Below are positions 1 through 64,000 of a stretch of DNA of 64,000 nt, piece after piece. The position numbers were made by a program, and so were the translations under genes. The stretch's first letter is position 1. Each line of letters opens with the position of its first letter. Under the pieces are notes generated by a model. It did no database searches. It was not told where the DNA came from and saw nothing but the letters and a program-made list of their open reading frames with translations. This stretch comes from Brucella haematophila (lineage in GTDB: Bacteria; Pseudomonadota; Alphaproteobacteria; Rhizobiales; Rhizobiaceae), in assembly GCF_005938105.1 (NCBI RefSeq), contig NZ_VCPE01000007.1, positions 31,631 through 95,630 on the forward strand. The letters are read 5' to 3'.

Positions 1-121
1 GTCTCAGCCCGCGAAATCATCCGGGCGATAGCCAGAATGTCTCCGGCAAGCACATCGACAACGAAATCCTGCGATGGTCTGTAGGTGGGTTTCGTTCGTG
101 TGGTGGCTTGAGCAACTGCTG

Positions 122-125
<4 letters not shown>
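1..125 (-). CDS. meaB: MeaB/ArgK-type GTPase, N-terminal fragment (runs off left edge)
   Basis: The ATG at 125 overlaps the stop of the upstream B12-binding gene as ATGA, and the frame stays open to the window edge (41 codons). The visible residues include [18 protein letters not shown], which resembles the start of MeaB/ArgK GTPases (LLAGDRRALARAI-type helix) just before their P-loop region. MeaB proteins load, protect or reactivate adenosylcobalamin-dependent acyl-CoA mutases, and that fits the neighbour, a stand-alone B12-binding mutase subunit. The P-loop lies outside the window, so the call rests on the N-terminal helix and the gene context. Confidence 0.6.
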
Positions 126-1917
<1,792 letters not shown>

Positions 1918-1952
1918 TCAACCATTGCAGCTGGATACTTCGAAGTAAATTT

Positions 1953-1975
1953 GATAATAATGTCGTTAAATTATC
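1953..1975. promoter_or_regulatory. LysR-type operator between dgdA and dgdR-like gene
   Basis: A perfect inverted repeat, GATAAT-N11-ATTATC, lies in the 94-bp divergent intergenic region. This is the classic T-N11-A geometry bound by LysR-type regulators. It ends 12 bp before the regulator ATG, suiting autoregulation, and is 60 bp from the dgdA start, suiting activation or repression of dgdA. Seen directly; the assignment to the neighbouring regulator is inference. Confidence 0.72.
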
Positions 1976-1987
1976 AGGAAAATTGAT

Positions 1988-2848
1988 ATGCAGGCATCCT
2001 TGGACCCCCGCTTGTTGCAGACATTTGTTCGCGCCGCACAAACCGGTTCACTCAGCACGGCAGCATTGCAGGTTGGGCGTACACAATCGGCTGTGACCAT
2101 GCAGATGCAGCGGCTTGAAGAGGCGCTTGGGCAAACGCTTATGCATCGCAGCGGAAGCGGTGTTCGGTTGACGAGCGCGGGCGAAAAATTTCTCACCTAT
2201 GCCGAGCGTATCCTGAAAGCGCACGACGAAGCGCTTGCGGCTTTCTCAGATCATGGTCTGAAGGGGTCCATCGTTTTCGGCTGCCCGGAAGACTATCTGC
2301 TGGCTTTCTTTCCTAAGATTTTCAGGAGTTTTGGTACCAATCACGGCAATGTCGACATCAAGGTTGTCGCTGCCCCGACAGTCGAATTGCGCGGGCTGCT
2401 GCATTCAGGGCAAGTCGATCTTGCCTTGATCTCGACGCTCAATCCGAGCGATGCCAAAGATATCATCCGAACCGAGGCGATGGTCTGGGTCGGCGCAAAG
2501 GCGACACTTGAAGAGCACGAGTTCGGTGACAGGATACCGCTTGCGCTGCCAGCTTCCAACGCGATGGATCACCGTGCTGCCTGTGACGCCATGACCAAAG
2601 CTGGACTGCAATATAGTATCTCTTACGCCAGTAACAGCATTGCCGGCCTGATCGCGGTGACGCGCTCGGGGCTTGCCATCAGCGTGATGACCAAGAATGC
2701 GGTGCCACCGGATTTGCATATTGTGCACGAGCCGATGCCAACGCTGCCCTTACTGGGAATGAAACTGGCTCTCCCAAGTTCAGAAGTGTCAGCCGCAACG
2801 CAGGCATTCATGCATCATATCACGACCAGTTTCGGCGGTGGACGCTAG
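1988..2848 (+). CDS. dgdR: LysR-family transcriptional regulator, DgdR-like
   Basis: 286 residues with an N-terminal winged helix-turn-helix at about residues 5-65 (LLQTFVRAAQTGSLSTAALQ, then QSAVTMQMQRLEEALGQ) and a substrate-binding-like effector domain to the end. It is divergent from dgdA, the arrangement reported for dgdR/dgdA in Burkholderia. The inverted repeat at 1953-1975 is its likely binding site, and a dialkyl amino acid its plausible inducer. The family call is secure; the DgdR name rests mainly on context. Confidence 0.85.
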   Translation: MQASLDPRLLQTFVRAAQTGSLSTAALQVGRTQSAVTMQMQRLEEALGQTLMHRSGSGVRLTSAGEKFLTYAERILKAHDEALAAFSDHGLKGSIVFGCPEDYLLAFFPKIFRSFGTNHGNVDIKVVAAPTVELRGLLHSGQVDLALISTLNPSDAKDIIRTEAMVWVGAKATLEEHEFGDRIPLALPASNAMDHRAACDAMTKAGLQYSISYASNSIAGLIAVTRSGLAISVMTKNAVPPDLHIVHEPMPTLPLLGMKLALPSSEVSAATQAFMHHITTSFGGGR

Positions 2849-3043
2849 GCCCAGTCATGGATCCTGCTGATGGAGGGAACATGGTCTCGCTTCCACGATA
2901 TCGAAAAAATCTCTTCGGCATTATTCATCTGGCTATTTTTTAATCAAGCCCCAGACAATATTACACTTTTAGGTGTCGTGATCTTGATCGGCAGCGCGCT
3001 ATACGTTGTCTGGCGATACCAGTTCAGGGCGTTCGTGCATTAA
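2849..3043 (+). pseudogene. Remnant of an EamA/DMT-family transporter (C-terminal end)
   Basis: Directly after the LysR stop, one frame stays open to a TAA at 3041-3043. From an ATG at 2870 it would encode 57 residues. The second half contains SSALFIWLFFNQAP and LLGVVILIGSALYVVWR, which looks like the last two membrane helices of a DMT (EamA) permease, where a short loop of the type GEVPD-x-W-T joins two helices. The other eight helices are absent and no good RBS precedes the ATG. I read it as the decayed 3' end of a transporter once next to dgdR. Confidence 0.6.
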
Positions 3044-3115
3044 AAGTGAGCGATTTCGTTCCATTCGCACAATTAATGCTTAATACTTATTCAAATTGGT
3101 CAAATTTTATTCTAG

Positions 3116-4510
<1,395 letters not shown>

Positions 4511-4521
4511 TCTCTACAAAA

Positions 4522-4556
4522 GAGGGCGGGGTCATATGGCTCCGCCTTCATTTTTT
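4522..4556 (+). terminator. Rho-independent terminator of gdhA
   Basis: GGCGGGG at 4525-4531 pairs with CTCCGCC at 4540-4546 (one G-T pair) and is followed by TTCATTTTTTC, a usual intrinsic terminator layout 12 bases after the gdhA stop. Confidence 0.8.
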
Positions 4557-4827
4557 CAGCACGTCTTGTGATCCTCGGCCGCTAGTGCTGTTGAAGTGCG
4601 GCTTCTTATTCCCGTTCAAATTGTATGTCGCTCTTAGCCGGCTTTCAGTCCTGCCCGGCTGAGCAATTGCGGTTGTTGCCTGTTTCGGCAAACCGTCGGC
4701 AAGTTCGTCACTTTGCTCAAGTTGCTCCCAAAAAATTTGTCAAATCCACGGCTTGAACGGTTGATACATCAGTGGAACTCTGCTCAATAGTTCTATGAAA
4801 GCGGTAACTTAGGGAGGGGATCGCTGA
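4557..4827. other. Non-coding stretch ahead of the amidohydrolase-dpp operon
   Basis: About 270 bases without a convincing reading frame. It must hold the operon promoter but I could not pick one with confidence. A strong RBS, AGGGAGGGG at about 4812-4820, precedes the ATG at 4828. No repeat or structured RNA recognised. Confidence 0.5.
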
Positions 4828-6459
4828 ATGTCTGTAATGCCCGAAATGCGTGCTGATACCATAATTTATAACGGCACGATCTGGTGTGGATATGAAGAGG
4901 GCACAGTCGAAGCCCTGGCAATCTGGCAAGGTAAAGTGCTTGCTACTGGTACCAAAGATCAGCTCTGGGGCCTAAAAGGCGACAAGACGCAGCTGATCGA
5001 TCTGAAAGGCCGTTTCGCCACACCGGGACTGAACGATTCCCATCTTCACCTCATATCGGTCGGGCTTACGCTCAAGTGGCTCGACGCAACCGCCCATGCA
5101 GCGCCCACGCTTGAAAGCCTGCTCAGCGCAATCCGTGAAAAGGCGGCAACGGTTCCCCCTGGTACCTGGATCAAGGCGCGTGGCTACGATCAGACCAAGC
5201 TTGATGTTGGTCGCCACCCGCATAAATCGGAACTCGATGCGGTTGCGCCAGACCATCCTGTCATGCTTGTACGTGCCTGCGGTCACGTGTCTATCTTCAA
5301 TTCGAAGGCCTTTGAATTGGCCGGTATTGACGAGAACTCGCCTGTTCCCGATGGCGGATTGATCGAGCAGCAGAACGGTGTCCTGACCGGTATGGTCGCC
5401 GAAAATGCACAGGGCGCAGTTCGCAAGGCGATCCCGACCGCGACCACGGAAGAAATGATCGAAGCCATTGAGGCTGCGGGCAATCTGCTGCTTTCCTATG
5501 GCATTACAAGCGTCATGGATGCGGCTGTCGGTCAGGTTGCAGGCTTTGACGAAATTCGCGCCTACAACATTGCAAAGCTGCAAAAGCGGTTGCCGGTACG
5601 CACATGGCTGGTTCTGCTGGGCGACCCGGGCCCTTCAATCGTTGAAAAATGCTACGAGGCCGGGCTGGTCTCTGGTGTCGGCGATGACATGTTGACCGTT
5701 GGCGCGGTCAAGATATTCCTCGATGGTTCTGCTGGTGGTCGCACCGCCTGGATGAGCAAGCCATATCTCGGCGACGACAACAATATTGGCGTGCAGATTT
5801 TGCCGACTGCGGAATTGGAAGCACTGGTGCTGGATACCCATAAGAAGGGATATCAGCTGGCCTGCCATGCCATCGGCGATGCGGCCATCGGGCAGCTCAT
5901 CACCGCCTATGAGAAGGCGCTTGCCGCCTATCCGGATCCGAACCGGCGTCATCGCATTGAACATTGCGGGTTCTCGACGCTGGAACAGCACGAACGTATG
6001 AAGAAGGCCGGTATTTATCCATGCCCGCAGCAAGTCTTCATCTATGATTTTGGTGATGCCTATATTTCCGTTCTGGGCGAGAAGAGGGCGCTTTCAAGCT
6101 ACCCGCTCAAGACGTGGAAAGACCTCGGCTTCAAACCTGCGACGGGAAGCGATGCGCCGGTCTGCCATCCAAATCCTTATCCCAACATCTATTCGATGCT
6201 GACGCGCGAAACGGGCAAGGGCACGGTCATGGATGCACGCGAACGTGTGACCATTGAAGAGGCTCTTCAGGTCTACACCGAATATGGCGCCTTTTCGCAG
6301 AAGCTTGAAAACGTCAAGGGCAAGCTGGTCGCGGGACAGGCGGCGGATATTGCGGTTTTCTCGCGCAATATGCTCACGGCAAAGCCGGAGGAAATTCTCA
6401 ACGATACGCATTGCATGCTCACCATTCGCGAAGGCGAAGTGGTGTTCGAACGTTCATAG
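4828..6459 (+). CDS. Metal-dependent amidohydrolase, YtcJ-like (amidohydrolase family 3)
   Basis: 543 residues without a signal peptide, so cytosolic. The N-terminal metal motif appears as PGLNDSHLHL, where the usual second His position before the H-x-H is D-S-H-x-H. Further on are HAIGDAAI and HRIEHC, with a late GSDAPVCHPNPYPN metal/active-site segment, all as in YtcJ-type hydrolases. These enzymes cleave amides, esters or ring imides; substrates are mostly unknown. It stands 81 bases ahead of a peptide-type ABC transporter on the same strand, so it probably processes the imported compound. Confidence 0.85.
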   Translation: MSVMPEMRADTIIYNGTIWCGYEEGTVEALAIWQGKVLATGTKDQLWGLKGDKTQLIDLKGRFATPGLNDSHLHLISVGLTLKWLDATAHAAPTLESLLSAIREKAATVPPGTWIKARGYDQTKLDVGRHPHKSELDAVAPDHPVMLVRACGHVSIFNSKAFELAGIDENSPVPDGGLIEQQNGVLTGMVAENAQGAVRKAIPTATTEEMIEAIEAAGNLLLSYGITSVMDAAVGQVAGFDEIRAYNIAKLQKRLPVRTWLVLLGDPGPSIVEKCYEAGLVSGVGDDMLTVGAVKIFLDGSAGGRTAWMSKPYLGDDNNIGVQILPTAELEALVLDTHKKGYQLACHAIGDAAIGQLITAYEKALAAYPDPNRRHRIEHCGFSTLEQHERMKKAGIYPCPQQVFIYDFGDAYISVLGEKRALSSYPLKTWKDLGFKPATGSDAPVCHPNPYPNIYSMLTRETGKGTVMDARERVTIEEALQVYTEYGAFSQKLENVKGKLVAGQAADIAVFSRNMLTAKPEEILNDTHCMLTIREGEVVFERS

Positions 6460-6540
6460 GGAGAACAGGCAGCGAAGCTTCGGTTACGCTGCCTGAATAC
6501 GTTCATTCATCGGATCTACAAAAATCAAAAGGGGAAGATC

Positions 6541-8136
6541 ATGAGGAAATTTGCGTTGCTTGCGGCGATGTCCGTCGCATTGCTGGCGGGAACTGCGGCT
6601 TTTGCCGATGACGCGCCGCGTTCTGGCGGTGTCATCAACTTTGTCGCGCCATATGGTGACAGTTTTTCGACACTGGATATTCAGTCCTCGCCTGCAACCC
6701 AGGACGAATTCTACGCCAAGGCTATTCATCGTTCGCTTTATGATTGGGATGCCAATCAGAGTAAACCCGTATTGGGTCTCGCAACGGATGTAAGCGTATC
6801 TGACGATAAGCTCGTCTATACCTATAAGCTGCGTCAGGATGCATTTTTTCATGATGGCAAGCCGCTGATAGCAGACGATATTATCTGGAGCTATACCCGG
6901 ATGATGGACCCGAAGAAGGCCATGCCTCCGGCGCGTTACATTGCCGAAATCAAGGGCGCGGACGAATATGCGCAGGGCAAGGCCAAGGAAATCTCCGGCC
7001 TGAAGAAGATCGACGATCATACGCTGGAAATCACGCTCAAGCAGCCAATCGATCCCGGCTATCAGTTTATGTACAACAACACGGCGATTTATCCGGCCGG
7101 GCAGGGCGATAGTGAGGAGTTTCAGCGTCACCCGATCGGGCTTGGACCTTACAAATTCGCCGAATATGTCCCGGGATCCCGTCTGACGGTTGAGAAGTGG
7201 GATAAGTACTACGACAAGGGCAAACCCTATGCCGACAAAATCAATATTATGATCATGGGTGATGCCGCCGCACGTGACGTTGCTTTCCGCAACAAGGAAA
7301 TCGATGTGGCGGTGCTCGGACCAGCACAATACAGCACCTATCGCGCGGACCCGGAACTCGCGAAGAACATGCTGGAAGTGGCCGAGGCCTATACGCGCGC
7401 AGTCGGCTTCAATCCCGATTTCAAGCCGTTTCAGGACAAGCGCGTTCGTCAGGCGATCAACTACGCTATCGATAGCGATTTGATCATCAAGCGTCTCGTC
7501 AAGGACAAGGCTTATCGTGCGGTCGGCTGGCTTCCGAACTCGTCGCCTGCATTCGACAAGGATGCGAAGCCGTACCCTTATGACCCTGAAAAAGCCAAGG
7601 CCCTGCTCGCAGAGGCCGGTTATCCGGATGGTTTTGAGTTCGAACTGACTGCAACGCAGAATGAAAGCTGGGGTTTGACCATTGTTCAGGCAATCATCCC
7701 GATGTTGGCAAAAGTCGGCATCAAGGTGAAGGCAAAGCCTGTCGAAGCGTCGGTGCTTGCTGATGTCGTTCCGGCTGGCAATTTCCAGGCCTATATGTGG
7801 TCACTGGAAAGCGGACCGGATGCGCTGACCGCGATGCAGTGCTTCTATTCCAAGACACCGCAGTCGGCCTGTAACTATCAGAAGTTCTCCAATGCGGAAT
7901 TCGACAAGATTGTCGATGCTGCGAAGGCCGCCAAGAGCGAAGAAGAGAAGAACGAACTTCTGAAGAAGGCCAACAATCTGTTGCAGGAAGAAGCGCCGGT
8001 CTGGTTCTTCAACTACAACAAGGCCGTCCTTGCGCATCAGCCGTGGTTGCATGGTCTGCAGCCGAATGCGGCGGAAATTGCTGTTCAGTCCTATGAAAAG
8101 CTGTGGGTCGACGACACGGTTCCGTCCGGTCGCTAA
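6541..8136 (+). CDS. Periplasmic substrate-binding protein, DppA/OppA type (SBP family 5)
   Basis: 531 residues, the usual length. A Sec signal peptide ends near AFA-DD (residues 1-22). The body carries SBP_5 features: LATDVSVSDDKLVYTYKLRQDAFFHDGKP, then HPIGLGPYKF, VRQAINYAID and YDPEKAKALLAEAGYPDGF. It would capture a peptide, opine or similar ligand in the periplasm and deliver it to the two permeases that follow. RBS GGGGAAG sits just before the ATG. A strong hairpin behind the gene may protect its 3' end and favour excess binding protein. Confidence 0.92.
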   Translation: MRKFALLAAMSVALLAGTAAFADDAPRSGGVINFVAPYGDSFSTLDIQSSPATQDEFYAKAIHRSLYDWDANQSKPVLGLATDVSVSDDKLVYTYKLRQDAFFHDGKPLIADDIIWSYTRMMDPKKAMPPARYIAEIKGADEYAQGKAKEISGLKKIDDHTLEITLKQPIDPGYQFMYNNTAIYPAGQGDSEEFQRHPIGLGPYKFAEYVPGSRLTVEKWDKYYDKGKPYADKINIMIMGDAAARDVAFRNKEIDVAVLGPAQYSTYRADPELAKNMLEVAEAYTRAVGFNPDFKPFQDKRVRQAINYAIDSDLIIKRLVKDKAYRAVGWLPNSSPAFDKDAKPYPYDPEKAKALLAEAGYPDGFEFELTATQNESWGLTIVQAIIPMLAKVGIKVKAKPVEASVLADVVPAGNFQAYMWSLESGPDALTAMQCFYSKTPQSACNYQKFSNAEFDKIVDAAKAAKSEEEKNELLKKANNLLQEEAPVWFFNYNKAVLAHQPWLHGLQPNAAEIAVQSYEKLWVDDTVPSGR

Positions 8137-8154
8137 TCCCGGTTCACATGGATC

Positions 8155-8178
8155 GGCCCGCTCGCAAACGAGCGGGCC
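8155..8178 (+). terminator. Intercistronic hairpin between binding protein and permease
   Basis: GGCCCGCTCG and CGAGCGGGCC form a perfect 10-bp stem around a CAAA loop, with no strong T tract. This is typical of an attenuating or mRNA-stabilising hairpin behind a binding-protein gene rather than a full stop, since the permease genes follow without another obvious promoter. Confidence 0.7.
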
Positions 8179-8229
8179 ACTTATCCCCTTTGCTCCAGCG
8201 TTTCGTCGCTGATCCGAAAGGAGGACTGC

Positions 8230-9165
8230 GTGCTCTATTTCATTGTGCGCCGCGTCTTGCAGATGATACCGACAGTTCTGGCGGTGTCGTTGCTGGTTTT
8301 CGTCATATTCAGCGTTGTTCCCGGCAGCATCGCGACCGGTCTTGTTGCCAGTGGCAAAGGCATGAGCGACCCGAAACTGGTCGAAAAAATCACGCAGGAA
8401 TTCGGCCTCGACAAACCCGTTCACGTGCGGTTTGGCAACTATCTCGTTCAGCTGGCTAAATTCGATCTCGGCACGTCCTATCGCTCAAGACAGCCGGTCG
8501 TTACGCTCATTCAGGAGCGCATGTGGCCGACCTTGAAGCTTGCTTTCGCAGCAATGGGATTTGCAATTTTGATCGGCGTGCCGCTGGGGTTTGTGGCGGC
8601 GCTCAAGCCGGGGAGCATTCTTGACAGCACGACGATGATCGGCGCGGTTTCCGGGCTTTCAATGCCGCAATTCTGGCTTGGCCTGCTGGCAATGTACCTG
8701 TTTGCACTAACACTCGGCTGGTTGCCCAGTTTCGGTTATGGCGACGGCGGCATACGCAATATCATTCTGCCCGCCCTGACTTTGGGTGTAGCACCTTTGG
8801 CCTTGCTGGCGCGAACGACACGCGCCGCAGTGCTGGAAGTGATGGGCGCTGATTTTATCCGCACGGCCCGTTCAAAGGGCATGAACAGCTTCAGGCTCGT
8901 GAAATGGCACGTCATGCGCAACGCGCTTGTGCTGATCATAACAACAATCGGCCTGCAATTCGGCTCGATGATGGGGCAGGCCGTCGTCGTCGAAAAGCTC
9001 TTCTCATGGCCCGGTCTTGGCTCATTGCTGATCGATAGCGTCTCGCTGCGCGATATTCCCGTTGTCCAAGGCGCAATTCTCGTGATCGTCTTATGGTTCC
9101 TGGTCATCAACACGATCGTTGACATTCTTTACGCGGTCATCGACCCGCGCATCAGCCACGAGTAA
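8230..9165 (+). CDS. Dpp/Opp-type ABC transporter permease (DppB family)
   Basis: 311 residues starting at a GTG supported by AAAGGAGG five bases upstream. A first membrane helix (residues 9-30) is followed by a periplasmic loop and about five more helices. The EAA-type loop region reads YIRTARSKGM-like (FIRTARSKGMNSFRLVKWHVMRNAL), the site that docks on the ATPase. It forms the inner-membrane channel with the DppC-like protein that starts four bases after its stop. Confidence 0.92.
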   Translation: MLYFIVRRVLQMIPTVLAVSLLVFVIFSVVPGSIATGLVASGKGMSDPKLVEKITQEFGLDKPVHVRFGNYLVQLAKFDLGTSYRSRQPVVTLIQERMWPTLKLAFAAMGFAILIGVPLGFVAALKPGSILDSTTMIGAVSGLSMPQFWLGLLAMYLFALTLGWLPSFGYGDGGIRNIILPALTLGVAPLALLARTTRAAVLEVMGADFIRTARSKGMNSFRLVKWHVMRNALVLIITTIGLQFGSMMGQAVVVEKLFSWPGLGSLLIDSVSLRDIPVVQGAILVIVLWFLVINTIVDILYAVIDPRISHE

Positions 9166-9169
9166 GCCA

Positions 9170-9991
9170 ATGAAGCTGCGTTTTAATCTCCTATTCGGCG
9201 GGCTCGTTTGCATCATCATCCTGACAGCGGCAGTCTTCGCGCCGCTGCTGGCCCATTATCATCCGGTCCTTGATGCCGATCTCATGAATGCCGAATTGCC
9301 GCCCGATGCCCAGTTCTGGTTCGGGACAGACGCGCAAGGACGTGACGTCTACTCGCGTATCCTCTACGGTGCGCAGGTGTCGCTGACGGTCGGCATCGTC
9401 TCACAATGCATCAACACAGTGATCGGTCTTGGCTTTGGAATATCGGCGGGCTATTTCGGCGGCTGGTGGGATGATTTCGTCAACGGGTTGACCAATCTGA
9501 TGCTGGCAATCCCGTCACTGATCTTTGCGCTGGCCATCATGGCGGTTCTCGGCCCCGGCCTGCCCAGCCTCTTGCTGGCGCTTGGTCTGACGAACTGGTC
9601 CTGGACATGTCGCATCGCTCGCAGCTCAACGCTCTCACTCAAGAAGCAGGGTTACGTGCAGGCTGCGAAAATGCTGGGCTATAGCGATATTCGCATCATG
9701 ATCACGCAAATCGTGCCCAATATGATCGGCCCGATCCTTGTCATTGGTACGCTTGGCATGGGTGACGCCATTCTGGCTGAGGCCGCACTTTCCTATCTCG
9801 GGCTTGGTATCAGCCCGCCTGATCCAAGCTGGGGTAATATGCTGACCGACGCGCGCGAACTTATCGTCAATGCGCCATGGGCAGCGATTTTTCCCGGCGT
9901 GGCGATCTTCCTCACCGTGCTTGGCCTCAATCTGTTCGGTGATGGCCTGCGCGACTGGCTCGACCCGCATATGAGGACACGCAAGGTATGA
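9170..9991 (+). CDS. Dpp/Opp-type ABC transporter permease (DppC family)
   Basis: 273 residues from the ATG at 9170, which lies four bases after the previous stop. N-terminal helix, then the DppC-typical segment FWFGTDAQGRDVYSRILYGAQ before the core membrane region, and an EAA loop with KMLGYSDIRIMITQIVPN. It pairs with the DppB-like permease. Its stop overlaps the next start (ATGA), coupling it to the first ATPase. A longer in-frame start at 9119 would overlap the previous gene and has no RBS. Confidence 0.92.
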   Translation: MKLRFNLLFGGLVCIIILTAAVFAPLLAHYHPVLDADLMNAELPPDAQFWFGTDAQGRDVYSRILYGAQVSLTVGIVSQCINTVIGLGFGISAGYFGGWWDDFVNGLTNLMLAIPSLIFALAIMAVLGPGLPSLLLALGLTNWSWTCRIARSSTLSLKKQGYVQAAKMLGYSDIRIMITQIVPNMIGPILVIGTLGMGDAILAEAALSYLGLGISPPDPSWGNMLTDARELIVNAPWAAIFPGVAIFLTVLGLNLFGDGLRDWLDPHMRTRKV

Positions 9992-10968
9992 GCGAAAAAG
10001 CACTTCTGGAGGTGGAAAACCTTCGCATCGATATCGTGTCCGGCTCTTCCAGGCACAACGTGGTTGAAGATGTATCCTTCACCATTGGCGCGGGAGAAAC
10101 TTTCGGTCTCGTGGGTGAATCTGGTTGCGGTAAGAGCATCACCGCGTTGTCGATGATCGGTCTGCTGCGCAAACCTTTGTCGATCACTGGCGGCGCCATC
10201 CGCTTCAACGGACAGGATTTGAACAGTCTGTCATCGCGTGAAATGCGCAAGCTGCGCGGCAGTCGTATTGCCATGATTTTCCAGGAGCCGATGACCGCGC
10301 TCAATCCTCTGTCGCCTGTCGGGCGGCAGATTGCGGAAATGTTTGTGCTGCATCAGGGCGCGACCTGGCATGAAGCCGAGCGCAAGGCGGTTGAAGCGCT
10401 TGCAAATGTGCAGGTTCCGGCGCCCGATCAACGAGTGAAGAATTATCCGCACCAAATGTCGGGCGGCATGCGCCAGCGCGTCATGATTGCGATTGCACTG
10501 GCGTGCAATCCTGATCTTTTGATTGCAGACGAGCCGACGACTGCGCTTGACGTGACCGTGCAGGCGGAAATCTTGCGCCTGATGCAGGAGCTTTGCGCCC
10601 AGCGGGGCACGTCTGTGCTGATGATCAGCCATGACCTCGGTGTCATTGCCAAAATGTGCCGCCGCGTTGGTGTCATGTATGCTGGACATCTGGTGGAGGA
10701 GCGCATAACGGCTGGCTTGTTCCAGCATCCGTCGCACCCTTACGCGCATGGTCTTCTGGCATCGCTGCCTCAGCTCGGTTCACGTCAGAAGGAAGGACAG
10801 CGCCAGTTACAGGAAATCGAAGGCGTCGTGCCATCTATTTCCGCTTTTCCAAAAGGATGCCGGTTTGAACCGCGTTGCACACGCGCAACCGAAATATGCC
10901 GCGCGGAAAAACCAGGATGGACGCCGCTGCAAGATGCGGGTGTGGTGAGGTGTTTTCATCATGAATGA
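9988..10968 (+). CDS. ABC transporter ATP-binding protein (DppD/OppD family)
   Basis: 326 residues with Walker A GESGCGKS (about residues 40-47), signature MSGGMRQRV, Walker B LLIADEPTTALD and a switch histidine in MISHDLG. The C-terminal oligopeptide-transporter extension includes a Cys-rich stretch (GCRFEPRCTRATEIC) seen in DppD/OppD proteins, some of which carry an iron-sulfur cluster there. Works with the DppF-like ATPase to drive import. Confidence 0.93.
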   Translation: MSEKALLEVENLRIDIVSGSSRHNVVEDVSFTIGAGETFGLVGESGCGKSITALSMIGLLRKPLSITGGAIRFNGQDLNSLSSREMRKLRGSRIAMIFQEPMTALNPLSPVGRQIAEMFVLHQGATWHEAERKAVEALANVQVPAPDQRVKNYPHQMSGGMRQRVMIAIALACNPDLLIADEPTTALDVTVQAEILRLMQELCAQRGTSVLMISHDLGVIAKMCRRVGVMYAGHLVEERITAGLFQHPSHPYAHGLLASLPQLGSRQKEGQRQLQEIEGVVPSISAFPKGCRFEPRCTRATEICRAEKPGWTPLQDAGVVRCFHHE

Positions 10969-11947
10969 TATGCATTCAACGCGAACAACGGAACCGCTCG
11001 TCACCATTGACGATATATGCGTTTATTTTCCTGTTTCTGGCGGTGTATTCAGCCGTTCCAGACAGCTGCTGCGCGCTGTCAACAATCTCAGCCTGACGCT
11101 CAACAAGGGCGAATGCCTGTCGATTGTGGGTGAATCCGGCTGTGGTAAATCCACCCTCGCGCTTTCGATTGTAGGATTACAGAAACCGACAAGTGGCGAG
11201 ATTTACTTTGAAGACCGCCCGATCACGGGCAGAAATGAACCATCACGGCTTGAACGCGCGCAAATGGCGCAAATGGTGTTTCAGGATCCGTTCGCCTCGC
11301 TCAACCCGCGCCAGACGGTTTATACGTCGCTTGCCGCCCCGTTGCGACTTCATGGCGTGGCATCGCGCAGCGAGGTGGATGGGCGGATCGAGGAAATCTT
11401 GCGCCTCGTCGGGCTAAAGCCCGAGCATGCGAAACGTTTTCCGCATGAATTTTCTGGCGGTCAGCGTCAACGCATCGGGATTGCACGGGCGCTGTTGCTT
11501 AATCCGAAGGTGATTGTTCTCGACGAGCCGGTCTCGGCGCTCGACGTCTCCATTCGTGCGCAGATCATCAATCTATTGCTGGAGCTGAAGGAAAGGCTAG
11601 GCCTGTCCTATATCATGATCAGCCATGATCTGAGTGTCGTGGAACATATGAGTGACCGCGTGGCTGTCATGTATTTCGGGCAGATTGTCGAAAGCGGACC
11701 TTGGGACCGGATTTTCTCGAATCCAACCCATCCTTATACAAGGCGATTGATCGCGGCCATACCCGACCCCATGACCGAGCTAGCCGGTGGGCGTCTTCTC
11801 GACGACAGAACTGCGCCGGAAGCGCCGGAGGGCTATGCTTTCTATCCGCAGAGTTTTGGCACGCATGACGTGCACCAGATACCACCACCCACGCAGTTCA
11901 TCGATATCGGCGGTGGACAGCACATTCGCGTTATGGAGAGTGCATAA
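10961..11947 (+). CDS. ABC transporter ATP-binding protein (DppF/OppF family)
   Basis: 328 residues with Walker A GESGCGKST, signature FSGGQRQRIGIARAL, Walker B VIVLDEPVSALD and MISHDLSVVEHMSDRVAVMYFG. It overlaps dppD-like gene by eight bases. It completes an A-B-C-D-F set, all on the same strand as the amidohydrolase. No terminator is evident before the two-component genes, but a 106-base gap separates them. Confidence 0.92.
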   Translation: MNDMHSTRTTEPLVTIDDICVYFPVSGGVFSRSRQLLRAVNNLSLTLNKGECLSIVGESGCGKSTLALSIVGLQKPTSGEIYFEDRPITGRNEPSRLERAQMAQMVFQDPFASLNPRQTVYTSLAAPLRLHGVASRSEVDGRIEEILRLVGLKPEHAKRFPHEFSGGQRQRIGIARALLLNPKVIVLDEPVSALDVSIRAQIINLLLELKERLGLSYIMISHDLSVVEHMSDRVAVMYFGQIVESGPWDRIFSNPTHPYTRRLIAAIPDPMTELAGGRLLDDRTAPEAPEGYAFYPQSFGTHDVHQIPPPTQFIDIGGGQHIRVMESA

Positions 11948-12053
11948 GAAAAAGACTGCGCCCTGATTTATACTGCAGCGCCAAAGACTGTCGTAAAATT
12001 GCCGGAATGGCCGGGCTAAGAATTCAAATTCTTCATGGCTGAAGGTTAAACAA

Positions 12054-12710
12054 TTGCGCGTCTTACTTGTTGAAGATGACATTATATTAGGGCGTTCTCT
12101 CTCTCAGGCGCTTGAGAAACATGCTTATGGCGTCGATTGGGTTCAGGACGGCGAGGCGGCGGTCGAGGCGTTGACGACGCTCGAATACAGCATCGTGGTG
12201 CTCGATGTTAACTTGCCGAAACTGAGCGGCATCGATGTCCTGCGCAAAGTCCGGCAAACCGGCAACAGCATACCTATCCTGTTGCTGACGGCGCGCGATC
12301 TGCCACAGCAACGGGTCGAGGGTCTGGACGGCGGCGCCGATGACTATCTCACCAAACCATTTGATCTGGAAGAACTGCTCGCCCGTTTGCGTGCTGTGTT
12401 GCGGCGGCGTGATGGTCGGGCAGACAGTATCCTGAAAAGCGGCCCGATTGAAGTTGATCCGGCGGCAATGGTTGTGCGTGGAAGCGACGGCCCAATTCCT
12501 GTTACGGCGAAAGAGTTTCAGCTCTTGAAGCTGCTGATGGAGCGTGCAGGCAAGTATGTGACCAAGCGCGATATCGAATATGCGCTCTACAGCACGGAAA
12601 GCGCCATTGAAAGCAACACCACCGAGGTGATTATCTACAATCTGCGCAAGAAACTGGGTTCAGATTTTATAACCTCAATGCGCGGTGTCGGATATATGGT
12701 TGAAAGATGA
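12054..12710 (+). CDS. Two-component response regulator, OmpR/PhoB family (QseB/TctD-like)
   Basis: 218 residues. Receiver domain with acidic pair E7-D8-D9, phospho-acceptor D51 (VVLDVNLPKLSG), a conserved Thr (LLLTARD) and Lys (TKPFDLEELL), followed by a winged-helix output domain at about 125-215. The start is a TTG at 12054, chosen because GAAGG lies eight bases upstream and MRVLLVEDD is the natural domain start. It overlaps the kinase by ATGA. Nearby candidate targets are the HAD gene and the six-gene operon downstream. Confidence 0.93.
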   Translation: MRVLLVEDDIILGRSLSQALEKHAYGVDWVQDGEAAVEALTTLEYSIVVLDVNLPKLSGIDVLRKVRQTGNSIPILLLTARDLPQQRVEGLDGGADDYLTKPFDLEELLARLRAVLRRRDGRADSILKSGPIEVDPAAMVVRGSDGPIPVTAKEFQLLKLLMERAGKYVTKRDIEYALYSTESAIESNTTEVIIYNLRKKLGSDFITSMRGVGYMVER

Positions 12711-14107
12711 AACAGCCCACTTTGACGTGGAGCCTTTTCATCCGCGTTGCCCCGACAATTCTGATCGCATTGGTGATTATCGGTGTGTTCGCTTTCCAAA
12801 GCGCGCTGCGCGAAATCAATCATATCTATGATGCGCAGCTGATCAATGATGCCAATGTGCTGTGGAACCTGCTGCAAAAGCCTCTGCAAAAGCACAACTT
12901 CAACGAAGCGCGGCAGTTCAAGGATCTCGACTTTGCCATGGGCGATCAGTTGGCGCTGAACGAAGACGTTGACGACTACGCCGATGCGCACATGTTTCGC
13001 GTCTGGAAAAACGGAGGGATTGCGGTCTATTCCACAACTGCCTTTCGCCCGGAACAGCCCTTGTCAGGCGGCGGTTTGTCCGATGTTGTTTATGATGGTG
13101 AGCTTTGGCGAATTTACACGCTCCAGATACCGGGCGACCAGTTTGTCGTCGAGGTCGGTGAGAAAACAGCACTGCGCAATACACTGGTCTCCAACATTCT
13201 GCTTAATCTGGTTATTCCGCTGTTGATCCTCATTCCTTTGATCGGATTACTGATGTGGTTCGGTATCCGACGCGGCTTGCGGACGATTTATGGACTCATC
13301 AATCAGATACGCAGTCGTTCATCAGATGACCTTTCGTTCATTCCGACGGATGGATTGCCGCGCGATCTCACGCCGCTAGGGCGCTCCGTCAATCAATTGA
13401 TGAGCAAGCTGGATCGCTCGCTGACCGCCGAACGACGTTTTGCCGATCACGCCGCACACCAGTTGCGTACGCCCCATGCCGGTTTGAAACTGTTGCTCCA
13501 GATGCTGGAACAATCGGACAATGAGGATGAGCGGAAAGCCATCGTTGCCAGTCTCGTGCAAAGCAACGAGAAAGCTATGCGTCTGATCGAACAGCTTTTG
13601 CAGGCCGGACGGGTCAGCTACCAACAGGTCCAATATAGCCGTTTCAATCTCTATGATACGGCGGCCTCCGTCCTGGCCGAACTTGGTCCTGTCATCCGGC
13701 AGAAGCGTTTGGATATAACCCTGGATGGCGTGGAAGACGCATGGGTCGACACCGACGAGCCCTTATTGCGTTTGCTTATTGAGAACCTGATTGAAAACGC
13801 CATCAAATATACGCCGGAGGAGGGTGATATTCACGTTTCGCTCCATGAGGCGAATGAAACGGAATGGCGGCTGACGATCTGCGATAGCGGTCCCGGTATT
13901 CCATCGGAACAACGAGAAGCCGTGTTCCAGCGGTTTTATCGTGTTGGCTCGCCGCAAGAGGAAGGAACGGGATTGGGGCTTGCCATCGTCGCGGATATTG
14001 CGACGCGCCTCGCCGTGAATGTTTCGCTGGATGCGCCCGCAAATGGCACAGGTTTGTGCGCCGTACTGGTGGCTAGCAAAGCCGTAATCGCATTGTCACA
14101 TCGCTGA
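12707..14107 (+). CDS. Sensor histidine kinase (QseC/TctE-like)
   Basis: 466 residues with a membrane helix at about 10-32, a periplasmic sensor region of about 130 residues, a second helix near 162-184 and a HAMP-like linker. The phospho-acceptor is H251 in the somewhat unusual box AAHQLRTPHAG (most kinases read HELRTPL). N box NLIENAIKYTPE, G1 DSGPGIP and G2 GTGLGLAIV are intact, so it should be active. It senses an envelope signal and phosphorylates the adjacent OmpR-type regulator. Confidence 0.92.
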   Translation: MKQPTLTWSLFIRVAPTILIALVIIGVFAFQSALREINHIYDAQLINDANVLWNLLQKPLQKHNFNEARQFKDLDFAMGDQLALNEDVDDYADAHMFRVWKNGGIAVYSTTAFRPEQPLSGGGLSDVVYDGELWRIYTLQIPGDQFVVEVGEKTALRNTLVSNILLNLVIPLLILIPLIGLLMWFGIRRGLRTIYGLINQIRSRSSDDLSFIPTDGLPRDLTPLGRSVNQLMSKLDRSLTAERRFADHAAHQLRTPHAGLKLLLQMLEQSDNEDERKAIVASLVQSNEKAMRLIEQLLQAGRVSYQQVQYSRFNLYDTAASVLAELGPVIRQKRLDITLDGVEDAWVDTDEPLLRLLIENLIENAIKYTPEEGDIHVSLHEANETEWRLTICDSGPGIPSEQREAVFQRFYRVGSPQEEGTGLGLAIVADIATRLAVNVSLDAPANGTGLCAVLVASKAVIALSHR

Positions 14108-14233
14108 TATTTTTGCTTAAAAGACATATAATCCTTCAATAACAAGCCCAATTTCAGTTTCGCTTCATTTTCCCATCAGCATCGCCTCAGTTACGGCTGC
14201 TAGAAGCCCTGTCAATTAGCAGAGGCCGATAAG

Positions 14234-14914
14234 ATGCATATATATTGTGACTTTGACGGAACGATCTCTACGCATGATGCAACGGATTATGTTCTGTCTC
14301 GTCTTGCCGATCCAGTGTGGGAAGAAATCGAAGCGCAGTGGGCTGCGGGCGAGATCGACTCCGGCACCTGCATGCGCCAGCAGGTCGCCTTGATTGATGC
14401 GCGTCGCGACGAACTCGACAAGGTGCTCGATGAAATCGAGATTGACGCTGGCTTTGTCTCATTCATGACCTTCTGCCAGTCGGAAAGGCTGCCTGTCACC
14501 ATTGTCAGCGACGGTGTGGACTATTTTATCAGGCGCATACTCTCGCGATTTGATCTTGGCCCATTGCCAGTCATCGCCAATCGCTTGCTCATAACTGAAA
14601 ATGCCGGACGCGTGACTTACGCGCTCCTGTCTCCTTACGCCGACAGTGGATGTCGGGCTGCATCGGGCGTCTGCAAATGCAGAGTTCTCGATGTTGCCGT
14701 CCCTCGCGTCTATGTTGGCGATGGCCGGTCGGACTTCTGCGTGTCCGATCGGCCAGAACTTATCTTCGCCAAGCATGCCTTGGCGGATCATTGCCGCAAC
14801 CAGAATATCCCTTTCATAGCCTATGAGGGATTTCGGGATGTCACGCGAAGTCTGCGGGCCTTACTACCCGCGTTGCGGGAAGAGGGACTGCCGCAGCGCT
14901 TCGTAGCTGCCTGA
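14234..14914 (+). CDS. HAD-superfamily phosphatase, MtnX-like
   Basis: 226 residues starting directly with the HAD motif I, CDFDGTIS, with nucleophile D6 and acid/base D8. Motif II is IVSDG, and motif IV is VGDGRSDFC. MtnX-like proteins dephosphorylate small phospho-metabolites, including 2-hydroxy-3-keto-5-methylthiopentenyl-1-phosphate in methionine salvage; no other salvage gene is present, so a different substrate is likely. It stands 135 bases ahead of the aminotransferase-led operon on the same strand and probably works with it. RBS AGAGG precedes the ATG. Confidence 0.8.
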   Translation: MHIYCDFDGTISTHDATDYVLSRLADPVWEEIEAQWAAGEIDSGTCMRQQVALIDARRDELDKVLDEIEIDAGFVSFMTFCQSERLPVTIVSDGVDYFIRRILSRFDLGPLPVIANRLLITENAGRVTYALLSPYADSGCRAASGVCKCRVLDVAVPRVYVGDGRSDFCVSDRPELIFAKHALADHCRNQNIPFIAYEGFRDVTRSLRALLPALREEGLPQRFVAA

Positions 14915-14970
14915 ATAATCGTCAGTATCGTTAAGTTCCCAGACCTCTGAATACCTAACCTCTAACACGG

Positions 14971-15020
14971 CTGGGTACCCAGACGTCGCAAGCGGGCGCT
15001 GGAATTGCGCCTGTCGTAAA
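14971..15020 (+). promoter_or_regulatory. Candidate control region ahead of the aminotransferase operon
   Basis: The region holds a 12-bp perfect palindrome, CTGGGTACCCAG (14971-14982), and CTGTCGTAAA (15011-15020). The same CTGTCGTAAA occurs at 11988-11997 ahead of the response regulator gene, in both cases followed within a base by ATT. Shared 5' elements would fit control by the nearby two-component system, but this is only two copies and unproven. Confidence 0.3.
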
Positions 15021-15048
15021 GATTTAATCATTCCCAGAAAGCACATCC

Positions 15049-16473
15049 ATGAACAAGACTGTGACTTCCAATTCATCCCAACCCTATTCGGTTGTCGCCG
15101 AAACTGAAAGCGATCTGCGTCTGCTTGAAGAGCTTTATTGCTCGCATGGTGACACGGTCCATTACTCGGAAAATCCCGCGTTTTTCACCGGTTGCGAAGG
15201 GTCCTTTCTGTTCAACGAACAGGAGACGCCATTTCTCGATTTGCAGATGTGGTATTCGGCGGTCAATTTCGGCTATCGCAATCCGCGCTTGAATGCAGCG
15301 GCTCATCGCCAGCTGGATACGCTGCCGCAGGTCGCCTCACAGTATCTGCACCGCGAGAAGGTGGAACTCGCGGCCCTGATTGCGCAGGACGCGCAACGCA
15401 AGTTCGGCACAAAGGGCCGCGTTCATTTCAATGTCGGCGGATCGCAGGCTGTCGAGGATTCACTCAAGTTGGTGCGCAATTTCAGCAGTGGCAAGAGCCT
15501 GATGTTTGCCTTTGAAGGTGGCTATCATGGTCGTACGTTGGGTGCATCGTCGATTACATCGAGCTATCGTTATCGCCGCCGCTACGGCCATTTCTCCGAT
15601 CGTGCGCAGTTCATTGAATTTCCTTATCATTTCCGCGGCCCCAAGGGCATGAGCAAGGAAGAATACGGGCATTATTGCGTTCAGAAATTCGCGCGTTTGT
15701 TCGAAAGCGAATATAACGGCGTCTGGGATCCAAAGGCTGGAAAGTCTGAATTCGCTGCCTTCTATGTAGAGCCAATTCAAGGCACGGGCGGTTATGTTAT
15801 TCCGCCGATGAATTTCTTCAAAGAGCTCAAGAAGGTTCTCGATGAACACGGCATCTTGCTGGTGGTCGATGAGATTCAGATGGGGGTCTATCGCACCGGA
15901 AAGCTTTGGTCGATTGAGCATTTCGGCGTCAACCCGGATGTGTTGGTGTTCGGCAAGGCAATCACCAACGGCCTCAACCCGTTGTCGGGTGTCTGGGCGC
16001 GCGAAGACATGATCCATCCGGGCGTTTTCCCCCCAGGCTCAACCCATTCAACATTTGCCAGCAATCCTATGGGTACGTCTGTTGCTCTTGAGACACTGCG
16101 AATGCTGGAAGAAGAGAAAGACTACGGCGCGACCATAATGGAGAAGGGCGCTTACTTCCTCAATGGGTTGAAACAGTTGCAGGCCAAGCACAAGACCATT
16201 GGTGAAGTCGATGGTCTCGGCCTCGCGCTTCGGCTAGAGGTCTGCCAGGAAGACAGCTACACTCCGGATAAAGCTACGCTTGACTGGATGTGTGATGAAG
16301 GCATGAAGGGCGACCTTGCTGTCAATGGCAAGAACTATGGTTTGGTGCTCGATGTTGGTGGCTACCACAAGAATGTCATAACGCTGGCCCCCAATCTGCT
16401 TATTTCCCATGAGGAGATTGATCTGGCTCTGACGCTGCTCGATCAGCTCTTCATACGCGCAGCAAAGCGGTGA
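15049..16473 (+). CDS. Class III PLP-dependent aminotransferase
   Basis: 474 residues. The PLP lysine is K303 (LVFGKAITNG); the cofactor-binding Asp lies in LLVVDEIQMG, and other fold-type I landmarks are FEGGYHGRTLGASSIT and GSTHSTFASNP. It resembles the acetylornithine/diaminobutyrate/4-aminobutyrate aminotransferase superfamily, but the long N-terminal part (about residues 1-60) and the segment DWMCDEGMKGDLAVNGKNYG are not typical of any member I can name. First gene of a tightly packed operon of six; probably installs an amino group on the pathway product. Confidence 0.85.
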   Translation: MNKTVTSNSSQPYSVVAETESDLRLLEELYCSHGDTVHYSENPAFFTGCEGSFLFNEQETPFLDLQMWYSAVNFGYRNPRLNAAAHRQLDTLPQVASQYLHREKVELAALIAQDAQRKFGTKGRVHFNVGGSQAVEDSLKLVRNFSSGKSLMFAFEGGYHGRTLGASSITSSYRYRRRYGHFSDRAQFIEFPYHFRGPKGMSKEEYGHYCVQKFARLFESEYNGVWDPKAGKSEFAAFYVEPIQGTGGYVIPPMNFFKELKKVLDEHGILLVVDEIQMGVYRTGKLWSIEHFGVNPDVLVFGKAITNGLNPLSGVWAREDMIHPGVFPPGSTHSTFASNPMGTSVALETLRMLEEEKDYGATIMEKGAYFLNGLKQLQAKHKTIGEVDGLGLALRLEVCQEDSYTPDKATLDWMCDEGMKGDLAVNGKNYGLVLDVGGYHKNVITLAPNLLISHEEIDLALTLLDQLFIRAAKR

Positions 16474-16477
16474 GGTG

Positions 16478-17434
16478 ATGCAGCTCCATCTTCTTCATCT
16501 TGATGATGCGCTGGAGCTGCAGTCCGACTTCATGAGGACGTGCCGCGATGCCGGCGCGTCCGAAATCATGGCCAAGGCTGAAGGTGACTTGCTTCGCCTC
16601 TGGGCCCGCCCGGATGAATTGACCAAGTTGAAGAAACAGCTATCGGTTGCTTTTTCAAAGAGGGTTGGAGAGGCTTCCCTGTTCTTCATGGGCTCGGGGG
16701 ATTTTCATCACATCACATCCCTGTTGCTTGAACTCGCACTGGAACAATCGCATCAACCGATCACGCTGATCCATTTCGACAATCACCCTGATTGGGTCCA
16801 TTTCAAAAATGGTGTGCATTGCGGGTCCTGGATCAATCGCGCTGCGGCAAATCCCCTGGTGAAGAAGATTATTACCATCGGTGTGTGCAGTAGCGACCTG
16901 AACTTGCCGGAATGGAAAGGCGCCAATCTTTCACTTTTGCGGGACGAGCGGCTCGAACTTTATCCCTATGACCATGCACCCAGCCGTGTCTGGTACAGTT
17001 ACGGCGTTGGAGCGAGTCATTCTCACAGAAGGGGTTACATCAATTGGCGAACGATTGCCGATTGTGGAGAGGCGGATTTCTTATCGCGTCTGACCTCCCG
17101 TATCGGTACCGAAGCTGTTTATATCACCATAGACAAGGATGTTCTTGCCCGTGATGAGGCCATCACGAACTGGGATCAAGGGCGGATGCGGATGCCATTT
17201 TTAACGGAGGCGCTCCGCGCAATCAGTGGACGTCACCGGATCGTGGGAGCCGACGTGATCGGTGATTACTCCCGCCCTGTTTATCGAGGGACTTTTGCGC
17301 GGACGATGGCAAAACGCATCGAGATCTTGCTCGATCAGCCAGCAGGGCCGGCGGTCACGGAACGAACAATAGCGGTCAACAGTGCGGTCAATCATCAGCT
17401 TTTGCACATGCTGAGCGGGATGATGGTGCAATGA
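16478..17434 (+). CDS. Arginase/ureohydrolase-fold protein of unknown substrate
   Basis: 318 residues with the metal-binding pattern of the ureohydrolase family in divergent form: GSGDFHHI (H77/H78) for the GGDH block, HFDNHPD (D101, H103, D105) for DAHxD, and ITIDKDVLARDEAITNWDQG for the SxDxDxxDP block. The binuclear metal site therefore looks intact, while the usual substrate loop is different. Such enzymes hydrolyse guanidino, formimino or acylated polyamine bonds. The start is set at the ATG at 16478, four bases after the aminotransferase stop; a GTG one codon earlier is possible. Its stop overlaps the next start. Confidence 0.72.
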   Translation: MQLHLLHLDDALELQSDFMRTCRDAGASEIMAKAEGDLLRLWARPDELTKLKKQLSVAFSKRVGEASLFFMGSGDFHHITSLLLELALEQSHQPITLIHFDNHPDWVHFKNGVHCGSWINRAAANPLVKKIITIGVCSSDLNLPEWKGANLSLLRDERLELYPYDHAPSRVWYSYGVGASHSHRRGYINWRTIADCGEADFLSRLTSRIGTEAVYITIDKDVLARDEAITNWDQGRMRMPFLTEALRAISGRHRIVGADVIGDYSRPVYRGTFARTMAKRIEILLDQPAGPAVTERTIAVNSAVNHQLLHMLSGMMVQ

Positions 17435-17787
17435 CTGGAACGCTCTCTTTGTCGATGCTGGCACTGGTGATTTTCTGCATCCTTACGGAAGTGGGCCGGG
17501 AAGTCTGCTTCAAATTTGCGGCGGATCGCGCGCCGAATATGTGGCGCACTCTATTGCTGCCGGTCACGTGGCTGGGTGTCGTGCTCTGGGCGGTGGAACT
17601 GTTTTGCTGGATGCTGGTGCTTGAGCAGGTGCCGTTGTCCATAGCCTTTCCTTTGATGGCGTTGAGTTACGCTGCGATGGTTGCCGCCGGGGCCTTGTTC
17701 TTTTCCGAGAAGATCAATCAGCGTCACGCCTTCGGGGTCTCTCTGATCACAATTGGCGTCGTTTGCGTCGGCCTGACTGGGCTTTAA
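17431..17787 (+). CDS. SMR/EamA-like small membrane protein (first of two)
   Basis: 118 residues predicted to form four transmembrane helices (roughly 8-27, 38-59, 66-88, 95-116), the size and layout of small multidrug resistance or ArnE/ArnF-type half transporters. Landmarks are EVGREVCFKFAAD in helix 1, with the SMR glutamate near residue 20, and PLSIAFPLMALSYAAMVAAGALFFSE. It overlaps the arginase-fold gene by ATGA. A second protein of the same type ends the operon, so the two may act as a heterodimer. Confidence 0.78.
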   Translation: MTGTLSLSMLALVIFCILTEVGREVCFKFAADRAPNMWRTLLLPVTWLGVVLWAVELFCWMLVLEQVPLSIAFPLMALSYAAMVAAGALFFSEKINQRHAFGVSLITIGVVCVGLTGL

Positions 17788-17800
17788 GAAAGCAGAATTC

Positions 17801-18619
17801 ATGAACCTTTCCGATCCGTTTTCATTCTTTATGCCAGGCACAAACGGACAAGCTGTTCTGCTGGTTCATGGCATGACCGGCGCCCCGGCGGAGATGCGCC
17901 TGGTCGGGCGACTTCTCAATCGACGGGGCTTTACGGTCTACGCGCCTCTTCTCGCTGGACACGGAGAAAGCGAAGCGTCATTTCGCAAAAGCCATTGGCG
18001 CGACTGGCTTGATAGTGTCGATGAAGCGACAGAGAAGCTGAAGGCCTATGCGGACACGACCTATGCAGCTGGTATCTGCGTGGGGGGAAAGCTGGCGCTT
18101 TTGTCGGCGCATCGCAATCCCGGTTCCATAAAGGCCGTCGCACTTTATTCTCCATGCTTTCATTATGATGGCTGGGGCGTGCCTTTCTTTTATCCTTTCC
18201 TGTCCCGGCAGATCGGTTGGTTCGCGCATGTGCCATTTCTTGATCGGCTCAATTTTTCTGAAACACCAGCAATGGGCATCAAGGATGATCGGTTGCGGCG
18301 GCTTATGACCGGCATGTCGGCGGAGGGCGTGCTGGAACATTTCCCCGGAACCGGGATTATTGAAATGTACCGTTTGGGGCGGGCGTTTCGAAAGCAGCTG
18401 CCCGCCATTCGCACGCCAACGCTCATACTGCACGCGCGTGAAGACGATCTCAGCAATCCACGTCAGGCAGAATATATCGCCCGAAATCTGGGCGCACCCA
18501 ACAGCCTGCACTGGATTGAGGATAGCTATCACATGATTCATGTGGATCGGCAGCATCGTTCAGTCGCAGATTTCACGGCCAGCTATTTCGAGGGGCATAA
18601 TGCTTGCGAGCTTGTTTGA
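17801..18619 (+). CDS. Alpha/beta hydrolase with a cysteine at the nucleophile elbow
   Basis: 272 residues. An N-terminal LLVHGMTGAPAEM block supplies the oxyanion-hole HG, and a cap region follows. The nucleophile elbow reads G-I-C93-V-G-G in place of the common G-x-S-x-G; acid and base are probably the Asp in HAREDDLSNP and the His in DSYHMIHVD. A Cys nucleophile is known in dienelactone hydrolase and in some esterase/thioesterase families, where it slows or redirects chemistry. No signal peptide, so cytosolic. Follows the SMR gene by 13 bases and overlaps the next gene by 20. Confidence 0.8.
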   Translation: MNLSDPFSFFMPGTNGQAVLLVHGMTGAPAEMRLVGRLLNRRGFTVYAPLLAGHGESEASFRKSHWRDWLDSVDEATEKLKAYADTTYAAGICVGGKLALLSAHRNPGSIKAVALYSPCFHYDGWGVPFFYPFLSRQIGWFAHVPFLDRLNFSETPAMGIKDDRLRRLMTGMSAEGVLEHFPGTGIIEMYRLGRAFRKQLPAIRTPTLILHAREDDLSNPRQAEYIARNLGAPNSLHWIEDSYHMIHVDRQHRSVADFTASYFEGHNACELV

Positions 18620-19778
18620 CGGATTGCCTGCATGCACCCCGGTACTCATCGGCAAGACAGCACTTGCTGAAACGCGGGTTGTCGCCTCCATAACCCATAT
18701 CGGTCGGGAAGCGTGGAACGATTGTTTTCACAACGAAATCGAAAATTATGATTATCTGCTAGCGGTCGAACAAGCAGGGATTGAAGGTTTCCACTGGCGC
18801 TATGTGACGATTGTTCAAAATGAGCGTATCGTTGCTGCAATGCCAGCTTTTCTGACGGAGTATCAACTCGATACGACATTGGAAGAAGGGCGAGTACGCA
18901 GGCTGGTACGCGGTTTCCGGCAATATTGGTCGAGCTTTCTCACGTTGCGTCTCGCCTGTCTTGGCTCGCCCTGTACCGAGAATGGAACACCCGGATTTCA
19001 TATGTCCGTTGCGCCGGAGATGCAGCCGGTTTTGTTAAAACAACTCCTCGAAGGCTTCAACCGCATGGCGGACGCGGAGGGATGTTCTTTGCGCGGCATC
19101 AAGGATGTGCCTGAGACATTGCCAGCCGCCTTGTGCGATGTCTTTGCTGCCGGTGGCTATGCCGCCATGCCCGGTCTGGCAACTGCGTGGCTGGATATTG
19201 ACTTCGCTTCCATCGACGACTATCTCGCCCGGCTTTCACCGGCAACACGCAAAGATATGCGCCGCAAATTGCGCAGTCGTAACGCGGTGACTTTAGAATA
19301 TCATTCGGAAATCGCCGATTTCTTGCCCCGTTTCATGGAGCTTTATAATCACACGCGTGAACGAAGCGAATGGCAATTCGAAGCGCTCACCAGCGCCTAT
19401 TTCACAGGCATATTACGGCAGATGCGGGGGCGAGCTTTCTGTACAATCTACAAGGCGGACGATCAAATTCTTGCAGCAAACATATTCGTTTGCGATGAAC
19501 AGGTGCTGATTGATAAATTCTTCTGCATGGATGCGGAAGCTGGGCGCAAATACAATCTCTATTATCTGAGTTGGTTCAACAATCTCGAATACTGCCTCAA
19601 TCACGGTATGTGCCGCTATCAAAGCGGACAAGCTTATTATGAAAACAAGGTACGGCTCGGCAGTCGCCTGACGCGCAATACGATGTTTTTCCGCCATCGC
19701 AATCCCATCATTCAGGCTGCTTTGAAACTGGTTTCACCCATGTTCGCCGTTGATGAAACACCGGAGACGAAGTTGTGA
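18600..19778 (+). CDS. BioF2/FemAB-like GNAT-fold acyltransferase
   Basis: 392 residues from the ATG at 18600, preceded by GAGGGG; an upstream in-frame ATG at 18540 would lie deep in the hydrolase gene. The middle contains LSPATRKDMRRKLRSRNAV, the helix typical of the CelD/BioF2-like acetyltransferase and peptidoglycan-bridge FemAB class, and the C-terminal part has SWFNNLEYCLNHGM and YQSGQAYYENKVRLGSR, also family-like. Such proteins transfer acyl or aminoacyl groups to amines. It probably acylates the amino compound made by the upstream enzymes. Confidence 0.7.
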   Translation: MLASLFDGLPACTPVLIGKTALAETRVVASITHIGREAWNDCFHNEIENYDYLLAVEQAGIEGFHWRYVTIVQNERIVAAMPAFLTEYQLDTTLEEGRVRRLVRGFRQYWSSFLTLRLACLGSPCTENGTPGFHMSVAPEMQPVLLKQLLEGFNRMADAEGCSLRGIKDVPETLPAALCDVFAAGGYAAMPGLATAWLDIDFASIDDYLARLSPATRKDMRRKLRSRNAVTLEYHSEIADFLPRFMELYNHTRERSEWQFEALTSAYFTGILRQMRGRAFCTIYKADDQILAANIFVCDEQVLIDKFFCMDAEAGRKYNLYYLSWFNNLEYCLNHGMCRYQSGQAYYENKVRLGSRLTRNTMFFRHRNPIIQAALKLVSPMFAVDETPETKL

Positions 19779-20173
19779 AAAGTCACGTTTCCCTCTGGAT
19801 TGCCATTCCAGTCTTCAACACACTGGCGCAGATTTTTGTGAAGTTTGCGGCTGAACAGCTGGATCAGATCACAACGACAGGCCTCGGCTGGGCAATAGCA
19901 GCGGCGACCTCACCATGGATGCTGGCTGCCGTGGCGGTGGAGATTGCCTGCTTCTTCTTCTGGATGAAAGTGCTCGCCGATTTCGATCTCAGCAAGGCTT
20001 TTCCGATTTCGGCCATCAGCTATGTGGCGGTTCTGGCCGCCAGCTGGTTCTGGTTTCAGGAACCGACCAATCTTTTGCAGATAACTGGAAGCGTTCTCAT
20101 TCTGTCAGGTGTCTGGCTGGTATCCACCGCCGAACAGGTTGACGCAGAATTGTCAGAACCGGAGCTCAAATGA
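19775..20173 (+). CDS. SMR/EamA-like small membrane protein (second of two)
   Basis: 132 residues, GTG start overlapping the previous stop (GTGA). About four helices with TLAQIFVKFAAEQ in helix 1, and WMKVLADFDLSKAFPISAISYVAV near the middle, the latter like the EamA/ArnE loop. It has a short cytosolic acidic tail. Together with the protein encoded at 17431 it may form a two-subunit flippase or exporter, as ArnE/ArnF do for an aminoarabinose-lipid. Its last 21 bases overlap the 3' end of the convergent MipA gene. Confidence 0.78.
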   Translation: MKSHVSLWIAIPVFNTLAQIFVKFAAEQLDQITTTGLGWAIAAATSPWMLAAVAVEIACFFFWMKVLADFDLSKAFPISAISYVAVLAASWFWFQEPTNLLQITGSVLILSGVWLVSTAEQVDAELSEPELK

Positions 20174-20983
20174 CCGGCTCAATATGATGCCGATGGAATT
20201 TTGATTGGGTGAGCCGCCTTGCGTGACAATTGGACTGTCGGCGGCATCGCTCACCAGTCGTTCAAACTTGTCATAAGCCTGAATGCTCATTGTATCGGTG
20301 AGCTGGTAAGTGACGCTCGCCACAACGCCAACCGATTTCAAACCTCCGCGTGCATCATAGGCGGGCAGAACGGCCCCATTTGCCACTTCATTGGCGCTGA
20401 CGCCGAAATTGTTCTGCATATAGGTTGCGTTGGCGAAGGAGAGGCGAGGGCCAACCGAGAAAATCAAATCCTTGCCTGCGCTTTGAAACCAGTCGGCGCC
20501 TAGATCGGCTACAAAGCCGTCATCATGCCGCAAACCTTGCCGGGCTTCGACGCGAAAGCGAAGTTTGTCCTGGATAGCCCAATATTGTGCGAACGCGCCG
20601 GCATCCACGCTCCAGCGGATCTCGTGCAGCCCTTGCAGGCTTGGGTCGTCAGAGGGCTTGCGGTTGCCGCGAAGACTGACAACCGGTCCGATCTCGACGC
20701 CACCCAATTCAAACAGCGAATAGTCGATATTGTCGTCGGGAGCACTGAGGTCTGCTGCTTCACCAAAGCGTCGAATGTCGAAAGAGGGCACAAAGCTGAA
20801 CGATTTATCGTGCGCGCCTTCATAAGACGGTCCATATTCGGTGCCAGCCCCGAGCGTAATGATCCAGCCGCGCGGTTCCTGCGGTGCGGAGGTGGTCGAT
20901 TGATCGGCAGCCATGACATTGGAGGTCACAAACAGGCAGGCTAATGCTGCCCCTCTGTACACACAACGATTGATCTGCCTCAT
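20153..20983 (-). CDS. MipA/OmpV-family outer-membrane protein
   Basis: 276 residues with a signal peptide ending near NVMA-AD and a beta-rich body. The start of the mature part, WIITLGAGTEYGPSYEGA, and the segment FSFVPSFDIRRFGEA match the MipA/OmpV pattern, and the chain ends in ELRF, with the terminal Phe that the barrel assembly machinery recognises. Family members act as MltA-interacting scaffold proteins or small-molecule porins. It is a single gene, convergent with and overlapping the SMR operon. Confidence 0.83.
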   Translation of the reverse strand: MRQINRCVYRGAALACLFVTSNVMAADQSTTSAPQEPRGWIITLGAGTEYGPSYEGAHDKSFSFVPSFDIRRFGEAADLSAPDDNIDYSLFELGGVEIGPVVSLRGNRKPSDDPSLQGLHEIRWSVDAGAFAQYWAIQDKLRFRVEARQGLRHDDGFVADLGADWFQSAGKDLIFSVGPRLSFANATYMQNNFGVSANEVANGAVLPAYDARGGLKSVGVVASVTYQLTDTMSIQAYDKFERLVSDAADSPIVTQGGSPNQNSIGIILSRSFELRF

Positions 20984-21135
20984 CGGCCTGAAACTCCTTA
21001 CGCCAAGCCGTCACAAATCTGCATCGGACCTCAATTCCCAGCATTCTACCACAAATGCATAGGCAATCCACGAGGAGTTTTCTGCGGTAAGGTTGTCTTT
21101 CCACATCTCTGACGAAAGGATTAATGGCATCGGCA

Positions 21136-21173
21136 GGTTACCCGCTTCGTCTGTAATGACGAAGCGGGTAACC
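21136..21173 (-). terminator. Strong hairpin terminator behind the leftward envelope genes
   Basis: GGTTACCCGCTTCGTC pairs perfectly with GACGAAGCGGGTAACC (16 bp) around a six-base loop, nine bases after the stop of the His/Pro/Gly-rich gene. There is no clear T tract on the minus strand, so it may act as a barrier or RNA-end stabiliser as well as a terminator. Confidence 0.7.
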
Positions 21174-21181
21174 AGTTCTCG

Positions 21182-21847
21182 CTACTTTGGCGGAGCGACC
21201 GCAACATAGACGACGGAATGTCCGTTATACTTCGGCTCGAACCAATTTCCGTTGCAGTCCTTGTAGTTTATGCCGTTGACAGCAACATTGGTGCAGTCTG
21301 GTGGGACGTTGGCGATGACCGTACCAATAGCAACGGCTGCGGCGGTGCCAACTATGGCTGCGGCTGCCGGATCCCAACCTCCATTCCAATAGCCCGGCCA
21401 GTATGGCCCCGGCGGAGGCGGAGGAGGTGGCGGCAAAGGATGCGGTCCCGGTCCTGGAGGAACCGGCCCTGGCCCCGGATGTGGAGCAGGACCCGGCCCG
21501 GGATGTGGCTTCGGTGCCGGATGGGGAGCTGGATGAGGCGTAGGGTGCGGACCCGGCTCCGGATGATGCGCGGGATGCAGGCTCGGCCCCGTTCTAGCGT
21601 GGGGAACATTACCGCCGCGAGGACGTGGCATAGATGGATTGAACCGCGGTTCGAAATGCGCTGGCCCGTTAAAACCGCCCATACGGGGACCATGAAAGCC
21701 ACCGCCACCACCAAACCCGTGCATTCCGCCGCCGCCCAAATTCATGCGTGGCATGCGACCGCCAAAGGCTCCGCGAGCCTCTGCGATCTGTGGAGCAATC
21801 ATGGCCGTGGCGAACAAAATTCCTATCGTGACGCGAAAGAGTTTCAT
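21182..21847 (-). CDS. Secreted His/Pro/Gly-rich protein of unknown function
   Basis: 221 residues. A signal peptide (1-24, ending AEA) leads to a Gly-rich part (MHGFGGGGGFHGPRMGGF), then a long low-complexity His-Pro-Gly tract at about 75-150 ending in a run of eight prolines, a hydrophobic Ala/Val helix (AAAAIVGTAAAVAIGTVI) and a C-terminal domain with two Cys (PPDCTNVAVNGINYKDCNG). The last part resembles short domains common in secreted rhizobial proteins. His-Pro repeats could bind metal; that is a guess. It overlaps the DUF2092 gene by ATGA, so the two are made together. Confidence 0.75.
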   Translation of the reverse strand: MKLFRVTIGILFATAMIAPQIAEARGAFGGRMPRMNLGGGGMHGFGGGGGFHGPRMGGFNGPAHFEPRFNPSMPRPRGGNVPHARTGPSLHPAHHPEPGPHPTPHPAPHPAPKPHPGPGPAPHPGPGPVPPGPGPHPLPPPPPPPPGPYWPGYWNGGWDPAAAAIVGTAAAVAIGTVIANVPPDCTNVAVNGINYKDCNGNWFEPKYNGHSVVYVAVAPPK

Positions 21848-22614
21848 TGCGGATTCCCCTCTTCCAGGAAGCGGAGCTTTTGCGCATTGGGCGGCGGCGT
21901 GAATTCAAAAGCGCTCGCCTGAATATCGGGCGTTTCGTTCCAATTGAGAACGGCCGTCATGCGTGGGCGGGTCTGATCGTCGCGATCAACAAGCGAAACC
22001 TTGAGGGGTAAGGGTGGACCATCCGAAGCAATCCAGACTTCGAAATCCTGATCCCCGGTTCGGTAGGCCCAATGATCCGTTGCTTTGCCGTTCACCGTTG
22101 CATTACCAGCATGGAATCCCTCAACAACTTCGTTGATTGGCGCGTCTGGTGTGCCCCAGGCGAACAAATCCGCCAGAGGGAAAGTCAGATGATACTTCTG
22201 AGCGGCTTCCTCAAGTGTTTCCTTGATTGTCGCAGGCGCTGGAGCCTGAGCATAGGTATTGTTGTTTGGCGAGACATAGGTGAATGTTGTTCCGTTATAA
22301 ATGAACTCACCCTGCACAACATCCGTTTTCAGATCGATACGGAGTTTGTTCGGTCTTTCGACCTCATAAGTTATCTCGCCGCCGATCTCCAGTTTCTGGT
22401 CGGTATCCAGAACAGCGTCCACGCTCGTTTGTGAATTCAGGGTAAATTTCTGCAAGGATTGCAGATGCTTCCCCATATTCTCTAAGGCCTGGATCGAAGC
22501 GGGTTCGATCCTGTCGGAAGCGGCCTTGCTGTCTTGAGCGGCAGATATTGTAATCATGCCGAGCAAGAATAGCCCGCTGACTGTACATCGGAGAATGCGC
22601 CTGTTGATCGGCAT
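21844..22614 (-). CDS. DUF2092-family periplasmic protein
   Basis: 256 residues with a signal peptide (to about residue 26) and a LolA/LolB-like beta-sheet pattern: LQSLQKFTLNSQTSVDAVLD, then ITYEVERPNKLRIDLKTDV and a late PLPLKVSLVDRDD. These are landmarks of DUF2092, a family of predicted periplasmic proteins of unknown role that may bind lipid. AAGGAGGA supports the start. Overlaps the His/Pro/Gly-rich gene and follows a secreted HAD gene on the same strand. Confidence 0.8.
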   Translation of the reverse strand: MPINRRILRCTVSGLFLLGMITISAAQDSKAASDRIEPASIQALENMGKHLQSLQKFTLNSQTSVDAVLDTDQKLEIGGEITYEVERPNKLRIDLKTDVVQGEFIYNGTTFTYVSPNNNTYAQAPAPATIKETLEEAAQKYHLTFPLADLFAWGTPDAPINEVVEGFHAGNATVNGKATDHWAYRTGDQDFEVWIASDGPPLPLKVSLVDRDDQTRPRMTAVLNWNETPDIQASAFEFTPPPNAQKLRFLEEGNPQ

Positions 22615-22669
22615 TGGAGTCCTCCTTGAGTGTTTATGGACTGCGGATTATGGCATGTGAAATGAAAGG

Positions 22670-23644
22670 TCATTCGAAGGCATAGACCTTCTTCCAATCA
22701 TTCTTCATGTCGACGATGACCCAGTTTCTTTTCGGTGCTTCGGTCAGAGCTTTGTCCAGCTTGCCGAATGACGACTGCCGGTCATAGGCATATTCCCGGT
22801 CTCCATCGGTGTGGTGGATGATGATGCCGAGGCTGTTGGGAGATGCGGTGCCCCAGCGCAGCATTTCGTAATCACCATCCGAGTTGCCCGCGATGAAAAT
22901 CGGCTTCTTACCAATAGCGCGATTGATGCCAACGGGTTTGCCGGGACCATCATCGATGAAATCAACCTCCGGCAAGCGTTTCAGGACGGGTTGGTCATTC
23001 TCTACGGCATATTGGGTTTTGATACTGCTGCCGATCACCTGCTCAGCGGGAATGCCATAGGCCTTTTCGGTCATGGGGCGCATGAACTCCACGCCACCGC
23101 CAGACACGATGAATGTTTTGAAGTCATGAGCGCGCAAATAATCAAGCAGCTCACGCATGGGCAGGAATGTCATTTCCGTAAAGGGCTTACCCGTCTTTGG
23201 ATGCTTCGCGGTTGCGTACCAATCCGTGACGATCTTGTTGAACTCGTCGGTCGTCATACCGGCATGGGTCGCCATGCCAAGCTCTACCACGCCCTTCTCG
23301 CCGCTTTTTGCAATACCTGCCAGATCATCGTTGAGGATGGATTTGAACGGTTCCGTGGTGTTCCATTCAGGGTGATCGGGAGCCAGTGCCTTGACCCGGT
23401 CCAGCATGAAAGCCAATTGAAAGTAATAGGGTTGCTCCGTCCAGAGTGTACCGTCATTGTCGAACACGGCAATTCGGTCGGCAGGCGCAACATAATCTCT
23501 GCTGCCTTGCTTGGTTACCTTTTCGACGAAGTCGACGATCTGCTGCCTGGATTTACTGTCATTCCAGTTGGAAAGCTCTGCGGCCCATGCCGATGTTGAA
23601 ATCTGCAACGTGACGATCAGCACTAACCGCGCAAGCGAACGCAT
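22670..23644 (-). CDS. Secreted HAD-superfamily hydrolase (phosphoserine-phosphatase-like)
   Basis: 324 residues with a signal peptide ending AWA. Motif I is AVFDNDGTLW, motif II TFIVSGGGVEFM, a Lys-bearing segment precedes FIDDGPGKPVG, and motif IV is FIAGNSDGDYEM. All catalytic motifs are present, so it should be an active periplasmic phosphatase, substrate unknown. The ATG is supported by GGGGGAA. It sits ten bases after the FGE stop in the part of the locus controlled by the box at 24674. Confidence 0.85.
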   Translation of the reverse strand: MRSLARLVLIVTLQISTSAWAAELSNWNDSKSRQQIVDFVEKVTKQGSRDYVAPADRIAVFDNDGTLWTEQPYYFQLAFMLDRVKALAPDHPEWNTTEPFKSILNDDLAGIAKSGEKGVVELGMATHAGMTTDEFNKIVTDWYATAKHPKTGKPFTEMTFLPMRELLDYLRAHDFKTFIVSGGGVEFMRPMTEKAYGIPAEQVIGSSIKTQYAVENDQPVLKRLPEVDFIDDGPGKPVGINRAIGKKPIFIAGNSDGDYEMLRWGTASPNSLGIIIHHTDGDREYAYDRQSSFGKLDKALTEAPKRNWVIVDMKNDWKKVYAFE

Positions 23645-23654
23645 GAACTTCCCC

Positions 23655-24620
23655 CTAGTTTGTTGGCCTTTTCACGCACCGAAATCCGACATGGCTTGTG
23701 GATGTGTCTTCGGGTTCTGCATGGCGCGCAGCCGGACGATAGCGACGGCAATAATCCGGCGAGCAGAGGTGAGAGCCGCCTTTCAGCACACGTCTGGCGA
23801 TGCGGATATCGGGTTGCTGTGGGTCCAAACTCGCCAATGCTTCGCCCCCACGGGGGTTACTGGGTATGCAGCAGGGACTTGCAGCCGGTTCCGCATGTCG
23901 CGTTGTCCAGTAATCATTGGTCCATTCCCAGACATTGCCGATCATGTCGTAGACGCCATAACCATTCGCGGGGAATGACCGGACTGGAGATGTTCGCTCA
24001 CGCCCTGCGGGTTTCGTGCTCTTCACGGGAAATACGCCTTGCCACGTGTTGGCCATGGCAACGCCATCCGGCATCAGGTCATTGCCCCACGCATATTCCA
24101 TGTCCTCGTGTCCGCCTTTGGCTGCGAACTCGAATTCTGCCTCGGTTGGCAAATCGAGACCCGCCCACTGCGCATAGGCAAGCGCATCGCAATGGGCGAC
24201 GTGAACGACGGGATGATCGAGCTTACCGCGTAAATCGCTGAGCCCACCCAATGGCTTGCGCCAGTTTGCTCCGAATTTGAATTTCCACCATTGACCGATA
24301 TCGCGGCCCTCCACCCTTTTTGGTGGCGTGAACACAAGCGAGCCTGCGCGCAGCATTTCGGGAAGGGCGCCGGGATAGTCATCGGGATTGGGTGCTTTCT
24401 CCGCCATCGTCATATAACCCGTTTCTTCAACGAAGCGGGAAAACTGACGGTTGGTGACGGGTGTCGTGCTGATCCAAAATCCGTCAACCTTAACCGGATG
24501 TCGCGGTGCTTCTTCGGGATAGTGGCTGTCCGACCCCATCTGAAACGTACCCCCCGGTATCCAGGCCATTTCGTCTGAAGCCTGCTCGGAATAACGTTTG
24601 CTCGAAGCGTTCATACCCAT
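23655..24620 (-). CDS. Formylglycine-generating enzyme (FGE/SUMF1 family)
   Basis: 321 residues, cytosolic. Family landmarks: WIPGGTFQMGS at the start, HPVVHVAHCDALAYAQWAG, LPTEAEFEFAAKGG, VYDMIGNVWEW, and the catalytic segment KGGSHLCSPDYCRRYR with the cysteine pair C286/C291, five apart as in aerobic copper-dependent FGE. FGE oxidises the CxP/AxR cysteine of sulfatases to formylglycine; the sulfatase 8 kb upstream in this locus has that motif (CTAGR). I chose the ATG at 24620, six bases after GGAGG; an in-frame ATG at 24626 touches the RBS. The 17-bp box at 24674-24690 lies 53 bases upstream. Confidence 0.93.
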   Translation of the reverse strand: MGMNASSKRYSEQASDEMAWIPGGTFQMGSDSHYPEEAPRHPVKVDGFWISTTPVTNRQFSRFVEETGYMTMAEKAPNPDDYPGALPEMLRAGSLVFTPPKRVEGRDIGQWWKFKFGANWRKPLGGLSDLRGKLDHPVVHVAHCDALAYAQWAGLDLPTEAEFEFAAKGGHEDMEYAWGNDLMPDGVAMANTWQGVFPVKSTKPAGRERTSPVRSFPANGYGVYDMIGNVWEWTNDYWTTRHAEPAASPCCIPSNPRGGEALASLDPQQPDIRIARRVLKGGSHLCSPDYCRRYRPAARHAEPEDTSTSHVGFRCVKRPTN

Positions 24621-24673
24621 CGTCATCCTCCGCGAAATTGTACAAAGGTTGCCTTTGTGGCCCTCTGGCGGGA

Positions 24674-24690
24674 AGTACGTTACGGTAAAT
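24674..24690 (-). promoter_or_regulatory. 17-bp regulatory box, copy A (upstream of FGE)
   Basis: Read towards FGE the site is ATTTACCGTAACGTACT. It belongs to the four-copy set with consensus ATTTACNGTAACKTACT (others at 32727, 32818, 35205). It sits in the 82-base gap between the BatD and FGE genes and is followed by a -10-like TACAAT about 20 bases ahead of the RBS, so it probably drives FGE and the three genes behind it separately from the MoxR part. Confidence 0.72.
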
Positions 24691-24702
24691 CAGGCAAGTG
24701 TA

Positions 24703-25989
24703 TCAGGGGTTCAGCGATACAAGCGCGGGTGGCTTTAAGGCGCTTTGACGCGAAATGCGGTTCTCAACGCCGTGAGCGAAGACACGGCGATCAATCTCTT
24801 CCGGGGCGCTATTTCCATAAAGCTGTCGTTGCAGAATTTCGACTTGCGCCGTCAGTGAAACGTCACCTGCTACTGCGGCCCAATCCTCAACTGACGAGTA
24901 TCCATTGCGTCGGGACCAGACTTCCAGCGCGGCATTGATCTGTGCGTAGTCGCCTGTTCTGATAATACGAAGTGTCTGTCGTTTTTGCCTGCCTGCCGAG
25001 CTTCGCTGCCGCTCGTTCCATTCGTGCAGAAGTTTCGAAAGCCGCGCCCGATATCGCATAGCGAGGGCAAGAACGACTGCGAACAGAAGCAAGGCTAACG
25101 CCAATATCCAAAGCACCTGCCGACTTGGCATGTTTTTGCGAGCGGGTTCAACGGATGTCGCAGATTTCGCTGTACCTGGAGCGACCGTAACGGTTGTCGC
25201 CGGTAAAGTTGCGAATTGAGCCTGCTGTGATTGCACATCAAACCAGCGATAGGAAACCGCAGGTAGCGTGAACGTGCCAGGCTTGGAAGCCGTGTAGACG
25301 ATGGTTTCGACGCGTCGACTTGCTGTTTGTCGCCCCACCGGAACATTGTCGGCCACAGTTGCTGGTTTTACATACTGGTTCAGGCCTTGTGATGTTCCAA
25401 CATTGACCGGCGGTATGGTGATCGCCACCGTATCTGTTGCGGTAATGGTAAGCATTCTGACCAGAGCGTCTCCGGTCTGTAATTTCTCCGGTGGTCGGTC
25501 GAAGCTTTGCGTCAGTTCCAGCGACCCGGCAGCGAATTCAGGTTGTCCGTCGTGTTGAGCGGCACTGACGCCAAAAGACAGCGGTGCGCTCGTCGCGGTT
25601 GCGTGCTTGCGATTTCCATCCTCAAGATAGTCGAACGAAATCGCGATTGCGGGAATGCTATAGCTTCCGCTGACTTGCGGTATGATGGAATAGCGCTTTT
25701 GAATGCCGCTGAACTGAACGCCATTTATGGTATCCGTGACGTTCTGGGATCGTTCGTCAGGCAATGTTACCAGAGCGTGCGGCAGCGCGAACAGGGGAAA
25801 TTGTGGGGGCGAGATGAAGAAACCCGGGGCAAGCACATTTAGAACGAGATGAACTTGCTGGCCCGGCACAATTGTGCCGGTTTCTTCAATCTTGGCGCGT
25901 ATAATGGGTTCCTGCGCCGCGGCGTTGCTGACGAGAAATCGGGTCGTCAGAAGCAGGCCGTAAACGATGAGACGAAACAGAACCCTCAT
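24703..25989 (-). CDS. BatD-like membrane protein
   Basis: 428 residues: a signal peptide (1-25, ending AAA), a long periplasmic beta-sandwich part (IEETGTIVPGQQVHLVLNVLAPGFF at its start), one membrane helix (LWILALALLLFAVVLALAM, about 290-310) and a cytosolic helical tail of about 110 residues. This is the BatD layout. BatD works with VWA proteins and MoxR ATPases in stress-linked assembly or maturation of envelope proteins. It overlaps the VWA-TPR gene by ATGA and is last of the coupled MoxR-Bat block. Confidence 0.8.
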   Translation of the reverse strand: MRVLFRLIVYGLLLTTRFLVSNAAAQEPIIRAKIEETGTIVPGQQVHLVLNVLAPGFFISPPQFPLFALPHALVTLPDERSQNVTDTINGVQFSGIQKRYSIIPQVSGSYSIPAIAISFDYLEDGNRKHATATSAPLSFGVSAAQHDGQPEFAAGSLELTQSFDRPPEKLQTGDALVRMLTITATDTVAITIPPVNVGTSQGLNQYVKPATVADNVPVGRQTASRRVETIVYTASKPGTFTLPAVSYRWFDVQSQQAQFATLPATTVTVAPGTAKSATSVEPARKNMPSRQVLWILALALLLFAVVLALAMRYRARLSKLLHEWNERQRSSAGRQKRQTLRIIRTGDYAQINAALEVWSRRNGYSSVEDWAAVAGDVSLTAQVEILQRQLYGNSAPEEIDRRVFAHGVENRISRQSALKPPALVSLNP

Positions 25990-27542
25990 TTGGTGCCGCC
26001 TTCCGCCTCAATCGAAAAACGGCGTGCCAGCATGGCGGCTGGGCTGACGGCAATGTTCTTGATCCACATCTGAGACGTCTGTTCAGACATGGCAATCTCA
26101 ACATCTTTGCCTTCTTTACCCTTGTCATCAAACTGGACACTATCGGGCTTCAAATCTGGATCTTCCGCCTGATCCTGTTCCTCTTTCTGCTGTGCTTGCA
26201 GGAGGCGCTTTGCTGTCGCGAGATTGGCCTGAATGTCTTCCGACTTTGGGTTTGCTTGAAGTGCCTTCTCGTAAGCAGAGACAGCGTCGTCAAACTTCTT
26301 CAGATGCATCAGCGCGTTACCCTGATTGTACCAGCTTTCGGGGCTGTCGATGATGGCGAATGCATTGATGGCTTCCTGATAATTCCCGGCCCGGTATTCG
26401 GCGACACCACGCCACATGGGATTGCGAAACAACTTTGCAGCTTTGGAAAATTCGTTTTTTTGAAAAGCAATTCTCCCCTGTTGGTCCTGCGTCAGCCACA
26501 TATTTTCCAATGAACCCGCCCTTGCCGGGTCGTTTCCGATCAGGTGAAAAGCAATGATTATGCTGCCCAGCCGGACAACCCAGCCGCGTCTGAATGTGAG
26601 GGCGAACAAGAGCGCTGCCGGGATGAGGAACCACCATCCGCTGTCGCGCCATCGGCTTTCCTTATCCGATTGCTGCTGCGCAAAGTTTCCCTGTATTTGC
26701 GCGGTAATCCAACGAACATCGGTATCATCGTCGGTGACGGTTGTGACTGCGATAGTATGCGAGGCGCGCAGTTGCGCCATGCTTTCAGTATCGAGTTTGG
26801 TAATGAGGCGTGCACCACCGTCTGATGAAAGAAAGCCGCCGTCTCCGGTCTTGATCGGCCCACCATCCGCTGTGCCGATGACCAACACCACAACGCCAGT
26901 ATCCCGTTCATCGTCCAGTGACTTGATGGCCGATGTTTCTACTCCGTCTGTCATGAACAGTATTGTTCCGGAAGAATCGTCTTCTTTCAAAAGTTGGGCT
27001 GCGCGGGTAAGTGCTGCGCCTGTATCCTTTCCCGGACGCGGCATGATGCCCGTCGAAAGCGCATCGGTATAGGATTCAATCAGATCGGTATCGTCGGTGA
27101 GGGGTAAAACAAGATGTGTAGTGCCTGCGTAGGCGATCACAGCCGTTCTAGCCCCGGCGCGATTTGCCAGAATATCATGGATTTTGAGCTTGGCTCGTTC
27201 GATGCGGCTGGGGCTGATGTCAATGGCATCCATTGTTTGCGAAAGATCGACCGCGATCACCAGTGATGCCGTGTCGTGGACGAAAGGTGGAGTTTCCTTG
27301 TCCCAGCTTGGACCAGCGATAGCGAGGATCATGATAGCCATGATCAACGCCAGAAGTGTCGCCGGTTGAAAACGCCGCTTGCTGTCTCCTTCGATGACCA
27401 GTCGCTCGAGCAGATGTGGAGCGATCATATTCTTCCACTTATGCCTCACGTCCGAAGATCGCGCGGCAAGCCAAACCAAGACAAGCGGCAGTATCAATAA
27501 AATCAGCCAGGCCGGGCGAAGGAAGTGAAAGTCGGAGATCAT
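25986..27542 (-). CDS. VWA-TPR fusion membrane protein (BatB+BatC-like)
   Basis: 518 residues from the ATG at 27542, which overlaps the previous stop as ATGA; a longer upstream frame lies inside the BatA gene. Two N-terminal helices lead to a VWA domain with a complete MIDAS: DLSQTMD (D-x-S-x-S/T variant), a conserved Thr in STGIMPRPGKDTGAALT, and FMTDGVET. A further helix follows (about 305-325), then TPR repeats (AIIDSPESWYNQGNALMHL, KKFDDAVSAYEKALQANPK) and a Gln/Asp-rich linker. It combines what are BatB and BatC in other genomes. Confidence 0.85.
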   Translation of the reverse strand: MISDFHFLRPAWLILLILPLVLVWLAARSSDVRHKWKNMIAPHLLERLVIEGDSKRRFQPATLLALIMAIMILAIAGPSWDKETPPFVHDTASLVIAVDLSQTMDAIDISPSRIERAKLKIHDILANRAGARTAVIAYAGTTHLVLPLTDDTDLIESYTDALSTGIMPRPGKDTGAALTRAAQLLKEDDSSGTILFMTDGVETSAIKSLDDERDTGVVVLVIGTADGGPIKTGDGGFLSSDGGARLITKLDTESMAQLRASHTIAVTTVTDDDTDVRWITAQIQGNFAQQQSDKESRWRDSGWWFLIPAALLFALTFRRGWVVRLGSIIIAFHLIGNDPARAGSLENMWLTQDQQGRIAFQKNEFSKAAKLFRNPMWRGVAEYRAGNYQEAINAFAIIDSPESWYNQGNALMHLKKFDDAVSAYEKALQANPKSEDIQANLATAKRLLQAQQKEEQDQAEDPDLKPDSVQFDDKGKEGKDVEIAMSEQTSQMWIKNIAVSPAAMLARRFSIEAEGGTK

Positions 27543-28528
27543 GCCGCTGCTCTCCGCGCCATTCGTGCCTGTGCAACTCCAATAAGAAGGGAAAAGATCA
27601 ATATCATCAATGAGAGTGCCGCCGGATACGGGAACAGCTCCCGTCGCGGTCGCCATGACAACTCTTTTTGTTCCTGTGGCGTTATACTGTCCAGCATATC
27701 GTAGATGGCGGCCAGACTGGCCTGATCCTGACCGAAGGAATAGCGTCCATCCGTTTGTGTGGCGATGGCCTGTAATGTCTGTGTGTCAACCTTATCTTCG
27801 CCGGTCGCGTTTGGGTCACCGATTGCGACGGTGTGAATAACAATGTGGTCGTCTTTGGCGATTTCTGCGGCTTTCAGAGGTGGCATCTTGCTGGCCGTAT
27901 CGTTGCCATCGGAGAGCAAGATGAGCACCTTTTCGGGCACGTTCGACTTTTCGAACATGCGAATAGCCAGGCCGATGGAGTCGCCCATTGCGGTTCTGGG
28001 ACCGGCCTCGCCCGGCACGAGGGATCCAATCATCGTCCGTATCAAATCGTGGTCCATCGTGAACGGCGCTAGCGGATAAGGGGCGTCGCCAAAGGCAATC
28101 AAGCCGAGCCGGTCGTTTGCCCGCCTTGCAACAAAGTCGGCTACCACCGTTTTGACGGCGTTGATCCGCGAGTCCAGCGCGCCGCCTGGTGTCGCAAAAT
28201 CGCGCGTGTCCATCGATTGGGAAAGATCGAGCGCCAGTAGTATATCGCGCTGCGGTATCGATTTTGTAATCGGTGGTTCGATCAGTTGCGGCCGGGCCAG
28301 TGCCAGAACCAGCAGGCTCCACGCGATCAGTTCGAGCACGATCTGCCACCAGCTTCGTCGCGGAATGATTGATCCTATTGTTGGCTCAACACCGGCTGCT
28401 CTTGCAACATCTTTGAAGAAGGGAAGCCTGATTGAAGCTGTCGAGACCTGATGGCTCGGCAATAGCCACCAGAAAAGCAGCGGTACCGGTAACAAAAGCA
28501 GAAGCCACGGATGATCGAGTTCATACAT
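27539..28528 (-). CDS. VWA-domain membrane protein (BatA-like)
   Basis: 329 residues: two N-terminal helices (LLLLLPVPLLFWWLL and a second at about 60-80), a VWA domain with MIDAS residues DLSQSMD, TAMGDSIG and LLSDGNDT, and a C-terminal helix (AALSLMILIFSLLIGVA). This is the usual BatA layout. It overlaps the DUF4381 gene upstream by eight bases and the next VWA gene by ATGA, so stoichiometric translation is likely. Confidence 0.87.
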   Translation of the reverse strand: MYELDHPWLLLLLPVPLLFWWLLPSHQVSTASIRLPFFKDVARAAGVEPTIGSIIPRRSWWQIVLELIAWSLLVLALARPQLIEPPITKSIPQRDILLALDLSQSMDTRDFATPGGALDSRINAVKTVVADFVARRANDRLGLIAFGDAPYPLAPFTMDHDLIRTMIGSLVPGEAGPRTAMGDSIGLAIRMFEKSNVPEKVLILLSDGNDTASKMPPLKAAEIAKDDHIVIHTVAIGDPNATGEDKVDTQTLQAIATQTDGRYSFGQDQASLAAIYDMLDSITPQEQKELSWRPRRELFPYPAALSLMILIFSLLIGVAQARMARRAAA

Positions 28529-29015
28529 GATGCCTCTCGATCCACAGCCGCGCCTGACGAACGATCATGGCCAAGTCGTCTATCTGCCGGTTGGGTTCGT
28601 ATTCGCGACCTGTCAGAAGCGCTTTCAGGTCGGTTCCAAGCGGCTCTGGACTGTGATGTTCGAGGAAAGCAACCCATTGGCTGCCGGATAACGCCGCCAC
28701 GTCAGTACGAGGCCAGACAGAAAGCGCCGTGCGCTTCATCAGTTCGGCGATTTCTGTTTCCGTTGACCGTACCATGGGCGCGCTGTTGGATATTGTTTCA
28801 AGAATATGGAGCGCCTCGCGCCGATAGGCGTTGCGTCGATAGCGGATCGCCCATCGCACAATGAGGATGGCAATTGCCAGGAAGAGCAGGGCCGCCGCCA
28901 GTACCCATCCCCATGTCTGCGGCAGCCATGGGATCGGCGGCGGAATAGCAATGTCGTGGAGCGAACGCAGGGCGGTCTCTGTTGCTTGATCCACTACCGC
29001 CTCCTTTGACGCCAC
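28521..29015 (-). CDS. DUF4381-family membrane protein
   Basis: 164 residues with one membrane helix (WGWVLAAALLFLAIAILIVRW, about 34-54) after a proline-rich segment IPPPIPWLPQTWG, then a cytosolic helical domain with TALSVWPRTDVAALSGSQWVAFL, the DUF4381 hallmark. The family occurs almost only between DUF58 and VWA genes of MoxR operons, as here. Overlaps the DUF58 gene by 22 bases. Confidence 0.85.
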   Translation of the reverse strand: MASKEAVVDQATETALRSLHDIAIPPPIPWLPQTWGWVLAAALLFLAIAILIVRWAIRYRRNAYRREALHILETISNSAPMVRSTETEIAELMKRTALSVWPRTDVAALSGSQWVAFLEHHSPEPLGTDLKALLTGREYEPNRQIDDLAMIVRQARLWIERHHV

Positions 29016-29947
29016 ATAGACTTCTCAAGGAGGTTGCGCAATTGCGGGGCGGTTTCTTCGGCCGCAGAGATAGGCAGCATGGGGAGACCAAGCTCGCGTT
29101 GCCATGAGCGAAATTCACGCCCGCGGTTACGCGCAAAACTATCGATGGAGTTGCGCATTGATTCTTTGCCGAAGGTCAACTCGGCCTGAGTTGTGCCCCC
29201 GCTGATGACCAGTTCGCCGCTCTTCGGCAGATCAAGCAGAAATGGATCATAGACCAGCAGGCAGATCACGTCGTTGCGGCTCGAAATCTGGAGCAGGTAA
29301 TCACGCGTCGTATCATCGTGACCGTCGAAGTCGCTGACAACGATCACGAGATAGTCGTGATAGGCGATGGCACTGACGTGATGCAAAATGTCATTCAGCA
29401 TTGTCGGCGCGGGATCATGCGCGTAGCCGGCATTGAGCGCGGCGTTCTTTTCCGCGATCTGGCTGGCCAGACCGATGACGGCATTGCGGCTGCGTTGCGG
29501 TTTGATCTGCGTCGTGTCTGTATCGCCGAATACGATGCCACCGACGCGATCGCCAGATCCCAATATACGCCAGGCACACAGCATTGCGCATTCTGCGGCG
29601 CTTACGGATTTCATCGCGCGTCTGCTACCGAAAAACATATTAATACGCTGATCGACGATCAGGAGGGCAGGGCGTTCTTTCTCTTCACTGTAAACTCGCA
29701 CGACTGGCTTCTTCGTGCGCGCCGTGACGCGCCAATCGATAGAGCGGATATCGTCGCCCGGCAGATATTCGCGCAACTCCTCGAAGGAGAGACCGCGACC
29801 ACGTACCGCCGAGCGCATCCGGCCCGCAAGCTGGCGATGGCTAGGCGACTTTTGAACGAAGCTGAGATCACGCGCTTGCGCCTCAAGTGCGACGAGCGCG
29901 GAGGTGTCTACGTAAACACCGGTATCGTCGCTCAGGCTTGCGCTCAT
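28994..29947 (-). CDS. DUF58-domain protein of the MoxR operon
   Basis: 317 residues with no membrane helix. It carries the DUF58 hallmark FEELREYLPGDDIRSIDWRVTARTKKPVVRVYSEEKERP at about 55-90, then a VWA-like fold with LLIVDQRINMFFGS where the MIDAS serines are partly lost. It probably links the MoxR ATPase with the membrane VWA proteins. Overlaps moxR by ATGA. Confidence 0.88.
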   Translation of the reverse strand: MSASLSDDTGVYVDTSALVALEAQARDLSFVQKSPSHRQLAGRMRSAVRGRGLSFEELREYLPGDDIRSIDWRVTARTKKPVVRVYSEEKERPALLIVDQRINMFFGSRRAMKSVSAAECAMLCAWRILGSGDRVGGIVFGDTDTTQIKPQRSRNAVIGLASQIAEKNAALNAGYAHDPAPTMLNDILHHVSAIAYHDYLVIVVSDFDGHDDTTRDYLLQISSRNDVICLLVYDPFLLDLPKSGELVISGGTTQAELTFGKESMRNSIDSFARNRGREFRSWQRELGLPMLPISAAEETAPQLRNLLEKSMWRQRRR

Positions 29948-30924
29948 GACACAGCCACCAGCTCGGCGATGCGGTCAATGATCTGGTCGGGCGTTGTGTT
30001 TGACGCATGTGCTTCATAAGACAACAGCAATCGGTGCCGGAATACATCGTGCATGATGGCCTTGACGTCATCGGGCGTAACAAAATCACGGCCCTTCAAC
30101 CAGGCATAGGAGCGCGACATGCGATCAAGGCCGATCACACCGCGCGGGCTCACACCTACCTGTAAAAGTTTGGCCAGATCGGCATTGTATCGTTCTGGAT
30201 AACGTGTCGCAAAAACCAGTGCGACCATGTATTTTTCAACCGGCTCCGACACTGTAATCGTGCCTATTTCCTTGCGCGCCTCAAAGATGCTTTTCGCGGA
30301 CAGGCGAGTGGCTTTATCCTTTGCAGGACGCTTATCATGGGCTTCCTGTTCCTCGCTCCGGTTAAGACGCATGATCGCAGCTTCGGATTGTTCATCGGGA
30401 TAATCGACCCGGATATGAAGCAGAAATCGATCCAGTTGTGCCTCGGGCAAGGGGTAGGTCCCTTCCTGCTCAATCGGATTCTGCGTTGCCATCACCATGA
30501 ACAGGTCCGGCAATTGATAGCTCTTTCCACCGACAGTTACCTGCCGTTCTTCCATCGCTTCCAGCAAGGCTGATTGAACCTTAGCGGGCGCGCGATTGAT
30601 CTCATCGGCAAGAATGAGATTGGCGAAGATCGGACCCTGCTGAAACTGAAAGGCGCTTTTTGCGCCGTCTGAGATATAGATTTCAGAACCAGTGACATCC
30701 GCAGGCAGCAGATCGGGTGTAAATTGGATGCGCGAAAGCTCGGATTCGAGATTTTTCGCAAGGCTTTTGATTGCACGGGTTTTGGCAAGCCCGGGGAGCC
30801 CCTCAACCAGTATGTGGCCGTTTGAAATCACACCCAGCAATAGGCGCTCGACCATTTGCTCCTGTCCGATGACAGATTGTCCCACACTGTCACCAAGTTT
30901 CAGAATGTCATCGCGTGCAGTCAT
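29944..30924 (-). CDS. MoxR-family AAA+ ATPase
   Basis: 326 residues from the ATG at 30924, six bases after AGGAG. The P-loop is divergent as in MoxR: ILVEGLPGLAKTRAIKSLA; Walker B is LILADEINRAPAKVQSALLEAMEERQV, sensor 1 VMATQNPIEQEGTYPLPEAQLDRF. MoxR ATPases act as chaperones with VWA partners to insert cofactors or remodel protein complexes. It leads the coupled block moxR-DUF58-DUF4381-VWA-VWA/TPR-BatD and follows the sulfatase, from which it is separated by a hairpin. Confidence 0.92.
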   Translation of the reverse strand: MTARDDILKLGDSVGQSVIGQEQMVERLLLGVISNGHILVEGLPGLAKTRAIKSLAKNLESELSRIQFTPDLLPADVTGSEIYISDGAKSAFQFQQGPIFANLILADEINRAPAKVQSALLEAMEERQVTVGGKSYQLPDLFMVMATQNPIEQEGTYPLPEAQLDRFLLHIRVDYPDEQSEAAIMRLNRSEEQEAHDKRPAKDKATRLSAKSIFEARKEIGTITVSEPVEKYMVALVFATRYPERYNADLAKLLQVGVSPRGVIGLDRMSRSYAWLKGRDFVTPDDVKAIMHDVFRHRLLLSYEAHASNTTPDQIIDRIAELVAVS

Positions 30925-30947
30925 GCTGTGCTCCTGTCGACGAAGAA

Positions 30948-30973
30948 ACGGCACGCGCTGAAGCGCGTGCCGT
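30948..30973 (-). terminator. Attenuator hairpin between sulfatase and moxR
   Basis: ACGGCACGCGCT and AGCGCGTGCCGT form a 12-bp perfect stem around a two-base centre, followed on the minus strand by TTTCTTC. It lies 11 bases after the sulfatase stop. Weak T tract, so partial termination giving more sulfatase than MoxR is plausible. Confidence 0.68.
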
Positions 30974-30984
30974 CATTTCGAATC

Positions 30985-32601
30985 TCAGTTCGCTTTGGAC
31001 TTCGCTGCGTTCTCCTTGATCTTGACCTCGACATCGCGGGCAATCTGATCAATCGAGAAACTTGCCGGTTCCTGACTAGGCGGATATTCAACGAAGGTCT
31101 GAAGGAATTCTGCGGCGTGCATCGTCATCTGCGCCAGCTTGAAATCGTTTCTTGTCAGCCAGTCGAAGTACTGGTCCGAAACAATATCGGCGCGCTCATA
31201 GGGATCCATGCGCAGATTGTAGAGCTTGGGAACACGCAGCGGCGTGAAAGGCTGCTGCCACACGGCAAAGCCACCGGGATGCTGCATCTCAACGAAGACC
31301 GCTTTCCAGTCGCCAAGGCGATAGGCAACGAGAACACCGTCATCGTTGAAATAGGCGAAATCATTGCGAGCGCTCTTGGATTCTTGCCCTGTGAGATATG
31401 GCAACTGGTTATAGCCGTCCAGGTGCACCTTGAACTGCTTGCCGCCAATGCTGGTACCCTTGAGAAGGCGATCCTTGATATCGGTATCACCAGCAACAGC
31501 CATCAAAGTCGGGAACCAGTCCAGACCGGAGAACATATCTGTCGACACCTGACCGGGCTTGATATGGCCCGGCCACCGCACCATTGCCGGCACGCGGAAA
31601 GCGCCTTCGAAATTGGAATCCTTTTCATTGCGGAATGGCGAGTTTGCAGCATCCGGCCAAGTGAAGCGATTTGGACCGTTGTCGGTCGTGTAAACGACGA
31701 TTGTGTTGTCCGCGATGCCCAGGTCATCCAGCGTCTTCAGGAGTTTTCCGACATCACCGTCATGTTCGATCATGCCGTCGGCATACTCATTGCCGGTCAT
31801 GCCGCTCTGTCCGACCATCGAAGGGCGAACATGGGTGAACAAATGCATGCGTGTCGTGTTCATCCAGGTGAAGAATGGCTTCTTCTGGTCGACCTGACGC
31901 TTGATAAAGTCGATTGCAGCGTCCGTGGTTTCGTCATCGATGGTTTCCATGCGCTTCTTCGTCAGTGCACCCGTATCCTCGATTTTTCCGTCAGCGCTTG
32001 CCTTGAGCACACCGCGCGGCGTGCTCATTTTGGTGAAGGCTTCATCATCCTTCGGCCAGTTCGGGTTTTCGGGTTCCTCTTCGGCGTTGAGATGGTAGAG
32101 GTTGCCATAAAACTCGTCGAAGCCGTGATTGGTCGGCAGATATTCGTCGCGGTCGCCCAAGTGGTTTTTACCGAACTGACCGGTGGCATAACCAAGAGGC
32201 TTCAGCGCCTGGGCGAGGGTAACGTCGCGTGCCTGCAGACCAACCGTTGCACCCGGCACGCCAACTTTCGACAAGCCGGTTCGCTTCGGCGTTTGCCCGG
32301 TGATGAAGGATGAGCGTCCAGCGGTACAGCTGTTCTCGGCATAATAGTCCGTGAACATCAGCCCTTCCTGTGCGATACGGTCGATGTTCGGTGTGCGATA
32401 GCCCATGACCCCAAACGAATAGGCGCTGATATTGGTCTGGCCGATATCATCGCCAAAGATCACGAGAATATTCGGTTTCGCCGCGGGTTCCGCAGGCGCA
32501 TTTTGTTGCGCATGAACGGGGGTCACAACCGTTACAGACGTCACTGTCATGACCAATGCGGCGGTCGCCGAAAGTAGTCGGCGGATGACGGGCTTCTTCA
32601 T
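30985..32601 (-). CDS. Secreted arylsulfatase, Cys-type
   Basis: 538 residues with a Sec signal peptide (cleavage near VHA-QQ, residue 31). The active-site motif is C92-T-A-G-R, a CxAxR form that FGE converts to formylglycine; metal ligands appear as GDD (50-52) and TTDNGPNRF. Other landmarks are GKNHLGDRDEYLPTNHGFDEFYGN and MVRWPGHIKPG. Substrate unknown. Because FGE is cytosolic, the enzyme must be modified before Sec export. Strong RBS GAGGAGG. A box-B site lies 125 bases upstream, and FGE is downstream in the same locus under another copy. Confidence 0.93.
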   Translation of the reverse strand: MKKPVIRRLLSATAALVMTVTSVTVVTPVHAQQNAPAEPAAKPNILVIFGDDIGQTNISAYSFGVMGYRTPNIDRIAQEGLMFTDYYAENSCTAGRSSFITGQTPKRTGLSKVGVPGATVGLQARDVTLAQALKPLGYATGQFGKNHLGDRDEYLPTNHGFDEFYGNLYHLNAEEEPENPNWPKDDEAFTKMSTPRGVLKASADGKIEDTGALTKKRMETIDDETTDAAIDFIKRQVDQKKPFFTWMNTTRMHLFTHVRPSMVGQSGMTGNEYADGMIEHDGDVGKLLKTLDDLGIADNTIVVYTTDNGPNRFTWPDAANSPFRNEKDSNFEGAFRVPAMVRWPGHIKPGQVSTDMFSGLDWFPTLMAVAGDTDIKDRLLKGTSIGGKQFKVHLDGYNQLPYLTGQESKSARNDFAYFNDDGVLVAYRLGDWKAVFVEMQHPGGFAVWQQPFTPLRVPKLYNLRMDPYERADIVSDQYFDWLTRNDFKLAQMTMHAAEFLQTFVEYPPSQEPASFSIDQIARDVEVKIKENAAKSKAN

Positions 32602-32726
32602 AGCGGCCTCCTCAAAATGGATTGTCTCAACATTCCGTGCTCCTGTTCGCGAGGCAAATTGGGATGTCGTCGATGCTCATGTCGATGGCAACTCGAAGAG
32701 GCTCGAATAATTCTTGGGCGCTCGTA

Positions 32727-32743
32727 AGTACGTTACAGTAAAT
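32727..32743 (-). promoter_or_regulatory. 17-bp regulatory box, copy B (upstream of sulfatase)
   Basis: Read towards the sulfatase the site is ATTTACTGTAACGTACT, differing from copy A only at the variable sixth-seventh position. It lies 125 bases upstream of the sulfatase ATG and 74 bases from the oppositely oriented copy C, so the region 32602-32897 is a divergent control region. Apart from the boxes I see no gene in it. Confidence 0.74.
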
Positions 32744-32817
32744 GCGTGTGTGCGCATTCGCTGGCGGTTGACACCCTCTCGCTGGCAAGGATCGCCTGGC
32801 CCGGGCAGCACGGGTAG

Positions 32818-32834
32818 ATTTACCGTAACGTACT
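32818..32834 (+). promoter_or_regulatory. 17-bp regulatory box, copy C (upstream of small gene and regulator)
   Basis: ATTTACCGTAACGTACT on the plus strand, identical to copy A read in gene direction. It lies 63 bases upstream of the small helical gene and about 460 bases upstream of the membrane regulator gene, suggesting the regulator controls its own expression. Confidence 0.74.
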
Positions 32835-32897
32835 GCCACCCGCACAAATTGGTGTCATGCTTTACATACAAATCCGTTGAGGGGAGATCCGTGGACA

Positions 32898-33173
32898 GTG
32901 AACCGGGATGAAACAGTCCGCCGCAACGCCAGCTCTGCTTCGAAAAGCGGGCTCAGTAAACTCATGTTAAAGCTTCCATCTGTCCGCACCGAGCTCAGGC
33001 AACTTGTCAGTGAGCCTCTGATTGGCCTTTTTGAAGCCTATGATGAGGCAAGTAATATGCTTGAAAAACTGCGGAGGAATGAAAGTGAGGCAACTTCACT
33101 TTCTTTAGAATATGAAACAATATGTAAGGAGATAGAGGAGGACGTATTGCAGTATTGCTTGCTGCATCGGTGA
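32898..33173 (+). CDS. Small helical protein of unknown function
   Basis: About 91 residues from the GTG at 32898, 11 bases after GAGGGGAG; a TTG at 32877 and an ATG at 32964 are in-frame alternatives. No signal peptide or membrane helix. From about residue 28 the chain is rich in Leu, Glu and Lys/Arg (LVSEPLIGLFEAYDEASNML, then EKLRRNESEATSLSLEYE), predicting two long helices, possibly coiled coil. It stands between box C and the membrane regulator gene, on the same strand. I do not recognise a family. Confidence 0.45.
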   Translation: MNRDETVRRNASSASKSGLSKLMLKLPSVRTELRQLVSEPLIGLFEAYDEASNMLEKLRRNESEATSLSLEYETICKEIEEDVLQYCLLHR

Positions 33174-33295
33174 GGTTTTTGCTCCAAAATGAAACACTAT
33201 TCTTTATTGATTGCCGATTATTGACAATAGCCGCACGGGGATTATTTTAATCGAAAATGCTAATGTATTCTCATGTCGGGTCCGCGAGGGGTGGT

Positions 33296-34987
33296 ATGGC
33301 ACGGAATAGCAATGCGTTCGATGATCGGAAAACCTCGGATGAGGAAGTCAAGTCCGCGCTCGCTGATCTGATCGCGGATAAGCGGTTTCGCGCGACCGAT
33401 CGCGGCAAAGCTATTCTCAACTACATTGCCGGGCTCTATTTTACGGGCTGCGGTGAAGGGGTAAAAGGATACTCTATTGCGATTGATGTGCTGGGGCGTC
33501 CGGACAGTTTCGACCCGTCGACTGACCCTATCGTCCGCATTGAAGTCAGTCGATTGCGTGCCGCGCTAGTTCAGTATTATGAAGCTTTCGGTAGAGAAAA
33601 GCCAATTGAGATCGAGCTTCCAAAGGGCAAATATGCGCTGGCCTTCAATCGCCGCGCAGCTGTCGAAACACCCGAGTCGGATACGCCTGTGGCGCGCGAT
33701 GCAATTCCGCCTCCAATGTCCGTCCCAACAACTCTGAGACGGAGGCTCAAATACCTTGATCTGGCGGTGGCCAGTTTCGCTTTGCTCGTTTCTTTAGCAC
33801 TGGTCTATTTTCTAACCCATCGGTCAACCGATACCGTAAAGCCCACAGTAGCAATTGATTTTCGTGCCGAGAATCCTGCCTTTAACGTAGAGGCTGAGAA
33901 TGTTCGGGATTCTTTGCTTATTGCACTCGGCAATTTTCATACTTTAGCACTTCGTTCAGATGATAGCGGGTCTATCGATCCTCAAACGCGTTTCCCGGCA
34001 TATACAGTTCGCATGCGATATCGCGTTGAAGACGAGATAAAGAGCATCTGGTGGCAAGTAAACGATGAAGTCAAAAACGTTATTGTCAGTTCTGGCGTTG
34101 AAGAGGCGTCAGGGTTGGGACAATCCGCAGAACAGGTGCGGGCTTCTCTGTCCTCGTCGCTTTCACAAAAGCTGGCCGCTTCCAATAGCGTGATCAATAA
34201 CCGGATCGCCGCTGATGTGAAGGTGCCGTTCACCGGCAATGTTTGTGTGCTGAAAGCCGAGATAGCATTGGCGAAAGGACAGGCGCAACCAGACGACGGG
34301 ATTTGTCTTGAAAAGACATTGAAAAGTGACCCAAGGCAGAGCGATGCCATGGCGGCTCTGTCCCGGGTTCTTGTGAACGCCAACGGGCCAGTCATCAGCA
34401 GGGAAGTGCTTGATCGCAGTCTGGAACTTGCGCGGGATGCTGTCTCGATTGCGCCATGGTCTGATCGGGCTGAATTTGCCTTGATGGAAGCTAACTTCCG
34501 TAAGGGCCGGATTGATGAAGCGCTTGAGGCGGGAAAGCGCGCACTATCGCTCAATCCCAATAATCTGGAGGCGAAAGCCGGTCTGGCGATGGTTCTCTTT
34601 GCCAATGAAAATTGGGAGCAAGCGATTGCTTTGGTTGATGAAAGTAATCAAGACAAACGCAATATCGCTTTGAAAGCGCGCACCGTTCTCGCGCTTGATG
34701 CTGCCCGACGCGGTGACTGGCATGATGTATTGCTGCGGGCAAATCAGCTTCCGCCGCAGAATGACTTTGCGACCGGCTTTCGCCTGGCAGCACTTGTTCA
34801 GTTGCGCCCCACAGAAGCGCTCGCTGAACTCCAGGATGTAAAGCACTCCAATCCCAATCTAAGCAAGACCGTCGGTGAGGAACTAGCGGCGATGAGCGTA
34901 CCAAACGTGGTAACAAACGTCATTATGGCTCAAATCAAGATCGTTCAGACGAAGACGCTGCTACATGAATCGGCGCAACGAAACTGA
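33296..34987 (+). CDS. Membrane-spanning transcriptional regulator with winged-helix-like domain and TPRs
   Basis: 563 residues from the ATG at 33296 (GAGGGG just upstream; an in-frame ATG at 33257 has no RBS). Residues 15-117 match the winged-helix-like domain found at the start of many rhizobial TPR/cyclase proteins: GYSIAIDVLGRPDSFDPSTD, then PIVRIEVSRLRAALVQYYE and IELPKGKYALAF. One membrane helix at about 154-174 (LAVASFALLVSLALVYFL) separates it from a periplasmic part with TPR repeats at about 330-500 (EALEAGKRALSLNPNNLEAKAGLAMVL). This CadC-like topology suits direct signalling from periplasm to DNA. It lies between boxes C and D and is the best candidate to bind all four. Confidence 0.78.
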   Translation: MARNSNAFDDRKTSDEEVKSALADLIADKRFRATDRGKAILNYIAGLYFTGCGEGVKGYSIAIDVLGRPDSFDPSTDPIVRIEVSRLRAALVQYYEAFGREKPIEIELPKGKYALAFNRRAAVETPESDTPVARDAIPPPMSVPTTLRRRLKYLDLAVASFALLVSLALVYFLTHRSTDTVKPTVAIDFRAENPAFNVEAENVRDSLLIALGNFHTLALRSDDSGSIDPQTRFPAYTVRMRYRVEDEIKSIWWQVNDEVKNVIVSSGVEEASGLGQSAEQVRASLSSSLSQKLAASNSVINNRIAADVKVPFTGNVCVLKAEIALAKGQAQPDDGICLEKTLKSDPRQSDAMAALSRVLVNANGPVISREVLDRSLELARDAVSIAPWSDRAEFALMEANFRKGRIDEALEAGKRALSLNPNNLEAKAGLAMVLFANENWEQAIALVDESNQDKRNIALKARTVLALDAARRGDWHDVLLRANQLPPQNDFATGFRLAALVQLRPTEALAELQDVKHSNPNLSKTVGEELAAMSVPNVVTNVIMAQIKIVQTKTLLHESAQRN

Positions 34988-35325
34988 TTCGGTCGCCGGG
35001 GGGTGTTGTGGCAGAGGTTGCTATCTATATCCAGCATCGGAATGGGTGCGCAGAATTCGGAAGATTTCGCTCCGCATGCGAGCATAGGAAATCGCTCTCC
35101 TGTTGGACCGACGCACTCATTTCGACAGGTGGTTTGGCACGCCAAATAAACGTTCGACCTTGATTGATAAAAGTCGATAGTTGAAAGCCGTAGCGAATGG
35201 AGGATTTACGGTAACTTACTAATTTAACGTTGCGCGAAAAATAAAAAGCAAAGAGTATAAAGCAAATTAGTATTCGTAGATTCGCAGGAATACTGAGCTT
35301 TCGCGCTCGTAGTCAAGGGGACGTT
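34988..35325 (+). other. Control region ahead of the SphA-like gene
   Basis: 338 bases without a convincing gene. It holds box D (35205-35221), an AT-rich stretch after it, and an inverted repeat AGTATTC-N12-GAATACT at 35270-35295 that would lie in the 5' leader or at the promoter. A weak RBS, AAGGGGAC, precedes the ATG at 35326. The first 200 bases show no recognised element. Confidence 0.5.
35205..35221 (+). promoter_or_regulatory. 17-bp regulatory box, copy D (upstream of SphA-like gene)
   Basis: ATTTACGGTAACTTACT, the most divergent copy (K position is T). It lies 104 bases upstream of the SphA-like ATG and has the same orientation to its gene as the other three copies. Confidence 0.68.
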
Positions 35326-36309
35326 ATGGGTCGAATTTCGCTTCATATGCAAGCGTTGGCAGCAATCGCGGGAATGTTGCTTGTTCCGTCAGTCGCGATG
35401 AGTGCTGAAGGAGGCGCGGGCTTCTACCTCTTGGGTTCCAAAGGGCCCGCAGCGGCTATAACGCCACCTTCTGGCGTCTATTTCCAGAATGATTTTTACT
35501 ATTATCGCGGCGACCTCGGCGGCAATAAAAGCCTTCCCACTGGTGGTAAATTGGCTGCTGGTGTCGTGGGCACAGCGGCTATAGAAATTCCGACACTTAT
35601 GTGGGTATTGCCGGAAAGTGTGGCTGGCGGTTCTCTTGGTCTGAGTGCATCGCTGCCCATCGGCTGGAAGAAGACAGAGGCCGATGTTGTTCTGAATGGT
35701 CCCCGTGTCGGGGAAATTTCGACTGGTGTACGCGATACGGTGTTTACCGTTGGTGATCCAATCGTCAGTGGGTTTCTTGGTTGGCAAACCGGTAATTTTC
35801 ACTATCAGCTTGGTACGATGGTCAATGTGCCTATTGGCGACTATCAGGATGGTCAGATCTCCAATATCGCTTTCCACCATTGGGGGGCTGACATATTTGC
35901 CGCCGGAACCTGGCTGGATCCGACAATCGGTTGGGACCTTTCTGGTATTGTCGGCATAACCTTCAATGCGGAAAATCCAGCTACCGATTACCGAACTGGT
36001 AACGAGTTCCATTTTGAATGGGCGGCGGTAAAGCACTTCAACCAGAAATTCGATGCTGGTTTGGTTGGTTATTACTACCAACAACTTTCTGGTGATAGTG
36101 GCGATGGCGCAGCGCGACCGTTCAAGGGGCGTGTGGCCGCCATTGGCGCGACCGCCGCTTGGAACTTTGCAATGGGCGAAACGCCGGTTTCGGCTCGCCT
36201 TAAATATTTCCACGAGTTTGCTGCTGAAAACAGGGCGGAAGGCGATGCGGTTTACCTGACATTGTCGATGCCGATATCGATCAAGAAGCCAACGGCTTCG
36301 ACTGACTGA
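35326..36309 (+). CDS. SphA/phenol-MetA-type outer-membrane protein
   Basis: 327 residues with a signal peptide ending AMSA-EG. The mature start GGAGFYLLGSKGPAAAITPP, followed by GVYFQNDFYYYRGD, is the hallmark of the SphA/MetA-pathway family (predicted beta-barrels that may take up hydrophobic compounds). Alternating hydrophobic strands run to the end, with LSLTLSMPISIK near the C-terminus. Under box D, it is a probable member of the regulon. Confidence 0.82.
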   Translation: MGRISLHMQALAAIAGMLLVPSVAMSAEGGAGFYLLGSKGPAAAITPPSGVYFQNDFYYYRGDLGGNKSLPTGGKLAAGVVGTAAIEIPTLMWVLPESVAGGSLGLSASLPIGWKKTEADVVLNGPRVGEISTGVRDTVFTVGDPIVSGFLGWQTGNFHYQLGTMVNVPIGDYQDGQISNIAFHHWGADIFAAGTWLDPTIGWDLSGIVGITFNAENPATDYRTGNEFHFEWAAVKHFNQKFDAGLVGYYYQQLSGDSGDGAARPFKGRVAAIGATAAWNFAMGETPVSARLKYFHEFAAENRAEGDAVYLTLSMPISIKKPTASTD

Positions 36310-36400
36310 TTGGACGCAGTTTCTGTGAGCGCATGTGCATTTTGAGTGAAGACATTCTGCACATGACAGGTTCCACCATGGCATGATGAGGGAGATGGCT

Positions 36401-37060
36401 ATGCATATCAGATCATTCAATACCGCCGGCTTGGCGGGCATGGTTGGGATGATAGTTGCGGTTCTGACCTACTCGCCAGCATATGCACAAAATGATAAGT
36501 TAAGCGGATTTCCAGCTATGGTTCTGGGTGGGCAAACCGCCAAAGCGAGGATCGTTCAATTCAGCGTTCCTTTTGATAATCTGATCAGATTGGCTGACAA
36601 GGATGTTTCGCTTGGAAAAACGACCCTTGATGAAATTCAAACTCTGGCTGGGGGCAGCGTTCATGGGCATAGCTCGTCTTCGGCTAGAACGGCTTGGCTG
36701 TGTTATGAGATTACTGGTGATAATTTGCCCCGGCGAATCTGGTTCATATCGGATGGCATGAACAAGAAGAAAGGTGATGGCGCTGTTCTTAATCTGATAG
36801 CAGCAGAAGTTATAACAGATAAGTCAGCCAAATGTGGGCAACCCCGTATCGATCTCTCGAACCTCAAACTGCCAATTCCAGCTTTGAAAGATGACAAACG
36901 TACTTTGGAAGAACGTCTGGGGAAGGTAAAAGCCAAGCAATTTGCACGTTATTCGAATGAACATAAAGTTTTAGGAGAGACGGTGGAACAATCGCTTGTC
37001 TACCGCCTTGATGGAGACCGGATTACCGGCGTGGCGTTCTCGCAGGCGACAGCACAATAG
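36401..37060 (+). CDS. Secreted protein of unknown function
   Basis: 219 residues from the ATG at 36401, six bases after AGGGAG; two in-frame ATGs lie just upstream. A signal peptide ends near AYA-QN. Two Cys (LCYEIT and KCGQPR) could form a disulfide. Secondary structure looks mixed, with an Asp/Lys-rich middle (SLGKTTLDEIQTLAGG). No family recognised. It follows the SphA-like gene by 91 bases. Confidence 0.7.
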   Translation: MHIRSFNTAGLAGMVGMIVAVLTYSPAYAQNDKLSGFPAMVLGGQTAKARIVQFSVPFDNLIRLADKDVSLGKTTLDEIQTLAGGSVHGHSSSSARTAWLCYEITGDNLPRRIWFISDGMNKKKGDGAVLNLIAAEVITDKSAKCGQPRIDLSNLKLPIPALKDDKRTLEERLGKVKAKQFARYSNEHKVLGETVEQSLVYRLDGDRITGVAFSQATAQ

Positions 37061-37117
37061 AGATTTTATCGGAAAACGTCTGTGGGTCTTAATTGGACGC
37101 AGATGCAGAGGCCGCTT

Positions 37118-37975
37118 ATGGGAAACCGCGTGACCACAGATTTGCTCCCGAGAGAAAGAATTGGCGAAAAAGTCGGCCAGCTTATCTTGGGCGGCGTGGT
37201 TTCTATCCTGCTGATAACGACGCCGTCGCTTGCTCAATCCGCTAATGACGATGTGGATGAGCTGGCCCGAAAGGTCTCTAACCCGGCTTCATTCATGATC
37301 AGCGTGCCGGTGCATTCTGATCTTGATTTTGGCCGGCGAAGTGGGAAAGTTCGTGGCTTTTCTCTGGATATAGAGCCAGTGATACCGATGCGGTTCAATG
37401 ATCGCTGGAACGTCATCTCACATACGGATATTCCTTTCGTCTATACCAACCCGTTTGGTGAGGTCGGCGGCACTTATGGGCTAGGCGATATCACGCAAAC
37501 TTTCTCATTCACTCCAGCGGCTCATGGTCCACTGGTCTGGGCGGTTGGGCCGCAGTTTTCTTTTCCAACTGCTACAGATGATCTGCTGGGGTCGGGTAAG
37601 TTTTCTCTCGGCCCATCGGGCTTGCTGCTTTATCAAACCAGTTCGATCACGACAGGCATGTCAGCAAGCCATATATGGTCAGTGATGGGTTCTGGTAGCA
37701 GACCGGACGTGAACCAGACCGAGCTTCAACCATTCATCGCGTGGCATATCGGTAAAGGCAGGACCATATCGGCCAACCTTGATGCCGACTATGACTGGAC
37801 AGCCGATCAATGGACTGTGCCTGTTTCGGGATCGTTCTCGCAGATTGTTAAGGTCGGTGATCAGACGATGAGCCTGTCGCTTGGTGCGAAATACTGGTTG
37901 GAAGGGCCAGAAGCGGGCCCCAAATGGGGTATAAAGGCAGGCGTGACCTTCCTGTTCCCCCAAACCGTCAAATAG
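37118..37975 (+). CDS. Neuromedin-U-like/transporter-type outer-membrane protein
   Basis: 285 residues from the ATG at 37118 (AGAGG six bases upstream). Signal peptide to about SLA-QS, then DDVDELARKVSNPASFMISVPVHSD and LDIEPVIPMRFNDRWNVISHTDIPF, the opening of a beta-barrel family often annotated transporter or neuromedin U. The C-terminal GIKAGVTFLFPQ gives a final strand. Third envelope protein in a row on this strand, possibly in the same regulon as the SphA-like gene. It and the preceding gene both carry ATTGGACGCAG a short way upstream. Confidence 0.78.
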   Translation: MGNRVTTDLLPRERIGEKVGQLILGGVVSILLITTPSLAQSANDDVDELARKVSNPASFMISVPVHSDLDFGRRSGKVRGFSLDIEPVIPMRFNDRWNVISHTDIPFVYTNPFGEVGGTYGLGDITQTFSFTPAAHGPLVWAVGPQFSFPTATDDLLGSGKFSLGPSGLLLYQTSSITTGMSASHIWSVMGSGSRPDVNQTELQPFIAWHIGKGRTISANLDADYDWTADQWTVPVSGSFSQIVKVGDQTMSLSLGAKYWLEGPEAGPKWGIKAGVTFLFPQTVK

Positions 37976-38052
37976 CTCAGCGGAGGGGCGAGCCTCAATA
38001 CGTCAGAAGTCAACCGGAATGCCAGTGAGCAAGATGATAGGCGACTGAGCTT

Positions 38053-38853
38053 TCAGAGACCTGCAACCCTTTTCAGATCATCGATGGCACCGGGCGCAGC
38101 GGCAAATACGTGGCTGCCTTTAAGAATGTTTTCTCCATCGACGGGGAATGGATGGGTATAGCCGCCTGCTTCACGCACAAGGCAGAATCCGGCCATGCAA
38201 TCCCATGCATGCATGTATGGTTCATAGTAACCGACGAGCCTGCCTGCAGCGACATAGGCAATCATCAAAGCGCCTGAACCGTTGCGAATGAATGTGCCGC
38301 CAGCTTCCAGAAGATTCTCGACGATTTTGGCAACGGTTTGCGAAGTGACATAATTATTAGCGCCGATGCCAGTGACAGCGTTTTGGATGTTCTTCGTTGA
38401 ATCAAGTTTCAATGTCTGGCCGTTGAGTGTTGCACCAAGACCTTTTGCAGAGGCATAAAGCTCGTCAAAACAAGGTGCCTTGATAACACCAATGACAGGT
38501 TCGGCATCCTTCAAAACGGCAATCGAAACGCACCAGTTCGGCATGCCATTGACGAAGGGGCTGGTTCCATCAATAGGATCGACGACCCAAGTATAACCAG
38601 ATGATCCTTCGTCCAGGCCATATTCCTCGCCGAGAAAGCCATCGTTTGAAAATTTTTCTGAAACCAACGTGCGAATAAGTTGTTCCACATCACGGTCAGC
38701 GATGGAGACCACATCCTGTGGATCGCGCTTGAATTCAACAGTGAGTGCTTCACGATTGTTGAAATAATCGAGCGCCTTAGCGCCAGCGGCTGATGCGATG
38801 TCTTTGGCAAGAGCCAGTCGCGTTTCCAGGTCTTGATTGTTATGATTCGTCAT
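38053..38853 (-). CDS. Inositol-monophosphatase-family phosphatase
   Basis: 266 residues with the Mg-binding motifs of the family: GEEYG (first ligand Glu), WVVDPIDGTSPFVNGMPNW (D-P-I-D-G-T), and HAWDCMAGFCLVREAGG near the end. Known members dephosphorylate myo-inositol-1-phosphate, fructose-1,6-bisphosphate, histidinol phosphate or nucleotide 3'-phosphates. Last gene of an AfuABC/FbpABC-like uptake operon, 49 bases after the ATPase, so it may act on an imported sugar or polyol phosphate. Confidence 0.88.
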   Translation of the reverse strand: MTNHNNQDLETRLALAKDIASAAGAKALDYFNNREALTVEFKRDPQDVVSIADRDVEQLIRTLVSEKFSNDGFLGEEYGLDEGSSGYTWVVDPIDGTSPFVNGMPNWCVSIAVLKDAEPVIGVIKAPCFDELYASAKGLGATLNGQTLKLDSTKNIQNAVTGIGANNYVTSQTVAKIVENLLEAGGTFIRNGSGALMIAYVAAGRLVGYYEPYMHAWDCMAGFCLVREAGGYTHPFPVDGENILKGSHVFAAAPGAIDDLKRVAGL

Positions 38854-38902
38854 TTTCTGCTTTCGTCGGGAGTAGTGTCGGTCACAAGGCGGTTACTATG
38901 GC

Positions 38903-39964
38903 CTATTGACTGATGAGAGCGAGCCCACGCGTCTTAAAGTGTATCGAGACGTCGGTCAGCGGCGGCAAGGCCTGATCGGCTTCTGGATCGACTATGAAGA
39001 GTTTGCCATGTTCGGTTTCGATCTCATATTCAATGTGATCTCCCAGATAGGCGGCATGCGCGATACGGCCGGGAAAATCACCACCTGCTATCGGCCGCAG
39101 ATTGACAGCGTTCGGGCGAATTGCCAGTTGCGCGGGGCCAGTTCTGGCGTTGCGCGCTGACATACGGTGCGTCAGCGCTCCGATGCGTATGATAGCCTCA
39201 TTGTTTTTGGTTTCGATCACGTCACAGGGCACCACATTGGCTTCGCCCATGAAGTCTGCGATGAAGGCCGAAGCGGGGGACTCATAGAGGTCACGCGGGC
39301 TACCTTTTTGAGCAATATTACCCTCTTTCATTACGATGATGGTATCTGACACAGCCAGCGCTTCGTCCTGATCGTGCGTAACATAGACCGCTGTAAAACC
39401 AAGACGTTGCTGCAGTTCTCGAATTTCCGTTCGCACCCTTCGGCGAAGTCGCGCATCAAGATTGGAAAGCGGTTCATCCAGAAGCAGAACCTGCGGTTCC
39501 AGCACCAAAGCACGAGCCACAGCCACACGCTGTTGTTGCCCGCCTGAGAGTTCCGCGGGCAGGCGATGGCCCATGCCGGCTAGACCAACGAGCTTTAGGC
39601 CTTCTTCAGCGCGGTCGCGTGCTTCCTTCTTCTTGTAACCAGAAGATTCCAGGCCATAGGCAACATTGTCGAGCGAACTCATGTGTGGAAACAGTGCGTA
39701 AGACTGGAACACCATGGAAACATCGCGCTCATTGGCAGGAAGATTTGTGACGTCTTTGCCGCCGATCAGGATGCGGCCTGACGTCGGGTGCTCCAGCCCT
39801 GCGAGCAGGCGCAGCGTGGTCGTCTTGCCGCAACCCGATGGGCCAAGCAGTGTCACCAGCGTTCCCGGTTCGACAGTCAGGGACAAGTCGGGCAGGGCGG
39901 TGAAACTTCCGAACTTCTTGGAAACATTTTCGAATGTCACGGAGCCGGGACGGATCGCAGTCAT
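38903..39964 (-). CDS. ABC transporter ATP-binding protein (FbpC/AfuC/PotA type)
   Basis: 353 residues with Walker A GPSGCGKTT, signature LSGGQQQRVAVARAL, Walker B LLLDEPLSNLD, then YVTHDQDEALAVSD and a C-terminal TOBE-type regulatory domain (LAIRPNAVNLRPI). It overlaps the permease gene by ATGA and powers import of the ligand bound by the protein encoded at 42322. Confidence 0.92.
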   Translation of the reverse strand: MTAIRPGSVTFENVSKKFGSFTALPDLSLTVEPGTLVTLLGPSGCGKTTTLRLLAGLEHPTSGRILIGGKDVTNLPANERDVSMVFQSYALFPHMSSLDNVAYGLESSGYKKKEARDRAEEGLKLVGLAGMGHRLPAELSGGQQQRVAVARALVLEPQVLLLDEPLSNLDARLRRRVRTEIRELQQRLGFTAVYVTHDQDEALAVSDTIIVMKEGNIAQKGSPRDLYESPASAFIADFMGEANVVPCDVIETKNNEAIIRIGALTHRMSARNARTGPAQLAIRPNAVNLRPIAGGDFPGRIAHAAYLGDHIEYEIETEHGKLFIVDPEADQALPPLTDVSIHFKTRGLALISQ

Positions 39965-42186
39965 GCTACTTTCTCCTGATTGACGGTTTTGACGGGCGTA
40001 ACTGCGGCAACGCGATTTTCTCGTCTGAGTTTTCGTTCGCCGACGAGCATCTGGAAGCCCGTTATGACGACAATCATCACCACGATCAGCATTGAGGAGT
40101 AAGCGATGGCAACCCCGAACTCACCATTTTCGACAAGGCCAACGATATAGGACGTGGCCATGTTATATTGTGCAGAGACCAGAAAGATCACTGCGCTGAT
40201 CGATGTGATGGCACGCACAAATGAATAGACCAATGCGGCGGTGATCGCCGGGCGCAAGAGCGGCAGAATGATCTTTCGTATAGTGCGGAAGCTATTGGCC
40301 CGTAATGTCAGCGAAGCTTCGTCGAGGCTCTTGTCGAGCTGGCTCATCGCGGCGACACCGCCACGAACGCCAACCGGCATGTTGCGAAAGACGAAACAGG
40401 CGATGAGGATTGCCGCAGTTCCCGTCATTTCGAGTGGCGGCAGATTGAACGCCATAATGTAACTGACGCCAATAACAGTGCCCGGGATTGCAAAGCTTAG
40501 CATCAATGCAAATTCAAACAGATTACGGCCGACAAAACGTTGGCGGACAATCAGATAGGCTGTGAGCAAGCCAACGGCAGCGGTAAGCGGCGCTGAGAGC
40601 AGGGAAATTTCCATCGTCGTCCAGAATGAGTTCCATGCGACGCCGGTCCATGCGATGCCATTCTCGGTCCATGCAATGGAAAAAGCGCGTGCATAGTGCT
40701 CTAGCGTCAGGGTGTTATCCAGCCCCCACTGGCGCACAAAGCCGCCAACGAGGATCATGAGATAAACGACGATGGTGAATATCATCCATGGAATGACCAG
40801 TGCATAGACGCCGATTTTCAATCCGCGTGGTAGTCCGGCATGTACGCCGGAGTCCCCTTTTCCGGTAACGGTCGCAAAATTCTTGCCCGCCAGCCACAGG
40901 CGCTGAATAAGGAAAGCACTTAGCGTGAAGCATAGTAGCACCATGGCCAGCACGGCTGCGCGCGAGGGATCGTTTTGTGCGCCGACCACTGCGAAGAAGA
41001 TTTCGGTCGACAACACCCCGTTGCTGCCGCCCAAAACCATCGGATTGCCAAAATCGGCCATGCTTTCGATGAATGCTATCAGAAAAGCATTGGCCAGACC
41101 TGGCGCCATCAAGGGCAGAGAAACCCTGCGGAATGTGCGCCAACGGTCGGAGCGCAAGGTTTGCGACGCCTCTTCCATCGACGGTGATACGCCTTCAACA
41201 ACACCGATGAGAACAAGAAAGGAGATTGGCGTGAAGGACAGAACCTGTGCGATCCAGATGCCGGTTAGACCATAGAGCCAACGGCCCGGTTCGACACCGA
41301 ATATGTTGGAGATCTGTTCGGTTACTACCCCTGCGCGTCCAAACAGCAAGGTCAGTGCGAGACCGACAACGAATGGCGGCGTGATGATGGGAAGGATGGT
41401 TAAGAGCCGGAGCCCTTTTTTGAAGGGGAATCCGGTTCGCGTGGCGACGAGCGCGAAAGCGAGGCCCAGTATTGTGGAGCCGGATGCTGTCATCAACGCA
41501 AGCCACAATGTGCGCCATGCGACACCGCAGCGGCCTTCTCCAATCACGCAGGCGAAGCTCCAGATCGAGGAATCTTGTATGTTGCCGATAAATCCCGCCG
41601 GATTGAACGAACCGTCAAAATCCTGAACTGAACCGGCAAACATGCTAAGCACCGGATAAAACACAAAAACGCCTACCAGCGCTACGAGCAAGGTGATCGA
41701 TGAGACGACAAAAGCATCGCCTTTCATGACGCCGCGCTCTGCAAGCCCGAACGAGAAAATCAGTAGAAAACAAAGGCAGATCAGAAGAGCACCGGCGCCC
41801 AAGGCTGGTTGTCCATCAGCGAGCGGACCGAATAGATTTTCGCTGATTGTCCAGTTCCAACCAGAAATGCCGATGGCGAACCCTTGAAGGACGAGGAGCA
41901 GAAGGCCGATTAGGCTTGCCCAGATCAGAATGGGGCTGCGACTGCCCACAGGCAATGCGATGCGAGCAAATGCACAAACCAGCATCAGAGCTGCGGGTAT
42001 GCCAAGCCAAGGGCGAGAAAAGGCAACGATCTGCAAAATACCGGGTGCGTTCGCACCGTCGCTGAATATGCCCGCAAGCCAGCTAAAGCTCAAAAAGCCA
42101 TCTTCTATGCGATACCATGGCAATAGAACGAAGGCGACCAGCGCAAGTGCCAGGACAAGATCCAGTCTGCGATTTTGCTGAGCCAT
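39961..42186 (-). CDS. ABC transporter permease, fused double-domain (FbpB/AfuB type)
   Basis: 741 residues with two permease halves: EAA-type loops at about residues 345-375 (EEASQTLRSDRWRTFRRVSLP) and near 650 (DEASLTLRANSFRTIRKIILP), each in a six-helix bundle, plus extra N-terminal helices (about 10-160). Iron(III) and sugar-phosphate importers of the FbpB/AfuB class are longer than usual permeases in just this way. Membrane channel of the operon. Confidence 0.9.
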   Translation of the reverse strand: MAQQNRRLDLVLALALVAFVLLPWYRIEDGFLSFSWLAGIFSDGANAPGILQIVAFSRPWLGIPAALMLVCAFARIALPVGSRSPILIWASLIGLLLLVLQGFAIGISGWNWTISENLFGPLADGQPALGAGALLICLCFLLIFSFGLAERGVMKGDAFVVSSITLLVALVGVFVFYPVLSMFAGSVQDFDGSFNPAGFIGNIQDSSIWSFACVIGEGRCGVAWRTLWLALMTASGSTILGLAFALVATRTGFPFKKGLRLLTILPIITPPFVVGLALTLLFGRAGVVTEQISNIFGVEPGRWLYGLTGIWIAQVLSFTPISFLVLIGVVEGVSPSMEEASQTLRSDRWRTFRRVSLPLMAPGLANAFLIAFIESMADFGNPMVLGGSNGVLSTEIFFAVVGAQNDPSRAAVLAMVLLCFTLSAFLIQRLWLAGKNFATVTGKGDSGVHAGLPRGLKIGVYALVIPWMIFTIVVYLMILVGGFVRQWGLDNTLTLEHYARAFSIAWTENGIAWTGVAWNSFWTTMEISLLSAPLTAAVGLLTAYLIVRQRFVGRNLFEFALMLSFAIPGTVIGVSYIMAFNLPPLEMTGTAAILIACFVFRNMPVGVRGGVAAMSQLDKSLDEASLTLRANSFRTIRKIILPLLRPAITAALVYSFVRAITSISAVIFLVSAQYNMATSYIVGLVENGEFGVAIAYSSMLIVVMIVVITGFQMLVGERKLRRENRVAAVTPVKTVNQEKVA

Positions 42187-42266
42187 TGGGGTGCCCGCTT
42201 CCCTTCGTGTTTCGGATTGGCGGCGATGACCGGTTTAGGCTTTCGCGGAAAAACCATTTCGGCAGG

Positions 42267-42290
42267 CGCGTTGCCAGAAGCGGCAACGCG
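42267..42290 (-). terminator. Hairpin between binding protein and permease
   Basis: CGCGTTGCC and GGCAACGCG pair over nine bases around a six-base loop, followed on the minus strand some bases later by GGTTTTTCC. It probably limits read-through so that binding protein exceeds permease. Confidence 0.6.
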
Positions 42291-42321
42291 TCCAAACGAC
42301 GATTGAAAGTTCAAAACCGGA

Positions 42322-43347
42322 TTAGTTGGCGTGCGCGCCGATTTCCTTGTCCCACCGCTCCAGAAGCTCTTTGCGCTTGGCGGGGTCTCCGTAGGTCTTG
42401 AAGTCATAATCGATGAGCTTGATATCCTCAAAGCGCGGCGATTCTTTTGGAACTTCTGCGGATTTGTTCGATGGTAGCTGGAAGGACTTGGCATCCTTCA
42501 TATGAGATTGGACATCTGCCGTGAGCGCCCAGTCATACCACTTCTTCGCATTGTCGAGGTTCTTGGCACCTTTGACGATGGACATGGAGCCGATTTCATA
42601 GCCTGTTCCTTCGCAAGGAGCGATCGATTTGACCGGGAACCCTTCGGCGGTCATCGACACAGCGTCATGCATGAAAACAATGCCAATGCCGGTCTCTCCC
42701 CTCGCAGCCGATTTGACCGGCGCTGAACCAGATTTGGTATATTGAGAAACGTTCTCGTTGAGTTTCTTCAGGTAATCATAGGCCTTGTCCTCACCCATGA
42801 TCTGCACCAGCGTTGCTAGCGCAGTATAGGCCGTGCCGGACGAGTTGGGGTTAGCCATCTGAATTTCGCCCTTGTAGGACGCGTCCAGCAAGTCAGCCCA
42901 GCATTTAGGCTCTTTCAGCTGCTTCTTTGCTAGAATGTCAGTGTTGTAGCCCCAGCCAAGCGCGCCCGCATAAACGCCGACAGTGCGATAATTGGCGCTT
43001 TCCGCCTGTTTCTTGGCCCAGTCCTGCAACTGATCGAGCATCGGTGATTTATATTCCAGCGTTAGCCCTTCAGAGGCGGCCTGTAAATGTGGGTCGCCGG
43101 TACCCGCCCACCAGATATCGGTCTTGGGGTTGCGTGCCTCGGCACGAATCTTCGCATAAGTTTCGCCGGAAGAAAGCCGAACCATGTTCACTTTGATACC
43201 GCTATCTTTTTCGAACATGTTCTTCATCTGCTCGCAGATCACGACGTCGGCCGAACAGATCAAATTGAGATTGCCAGCGGCATGTGCTGCGAAAGTTATT
43301 GACGATAAACCAGCGGCGAGCGCCGCAATCAAAAATGTCGAACGCAT
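42322..43347 (-). CDS. Periplasmic binding protein (AfuA/FbpA-like, SBP family 1/13)
   Basis: 341 residues from the ATG at 43347, preceded by GGGAGGG; a longer frame start at 43377 lacks support. Signal peptide to AHA-AG. Fold landmarks: NLICSADVVICEQM, FEKDSGIKVNMVRLSSGE, DIWWAGTGDPHLQAASEGL and GEIQMANPNSSGTAY. It resembles FbpA/AfuA-type proteins, but the Tyr pair of iron-binding FbpA is not evident, so sugar or polyol phosphate is as likely as iron. The phosphatase in the operon supports a phosphate ester. Confidence 0.85.
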   Translation of the reverse strand: MRSTFLIAALAAGLSSITFAAHAAGNLNLICSADVVICEQMKNMFEKDSGIKVNMVRLSSGETYAKIRAEARNPKTDIWWAGTGDPHLQAASEGLTLEYKSPMLDQLQDWAKKQAESANYRTVGVYAGALGWGYNTDILAKKQLKEPKCWADLLDASYKGEIQMANPNSSGTAYTALATLVQIMGEDKAYDYLKKLNENVSQYTKSGSAPVKSAARGETGIGIVFMHDAVSMTAEGFPVKSIAPCEGTGYEIGSMSIVKGAKNLDNAKKWYDWALTADVQSHMKDAKSFQLPSNKSAEVPKESPRFEDIKLIDYDFKTYGDPAKRKELLERWDKEIGAHAN

Positions 43348-43381
43348 TGTTTCCCTCCCAATGTCCGGCGCCTCCACGCCG

Positions 43382-43397
43382 ACGTTTTTGCAAACGT
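43382..43397. promoter_or_regulatory. Candidate operator of the AfuABC-like operon
   Basis: ACGTTT-N4-AAACGT, a 6-bp-arm inverted repeat, 35 bases upstream of the binding-protein ATG. Size and form suit a LacI- or similar dimeric repressor. No regulator gene is adjacent. Confidence 0.4.
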
Positions 43398-43552
43398 GTG
43401 CATAATCTTTGCTTTTTGCGCAGAGCTGTCAACGCTTTTGTAAAATTCATTCCGAATTTTTGTTAAATGGTTCAATTGTTCTGTTTTAAATTGAAATGTG
43501 CACAGCCGTGCAGAAGGGTCTGCCAAGCGTATTGCGCACGATATATGAAACG

Positions 43553-43567
43553 TATATGATCCATATA
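43553..43567. promoter_or_regulatory. Palindromic operator ahead of the ParD-like gene
   Basis: TATATG-ATC-CATATA, with a further half-site ATATATG at 43541-43547 about ten bases upstream. Tandem palindromic half-sites directly ahead of a ribbon-helix-helix antitoxin gene usually mean autoregulation. It ends 25 bases before the ATG. Confidence 0.55.
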
Positions 43568-43591
43568 ATGGCATGTGACTAGGAGACATTG

Positions 43592-43804
43592 ATGGGTATC
43601 GTGAAGATCGGTGACGACCTGCATGAAGAACTGCGTAAGGCGAGCGACGTCATGTGCCGTTCGATCAATGCGCAGGCTGAATATTGGATGAAGATCGGAA
43701 TGCTGGCGCAGGCCAACCCCGATATGTCGTTCAACGAAATTGTGCAGATGCAGCTGCGTGCGGCACAGGTAGAAATCCCCGTTATGGTCGTTCGGCCATC
43801 ATGA
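43592..43804 (+). CDS. ParD-like antitoxin family protein
   Basis: 70 residues from the ATG at 43592, six bases after AGGAG. The opening MGIVKIGDDLHEELRKASDV followed by SINAQAEYWMKIGMLAQANP is the ribbon-helix-helix-type ParD_like pattern: a beta strand, then two helices. No ParE toxin is adjacent. Instead its stop overlaps a methionine aminopeptidase start (ATGA), a pairing that suggests the peptidase is the functional partner. A palindrome upstream probably mediates self-repression. Confidence 0.8.
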   Translation: MGIVKIGDDLHEELRKASDVMCRSINAQAEYWMKIGMLAQANPDMSFNEIVQMQLRAAQVEIPVMVVRPS

Positions 43805-44589
43805 CGAAAACGCCTGCCGAAGTTGAGCAGATGGCGATATCTGGAGCATTGCTGGCTTCTGTGTTTTCGCTTCTGGATCGCACACCGCTTGCTGGGATGA
43901 CAACGATGCAGGTCAATAATCTGGTCGAGGAGTTCATTACCGGCGAACTACAGGCGCGGCCTGCCAGTAAAGGGCAGTATGACTATCCCTTCGTCCTGAA
44001 CGCCTCAAAAAACAATGTTGTTTGCCACGGCATGCCGTCCGATGATGACGTCATTGCGAATGGCGAGATCATCAACTTCGATATCACCCTTGAAAAGGGC
44101 GGCTATATTGCGGATTCCAGCAAGACTTACATGATTGGCGACGTTGCGCCTTTTGCATCCCGTCTGGTGCGTGTGACTTATGAGGCTCTGTGGAAAGGCA
44201 TTGCAGCGGTACGCCCCGGCGCGACGCTGGGCGATATTGGTTATGCCATCGAGCGCCACGCCAAGCGGCACGACTACAGCGTTGTCCGCGAGTATTGCGG
44301 GCATGGTATTGGGACGCAAATGCACGAGGAACCGCAGGTTCTGCATTTCGGCAAACCGGGTACTGGTGCACGCTTGCGCGAAGGTATGGTTTTCACCATT
44401 GAGCCGATGCTCAATCAGGGGACTGCCAAGGTGAAAACCGAAAAGGATGGCTGGACCGTTGTCACCCGCGACGGGAAGCTGTCGGCACAGTTCGAGCACA
44501 CAGTTGCAGTCACCAGCAATGGCGTGAGGGTCCTAACCTTGCGTCCAGACGAAACGAAAATGCTCGCAGCCGTAAAACACGCGGTTTGA
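43801..44589 (+). CDS. map: Type I methionine aminopeptidase (second-copy type)
   Basis: 262 residues from the ATG overlapping the antitoxin stop. All metal and catalytic residues are visible: VCHGMPSD (substrate His), INFDITLEKGGYIADSSKTY (two Asp), CGHGIGTQMHEEP (His), FTIEPMLNQG (Glu) and SAQFEHTVAV (Glu). It removes the initiator Met from nascent proteins. The coupling to a ParD-like gene suggests a conditional paralogue rather than the housekeeping map gene, which I would expect elsewhere. Confidence 0.9.
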   Translation: MTKTPAEVEQMAISGALLASVFSLLDRTPLAGMTTMQVNNLVEEFITGELQARPASKGQYDYPFVLNASKNNVVCHGMPSDDDVIANGEIINFDITLEKGGYIADSSKTYMIGDVAPFASRLVRVTYEALWKGIAAVRPGATLGDIGYAIERHAKRHDYSVVREYCGHGIGTQMHEEPQVLHFGKPGTGARLREGMVFTIEPMLNQGTAKVKTEKDGWTVVTRDGKLSAQFEHTVAVTSNGVRVLTLRPDETKMLAAVKHAV

Positions 44590-44617
44590 ACGGCAGACTG
44601 GTGCCAAAAGGATATTG

Positions 44618-45343
44618 CTATCGATTGTGGTCGCGCCGCCATGTCTGGAATTTCTGTTCGAATTTCTCCTTGGTGCATGGGTAAAGTCCAATGATAGCCT
44701 CGCCGTTTTTCACCTCTTCCAACACGAAATCTTCGTAGATTTCCATGCCGATACATTCCTCGGCTATTTCCTCACAAAGATGTGCGGGAATAACCATGAC
44801 GCCATCGGCATCGCCAACCAATACGTCACCGGGGAACACTGCCGCGTCACCGCAGGAAATCGGCACATTGATGTCGATGGCTTCGTGCAAGGTGAGGTTT
44901 GTCGGTGCGGATGCTTTTGCGCAATAAGCCGGCATGGGCAACTCACCAATGCCCGTTACGTCGCGAAAACCGCCATCCGAGACAATGCCTGCCGCGCCGC
45001 GCAATGCAAGCCGGGTCACGAGTATAGACCCCGCAGTTGCTGCGCGAGCATCCTTTCGCGCATCCATAACCAGAACCCAGCCGGGCGGGCAGGTTTCGAT
45101 CGCAACGCGCTGCTTGTGGTCCGGGTTGCGGAAGACCGTGATAGGGTTTCGGTCTTCGCGCGCGGGGATATAACGCAAGGTGAAGGCCTGCCCGACCATA
45201 TTTTCTGGCTTACGCGCCACCTGATGCGCGCCTTGAATGAACTGATTGCGCAGGCCGCGTTTGTAAAGTGCCGTGGCAACCGAGGCCGTGGAGACCTTCT
45301 TCAGTTTGGCGCGGGTTTCATCGGAGAGAACATATTCGCTCAT
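44618..45343 (-). CDS. RraA-like / HMG-aldolase-family protein
   Basis: 241 residues of the RraA fold: ATALYKRGLRNQFIQGAH at the N-terminus, then GSILVTRLALRGAAGIVSDGGFRD, with the D-G-G-x-R-D metal/oxaloacetate site, and VHPGD-like PGDVLVGDADGVMVIP. Family members are class II aldolases or decarboxylases (4-hydroxy-4-methyl-2-oxoglutarate, oxaloacetate), not only RNase E inhibitors. It is last in the uronate operon, 10 bases after the dehydratase, so a sugar-acid lyase is more likely than an RNase regulator. Confidence 0.83.
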   Translation of the reverse strand: MSEYVLSDETRAKLKKVSTASVATALYKRGLRNQFIQGAHQVARKPENMVGQAFTLRYIPAREDRNPITVFRNPDHKQRVAIETCPPGWVLVMDARKDARAATAGSILVTRLALRGAAGIVSDGGFRDVTGIGELPMPAYCAKASAPTNLTLHEAIDINVPISCGDAAVFPGDVLVGDADGVMVIPAHLCEEIAEECIGMEIYEDFVLEEVKNGEAIIGLYPCTKEKFEQKFQTWRRDHNR

Positions 45344-45353
45344 GGTCTGCCTC

Positions 45354-47087
45354 TTAATAGATCACCGGTTCATCAACCGGACGGCCAAAGTCGGTTTTCA
45401 GGAAATCGAAGTCGCAGCCCTTATCCGCTTGCTCGACATGTTTGGAGAAGACAAAGCCATAACCGCGTTCATATTTGGGCTCAGGTGTTCTCCACGCGGC
45501 GCGGCGTTCAGCCAGTTCTTCGTCTGGAACAAGCATGTTGAGGCTGCGGGCGGGAATATCGAGTTCCACCATATCGCCCGTTTTCAGCAGGGCAAGTGGT
45601 CCTCCGACGAAGGACTCGGGCGCTACATGCAGAACACAGGCGCCAAAGCTCGTTCCAGACATGCGGGCATCGGAAATCCGCACCATATCGCGCAGGCCGA
45701 GCTTCAAAAGCGCCTTCGGCATCGGGATCATGCCCCATTCCGGCATGCCCGGACCGCCCTGCGGCCCGGCGTTCCGCAATACAAGCACCGTGTCCGGTGT
45801 CAGCGGATAATCAGGATCATCAATGATCTTTTTCAGCTCGGGGTAGCTGTCTGCAACCAATGCCGGGCCTTTATGACGATGGAATTTGGGATCGCAGGCC
45901 GCGGGTTTGATGACCGCACCGTCGGGGCACAGGTTGCCTTTCAAGACAGCCAATGAACCCTCGTGATAAACAGGATTGGACAGCGGACGGATAACATCGT
46001 CATTCCAGACCTGTACCTTATCCAATCCTTCTACCAGTGCTTCACCCGTAACAGTTATCGCGGTCGGGTCGAGCTTGGCGGCGAGTTGCTTCATCAAAGC
46101 ACGAATGCCACCTGCATAGTAAAAATCTTCCATCAGGTACGTCGTTCCCGATGGTCGAATATTGGCAATCACCGGCGTTGTGCGACCGATACGGTCGAGA
46201 TCATCAAGCTCCAATGGAATGCCCGCTCGGCGCGCCATGGCAATCAGGTGAATAATGGCATTGGTCGAGCATCCGGTCGCCATCGCGACGATAACGGCAT
46301 TCTTAACGGCAGCAGGCGTTATGATCTGATCGGGCTTCAGATCATCCCAAACCATATCGACAATCCGACGTCCACATTGGGTAGACATGCGTTGATGGTT
46401 GGCATCAGCGGCTGGAATGGATGACGCGCCGGGGAGGGAGAGCCCCATCGCTTCGGCGATCACCGTCATTGTTGAAGCTGTACCCATCGTCATGCAATGA
46501 CCATAGCTGCGGGCAATGCCGCCTTCGATGCCCTGCCATTCTTCCTTGCCGATGGTGCCCGCACGGCGCTCATCCCAGAACTTGAACATGTCGGTGCCCG
46601 ACCCGAGCGTTTTTCCAGCATAGTTGCCGCGAAGCATGGGACCAGCTGGCAGGAAAATGAAGGGCAGGGCGGCGCTTGTGGCACCCATGATGAGTGCTGG
46701 CGTGGTCTTGTCGCATCCGCCCATCAAAACAGCGCCATCGACAGGATGAGAGCGCAGCAACTCTTCGGTCTCCATCGCGAGCATGTTGCGATAGAGCATT
46801 GTTGTGGGTTTAACATAGCTTTCCGACAGCGACAGTGCGGGCAGTTCGAGGGGGAAACCGCCTGCCTGCAAGATACCGCGCTTGACCCATTCCACACGGT
46901 CTTTGAAATGGGCGTGGCATGGCTGCGCATCCGACCACGTATTGATGATCGCGATGATCGGCTTGCCTTCCCAGTCCACCGGATCATAGCCCATCTGCAT
47001 GGTTCTGGAACGATGGCCGGAAGAGCGCTGATCATCCGGCAACATCCAGCGTGCAGAACGCAGGTCGGCATATTGCTTCCTGGGCAT
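45354..47087 (-). CDS. IlvD/Edd-family sugar-acid dehydratase (arabinonate dehydratase type)
   Basis: 577 residues. Iron-sulfur cysteines appear in MGGCDKTTPALI, SYGHCMTMGTAST and MATGCSTNAIIHL, as in pentonate/hexonate dehydratases. The N-terminal LRSARWMLPDDQRSSGHRSR is typical of the L-arabinonate/D-xylonate dehydratase group rather than true IlvD. It dehydrates a sugar acid to a 2-keto-3-deoxy acid. In this operon it may take an aldonate while the enolase-type enzyme takes an aldarate. Confidence 0.88.
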   Translation of the reverse strand: MPRKQYADLRSARWMLPDDQRSSGHRSRTMQMGYDPVDWEGKPIIAIINTWSDAQPCHAHFKDRVEWVKRGILQAGGFPLELPALSLSESYVKPTTMLYRNMLAMETEELLRSHPVDGAVLMGGCDKTTPALIMGATSAALPFIFLPAGPMLRGNYAGKTLGSGTDMFKFWDERRAGTIGKEEWQGIEGGIARSYGHCMTMGTASTMTVIAEAMGLSLPGASSIPAADANHQRMSTQCGRRIVDMVWDDLKPDQIITPAAVKNAVIVAMATGCSTNAIIHLIAMARRAGIPLELDDLDRIGRTTPVIANIRPSGTTYLMEDFYYAGGIRALMKQLAAKLDPTAITVTGEALVEGLDKVQVWNDDVIRPLSNPVYHEGSLAVLKGNLCPDGAVIKPAACDPKFHRHKGPALVADSYPELKKIIDDPDYPLTPDTVLVLRNAGPQGGPGMPEWGMIPMPKALLKLGLRDMVRISDARMSGTSFGACVLHVAPESFVGGPLALLKTGDMVELDIPARSLNMLVPDEELAERRAAWRTPEPKYERGYGFVFSKHVEQADKGCDFDFLKTDFGRPVDEPVIY

Positions 47088-47179
47088 TTCAAGTTCTCCC
47101 CGAAAATTGACTGGCTCGATTGGTGCTCAGCGAGCACGCTTTAATTGAAATCATGACGTTGTGGATTTGGCCATGAAAG

Positions 47180-47959
47180 CTAATCACCACGTGTATAGTC
47201 TTGTGCTGTAAAAGCGCCGCCCTGATAACGACGGGTGATCGGGTCGCCTGTTTCAGCCAGATTGCCGAAACGTGAGGCGTCATCCTGCGGCACATATCCA
47301 ATACGGCTTGCATCGTCCTTTTCCCACCAGCGACCCGCATTGGCGGAAATTCCCCAGACAACGGCACAGCCGGTTTCGCGCGCCTCGACCGATCCGATCA
47401 ATATCCGCACCAGATCATCCTGTGATAGCCAGGTGGCCAGATGCCGCGCTTCCGTAGGTTCTGGAAGGCATGAACCAATCCGCACGTGAACGCTTTCAAC
47501 GCCATGCTTCTCGAACATCATCTGCCCGAGCAGCTCACCGTAAGCTTTCGACAACCCATAATAGCCATCGGGTTTGAAAGGATCATCACTGTTCAGAACC
47601 ACGTCGCGTTCATAGAAACCAATCGTGTGATTGGAGCTGGCAAAGATCACCCGTTGTTTTTCCGCACGCGCAGCTTCGAAAATATGCGTGACGCCGAGAA
47701 GATTGGCCCGGACAATCTGTTCATAGGGCTTTTCGATACTGATACCACCGAAGTGCAATATCGCATCGGTCCCGCGAACCAGATCGGCAATCGCAGCGGC
47801 ACCGCTCAAATCTGCCTGGATAAATTCTGCGCCTTCGGGGAGTGCGTCAGGAAATGGCTCGATATCGGACAGGCGCAGGCGGTATCCGGCTTGCGAGAGT
47901 TTCCGGGTCAGCATGCGGCCAAGATTACCGGAGGCACCGGTCAAAAGGAGGTGTTTCAT
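47180..47959 (-). CDS. udh: Uronate dehydrogenase (SDR/epimerase fold)
   Basis: 259 residues. Nucleotide motif TGASGNLGRM, then ILHFGGISIEKPYEQIVRAN and VIFASSNHTIGFYERD, and catalytic YYGLSKAYGE (Y-x-x-x-K), which together resemble the Agrobacterium uronate dehydrogenase as I recall it, as do RIGSCLPEPTEARHLATW and the late GWW-type stretch. It oxidises D-galacturonate or D-glucuronate with NAD to the aldarolactone. The lactonase gene directly precedes it in the operon. Confidence 0.88.
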   Translation of the reverse strand: MKHLLLTGASGNLGRMLTRKLSQAGYRLRLSDIEPFPDALPEGAEFIQADLSGAAAIADLVRGTDAILHFGGISIEKPYEQIVRANLLGVTHIFEAARAEKQRVIFASSNHTIGFYERDVVLNSDDPFKPDGYYGLSKAYGELLGQMMFEKHGVESVHVRIGSCLPEPTEARHLATWLSQDDLVRILIGSVEARETGCAVVWGISANAGRWWEKDDASRIGYVPQDDASRFGNLAETGDPITRRYQGGAFTAQDYTRGD

Positions 47960-47963
47960 TCGT

Positions 47964-48842
47964 TCAGATTCCCTTCATGCGGGCCACTTTTGCCCCGGCA
48001 ACCGCAATTGTTGCGAGATGCACGCCGCCTGATTGTGGGGCTGAGGTCAATTTATCGGCTGATCCAAGGCGGTGCGACGTCAGCGCGATCTGCTTCAGAT
48101 CGGGCCCGCAGAAACATGGCATTGTCGGCGAAGGAACAGGAACGGGATAGCTGGAAAGCAAGGTTCCATCAGCGCTGAAGCGGTTCAAAACACCAGCCGA
48201 TACGCCTGCGCTCCAGTAGGTACCCTCGGCGTCGCAAGCACCACCGTCCGGCCTGCCAGTTTCTTCGTCGAGATCGCGGATGCGTTTGCGGTCGCCAAGA
48301 TGGCCAGTTGTAGGATCGAACACATAGCGATCAATCCATGGGCCGCGGGAATCCGTATGGAACATCGTGGTTGCATCGGGTGTCCAGGCAAGGCCATTCG
48401 ATACCTCAAAACCCTGCGCCTTGATCGCAGCCTGTCCGTCGGCTGTTATCCGATAGAGTTTTGCAATGGGCTGCCGTGCTGGACGGCAATCCATACTGCC
48501 AATCCATAGCGCGCCATCGGGGCCGATCTTACCGTCATTAAGGCGCGATGTTTCCGGCTCGTCATAGCCGTTCCAGATTGTCTGCTTCTCACCTTTGTCC
48601 GGGTCGAACAGAATGACCTCGCGTGCGAGAGCCACGATCAGCTTACCGCTTTCGGCAAGCCCAATACAGGGAACCTCCGCTTCAAAGGTCCACTCGCACA
48701 CGGGACCCTTTTCGAGGTCTATTTCGTAAACTTTGCGTCCGTTGATATCGCACGCAAAGAGCGTTGCCCTTCGCTCGTCCCAGACGGGACTTTCCATCAG
48801 TTCCCCGCGCAGATCGGCAATGCAGTGAAATGGTCCAATCAT
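47964..48842 (-). CDS. SMP-30/gluconolactonase-family lactonase
   Basis: 292 residues of six-bladed propeller type: ESPVWDERRATLFACDINGR at the start with the metal Glu, SRLNDGKIGPDGALWIGSMD with the metal Asn, SNGLAWTPDATTMFHTDS with the catalytic Asp region, and RPDGGACDAEGTYWSAG. It would open the aldarolactone made by the uronate dehydrogenase. Overlaps the enolase-family gene by ATGA; four bases before udh. Confidence 0.9.
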   Translation of the reverse strand: MIGPFHCIADLRGELMESPVWDERRATLFACDINGRKVYEIDLEKGPVCEWTFEAEVPCIGLAESGKLIVALAREVILFDPDKGEKQTIWNGYDEPETSRLNDGKIGPDGALWIGSMDCRPARQPIAKLYRITADGQAAIKAQGFEVSNGLAWTPDATTMFHTDSRGPWIDRYVFDPTTGHLGDRKRIRDLDEETGRPDGGACDAEGTYWSAGVSAGVLNRFSADGTLLSSYPVPVPSPTMPCFCGPDLKQIALTSHRLGSADKLTSAPQSGGVHLATIAVAGAKVARMKGI

Positions 48843-50038
48843 AATGCGTTCGTCTTTCTGCGGATAACGTCAGGGTGTTCGAGAACAAATTCAGAGAGTG
48901 CGAGGCCGAGCCCAGCACCTTCGAAGGGATAAATCAGGCCGTTTTCAATGCGCGGCATCACTGTGACCAGATCGCGATACCATGAGGTGTAGTAGGCCCT
49001 GACCGACTCTTGATAGATGGCATTGGGCGCATTGAGTGACAGATGAATCGAGGCTGCAAAGACGACCGGCCCCGTGCAGTCATGTGGCGCAATGGGGCGC
49101 TGGAAAGCTTCGGCCATGGTGGCAATCTTTTTTGCTTCGGAAAGCCCGCCGCACCAGGAAATATCCAGCATGACATAATCGGATGCATCGGCGCGAAGAA
49201 CGTCAAGGAACTGCGCGCGGGTTGCCATTGTCTCGCTGGCACAAACAGCGATGCCGGATTTCTGCGCATAGACCGCAAGTGCTTGCGGGTTCATCATCTT
49301 GATCGGGTCTTCGGACCAGAATGGACGGAATGCCTTTAGTTCCCGTGCAATCGTCAGCGCGGAAGTCAGGTCCCACATGGAGTGAAACTCGACCATGATC
49401 TCCATTTTGTCGCCGACAGCATCACGTATCTGGCGGAACGGCACGAGGGCCTTGTCCAGATCTTGCGCATGGATGAAGTTTCCTCCCGACGCCACGGCGA
49501 ATGGATCGAATGGCCAGATTTTCATGGCCGTTATACCTTCGGAAAGGAGGCTTTCGGCGAGCGCTCCTGCATCGCGGTGAAAGGCAAGCTGGTCTTCGTA
49601 AGGCCCTTCCGTGCCTTCGTCCGTATCGCCGATATAGCGCCGCGAGCCGCTCTTGTTATAGGTGTAGCCAGCACAGGTATTGTAGGTACGGATGGATTGC
49701 CGCGACAGCCCACCCAGCAGTTGGTGGATTGGCTGCCCCGTGACCCGTCCAAAAATATCCCAAAGCGCAATATCGATAGCGGAAGCAGCGCGAATTTCCA
49801 CACCAGAAGACCGAAAGCCTACATATGGCTCCAGCAGCAGTTTGGATATCCGGTCGATTTCAAGCGGGTTCTGGCCGACCAATTGTGGCGCAATATCACT
49901 ATGAATATAGGCGGCCACGGCATTCGCGCCGCGAAATGTCTCGCCCAGACCCACGATGCCTTCATCAGTGTGGATTTGAACCCACAAGATGTTGTTCAAG
50001 TGCGGTAACTGCACCGTTTCGACAGCCGTGATCTTCAT
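48839..50038 (-). CDS. Enolase-superfamily sugar-acid dehydratase (mandelate racemase/muconate lactonizing subgroup)
   Basis: 399 residues from the ATG at 50038, six bases after AGGAG. Metal ligands: MVEFHSMWD, PFWSEDPIKM and CASETMATR; a catalytic Lys lies in TAMKIWPFD and a His in PIAPHDCTGPV. The layout fits acid-sugar dehydratases of the galactarate/gluconate type; the exact substrate is not evident. In context it is the likely aldarate dehydratase step after the lactonase. Confidence 0.85.
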   Translation of the reverse strand: MKITAVETVQLPHLNNILWVQIHTDEGIVGLGETFRGANAVAAYIHSDIAPQLVGQNPLEIDRISKLLLEPYVGFRSSGVEIRAASAIDIALWDIFGRVTGQPIHQLLGGLSRQSIRTYNTCAGYTYNKSGSRRYIGDTDEGTEGPYEDQLAFHRDAGALAESLLSEGITAMKIWPFDPFAVASGGNFIHAQDLDKALVPFRQIRDAVGDKMEIMVEFHSMWDLTSALTIARELKAFRPFWSEDPIKMMNPQALAVYAQKSGIAVCASETMATRAQFLDVLRADASDYVMLDISWCGGLSEAKKIATMAEAFQRPIAPHDCTGPVVFAASIHLSLNAPNAIYQESVRAYYTSWYRDLVTVMPRIENGLIYPFEGAGLGLALSEFVLEHPDVIRRKTNAL

Positions 50039-50064
50039 CAAAGGCTCCTGTTCAGTCTTGCATG

Positions 50065-50907
50065 CTAATGCGCGGATGGTTGACGGTTACGCGCAACAAT
50101 TTGCGTGGGATTGACGAAGCGCAGGGCCAGAAGAAGCCAGACCAGCGAAGTCACCATATAGATCACGGCCATGGCGTCGATGGACTGGACGGAACGGACA
50201 CCGGCAGCGAACACCGAATAGTAAAGTGCCACGACAAGTGTTTGCGATGTGGGACCTGCTGTCAGGAAGGTCAGTTCAAACATGGCTACCGTACGCACCA
50301 GAACCAGAAGCATCGCCGCCAGAACACCGGGTAAAAGCATGGGCAGAAGCACATGGATGAAGAGTTTGAATGTTCCGGCACCAAAGACGCGCGCTGCCGC
50401 TTCGACCTTGGGGTCGATCTGCTCGATGAAGGGGATCATGACGAGAATGACAAAGGGTACGGTCGGCACAAGATTGGCAAGAACCACGCCCCAGAATGTT
50501 CCACCGACACCGAATTTATAGAGAACGGTTGCAAGTGGTATCCCGAAGGTTATCGGTGGTACGAGCAGGGGCAAAAGGAAAATCAGCAACACGAATTTCT
50601 TGCCGGGAAAATCGCGTCGAGCCATGGCGTAGGCGGCGGTTACGCCGAGAATGCCGGATAGAATAACAACGGCAAAGACCACCTGAAACGTTACCAGCAA
50701 GACCTGATCCAGCTGAAATTCAGCCCAGGCCGCCGCGTACCATCGTGTGGTGAAGGCGTCTGGCAGCCAGGTGCCAAGCCAGCGCGTGCCGAAGCTCGAC
50801 ACGACCACAGCTGTGATGACCGCCAGAACATTGAGGACGAAGAAGCCGGTCAGAAGCCAGACAACTGTGATCCAGAGTTTGGAGAGAAGGGATGTATCGC
50901 GAACCAT
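50065..50907 (-). CDS. ABC transporter permease (PotC/FbpB-like, second permease)
   Basis: 280 residues with six predicted helices and the EAA-type loop AAARVFGAGTFKLFIHVLLP. It begins with a cytosolic segment and helix WITVVWLLTGFFVLNVLAV. Forms the inner-membrane channel with the permease encoded three bases upstream. Confidence 0.9.
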   Translation of the reverse strand: MVRDTSLLSKLWITVVWLLTGFFVLNVLAVITAVVVSSFGTRWLGTWLPDAFTTRWYAAAWAEFQLDQVLLVTFQVVFAVVILSGILGVTAAYAMARRDFPGKKFVLLIFLLPLLVPPITFGIPLATVLYKFGVGGTFWGVVLANLVPTVPFVILVMIPFIEQIDPKVEAAARVFGAGTFKLFIHVLLPMLLPGVLAAMLLVLVRTVAMFELTFLTAGPTSQTLVVALYYSVFAAGVRSVQSIDAMAVIYMVTSLVWLLLALRFVNPTQIVARNRQPSAH

Positions 50908-50910
50908 GAT

Positions 50911-51828
50911 TTATCCTTTCCCGCCTGCAGTCGAGCCACGATAGAAAAATGAGCGGACGCCAAGAAGCGCACCGACGACGAGCAATTGTACGGCTGCCAT
51001 GATCATGGCAATCGAAGATGCCATGGAGTCGTCGTACTGCTCGAATGCAGCTTGTGCCGCAGCAATGGATATGACGCGTGTGGGGCCTGATGGTGCACCC
51101 AAAAGCACGGCGGAAGGGAAGACGGCGAAAGCCTGAACGAAAGTAAGGCAGGCCGCGACAACCAGTCCCGGCACCAGCAAGGGCAGCATGACATATCGAA
51201 AGCGCTGCCAGCTATTGGCTCCGTGGGTGGCCGCCGCCCGTTCCAATGCGGGGTCGATGCCAGTGATGTAGGAGAGCGTCAATAGAAACGTGAATGGAAA
51301 GACGGTTATGATGAGCGAGGCGAAGACACCCCAGTAGTTATTGGTCAGCTTCAATGGACTGTCGATCAGGCCGATGAAAATTAGTGTGCGACTGAACCAG
51401 CCTTGCGGACCGAGATAGTTGAGCAGGCCTTCCGCAATCAGAACTGTACCAAGCGTAATAGGCAGAACGAGGATGGTCGTCAGCAACCGTTGACGTCGCA
51501 TCAGCCGAACGCGCAACGCAATAGGTACTGCAAACAACACGCTGATAATCGTAACCGGAACGGCAAGCCATAGGGTGGCGCCGATGGTTTTATAAAGAAA
51601 CGGATCGGAGAAGAATTTTGCGTAATTGGCGAATGCGCCGCCGCCGTCCAGCGGATTGAACGACAGAACCAGACCGTAGAGAAACGGGTAAATGAAGACG
51701 CCGATCACAAACAACAGAGCGGGCAGGATCAGCAGCGTCACGCCGTCAAAGCCACGATTGGCCAGCCTTTGTCGCAGGCCGGGTGTCAGTGGCGCTTCGG
51801 CATATCGCTCTTGAGCTATATCGGCCAT
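50911..51828 (-). CDS. ABC transporter permease (PotB-like, first permease)
   Basis: 305 residues with about six helices and the EAA loop ERAAATHGANSWQRFRYVMLP. It overlaps nothing but lies three bases from each neighbour, so the ATPase and both permeases are translated as a block. Confidence 0.9.
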   Translation of the reverse strand: MADIAQERYAEAPLTPGLRQRLANRGFDGVTLLILPALLFVIGVFIYPFLYGLVLSFNPLDGGGAFANYAKFFSDPFLYKTIGATLWLAVPVTIISVLFAVPIALRVRLMRRQRLLTTILVLPITLGTVLIAEGLLNYLGPQGWFSRTLIFIGLIDSPLKLTNNYWGVFASLIITVFPFTFLLTLSYITGIDPALERAAATHGANSWQRFRYVMLPLLVPGLVVAACLTFVQAFAVFPSAVLLGAPSGPTRVISIAAAQAAFEQYDDSMASSIAMIMAAVQLLVVGALLGVRSFFYRGSTAGGKG

Positions 51829-51831
51829 ATC

Positions 51832-52890
51832 TCAGCCCTCCGCCGGAAAGATGAGCGCATTGGCGGCATCGATGCCAAGTTCAATCTGGCTGCCGGGCTC
51901 TACGCCTTTGGGACCGTGAAAGATGAGTTCCAGACCCGTTTGCGTGCGTGCTGTGCCCACATATTCACGGCCGCGATATTCAATGGTTTCGACAGTTGCC
52001 TGTAAGGTGTTTGGATGGGCTGAACCTGAAACGACGTCGTCCCCGCGCGCCATCAAAACGGCTTCGTCACCGACTTTCAACGTATCAACCGAACGCCCGG
52101 TCAGTTCACTGCCTGCAACATCAATCGTCGCCCGTCCGTTTTCGATACGGGTGATCTTGCCGGGCAGGGCGTTTCGAAATCCCATGAATGCAGCGACATC
52201 TCGGTAGAGTGGTGCTTCATATAGCTCATTGGGCTTGCCAACCTGACGGATCTCGCCATCGCGTAAAACAACAATGCGATCTGCAAGCGAGAGGGCTTCG
52301 TCCTGATCATGTGTGACGTAGATTGTGGTGGAACCAAGCTGATTGTGGATGCGGCGAATTTCAGCACGCATCTCAAGGCGTAGCTTGGCGTCGAGGTTGG
52401 ATAGCGGCTCATCCATCAGCACCAGAGGAGGCTCAATCACAATCGCGCGGGCGATCGCCACGCGCTGTTGTTGGCCGCCAGAGAGTTGCCCGGGGAGCTT
52501 TTCTTCCTGTCCCTGCAAGCGCACCAAGGCCAGCGCAGCACGCGAACGCTTTTCTATTTCGCTTTTGGCCAGCCCGCGCATTTTAAGGCCGAAGCCAACA
52601 TTCTGCAGGACGTTCATATGCGGGAACAGCGCATAGTTCTGGAAAACCATGCCAAAGCCACGATCCTCCGGCTTCAGCTGATCGACGCGACGGTTATCGA
52701 TATAAATGCCGCCGCCTGTCGTGCCGAGAAGACCGGCAATGCAGTTGAGAGCGGTTGATTTTCCGCAGCCAGAAGGGCCGAGAAGCGCGATAAATTCGCC
52801 TTTCCGGATGGTGAGGTTGATTTCCCTCAGCGCATTGAAAGTTCCGAATGATCGGCTCATCCGGTCTAGCCGGAGTTCTTGAAAGGACAT
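51832..52890 (-). CDS. ABC transporter ATP-binding protein (UgpC/PotA type)
   Basis: About 352 residues. Walker A GPSGCGKST, signature LSGGQQQRVAIARAI, Walker B LVLMDEPLSNLD, YVTHDQDEALSLAD and a C-terminal TOBE part (VGDEAVLMARGDDV). I set the start at MSFQELRL (52890); in-frame ATGs at 52905 and 52923 cannot be excluded since none has a strong RBS. Confidence 0.9.
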   Translation of the reverse strand: MSFQELRLDRMSRSFGTFNALREINLTIRKGEFIALLGPSGCGKSTALNCIAGLLGTTGGGIYIDNRRVDQLKPEDRGFGMVFQNYALFPHMNVLQNVGFGLKMRGLAKSEIEKRSRAALALVRLQGQEEKLPGQLSGGQQQRVAIARAIVIEPPLVLMDEPLSNLDAKLRLEMRAEIRRIHNQLGSTTIYVTHDQDEALSLADRIVVLRDGEIRQVGKPNELYEAPLYRDVAAFMGFRNALPGKITRIENGRATIDVAGSELTGRSVDTLKVGDEAVLMARGDDVVSGSAHPNTLQATVETIEYRGREYVGTARTQTGLELIFHGPKGVEPGSQIELGIDAANALIFPAEG

Positions 52891-52977
52891 TGACGCAAAC
52901 ACCATGATTGGTTTGACGATCATGGACCGTTCCGGACGAGTTGATGCAGCTCGCCCGGAAATGCCCGCTTAAGAGGT

Positions 52978-54162
52978 TTAGCTGGCTGCGACCTCTTCAT
53001 CCCAACGCCGGAAGGCTGCGACAAGCGCCTCCGGTTCAAGCGGCAGTTCAATCGGATTGTTGGCGATCCACTCCGCATATTCGGGGCGTCCGAATTCAGC
53101 GATGATGTTCTGGCTCTCCTTTGGTGCCATCTCAATCGTAACGTCCTTGACCGCCGGACCCGGATAGAAATAACCGGCATCGTAAGAATAAGCCTGCTGA
53201 TCGGGCTTCAATGCGAATTTGATGAACTCCATCAAAACGGCGATCTTTTCTTCCGAAACGCCCCTTGGAATTGCAAAATAATGTGCATCGCAAACCCAAT
53301 GGAAACCCTCAAGTTTGCTAACACCCATTTCCTTCGGCACGACGCCGAGCGCGCGGGGATTGATGTCCCAGCCCGTGGTGGTCACCGTCATGTCGCGGGT
53401 GCCTTCGCCCAGTTCCTTCATCAGGGCGCCGGTGCCTGCCGGATAATATTCGATGTTCTTGTGTAGTTCCTTCAGATAGGCCCAGGTCTTTTCCCAACCA
53501 TTGATAGGATCTTTCGGATTGCTGTCGCCGAGAAGATAGGGCAGGCCCATCAGGAATGTGCGACCTGGCCCGGAATTGGCGGGGCGTGCATAAATGAACT
53601 TCTTGGGGTTCTCCTTGGTCCAGGCCAGAAGTTCCTCAGCGTTTTTAGGCGCGGTCTTGACCTTGTCCGGATGGAATTCAAGAAGTGGGCCCGACGGGTA
53701 ATAAGAAACCACGACGCCTTTGCCCTTGGACATTTCCTGCATACGCCATGCTGGCTCAAGATAGATGTCCTGCAGCTTGGGCAGGCCGTTTTCCGGCAAG
53801 GCGATGATATCGGTCCAGATATCGTCGGCAAGTCCTGCCGACAGTGCGTCAGGGCCGACAATGACCAGATCGATATCGATGCGATTAGCGCGCTGTTGAG
53901 CCTTGATCTTGCCCGGCAGTTCAGGCGCTGGCGCTTTATTGAATGTAAAGCGCGAAACGAGCGCCTTTTGTTCGGATGCAAAATTATCAAATATCGGTTG
54001 GGTCAAAGCGAGATTGCCGGCAGCATCAATAACGTTCAATGCTACCGGTGATGACGGCAGCTTTGCCGACTGTGCCCAAACACCTTTCGGCAGCATGATC
54101 CCCATGCCCGTTGCAAGCCCGGCCCCCGCCATGAATGTGCGGCGTGAAATTCCCTTATTCAT
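52978..54162 (-). CDS. Tat-exported ABC substrate-binding protein
   Basis: 394 residues from the ATG at 54162, behind GGAGGAG. The leader has S-R-R-T-F-M followed by a hydrophobic stretch and VWA-QS, a twin-arginine signal, so the protein folds before export. The mature part resembles PotD/FbpA-like binding proteins (NLALTQPIFDNFASEQ, VVSYYPSGPLLEFHPDKV). It supplies the importer encoded downstream; a uronate or oligouronide is the likely ligand given the enzymes. Confidence 0.87.
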   Translation of the reverse strand: MNKGISRRTFMAGAGLATGMGIMLPKGVWAQSAKLPSSPVALNVIDAAGNLALTQPIFDNFASEQKALVSRFTFNKAPAPELPGKIKAQQRANRIDIDLVIVGPDALSAGLADDIWTDIIALPENGLPKLQDIYLEPAWRMQEMSKGKGVVVSYYPSGPLLEFHPDKVKTAPKNAEELLAWTKENPKKFIYARPANSGPGRTFLMGLPYLLGDSNPKDPINGWEKTWAYLKELHKNIEYYPAGTGALMKELGEGTRDMTVTTTGWDINPRALGVVPKEMGVSKLEGFHWVCDAHYFAIPRGVSEEKIAVLMEFIKFALKPDQQAYSYDAGYFYPGPAVKDVTIEMAPKESQNIIAEFGRPEYAEWIANNPIELPLEPEALVAAFRRWDEEVAAS

Positions 54163-54230
54163 GTTCTCCTCCATTTTTGGTTCTGCGGTGCGTCCGTCTT
54201 CTCCCTGTCAGGACGCCCTGATTTCATCTG

Positions 54231-55142
54231 TCAGACTAAGCCATCTGTCTCCCAACCCGCGACGATCTGCTGAAGCGTTTCGCGGTCATGTTGTTCAAGT
54301 TGCGGCAGCCCCGGAAGCCGGACTTTGCCAACGGCTAGCCCCTGAATTTGCAAAGCTTCCTTTACGACCGTCACATTGGCGCCATTGCGGTATTTTGTTC
54401 GCATGGTTTCGAATTCGGCGATGCTCTCAACCAGCGAACGCGCGTGATTGTAATCGCCAGCTTCCAGTGCATTCCAGACGGCGAGCGAACGCTTGGGCGC
54501 AACATTGACCAGCCCGGATGTGAACCCACGTCCGCCGAGCGCATAGAAGGGCAGGGCCCAACTTTCCGCGAGGCCGCAAATCCAGGTGGCATCCATTCCT
54601 TTTGTTGCCCGGCAGCATTCAAAGAACAGCATCGTGTTCTGGGATGCGAACTTGACCCCGGCGACTTTCGGATGGGTGGCAAGCCGGACCATTTCATCAA
54701 GCGGTATAAGATCAGAACGGATATAGGCGACGATGGGTAGATCAATCGCTTCAGCAATCGCGATAAAGTAGTCAACCTGTGCATGCGGTGCCGCAAAGGG
54801 GTCAAGCGGATGATGGATCATCACGCCGTCAGCACCGGCGGCGCTTGCCGCTTTCGCTACTTTTATGGCTTCACGCACCGAACGTCCCGCAGCGGCGGTG
54901 ACGGCTGCCTTCCCGGCAACAGCTTCAATTGCCAGTGCCTGCAGGCGAATGACTTCATCTTCAGTCAGGCTGTAGAACTCTCCGGTATTGCCGCCGCTGA
55001 CAATGTTATGAACGCCGGCATCTGCGATGCGCGAGACGATTTTTGCCGTCAGCACCGGGTCGATTTCGCCTTGTGCATCATAAGCGGTTGCATGCACGCC
55101 CGAAATGCCGCGAAGCACCCGGCGGTAGCCTGCTAGATCCAT
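54231..55142 (-). CDS. DapA-family lyase (dihydrodipicolinate synthase/KDG-type)
   Basis: 303 residues of TIM-barrel type: NIVSGGNTGEFYSLTEDE (the GGTGE-like pyruvyl loop), a Tyr in PIVAYIRSD and the Schiff-base Lys in KVAGVKFASQNT. In sugar-acid operons such proteins are 5-keto-4-deoxyglucarate dehydratase/decarboxylases or 2-keto-3-deoxy-acid aldolases. Second gene of the operon behind the GntR regulator; likely the last step on the aldarate branch. Confidence 0.87.
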   Translation of the reverse strand: MDLAGYRRVLRGISGVHATAYDAQGEIDPVLTAKIVSRIADAGVHNIVSGGNTGEFYSLTEDEVIRLQALAIEAVAGKAAVTAAAGRSVREAIKVAKAASAAGADGVMIHHPLDPFAAPHAQVDYFIAIAEAIDLPIVAYIRSDLIPLDEMVRLATHPKVAGVKFASQNTMLFFECCRATKGMDATWICGLAESWALPFYALGGRGFTSGLVNVAPKRSLAVWNALEAGDYNHARSLVESIAEFETMRTKYRNGANVTVVKEALQIQGLAVGKVRLPGLPQLEQHDRETLQQIVAGWETDGLV

Positions 55143-55163
55143 TGTTTCCTCCCAATAGACTGA

Positions 55164-55829
55164 TCAGAAGACCAGTTCGATATGCGTCTCCCCTGCCTTT
55201 ACGATGTGCTCTCGCATCAACCGTTCGGCCAAATCCCCATTTCTTTTGGTTATCGCCAGCATGATGGCCTCATGCTCGCCGAACGACTGACGGCGAACAT
55301 CATCACGTGACAGCACGGTCACGCGGGCTGCGTGGTCATACATACGTTGCGCATTTTGCAACCGGCGCAGATATTCACAGCCGGATGCTTCATGGATGCC
55401 GTCGTGGAATTTCTCGTTTAGCTCAATCAGTTCGTCGATATCGCCGGTTTCCACTGCCGCGCGCATTTCCTCAATGGTGGCGCGAAGGAATTCAAAGGCT
55501 TCCTCGCTTCCGTGTTTTGCAGCCTGTCGCGCAATGATGCTTTCCAGCGCGGCGCGAGCCAGCATCATTTCTTCCGCCTGGCGCTCGTTGAAGCACACAA
55601 ATGTGCCACGACGCGATTCAGTCCTGACCAGACCTTCGCCCTCAAGCTGCCTTAGCGCTTCCTTGAGCGGGCTGGTGCTGATGCCGAGATCGGCGGCTAG
55701 CTGGCGTTCGTTCAGTTTTTCACCGGATTTCAGACGGCCGGAAATAATGGCTTCCCGCAAACTGTCATGCACATGATCTCTGAGATTTCTCAGCTTAATC
55801 GGCTTGAGAGCTAACGCCTGCGAATCCAA
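55164..55829 (-). CDS. GntR-family regulator (FadR/FCD type) of the uronate operon
   Basis: 221 residues: winged helix at about 10-75 (LREAIISGRLKSGEKLNERQ, GISTSPLKEALRQLEGEGLV) and a C-terminal FCD effector domain with metal/ligand residues in ELNEKFHDGIHEASG and FGEHEAIMLAI. First gene of the 11-gene leftward operon. A perfect 7-bp inverted repeat at 55893 lies 64 bases upstream and is its likely operator. Confidence 0.92.
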   Translation of the reverse strand: MDSQALALKPIKLRNLRDHVHDSLREAIISGRLKSGEKLNERQLAADLGISTSPLKEALRQLEGEGLVRTESRRGTFVCFNERQAEEMMLARAALESIIARQAAKHGSEEAFEFLRATIEEMRAAVETGDIDELIELNEKFHDGIHEASGCEYLRRLQNAQRMYDHAARVTVLSRDDVRRQSFGEHEAIMLAITKRNGDLAERLMREHIVKAGETHIELVF

Positions 55830-55892
55830 AGTTCAAATCTCCCTGAAACTCCTTGGCTAAAGGAATAACTGCTTACTTCGTGATATGTCAAT

Positions 55893-55908
55893 ATCTGATG
55901 TATCAGAT
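55893..55908. promoter_or_regulatory. GntR-type operator of the uronate operon
   Basis: ATCTGAT-GT-ATCAGAT, a perfect 7-bp inverted repeat with a two-base centre, in the size range bound by FadR/FCD-type GntR dimers. It stands upstream of the GntR gene that leads the operon. Confidence 0.7.
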
Positions 55909-56011
55909 TTTAAACCGCAGCGTGCGATTGGCGGAGGTTGCGCAGACTGGGCCGCCAACTACGGCTCTTGCCATCAGTGAATTGCTAGAGGTCTGATGAT
56001 GTTGAAACAAA

Positions 56012-56031
56012 AATGGCGCCGTGGCGCCATT
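56012..56031 (-). terminator. Terminator of the second GntR gene
   Basis: AATGGCGCC and GGCGCCATT form a 9-bp stem with a GT centre, followed on the minus strand by TTTTTGTTTC. It lies 37 bases after the stop of the GntR gene at 56068. Confidence 0.78.
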
Positions 56032-56067
56032 AAAAACCAGCCCGATAACGGGCGATGTGGTTCTGGA

Positions 56068-56793
56068 TTATTCGGTCAGTGCCAGACGTCGGCGAAGTCG
56101 CGCTGCTCTGCCGCCATTGACGTTTGCCGACAGCTTTTGAAACGCGTCGAGATAATTATCCTTGGTACGAAGAATATGCGCGGTGAGTATCGTTGAAAGC
56201 TGGTCGCGCTTGTTATCGGCAAAAAGGCTGATCATATGCGCATGATCCTTATAGGACCGGTCCGGTTCACCTTCAGCGCGAATGGCAAGATGTGTTCTCA
56301 ATGATGCCACGCGGCCGAGAATAAGATCATAGGCATTTTTCAGATAACGATTGCCACAATGATGGAAGAAGGCGAGGTGAAATGCCGTATCGGCGCGGCC
56401 ATAAGCCTGCATATCGCTGCTTTCAATGGCCTCAGTCATCGCTATCAGCTGCTTCTGCAGTTCACTGACGGCCAATGGCAGCGATTGTTGCGGCGTTAGT
56501 GCGATGGCCTGCTTTTCCAGCCCAACGCGATAGTCGCAAAGTTCGGCAATGTCTTCGAGCGTCGGCGTGAAGACATAGGTGCCGGATTTCGGGACGATGA
56601 TCACCAGCCCTTCCATCTGCAACAGATTGAGCGCTTCACGCACGGGCGTTCGGCTGACTTCAAATGCCGAGGCCAGCGTGTCTTCGGAGAGGTTTTCCCC
56701 GAAATCGAGCTCGGCGTCGACGATAGCCGCGCGTATTTTATCAGCGATCGTCGGGACAAGACTCTTGCGGGGGGGCGTTTTCGGCTTTGTCAT
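56068..56793 (-). CDS. GntR-family regulator (FCD type) of the MFS/SDR cluster
   Basis: About 241 residues from the ATG at 56793. Winged helix with FEVSRTPVREALNLLQMEGLV and an FCD effector domain with DTAFHLAFFHHCGN and KDHAHMISLFADN. It follows the MFS gene on the same strand after a hairpin. Probable repressor of the divergent MFS and SDR genes, possibly at the palindrome at 58261. Confidence 0.9.
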   Translation of the reverse strand: MTKPKTPPRKSLVPTIADKIRAAIVDAELDFGENLSEDTLASAFEVSRTPVREALNLLQMEGLVIIVPKSGTYVFTPTLEDIAELCDYRVGLEKQAIALTPQQSLPLAVSELQKQLIAMTEAIESSDMQAYGRADTAFHLAFFHHCGNRYLKNAYDLILGRVASLRTHLAIRAEGEPDRSYKDHAHMISLFADNKRDQLSTILTAHILRTKDNYLDAFQKLSANVNGGRAARLRRRLALTE

Positions 56794-56821
56794 GCCAGTA
56801 CACGGTCTCCTCAAAGAATTT

Positions 56822-56849
56822 CCGGCAGCGCGTTAAAGATCGCTGCCGG
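56822..56849 (-). terminator. Hairpin between MFS transporter and GntR gene
   Basis: CCGGCAGCG and CGCTGCCGG pair over nine bases around a ten-base loop in the 65-base gap. Weak T tract, so it may attenuate rather than stop transcription into the regulator gene. Confidence 0.6.
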
Positions 56850-56858
56850 TAATGTGGT

Positions 56859-58166
56859 CTAGTCGCGTTTAGCTTTCAAGCTCATGCAGAGGAAGAAGCT
56901 AATGATCGGAAATATTGCAAGTACCAGAAGCGAGATCGAAAAACTATCGGTCGCAGTTTTCACCCAGCCCACAATATAAGGACCAGTAAAACCGCCGATT
57001 TGGGCAAAGCCGTTGATTGCGGCCAATCCGCCAGCCGCTGCTGCGCCAGTGAGGAACTGCGTTGGCAAGGTCCAGAAAACGCCGAGATAGGACCAGAGGA
57101 AGAAGGCGCAGATGCAGAGAAGCAACAGGCCCAGATAAGGGTTAGGCGCAAGTGCGCTGGCCGCCAGGAAGAGACCACCGAAAAGGCCGGAGATAGCCGT
57201 GTGAATCTTGCGTTCGCCCGTGCGGTCGGAACTGCGCGAAATGAAGACGAGCCCGAATGCTGCGAAAATGAATGGCACGGCCGAGACGAAGCCAGACTGC
57301 AGGGTCGTCAGACCAAAGGTCTTCACGATCTGCGGCAGCCACATGATCACACCGTAAACCGCGATGCCATTGAACATGTAAACCAGCGTGAGAAGCCATA
57401 CCCGGAAATCGCTGAAGATTTCGCGCAGGCTGTGACGGGTGTCGGGCTGGGTGTTCTTCTCGTCCTCGGCAAGCTGTTCAAGAAGCCAGGCGCGTTCATC
57501 CGCTGCCAGCCATTTGCTGTCCTTTTGCGGTGAATCGACAAGATAGAAGAATGTGACGACGCCAAGAACGATTGCAGGCAGCCCTTCGAGGATGAACATT
57601 GCCTGCCAGCCATGCAGGCCGAACAGGCCTTCACCAGCGTCGATCAACCAGCCGGAAATCGGGGCTCCGATGACAATCGACAGCACGGTTGCAGCCATGA
57701 AGAGGGCCGTTGCGCGGCCACGTTCTTTGGCTGGAAACCAGTAGGTCAGATAGAGGAGTACGCCTGGCGCAAAGCCAGCTTCGGCAACGCCGAGCAGAAA
57801 ACGCAGGATATAGAAGGAGGTTGGCCCCTGCACGAAGGCCATAGCACAAGAGACGATGCCCCAGGTGACCATGATACGGGCGATCCATATCCGAGGGCCG
57901 ACTTTGTGCAGGATCATGTTGCTGGGGATTTCAAAAGCCAGATAGCCGATGAAGAAAATCCCCGCACCAAGACCGAACATGTATGGGGTCAGGCCGATGT
58001 CGTCATTCATGTGCAGCGCGGCGAAGCCGATATTCACGCGATCCAGATAGTTCACGATGAAGCAGATGAAGCAGAAAAGGACGATGCGCATATTGAGTTT
58101 GCGGATCGTTCGGTCGCGTAGACTTGTATTCAAATGAGCGCCGTCAGCACGGATTGCATCCGCCAT
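56859..58166 (-). CDS. MFS transporter, anion:cation symporter (ACS) type
   Basis: 435 residues from the ATG at 58166, behind GGGAGGA; an upstream frame extension has no RBS. Twelve predicted helices. The ACS hallmark FIVNYLDRVNIGFAALHM is in helix 1, YLAFEIPSNMILHKVGPR in the loop after helix 2, and WLPQIVKTFGLT in the second half. The family imports organic anions such as phthalate, tartrate, glucarate or hydroxyphenylacetate. Divergent from the SDR gene, so it probably takes up that pathway's substrate. Confidence 0.9.
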   Translation of the reverse strand: MADAIRADGAHLNTSLRDRTIRKLNMRIVLFCFICFIVNYLDRVNIGFAALHMNDDIGLTPYMFGLGAGIFFIGYLAFEIPSNMILHKVGPRIWIARIMVTWGIVSCAMAFVQGPTSFYILRFLLGVAEAGFAPGVLLYLTYWFPAKERGRATALFMAATVLSIVIGAPISGWLIDAGEGLFGLHGWQAMFILEGLPAIVLGVVTFFYLVDSPQKDSKWLAADERAWLLEQLAEDEKNTQPDTRHSLREIFSDFRVWLLTLVYMFNGIAVYGVIMWLPQIVKTFGLTTLQSGFVSAVPFIFAAFGLVFISRSSDRTGERKIHTAISGLFGGLFLAASALAPNPYLGLLLLCICAFFLWSYLGVFWTLPTQFLTGAAAAGGLAAINGFAQIGGFTGPYIVGWVKTATDSFSISLLVLAIFPIISFFLCMSLKAKRD

Positions 58167-58260
58167 GACATTCCTCCCTAAGCTTTGATGTCGCCCTCCG
58201 CGACACCTTTCGTCGGGCACCTATAGACCGGAAAGGAAGTACGCACAAGTGGCATACATA

Positions 58261-58276
58261 AACTAGAACCCTAGTT
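58261..58276. promoter_or_regulatory. Operator between MFS and SDR genes
   Basis: AACTAG-N4-CTAGTT, a 6-bp-arm inverted repeat whose right arm runs into TTGACA (58275-58280), a good -35 for the rightward SDR gene. A repressor bound there would block that promoter; the GntR regulator nearby is the natural candidate. Confidence 0.58.
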
Positions 58277-58347
58277 GACAATCGGATTGATCTGGTCATT
58301 CTTGCCGCCGACTGAAACATGACGCCATGTGTGGCGGGAGGATTAAA

Positions 58348-59115
58348 GTGCAGCAATCTCAATCGGCAATCGCCAGCTCGGGCTATTTCGTTGACCGGAC
58401 CGTTCTTGTCACTGGAGGCGCTTCGGGAATCGGACGTGCCGTTACCGACAAGCTGGTAGGGCTTGGCGCGAAAGTTGCCGTGTGGGACATCAATGCCGAG
58501 CGACTCGCTGAATGTCAGGCCATTCATGGCGACCGCGTACTGACCGCAACGGTCAATGTTGCAGAACAATCGTCGGTTGAAACTGCCATGGAAGCGCTTG
58601 TGATGTCGTTTGGCGGCATTGATCACCTTTTGAACAATGCCGGTATCATCGGGCAGCGCATGACTGTCGAGGATATGAACGAGCCGGAACTTGACCGTGT
58701 TCTCGGCGTCAATCTGAAAAGCGCTTTTTATGTTTCCAGCGCGTTCATTCGTGCTCCTTCCAGTCGAGATGACCGCTCAGTCGTTAATTTGTCTTCGATT
58801 GCTGCGCGCACGGGTGGCATGGTTGGCAATATCGTCTACGCAACAACCAAAGGCGCAATCGCGTCCTTCACAGTTGCGCTTGCCAAGGAACTGGCACCGA
58901 AGGCGCGTGTTAATGCGCTGGCTCCCGGCGTCATCAACACGGAAATTCAGCAGGATGTTTTTGCTGATCCGGCAAACATCGAAGCGATGGCCAATATGAT
59001 CCCGCTGAAGAGGCTTGGCACTGCGGCTGAAGTTGCTGATGCTGCGGTTTGGCTCCTCTCCGGAGAGGCGTCTTATATTACCGGTGTCGTTTTAGATGTG
59101 TCTGGCGGTCGCTGA
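58348..59115 (+). CDS. SDR-family oxidoreductase
   Basis: 255 residues from a GTG at 58348, six bases after GGGAGG; an in-frame upstream ATG at 58327 lacks support. Classical SDR: cofactor motif TGGASGIGRA, DHLLNNAGIIG, catalytic Ser in VVNLSSIAAR and Y-x-x-x-K in IVYATTKGA, followed by NALAPGVINTEI. Acts as an NAD(P)-dependent alcohol dehydrogenase or ketoreductase. Its stop lies 13 bases before the lyase gene, forming a two-gene operon. Confidence 0.9.
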   Translation: MQQSQSAIASSGYFVDRTVLVTGGASGIGRAVTDKLVGLGAKVAVWDINAERLAECQAIHGDRVLTATVNVAEQSSVETAMEALVMSFGGIDHLLNNAGIIGQRMTVEDMNEPELDRVLGVNLKSAFYVSSAFIRAPSSRDDRSVVNLSSIAARTGGMVGNIVYATTKGAIASFTVALAKELAPKARVNALAPGVINTEIQQDVFADPANIEAMANMIPLKRLGTAAEVADAAVWLLSGEASYITGVVLDVSGGR

Positions 59116-59128
59116 ACGGGAGAGCATG

Positions 59129-60007
59129 ATGAAAAACACAGCTGAAAAACTGAGAGCTGGCATTGAATCCGGTCGTTTGCTTCAGGCACCCGGCGCAGCC
59201 GATGCTTTGACGGCACGTCTGGTCGAGATGGCACAATTCCCCGCTATTTACATGACCGGTTTTGGTGCGACAGCCTCGCGGCTTGGTTTGCCGGATATAG
59301 GCTTGCTGTCGCAAACTGAAATGACGACACATGCGCGAGACATGGTTCGGGCGGTTGATATCCCGGTTATTGCCGACGCCGATACCGGTTATGGCGGGCC
59401 CGCCAATATCTGGCGAACGGTAGAGGAGTATATACAGGCTGGTGTTGCCGCAATCCATCTTGAAGACCAGCAATTGCCGAAGCGATGCGGCCAACGCTCG
59501 GGCGTGCGCGTCATTCCGGCAGAGGAAAACATTCGGCGTCTGCGCTGTGCTGTCGAAGCGCGTGGTCAGCATCCAATGCTGTTGATAGCGCGGACAGATG
59601 CGATTCAGAGCGAAGGCATTGATGAGGCTATTCGCCGTGCAAAGCTCTATCAGGATGCTGGCGCCGACCTCGTTTTTGTCGACGGCATCAAGAAGATCGC
59701 CGACGTTGAGGCGGTTTCAAGGGGCGTTCTGGGTCCGAAAGTTGTCAGCATTGTCGACGGCAACGAGACCACTGCGCTGACGGCAAAGGACCTAGAAGAG
59801 CTTGGCTTCAACGTTGCGTTCTATGCGCTTTCCGCTCTTTTCTCAGCTGTTAAAGCCGTTCGGGACACCCTTGATGTGTTGAAGGCGGAAGGCACTCCGC
59901 ATAGCCGTGCAGATGCCATGGTGACATATGGGGAATTCAGCGCGGTGACTGGACTGGCCGACTATGACGCGCTGGATGACCGCTACGGCTGGCCGGAACA
60001 CAAGTAA
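59129..60007 (+). CDS. Isocitrate-lyase/PEP-mutase-family lyase
   Basis: 292 residues from the ATG at 59129 (GGGAGAG four bases upstream; adjacent ATG at 59126). The fold's hallmarks are PGAADALTARLVE, YMTGFGATASRLGLPD, VIADADTGYGG (Mg ligands) and IHLEDQQLPKRCG, the K-x-C-G active-site loop found in methylisocitrate lyase, 2,3-dimethylmalate lyase and oxaloacetate decarboxylase relatives. It would cleave a C-C bond of a 2-hydroxy or 2-oxo diacid. Ends in a strong terminator. Confidence 0.88.
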   Translation: MKNTAEKLRAGIESGRLLQAPGAADALTARLVEMAQFPAIYMTGFGATASRLGLPDIGLLSQTEMTTHARDMVRAVDIPVIADADTGYGGPANIWRTVEEYIQAGVAAIHLEDQQLPKRCGQRSGVRVIPAEENIRRLRCAVEARGQHPMLLIARTDAIQSEGIDEAIRRAKLYQDAGADLVFVDGIKKIADVEAVSRGVLGPKVVSIVDGNETTALTAKDLEELGFNVAFYALSALFSAVKAVRDTLDVLKAEGTPHSRADAMVTYGEFSAVTGLADYDALDDRYGWPEHK

Positions 60008-60022
60008 TCAAGGTTCAGAGAT

Positions 60023-60059
60023 TTTGCCGCCGGTCGCTATTATCGCGACCGGCGGCAAA
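60023..60059 (+). terminator. Terminator of the SDR-lyase operon
   Basis: TTTGCCGCCGGTCGC and GCGACCGGCGGCAAA form a perfect 15-bp stem around a seven-base loop, 15 bases after the lyase stop. Flanking A/T bases suit termination in both directions, though only the plus-strand operon ends here. Confidence 0.82.
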
Positions 60060-60123
60060 TAAAGATTTACTCGCAAAGAATGTGACGACCGACGGATTAA
60101 AACGCGGGACCGGGTGTTGATGC

Positions 60124-60129
60124 TATAAT
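60124..60129 (+). promoter_or_regulatory. -10-like element ahead of the yceI gene
   Basis: A consensus TATAAT lies 23 bases before the start codon at 60152. No good -35 is seen 17 bases upstream, so an extended -10 (TGC precedes it) or activator dependence is possible. Confidence 0.4.
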
Positions 60130-60151
60130 GCAGCAGACATGGGAGGTCGTC

Positions 60152-60715
60152 ATGATCCGCGCACTCTCGATTTCAGTGTTACTCTTCCTTTCGCCAGCAT
60201 CGTCGCTGGCCGACAGTCTGGAAGCCGTCAACGGACATTATACGATCCAGCGTTCATCGGTGATCGGTTTTCATGTCGGTCAGGTTGGCGGTGGCGGGCT
60301 GGCTGGTTCTTTCGCTGAATTTGCCGGTGATTTTAATCTCAATGCTCAAAATCTGGCAAAGTCGTCCGTGTCCTTTACGCTCAAGCCAGTGAGTGTCGAC
60401 GCGAAACAGACCCGCATCAGCGATTTTCTTAGATCGTCAGCGGTCTTTGATATTGAGCATTATCCGGTTCTCGCATTTCGATCGACAAAGATCACACAGA
60501 CGGGGCCTCTGAACGCCCGGATCGACGGCGTTTTGACCGCCCGCGGCAAGTCACATGGTGAAACATTCTTTGCGTCCATGATTGGCCACGATGAGAAGAC
60601 CGTTACGTTTCATGTAACCGGCAAGGTTTTGCGATCACCCTATGGCATGGATGTCGGCACACCGATCTATTCCAATGTGGTCGATTTCGACATGAATCTG
60701 CTGGGTACAAAATAA
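60152..60715 (+). CDS. YceI-family periplasmic protein
   Basis: 187 residues from the ATG at 60152, five bases after GGGAGG. Signal peptide ending SLA-DS. Body matches YceI lipocalin-like proteins: NGHYTIQRSSVIGFHVGQVGGGGLAGSFAEFAGDF, then SSAVFDIEHYPVLAFRSTKI. These bind polyisoprenoid lipids and are often encoded with cytochrome b561, as is the case 1.8 kb downstream here. Confidence 0.9.
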   Translation: MIRALSISVLLFLSPASSLADSLEAVNGHYTIQRSSVIGFHVGQVGGGGLAGSFAEFAGDFNLNAQNLAKSSVSFTLKPVSVDAKQTRISDFLRSSAVFDIEHYPVLAFRSTKITQTGPLNARIDGVLTARGKSHGETFFASMIGHDEKTVTFHVTGKVLRSPYGMDVGTPIYSNVVDFDMNLLGTK

Positions 60716-60796
60716 TGTTGGGTGATAGGGATTAAATTCACTCCTGCGGTGTTCTTCAAGATGGAGACTAAGACCAACCCGTAGAGGAGGACTATC

Positions 60797-61192
60797 ATGA
60801 TTAAAGTGACAGCGTTTTTGACAACCGCCGCTCTTGTCATCAGCATGCCATTGGCTGCCCATAGCGAAGATTATGCTTCTGGTGCCGTCAAGACGATGAA
60901 AACAGCGAAGGGTGAAGTTCTGACCGACGCCAAGGGAATGACCCTTTATGTGTTCGACAAGGACAGCAAGGGGGCATCCAATTGCTACGATGACTGCGCG
61001 AAGAAATGGCCGCCGCTGGAGGCTTCCAAGGATGCGAAAATGGATTCCGAGTTCAGTCTCGTCACGCGCAAGGATGGCACGAAACAGTGGGCACATAAAG
61101 AAAAGCCGCTATACCTTTGGCAGGGCGACAAAAAGCCCGGCGATGTGTCTGGTGACGGAGTCGGCGGTGTCTGGCACATAGCCAAGGATTGA
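60797..61192 (+). CDS. COG4315-type secreted repeat protein
   Basis: 131 residues with a signal peptide ending AHS-ED. Two copies of a lipoprotein-repeat pattern: LTDAKGMTLYVFDKDSKGAS followed by NCYDDCAKKWPPL, and later QWAHKEKPLYLWQGDKKPGD. The family (COG4315) is often next to ECF sigma factors. GAGGAGG precedes the ATG. Two Cys in NCYDDC could bind metal or form a disulfide. Ends 19 bases before the sigma-factor gene. Confidence 0.87.
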   Translation: MIKVTAFLTTAALVISMPLAAHSEDYASGAVKTMKTAKGEVLTDAKGMTLYVFDKDSKGASNCYDDCAKKWPPLEASKDAKMDSEFSLVTRKDGTKQWAHKEKPLYLWQGDKKPGDVSGDGVGGVWHIAKD

Positions 61193-61211
61193 GTGCAGGA
61201 GCGGTTCGGGA

Positions 61212-61718
61212 ATGTCGCGCTTTTTGGAGGAAATTGAGGAATGTGTTCCAGCGCTCAGGCGTTATGCCCGAGCGCTGACACATGACATCGATTGGGCCGA
61301 CGATCTGGTGCAGGATTGTCTGGAGCGCGCAATTCGCAAAAGCAGTTTGTGGAAGCCGTCTGGTCCATTGCGCGCATGGCTTTTCCGCATCCTCGTAAAC
61401 CTGTGGCGCAACGAGTTGCGTCACAGGCGCCGGGCTCCGGACAATGCGCCATTATCGAGCGTCATGGTCGAGCCACAGGTTCCAAGTGCATCTCCATCCC
61501 GGCTTGCTTTCGCTGAGACCGCCCGCGCAATACAAACACTGCCGTCCGAACAGCGCGAGGCACTTTTATTGGTCGCCGTCGAAGGTATGAGTTACACCGA
61601 GGCAGCTTCAGTGTTGGAAGTTCCGCTCGGTACTTTGATGTCCCGTCTGGGGCGAGCCCGCGCGACATTGCGCAGTCTTACAGAGGAGAACGGTTCGCAT
61701 TTGAGGGCCTTGAAATGA
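61212..61718 (+). CDS. ECF-type RNA polymerase sigma factor
   Basis: 168 residues with region 2 (RYARALTHDIDWADDLVQDCLERA, and LRAWLFRILVNLWRNELR) and region 4 (LPSEQREALLLVAVEGMSYTEAASVLEVPLGTLMSRLGRAR). No extra domains. It overlaps the following anti-sigma gene by ATGA, the normal pairing for regulated release. Likely targets are its own operon, including yceI and cytochrome b561. Confidence 0.93.
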   Translation: MSRFLEEIEECVPALRRYARALTHDIDWADDLVQDCLERAIRKSSLWKPSGPLRAWLFRILVNLWRNELRHRRRAPDNAPLSSVMVEPQVPSASPSRLAFAETARAIQTLPSEQREALLLVAVEGMSYTEAASVLEVPLGTLMSRLGRARATLRSLTEENGSHLRALK

Positions 61719-62482
61719 AAAGCAAGTTGATCAGTGACGCTGAGCTACAGGCCTATGTCGATGGGCTGCTTTCGGACGAACGCCGCCAGGTGATAGAGGC
61801 AGAGCTGTCCGCTAATCCTCAACTGGCCTCCGAGATGGCGGCCTGGCAACGACAGAATGAAACTTTGCAAGCACTCTATGCCAATGTGGCTCAGGAGCCT
61901 GTACCAGCACGACTGAACCCGACGGCCATCAAAAGCGAAATTCGCACTGCACGACTGGGTTCGTGGCGTATGGCCGCCGCGGCAGCGGTGTTGATCGCCG
62001 TAGGAGCAGGGGCCGGATGGTTTGGCCGCGGTGTTCTTGAGGTCACACCATCGTCTTCGATGCCAATCGCGACCGAGGCTATGGCTGCCCATAACCTTTA
62101 TACGAGTGAAGTCGTGCATCCGGTTGAGGTGAAAGCGGAGCAGGAGCAACATTTGTCGGCTTGGCTTTCCAAGCGACTGGAGCGCACTCTGGTCATACCG
62201 GATCTGCGGGCAGAAGGGCTCTCTTTGGTCGGAGGTCGTCTATTGCCGGCCAATGGCGGGCCAGCCGCCCAACTGATGTATGAAGACACGAGCGGCAAAC
62301 GCGTGACCCTTTTTATTGTTCCATCGGACGAGAAAAAGGAAACATCGTTGCGTTATCTGACACAGGGTAATCTGGAGGCGCTCATATGGAGCGATAATGC
62401 TCTTGATTGTGCGCTTGTCGGTGACTTGCCGCGCGCTCGCCTTCAGGAAATCGCCATGAGCGCCTACAAACAATTCGAATAA
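61715..62482 (+). CDS. Transmembrane anti-sigma factor
   Basis: 255 residues: a cytosolic N-terminal domain with DAELQAYVDGLLSDERRQVIEAEL, an anti-sigma-like start without the usual H-x3-C-x2-C zinc ligands, one membrane helix at about 88-108 (AAAAAVLIAVGAGAGWF) and a periplasmic domain with VVHPVEVKAEQEQHLSAWL and LSLVGGRLLPANGG. The periplasmic segment with paired VEV and GGRLL motifs is seen in anti-sigma factors that sense envelope oxidation. Coupled to the sigma gene. Confidence 0.87.
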   Translation: MKSKLISDAELQAYVDGLLSDERRQVIEAELSANPQLASEMAAWQRQNETLQALYANVAQEPVPARLNPTAIKSEIRTARLGSWRMAAAAAVLIAVGAGAGWFGRGVLEVTPSSSMPIATEAMAAHNLYTSEVVHPVEVKAEQEQHLSAWLSKRLERTLVIPDLRAEGLSLVGGRLLPANGGPAAQLMYEDTSGKRVTLFIVPSDEKKETSLRYLTQGNLEALIWSDNALDCALVGDLPRARLQEIAMSAYKQFE

Positions 62483-62509
62483 GACCGGAGCCGGTTCCGG
62501 GAGGGTGTT

Positions 62510-63085
62510 ATGTGGCGCAACACAAAGACCACCTATGGCTACGTCACGCGGATACTGCACTGGTTGATCGCTCTGTTTATCGCCGGGCAGATCGGTCTCG
62601 GGTTTCTCACACAGACTATGGCGAATAGTCCGGTGGCCCAGTTTTCACTATACCAATGGCATAAATCGCTCGGGTTTTTAATCCTTGGTCTGGCGTTTAT
62701 CCGGGTGTTCTGGTTTGCCGCGAACCCCCATCCTTCGCCCAGTTCCGATGTTAATCAGTTTGAATGGCGTGTTGCCAAAGCTGTTCACAGGCTTCTGCTG
62801 GCAATGACAATCTTGGTGCCCTTTACCGGCTGGGCAATTGTGTCGACTTCGCCGCTTGGTATCCCCAGCTATGTCTTTGACCTTTTCGTTATGCCCAATA
62901 TCCCGCTGCCCGTGTCAGACGCCGATGAAACACTCTGGTCGTGGCTGCATACAATATGCGTATACGGCTTTATGGGGTTGATTGTGCTGCATGCAGGGGC
63001 AGCGCTTTATCACCATTTTTTCCGGCGAGATGAAACACTGCGAAGAATGATCAGGCTTCCGCACTTCTCAAGGAAGGTTCATTAA
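62510..63085 (+). CDS. Cytochrome b561 (diheme membrane cytochrome)
   Basis: 191 residues, four helices. Heme-ligand His are placed in RILHWLIALFI, YQWHKSLGFLILGL, VHRLLLAMTI and LHTICVYGFMGLIVLHAGAALYHHFF, as in YodB/CybB proteins. It moves electrons between the quinone pool and periplasmic partners, possibly superoxide. It follows the anti-sigma gene by 27 bases and, with YceI at the other end of the cluster, forms a known pairing. Confidence 0.92.
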   Translation: MWRNTKTTYGYVTRILHWLIALFIAGQIGLGFLTQTMANSPVAQFSLYQWHKSLGFLILGLAFIRVFWFAANPHPSPSSDVNQFEWRVAKAVHRLLLAMTILVPFTGWAIVSTSPLGIPSYVFDLFVMPNIPLPVSDADETLWSWLHTICVYGFMGLIVLHAGAALYHHFFRRDETLRRMIRLPHFSRKVH

Positions 63086-63130
63086 AGCCATTCGTAGCAG
63101 TGGAAGAAAGCAGGGCATTCCTCCAAACGA

Positions 63131-63166
63131 AAACAGGTGACCTGCGTTTAGGCAGGTCACCTGTTT
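63131..63166. terminator. Bidirectional terminator between cytochrome b561 and SyrB-like genes
   Basis: AAACAGGTGACCTGC and GCAGGTCACCTGTTT form a perfect 15-bp stem with a six-base loop; A runs on the left and T runs on the right let it work for both converging genes. Confidence 0.88.
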
Positions 63167-63205
63167 GGTAGATTCGGGGCAGGGGCTGTCCCGATAGCCT
63201 GTTTG

Positions 63206-63730
63206 TTATGACTTGCCGAGACGCTTGCGCAGTTCGGTGTTTTCGGAGCGAAGCTTTGCCGCCAGTTCCTTGCGCAGCTTCAGGTTTTCGGCTTCCAGCG
63301 CCACAAGTGCCTTCAGATCGTCGCTCGTCGTTGATGCCTTTGCGGCTGCCGGAGCGGCGGTCTTTCCAGCGGCGTTCTTCCAGTTGTAATAGGTCTGCTC
63401 ACTGACTTCAGCATGCTGCAATGCAGCCTTCAGCGTGGTCTTGCCGCCCTTGGTGGCCTTTTCAACCGATGCAAGAATGGAAGCGCGTTCAGCTGGCGTA
63501 TATTTCTTCACCTTGCGGCCAGCCGATGCTGCAGCAGCTGCAACAACCTTGGCGGCCTTGGGGGCAGACGTAGCCTTTGCCGCTTTGGGAGCCTTGGCAG
63601 CTTTTGCAGCTGGCTTGGCAGACGCAGCTTTAGGCTCAGCCTTCTTGCGCGGTGCACGGGTTTTCGGCTTGGTGCTCACAGGCTCAGCTGCTGCGGTCTG
63701 GTTTGCTTCTACAATGGTTTCATCAGCCAT
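63206..63730 (-). CDS. SyrB-like alanine/lysine-rich regulator
   Basis: 174 residues. An Ala/Lys/Pro-rich N-terminal tail (about 1-72, histone H1-like) leads to a compact domain GRKVKKYTPAERASILASVE with HAEVSEQTYYNWKNAAG, resembling a transposase/homeodomain-type helix-turn-helix as in rhizobial SyrB, then a C-terminal leucine-rich coiled coil (LVALEAENLKLRKELAAKLR). SyrB represses syrA in Sinorhizobium; here the target is unknown. CAGGAGAAA precedes the ATG. Confidence 0.8.
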   Translation of the reverse strand: MADETIVEANQTAAAEPVSTKPKTRAPRKKAEPKAASAKPAAKAAKAPKAAKATSAPKAAKVVAAAAASAGRKVKKYTPAERASILASVEKATKGGKTTLKAALQHAEVSEQTYYNWKNAAGKTAAPAAAKASTTSDDLKALVALEAENLKLRKELAAKLRSENTELRKRLGKS

Positions 63731-63904
63731 GTTCAGTTTCTCCTGAATTGATACTCGGGTCAGTTTTCCGGGTGCCGAATATATGGGACAATGCTTAATG
63801 CAACTATAAGTGCCATTACTTTGACAATTTGTGAAGAGATGCCATCACATCAGCATGGTGAGATGATCTATTATGAAGCAGGATTGATTGTTGAAAACTG
63901 AGGC

Positions 63905-64000
63905 TTAAATCTGTAGGTAGAGCACAGTACCTGTCGGTGCACTTCCACGAATTTGATTGAGAAAGCTATTTTCGGATGAAGAATCCAATCCGCAATGTTG
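63905..64000 (-). CDS. Possible C-terminal fragment of a gene running in from the right edge
   Basis: One minus-strand frame is open from the window edge to a TAA at 63905-63907 and reads, near its end, NQIRGSAPTGTVLYLQI, which looks protein-like. At 31 codons it cannot be told from chance, and its third codon positions are AT-rich compared with neighbours. The rest of 63731-63904 shows only the promoter side of the SyrB-like gene. Confidence 0.22.
   Translation of the reverse strand, partial: QHCGLDSSSENSFLNQIRGSAPTGTVLYLQI

What the first reader, a model, noticed from the sequence alone, without database searches (positions are those of the whole stretch)
24674..35221. A four-copy 17-bp box defines a likely new regulon around sulfatase and FGE
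ATTTACNGTAACKTACT occurs at 24674 (before FGE), 32727 (before sulfatase), 32818 (before a small gene and the membrane regulator) and 35205 (before the SphA-like porin). All four are in non-coding DNA and all have the same orientation to the downstream gene, although two genes point left and two right. Fifteen of 17 positions are constant. The inner TTACNGTAA is palindromic. I know of no described site of this form.
Basis: partly seen in the sequence, partly recalled or inferred. Interest (0 to 1): 0.88.

Follow-up and report, generated by a model that had tools for sequence, protein, structure and literature searches.

The report
Envelope sulfatase regulon and its regulator
A short DNA sign repeated four times marks the start of genes for a sulfate-removing enzyme, its activating enzyme and an outer-membrane channel; comparison with many relatives shows that the sign is real and points to an unclassified membrane protein encoded in the same cluster as its reader.

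Summary
In detail: four exact copies, all intergenic, all pointing at the downstream gene (the fourth starts at 35204, not 35205). In the 5.5-Mb genome these are the only exact matches; they are conserved at the same loci in five congeners. In 46 related loci the 11-bp core lies within 200 bp upstream of the small gene 36/40, FGE 22/24, sulfatase 17/21 and porin 12/16; before HAD, BatA, BatB, BatD, DUF58 or the regulator 0/149; random windows 2.5%. The "17-bp box" is best read as an 11-bp dyad, KTWACNGTWRC, plus the start of a -35 element: in related sites a -10-like hexamer follows CTTNCC after 17 bp. The likely binder is the membrane protein at 33296. Its N-terminus matches no Pfam family and is modelled as an OmpR/PhoB-like winged helix. 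Of 249 genomes, 2 have the box and the same 2 a close orthologue. Devosia and Rhodobacterales homologues, without the other cluster genes nearby, carry TTAC/GTAA palindromes beside their regulator gene. Inferred, not shown: binding, activation, signal. My searches found no published description.

The parts
24674..24690 (-). Box 1, upstream of FGE; dyad core TTTACCGTAAC = 24679-24689; -35-like CTTCCC = 24670-24675; candidate -10 TACAAT = 24637-24642
   Evidence: exact; 16/16 aligned box columns invariant in six species; -10 read
32727..32743 (-). Box 2, upstream of the sulfatase; dyad core TTTACTGTAAC = 32732-32742
   Evidence: boxes 2 and 3 together 31/32 columns invariant
32818..32834 (+). 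Box 3, upstream of the small gene and the regulator; dyad core 32819-32829
   Evidence: boxes 2 and 3 together 31/32 columns invariant
35204..35220 (+). Box 4, upstream of the SphA-like porin; dyad core 35205-35215; the outer part deviates here (TTACT for GTACT)
   Evidence: 13/16 columns invariant
33296..34987 (+). REG: candidate regulator. Winged-helix domain aa 15-120 (33338-33655), transmembrane helix aa 145-174 (33728-33817), then alpha/beta plus TPR part, predicted periplasmic. A start at 33257 is possible
32898..33173 (+). Small conserved gene (about 91 aa, start codon uncertain) between box 3 and REG; no family
   Evidence: Pfam best E 0.048, below cut-off; homologue in 41 of 45 loci L064-L108 and 0 of 35 loci L109-L143
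30985..32601 (-). Sulfatase with signal-peptide-like N-terminus and Cys-type active-site motif CTAGR
   Evidence: PF00884 E 5e-50; translation
24703..30954 (-). MoxR / DUF58 / BatA / BatB / BatD genes following the sulfatase
   Evidence: BatD by Pfam, the other names from my reading of the translations; no dyad core within 200 bp upstream of any of them in the window
23655..24626 (-). FGE (formylglycine-generating enzyme, sulfatase maturation) with a CSPDYC motif
   Evidence: PF03781 E 6e-77
22670..23644 (-). HAD phosphatase-like protein directly behind FGE, probably the same transcript
   Evidence: PF12710 E 2e-11; no core upstream in 25 of 25 loci
35326..37975 (+). SphA-like porin (35326-36309) followed by 36383-37060 and 37082-37975, probably one transcript
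   Evidence: PF13557 E 2e-54 for the porin; no family for the other two

Best explanation
The four boxes are operators of one regulon. Its regulator is most likely REG, a one-component membrane-anchored transcription factor encoded at 33296-34987: a cytoplasmic winged-helix domain of OmpR/PhoB-like fold, one transmembrane helix, and a large periplasmic alpha/beta-TPR sensor. A REG dimer would bind the 11-bp dyad KTWAC-N-GTWRC, which lies just upstream of a weak -35 element (CTTNCC), and recruit RNA polymerase. It would thereby switch on an exported sulfatase, the enzyme that activates that sulfatase (FGE), an outer-membrane SphA-like porin, envelope proteins, and its own small-REG operon. Shown here by computation: the sites, their conservation, their restriction to operon-leading genes, co-occurrence with REG, site types clustering on the REG tree, the modelled fold. 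Inferred: physical binding, activation rather than repression, dimerisation, and a periplasmic signal (perhaps a sulfated compound).
Confidence: 0.8

Rival explanations
1. Same sites and same regulator, but REG represses: it sits next to the -35 element and is released by a signal.
For: Devosia-type palindromes lie close to the REG start codon, a place suited to autorepression. In Rhizobium sites with the offset-21 hexamer the operator abuts the -35 element.
Against: In these sites the dyad centre lies 9 bp upstream of the first base of CTTNCC and does not overlap the -10 or the start point, and the -35 is weak, as is usual for activated promoters (inference). Ochrobactrum FGE sites have their -10 one helical turn further (offset 31), as seen with activators; this rests on few sites.
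Confidence: 0.25
2. The dyad is read by another factor (the small protein, or an unlinked regulator), and REG is only a neighbour and target.
For: The small gene accompanies REG in 41 of 45 loci L064-L108. REG is interrupted in two congeners that keep the boxes.
Against: Loci L109-L143 have no homologue of the small gene (0 of 35) and none of the sulfatase, FGE or porin (0 of 35), yet most carry TTAC/GTAA palindromes beside REG. Of the two, REG has the DNA-binding-like domain. Box and close REG orthologue (E<1e-40) are both present in 2 and both absent in 247 of 249 order-level genomes.
Confidence: 0.12
3. The box is the promoter of an alternative (ECF-type) sigma factor, not an operator.
For: It contains a -35-like part and keeps one orientation; a part of the sites has a fixed distance to a -10-like hexamer.
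Against: The core is a dyad. It is fully symmetric at the divergent FGE/sulfatase promoter of L100, GAGTACGTAACTGTTACGTACTC. The R. leguminosarum-type clade uses TGTWACNGTWACA. No sigma factor is among the ten window proteins scanned with Pfam; an unlinked one was not sought.
Confidence: 0.05
4. Chance or a local repeat copied within the cluster.
For: Four copies within 10.5 kb.
Against: Flanks differ while the boxes stay. Further sites lie on other contigs of the same genome (C7, C23, C54) and in rearranged clusters in other genera. Shuffles give 0.21 hits.
Confidence: 0.01

Closest known systems
ToxR/CadC-type membrane-anchored one-component regulators
   Different: The N-terminal domain passes no Pfam cut-off and Trans_reg_C is not among its weak matches (62 members). 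The sensor carries TPR repeats. The site is an inverted repeat with a 1-nt spacer. Some relatives have no clear hydrophobic stretch for a membrane helix (L100 and four Rhodobacterales; L088 and L089 just under the limit).
Transmembrane transcription regulators (survey PMC10269533; passages seen)
   Same: A membrane-bound transcription factor.
   Different: That survey took DNA-binding domains from Pfam models, so a family without such a model would be missed (inference).
HigX, LytTR-type membrane regulator of Caulobacter (PMC13384398; abstract and passages seen)
   Same: Alphaproteobacterial membrane-bound factor acting on envelope genes.
   Different: LytTR domain behind four transmembrane helices and a motif ATGTTASC-GSTACCAT without spacer.
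PhoB/OmpR response regulators
   Different: No receiver domain in the model or in the Pfam matches; palindromic rather than direct-repeat site (direct repeats recalled).

Membership tests
ToxR/CadC-like membrane-anchored one-component regulator | OmpR/PhoB-type winged helix at the N-terminus | tested here: met
ToxR/CadC-like membrane-anchored one-component regulator | Recognisable Trans_reg_C (PF00486) sequence profile | tested here: not met
   PF00486 is not among the 18 families matched at E up to 1 by any of 62 members; no PDB chain matches the profile at E up to 10.
ToxR/CadC-like membrane-anchored one-component regulator | Single transmembrane helix followed by a periplasmic sensor | tested here: met
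   Window protein: helix 145-174, hydropathy 2.35. 38 of 41 in window+L064-L108 and 30 of 34 in L109-L143 have a stretch of at least 1.6. The periplasmic side is inferred.
ToxR/CadC-like membrane-anchored one-component regulator | Binds DNA and controls transcription | not testable with these tools
   Comparative evidence only.
Sulfatase plus FGE activation pair | Cys-type sulfatase motif (C-x-A/P-x-R) and FGE domain with the active-site cysteine pair | tested here: met
   CTAGR and CSPDYC read; PF00884 and PF03781. Motif meaning recalled.
LytTR-type membrane regulators (HigX) | LytTR DNA-binding domain | tested here: not met
   No LytTR model among the 18 families matched by 62 members or in the whole window protein.
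ECF sigma-factor promoter | Non-palindromic -35 element | tested here: not met
   The conserved core is a dyad, fully symmetric at L100.
ECF sigma-factor promoter | One fixed distance to the -10 element | tested here: inconclusive
   TANNNT at offset 21 in 11 of 61 thinned sites; others have none or one elsewhere, e.g. 31 at Ochrobactrum FGE.

The most novel reading that the evidence does not exclude
REG represents an unrecognised family of one-component regulators, mostly membrane-anchored and spread over Alphaproteobacteria, annotated as hypothetical proteins. Its DNA-binding domain is a winged helix that Pfam does not see and that reads TTAC/GTAA dyads whose spacer (1 or 2 bp) differs between clades. 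In Rhizobiaceae, environmental Brucellaceae and at least one Rhodospirillaceae MAG it runs a dedicated sulfatase-activation regulon, linking an exported sulfatase, its cytoplasmic maturase and an outer-membrane porin to one sensor.
Probability: 0.65. Interest if true: 0.75.

Novelty: new variant of a known kind. Interest (0 to 1): 0.62.

Why it matters
It would give a reader, a site and targets to a group of TPR proteins that plasmid records list as hypothetical or leave unannotated (40 of 44 records shown), and it predicts the DNA site of homologues in Devosia and Rhodobacterales. It is also a case where a sulfatase and its formylglycine maturase appear to be under one dedicated switch, so the trigger, and hence the natural substrate, becomes testable in plant-associated Rhizobium. 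Surveys of membrane-bound regulators built on Pfam DNA-binding domains would miss such a family.

Tried and rejected
Full 21-bp palindrome as a general site: 0 of 385 class-level genomes with up to 1 mismatch. I saw it only at the divergent promoter of L100, so it is not the general form. Two-mismatch scanning of the own genome was rejected as evidence because the backwards control is more frequent. The box near REG in the far genome G052 (L049) is exact, but one site in one genome is weak; kept as a side note. Foldseek for the N-terminal domain gave nothing significant; the VIA-align result was used with that caution. A search with the whole REG model was dominated by TPR proteins. PDB sequence search: TPR proteins for the whole protein (best 60 of 132 shown), none for the domain. 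Literature: seven searches (listings and starts of abstracts seen) showed no description of this site or protein. The ChvI paper PMC3687685 (passages) contains 'formylglycine' only in names of purine intermediates. PMC13384398 (HigX; abstract and passages) is a different family. A dyad common to the whole N-terminal family was rejected: 3 of 26 weaker homologues only.

Rows dropped: A3 took 52 and A4 took 61 of the 80 loci besides the window; short or interrupted REG frames (L067, L068, L093, L096, L103, L137) and a part of the near-identical or Devosia rows were left out. The tree left out L067 and L137 and held L068, L093, L096, L103 and L104 as far as their frames ran. In one search, 39 loci were examined, L137 left out. 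In one search, 97 sites were thinned to 61. In one search a gene entered the count only if its start and at least 120 bp upstream were held. In one search only 5 first-look candidates per genome were scored.
Full report
Observation. The pattern ATTTACNGTAACKTACT occurs exactly at 24674 (-), 32727 (-), 32818 (+) and 35204 (+), and at no other place in the window with up to 3 mismatches; shuffles give 0.21 on average. The copies are intergenic and each points at the gene behind it. In the whole genome the 16-base form has four exact matches, all here. Allowing 2 mismatches is uninformative, because the backwards-read pattern is then more frequent (14 v 25; 16 v 36).

Genes. The two left-pointing targets are FGE followed by a HAD protein, and a sulfatase followed by MoxR-DUF58-BatA-BatB-BatD. 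The right-pointing ones are a small gene plus REG, and a porin plus two proteins without family (MoxR, DUF58, BatA and BatB are named from my reading of the translations). The sulfatase has a signal-peptide-like start and a CTAGR motif and FGE has CSPDYC, so this looks like a working pair of an exported sulfatase and its cytoplasmic activator (motif meaning recalled).

Conservation. Five congeners have the same gene order with a box at all four places, one of the twenty with one mismatch (G016, G017, G021, G024, G030; named copies L064-L068). Aligned over six species, 60 of 64 box columns are invariant, while the other columns of the three regions are invariant in 134/258, 56/322 and 35/60 cases. 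The record names (Ochrobactrum, Brucella tritici and others) place the window in the Brucella/Ochrobactrum genus. Clusters with other gene orders in Rhizobium, Ensifer, Agrobacterium and environmental Brucella species have the box or a variant upstream of the same kinds of genes.

Which genes carry it. For 46 loci (window and L064-L108) I asked whether the core KTWACNGTWRC lies within 200 bp upstream of each gene. Mostly operon-leading genes: small 36/40, FGE 22/24, sulfatase 17/21, porin 12/16, hyp37082 6/14, MoxR 4/16, hyp36383 1/7. Genes inside operons: HAD 0/25, BatD 0/18, BatB 0/19, BatA 0/21, DUF58 0/20, REG 0/46. Random windows of the same loci: 227/9200. The four MoxR genes with the core (L091, L092, L094, L096) are those not preceded by a sulfatase gene on the same strand. 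The loci are related, so these counts are not independent.

The real unit. In the R. leguminosarum/Agrobacterium-type clade, which lacks the 17-bp form, word counting returned variants of TGTWACNGTWACA before small, sulfatase, porin and hyp37082 (porin in two of the loci only). In L100 (a Rhodospirillaceae MAG) one 23-bp palindrome, GAGTACGTAACTGTTACGTACTC, stands between divergent FGE and sulfatase genes. Lining up sites on the box, a -10-like TANNNT peaks exactly 21 nt behind it: 16 of 117 sites, and 11 of 61 after thinning relatives, against at most 2 at any other offset and a largest value of 6 in 2000 shuffles. That leaves a 17-bp spacer between the hexamer and CTTNCC, which resembles the alphaproteobacterial -35 CTTGAC (recalled). 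So the 17-bp box reads as an 11-bp operator, three bases, and the first part of the -35. R. leguminosarum-type sulfatase sites keep CTTACC (L087, L088, L090) or CTTAAC (L108) at that place, and L100 has arms on both sides perhaps because one operator serves two promoters (inference). In the window itself no site has the hexamer at offset 21; the FGE -10 (TACAAT, 24637-24642) sits at offset 31, one helical turn further.

Independent lineages. In loci L109-L143 no homologue of the small gene (0 of 35) or of any other cluster gene tested, sulfatase, FGE and porin included (0 of 35 at E up to 1e-6), is found in the DNA held (3.4-21.7 kb). Yet 28 of 39 loci in the far set (L100, L102, L104, L106, L107 and L109-L143 without L137) have a TTTACATGTAAA-type palindrome next to REG: 41 overlapping hits in 14.8 kb around the called starts, and 3 in 661 kb elsewhere, these 3 lying 59-182 bp inside the called start of L107 and L117, where I probably called the start too early. 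Four Rhodobacterales loci have GTTACGGTAAC once each, 84-85 bp before REG; the Rhodobacter locus L136 has neither. L100 and L104 have their cores at FGE/sulfatase and porin/sulfatase; 5 of 39 have none. The half-sites TTAC/GTAA are shared, the spacer differs. On a tree of 105 N-terminal domains the site types need 10 changes against 56.6 when shuffled, and three types each form one side of a branch. This tree has few columns and many open forks, and I assigned the labels.

Limits. 23 of 26 weaker relatives show no such pair upstream, so the site is not a property of every protein with this domain. REG is interrupted in L067 and L068 although the boxes stay. No wet-lab data exist here. Whether REG activates or represses is inferred from geometry alone.

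Regulon beyond the cluster. In the own genome, sites with 0 or 1 mismatch to KTWACNGTWRCGTACTT lie 56 bp before a DUF1254/DUF1214 protein (C7) and 61 bp before a 98-aa reading frame that precedes a DUF1254/DUF1214 gene (C23; a 2-mismatch site lies 59 bp before the divergent hyp37082 homologue), and two lie beside a second porin-sulfatase pair (C54). In one congener (G024), sites precede a DUF1254/DUF1214 protein with a twin-arginine-like start (L051) and an autotransporter (L055). Sites at C1:140198 and C54:69978 were not assigned a target. The theme is the cell envelope.

Novelty. Searches for the site and for such a regulator returned nothing that describes it in the held open-access library; most subscription papers are not covered. 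The architecture is that of ToxR/CadC; the DNA-binding family, the site and the regulon appear undescribed.

Noticed in passing
L067:9992-11678 and L068:9965-11688: REG is interrupted in Ochrobactrum teleogrylli (inside the winged-helix part) and Brucella tritici (mid-protein), while all four boxes remain (one with one mismatch in L067); loss of the regulator or a sequencing error.
   Followed up: partly
window 32653-32676: The sulfatase leader between box 2 and the start codon holds a stretch (CAAATTGGGATGTCGTCGATGCTC on the + strand) that is nearly or fully invariant in six species; it may be a leader element.
   Followed up: no
window 24641-24657: Inverted repeat ACAAAGG-TTG-CCTTTGT beside the candidate -10 of FGE, partly kept in congeners; possibly a second operator.
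   Followed up: no
L102, L107 and L109-L143, around the REG start: TTTACATGTAAA-type palindrome beside REG homologues of Devosia, Pelagibacterium and kin and nowhere else in the fetched loci; a probable autoregulatory site with a 2-nt spacer.
   Followed up: yes
window 32898-33173: Small conserved gene without family, found with REG in 41 of 45 loci L064-L108; possibly a co-regulator.
   Followed up: partly
L036:8786-8802 and 9972-9987 (G000:C54): Second SphA-like porin and sulfatase pair in the same genome with two box-like sites; the one beside the porin points away from it.
   Followed up: partly
L055:10193 and L051:10110: Box-like sites 59 and 56 bp before an autotransporter and a DUF1254/DUF1214 protein in a congener, G024.
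   Followed up: partly
L049:9942-9957: Genome of another family with one exact box directly beside the start of a REG homologue that has no clear membrane helix (best hydropathy 0.93).
   Followed up: partly
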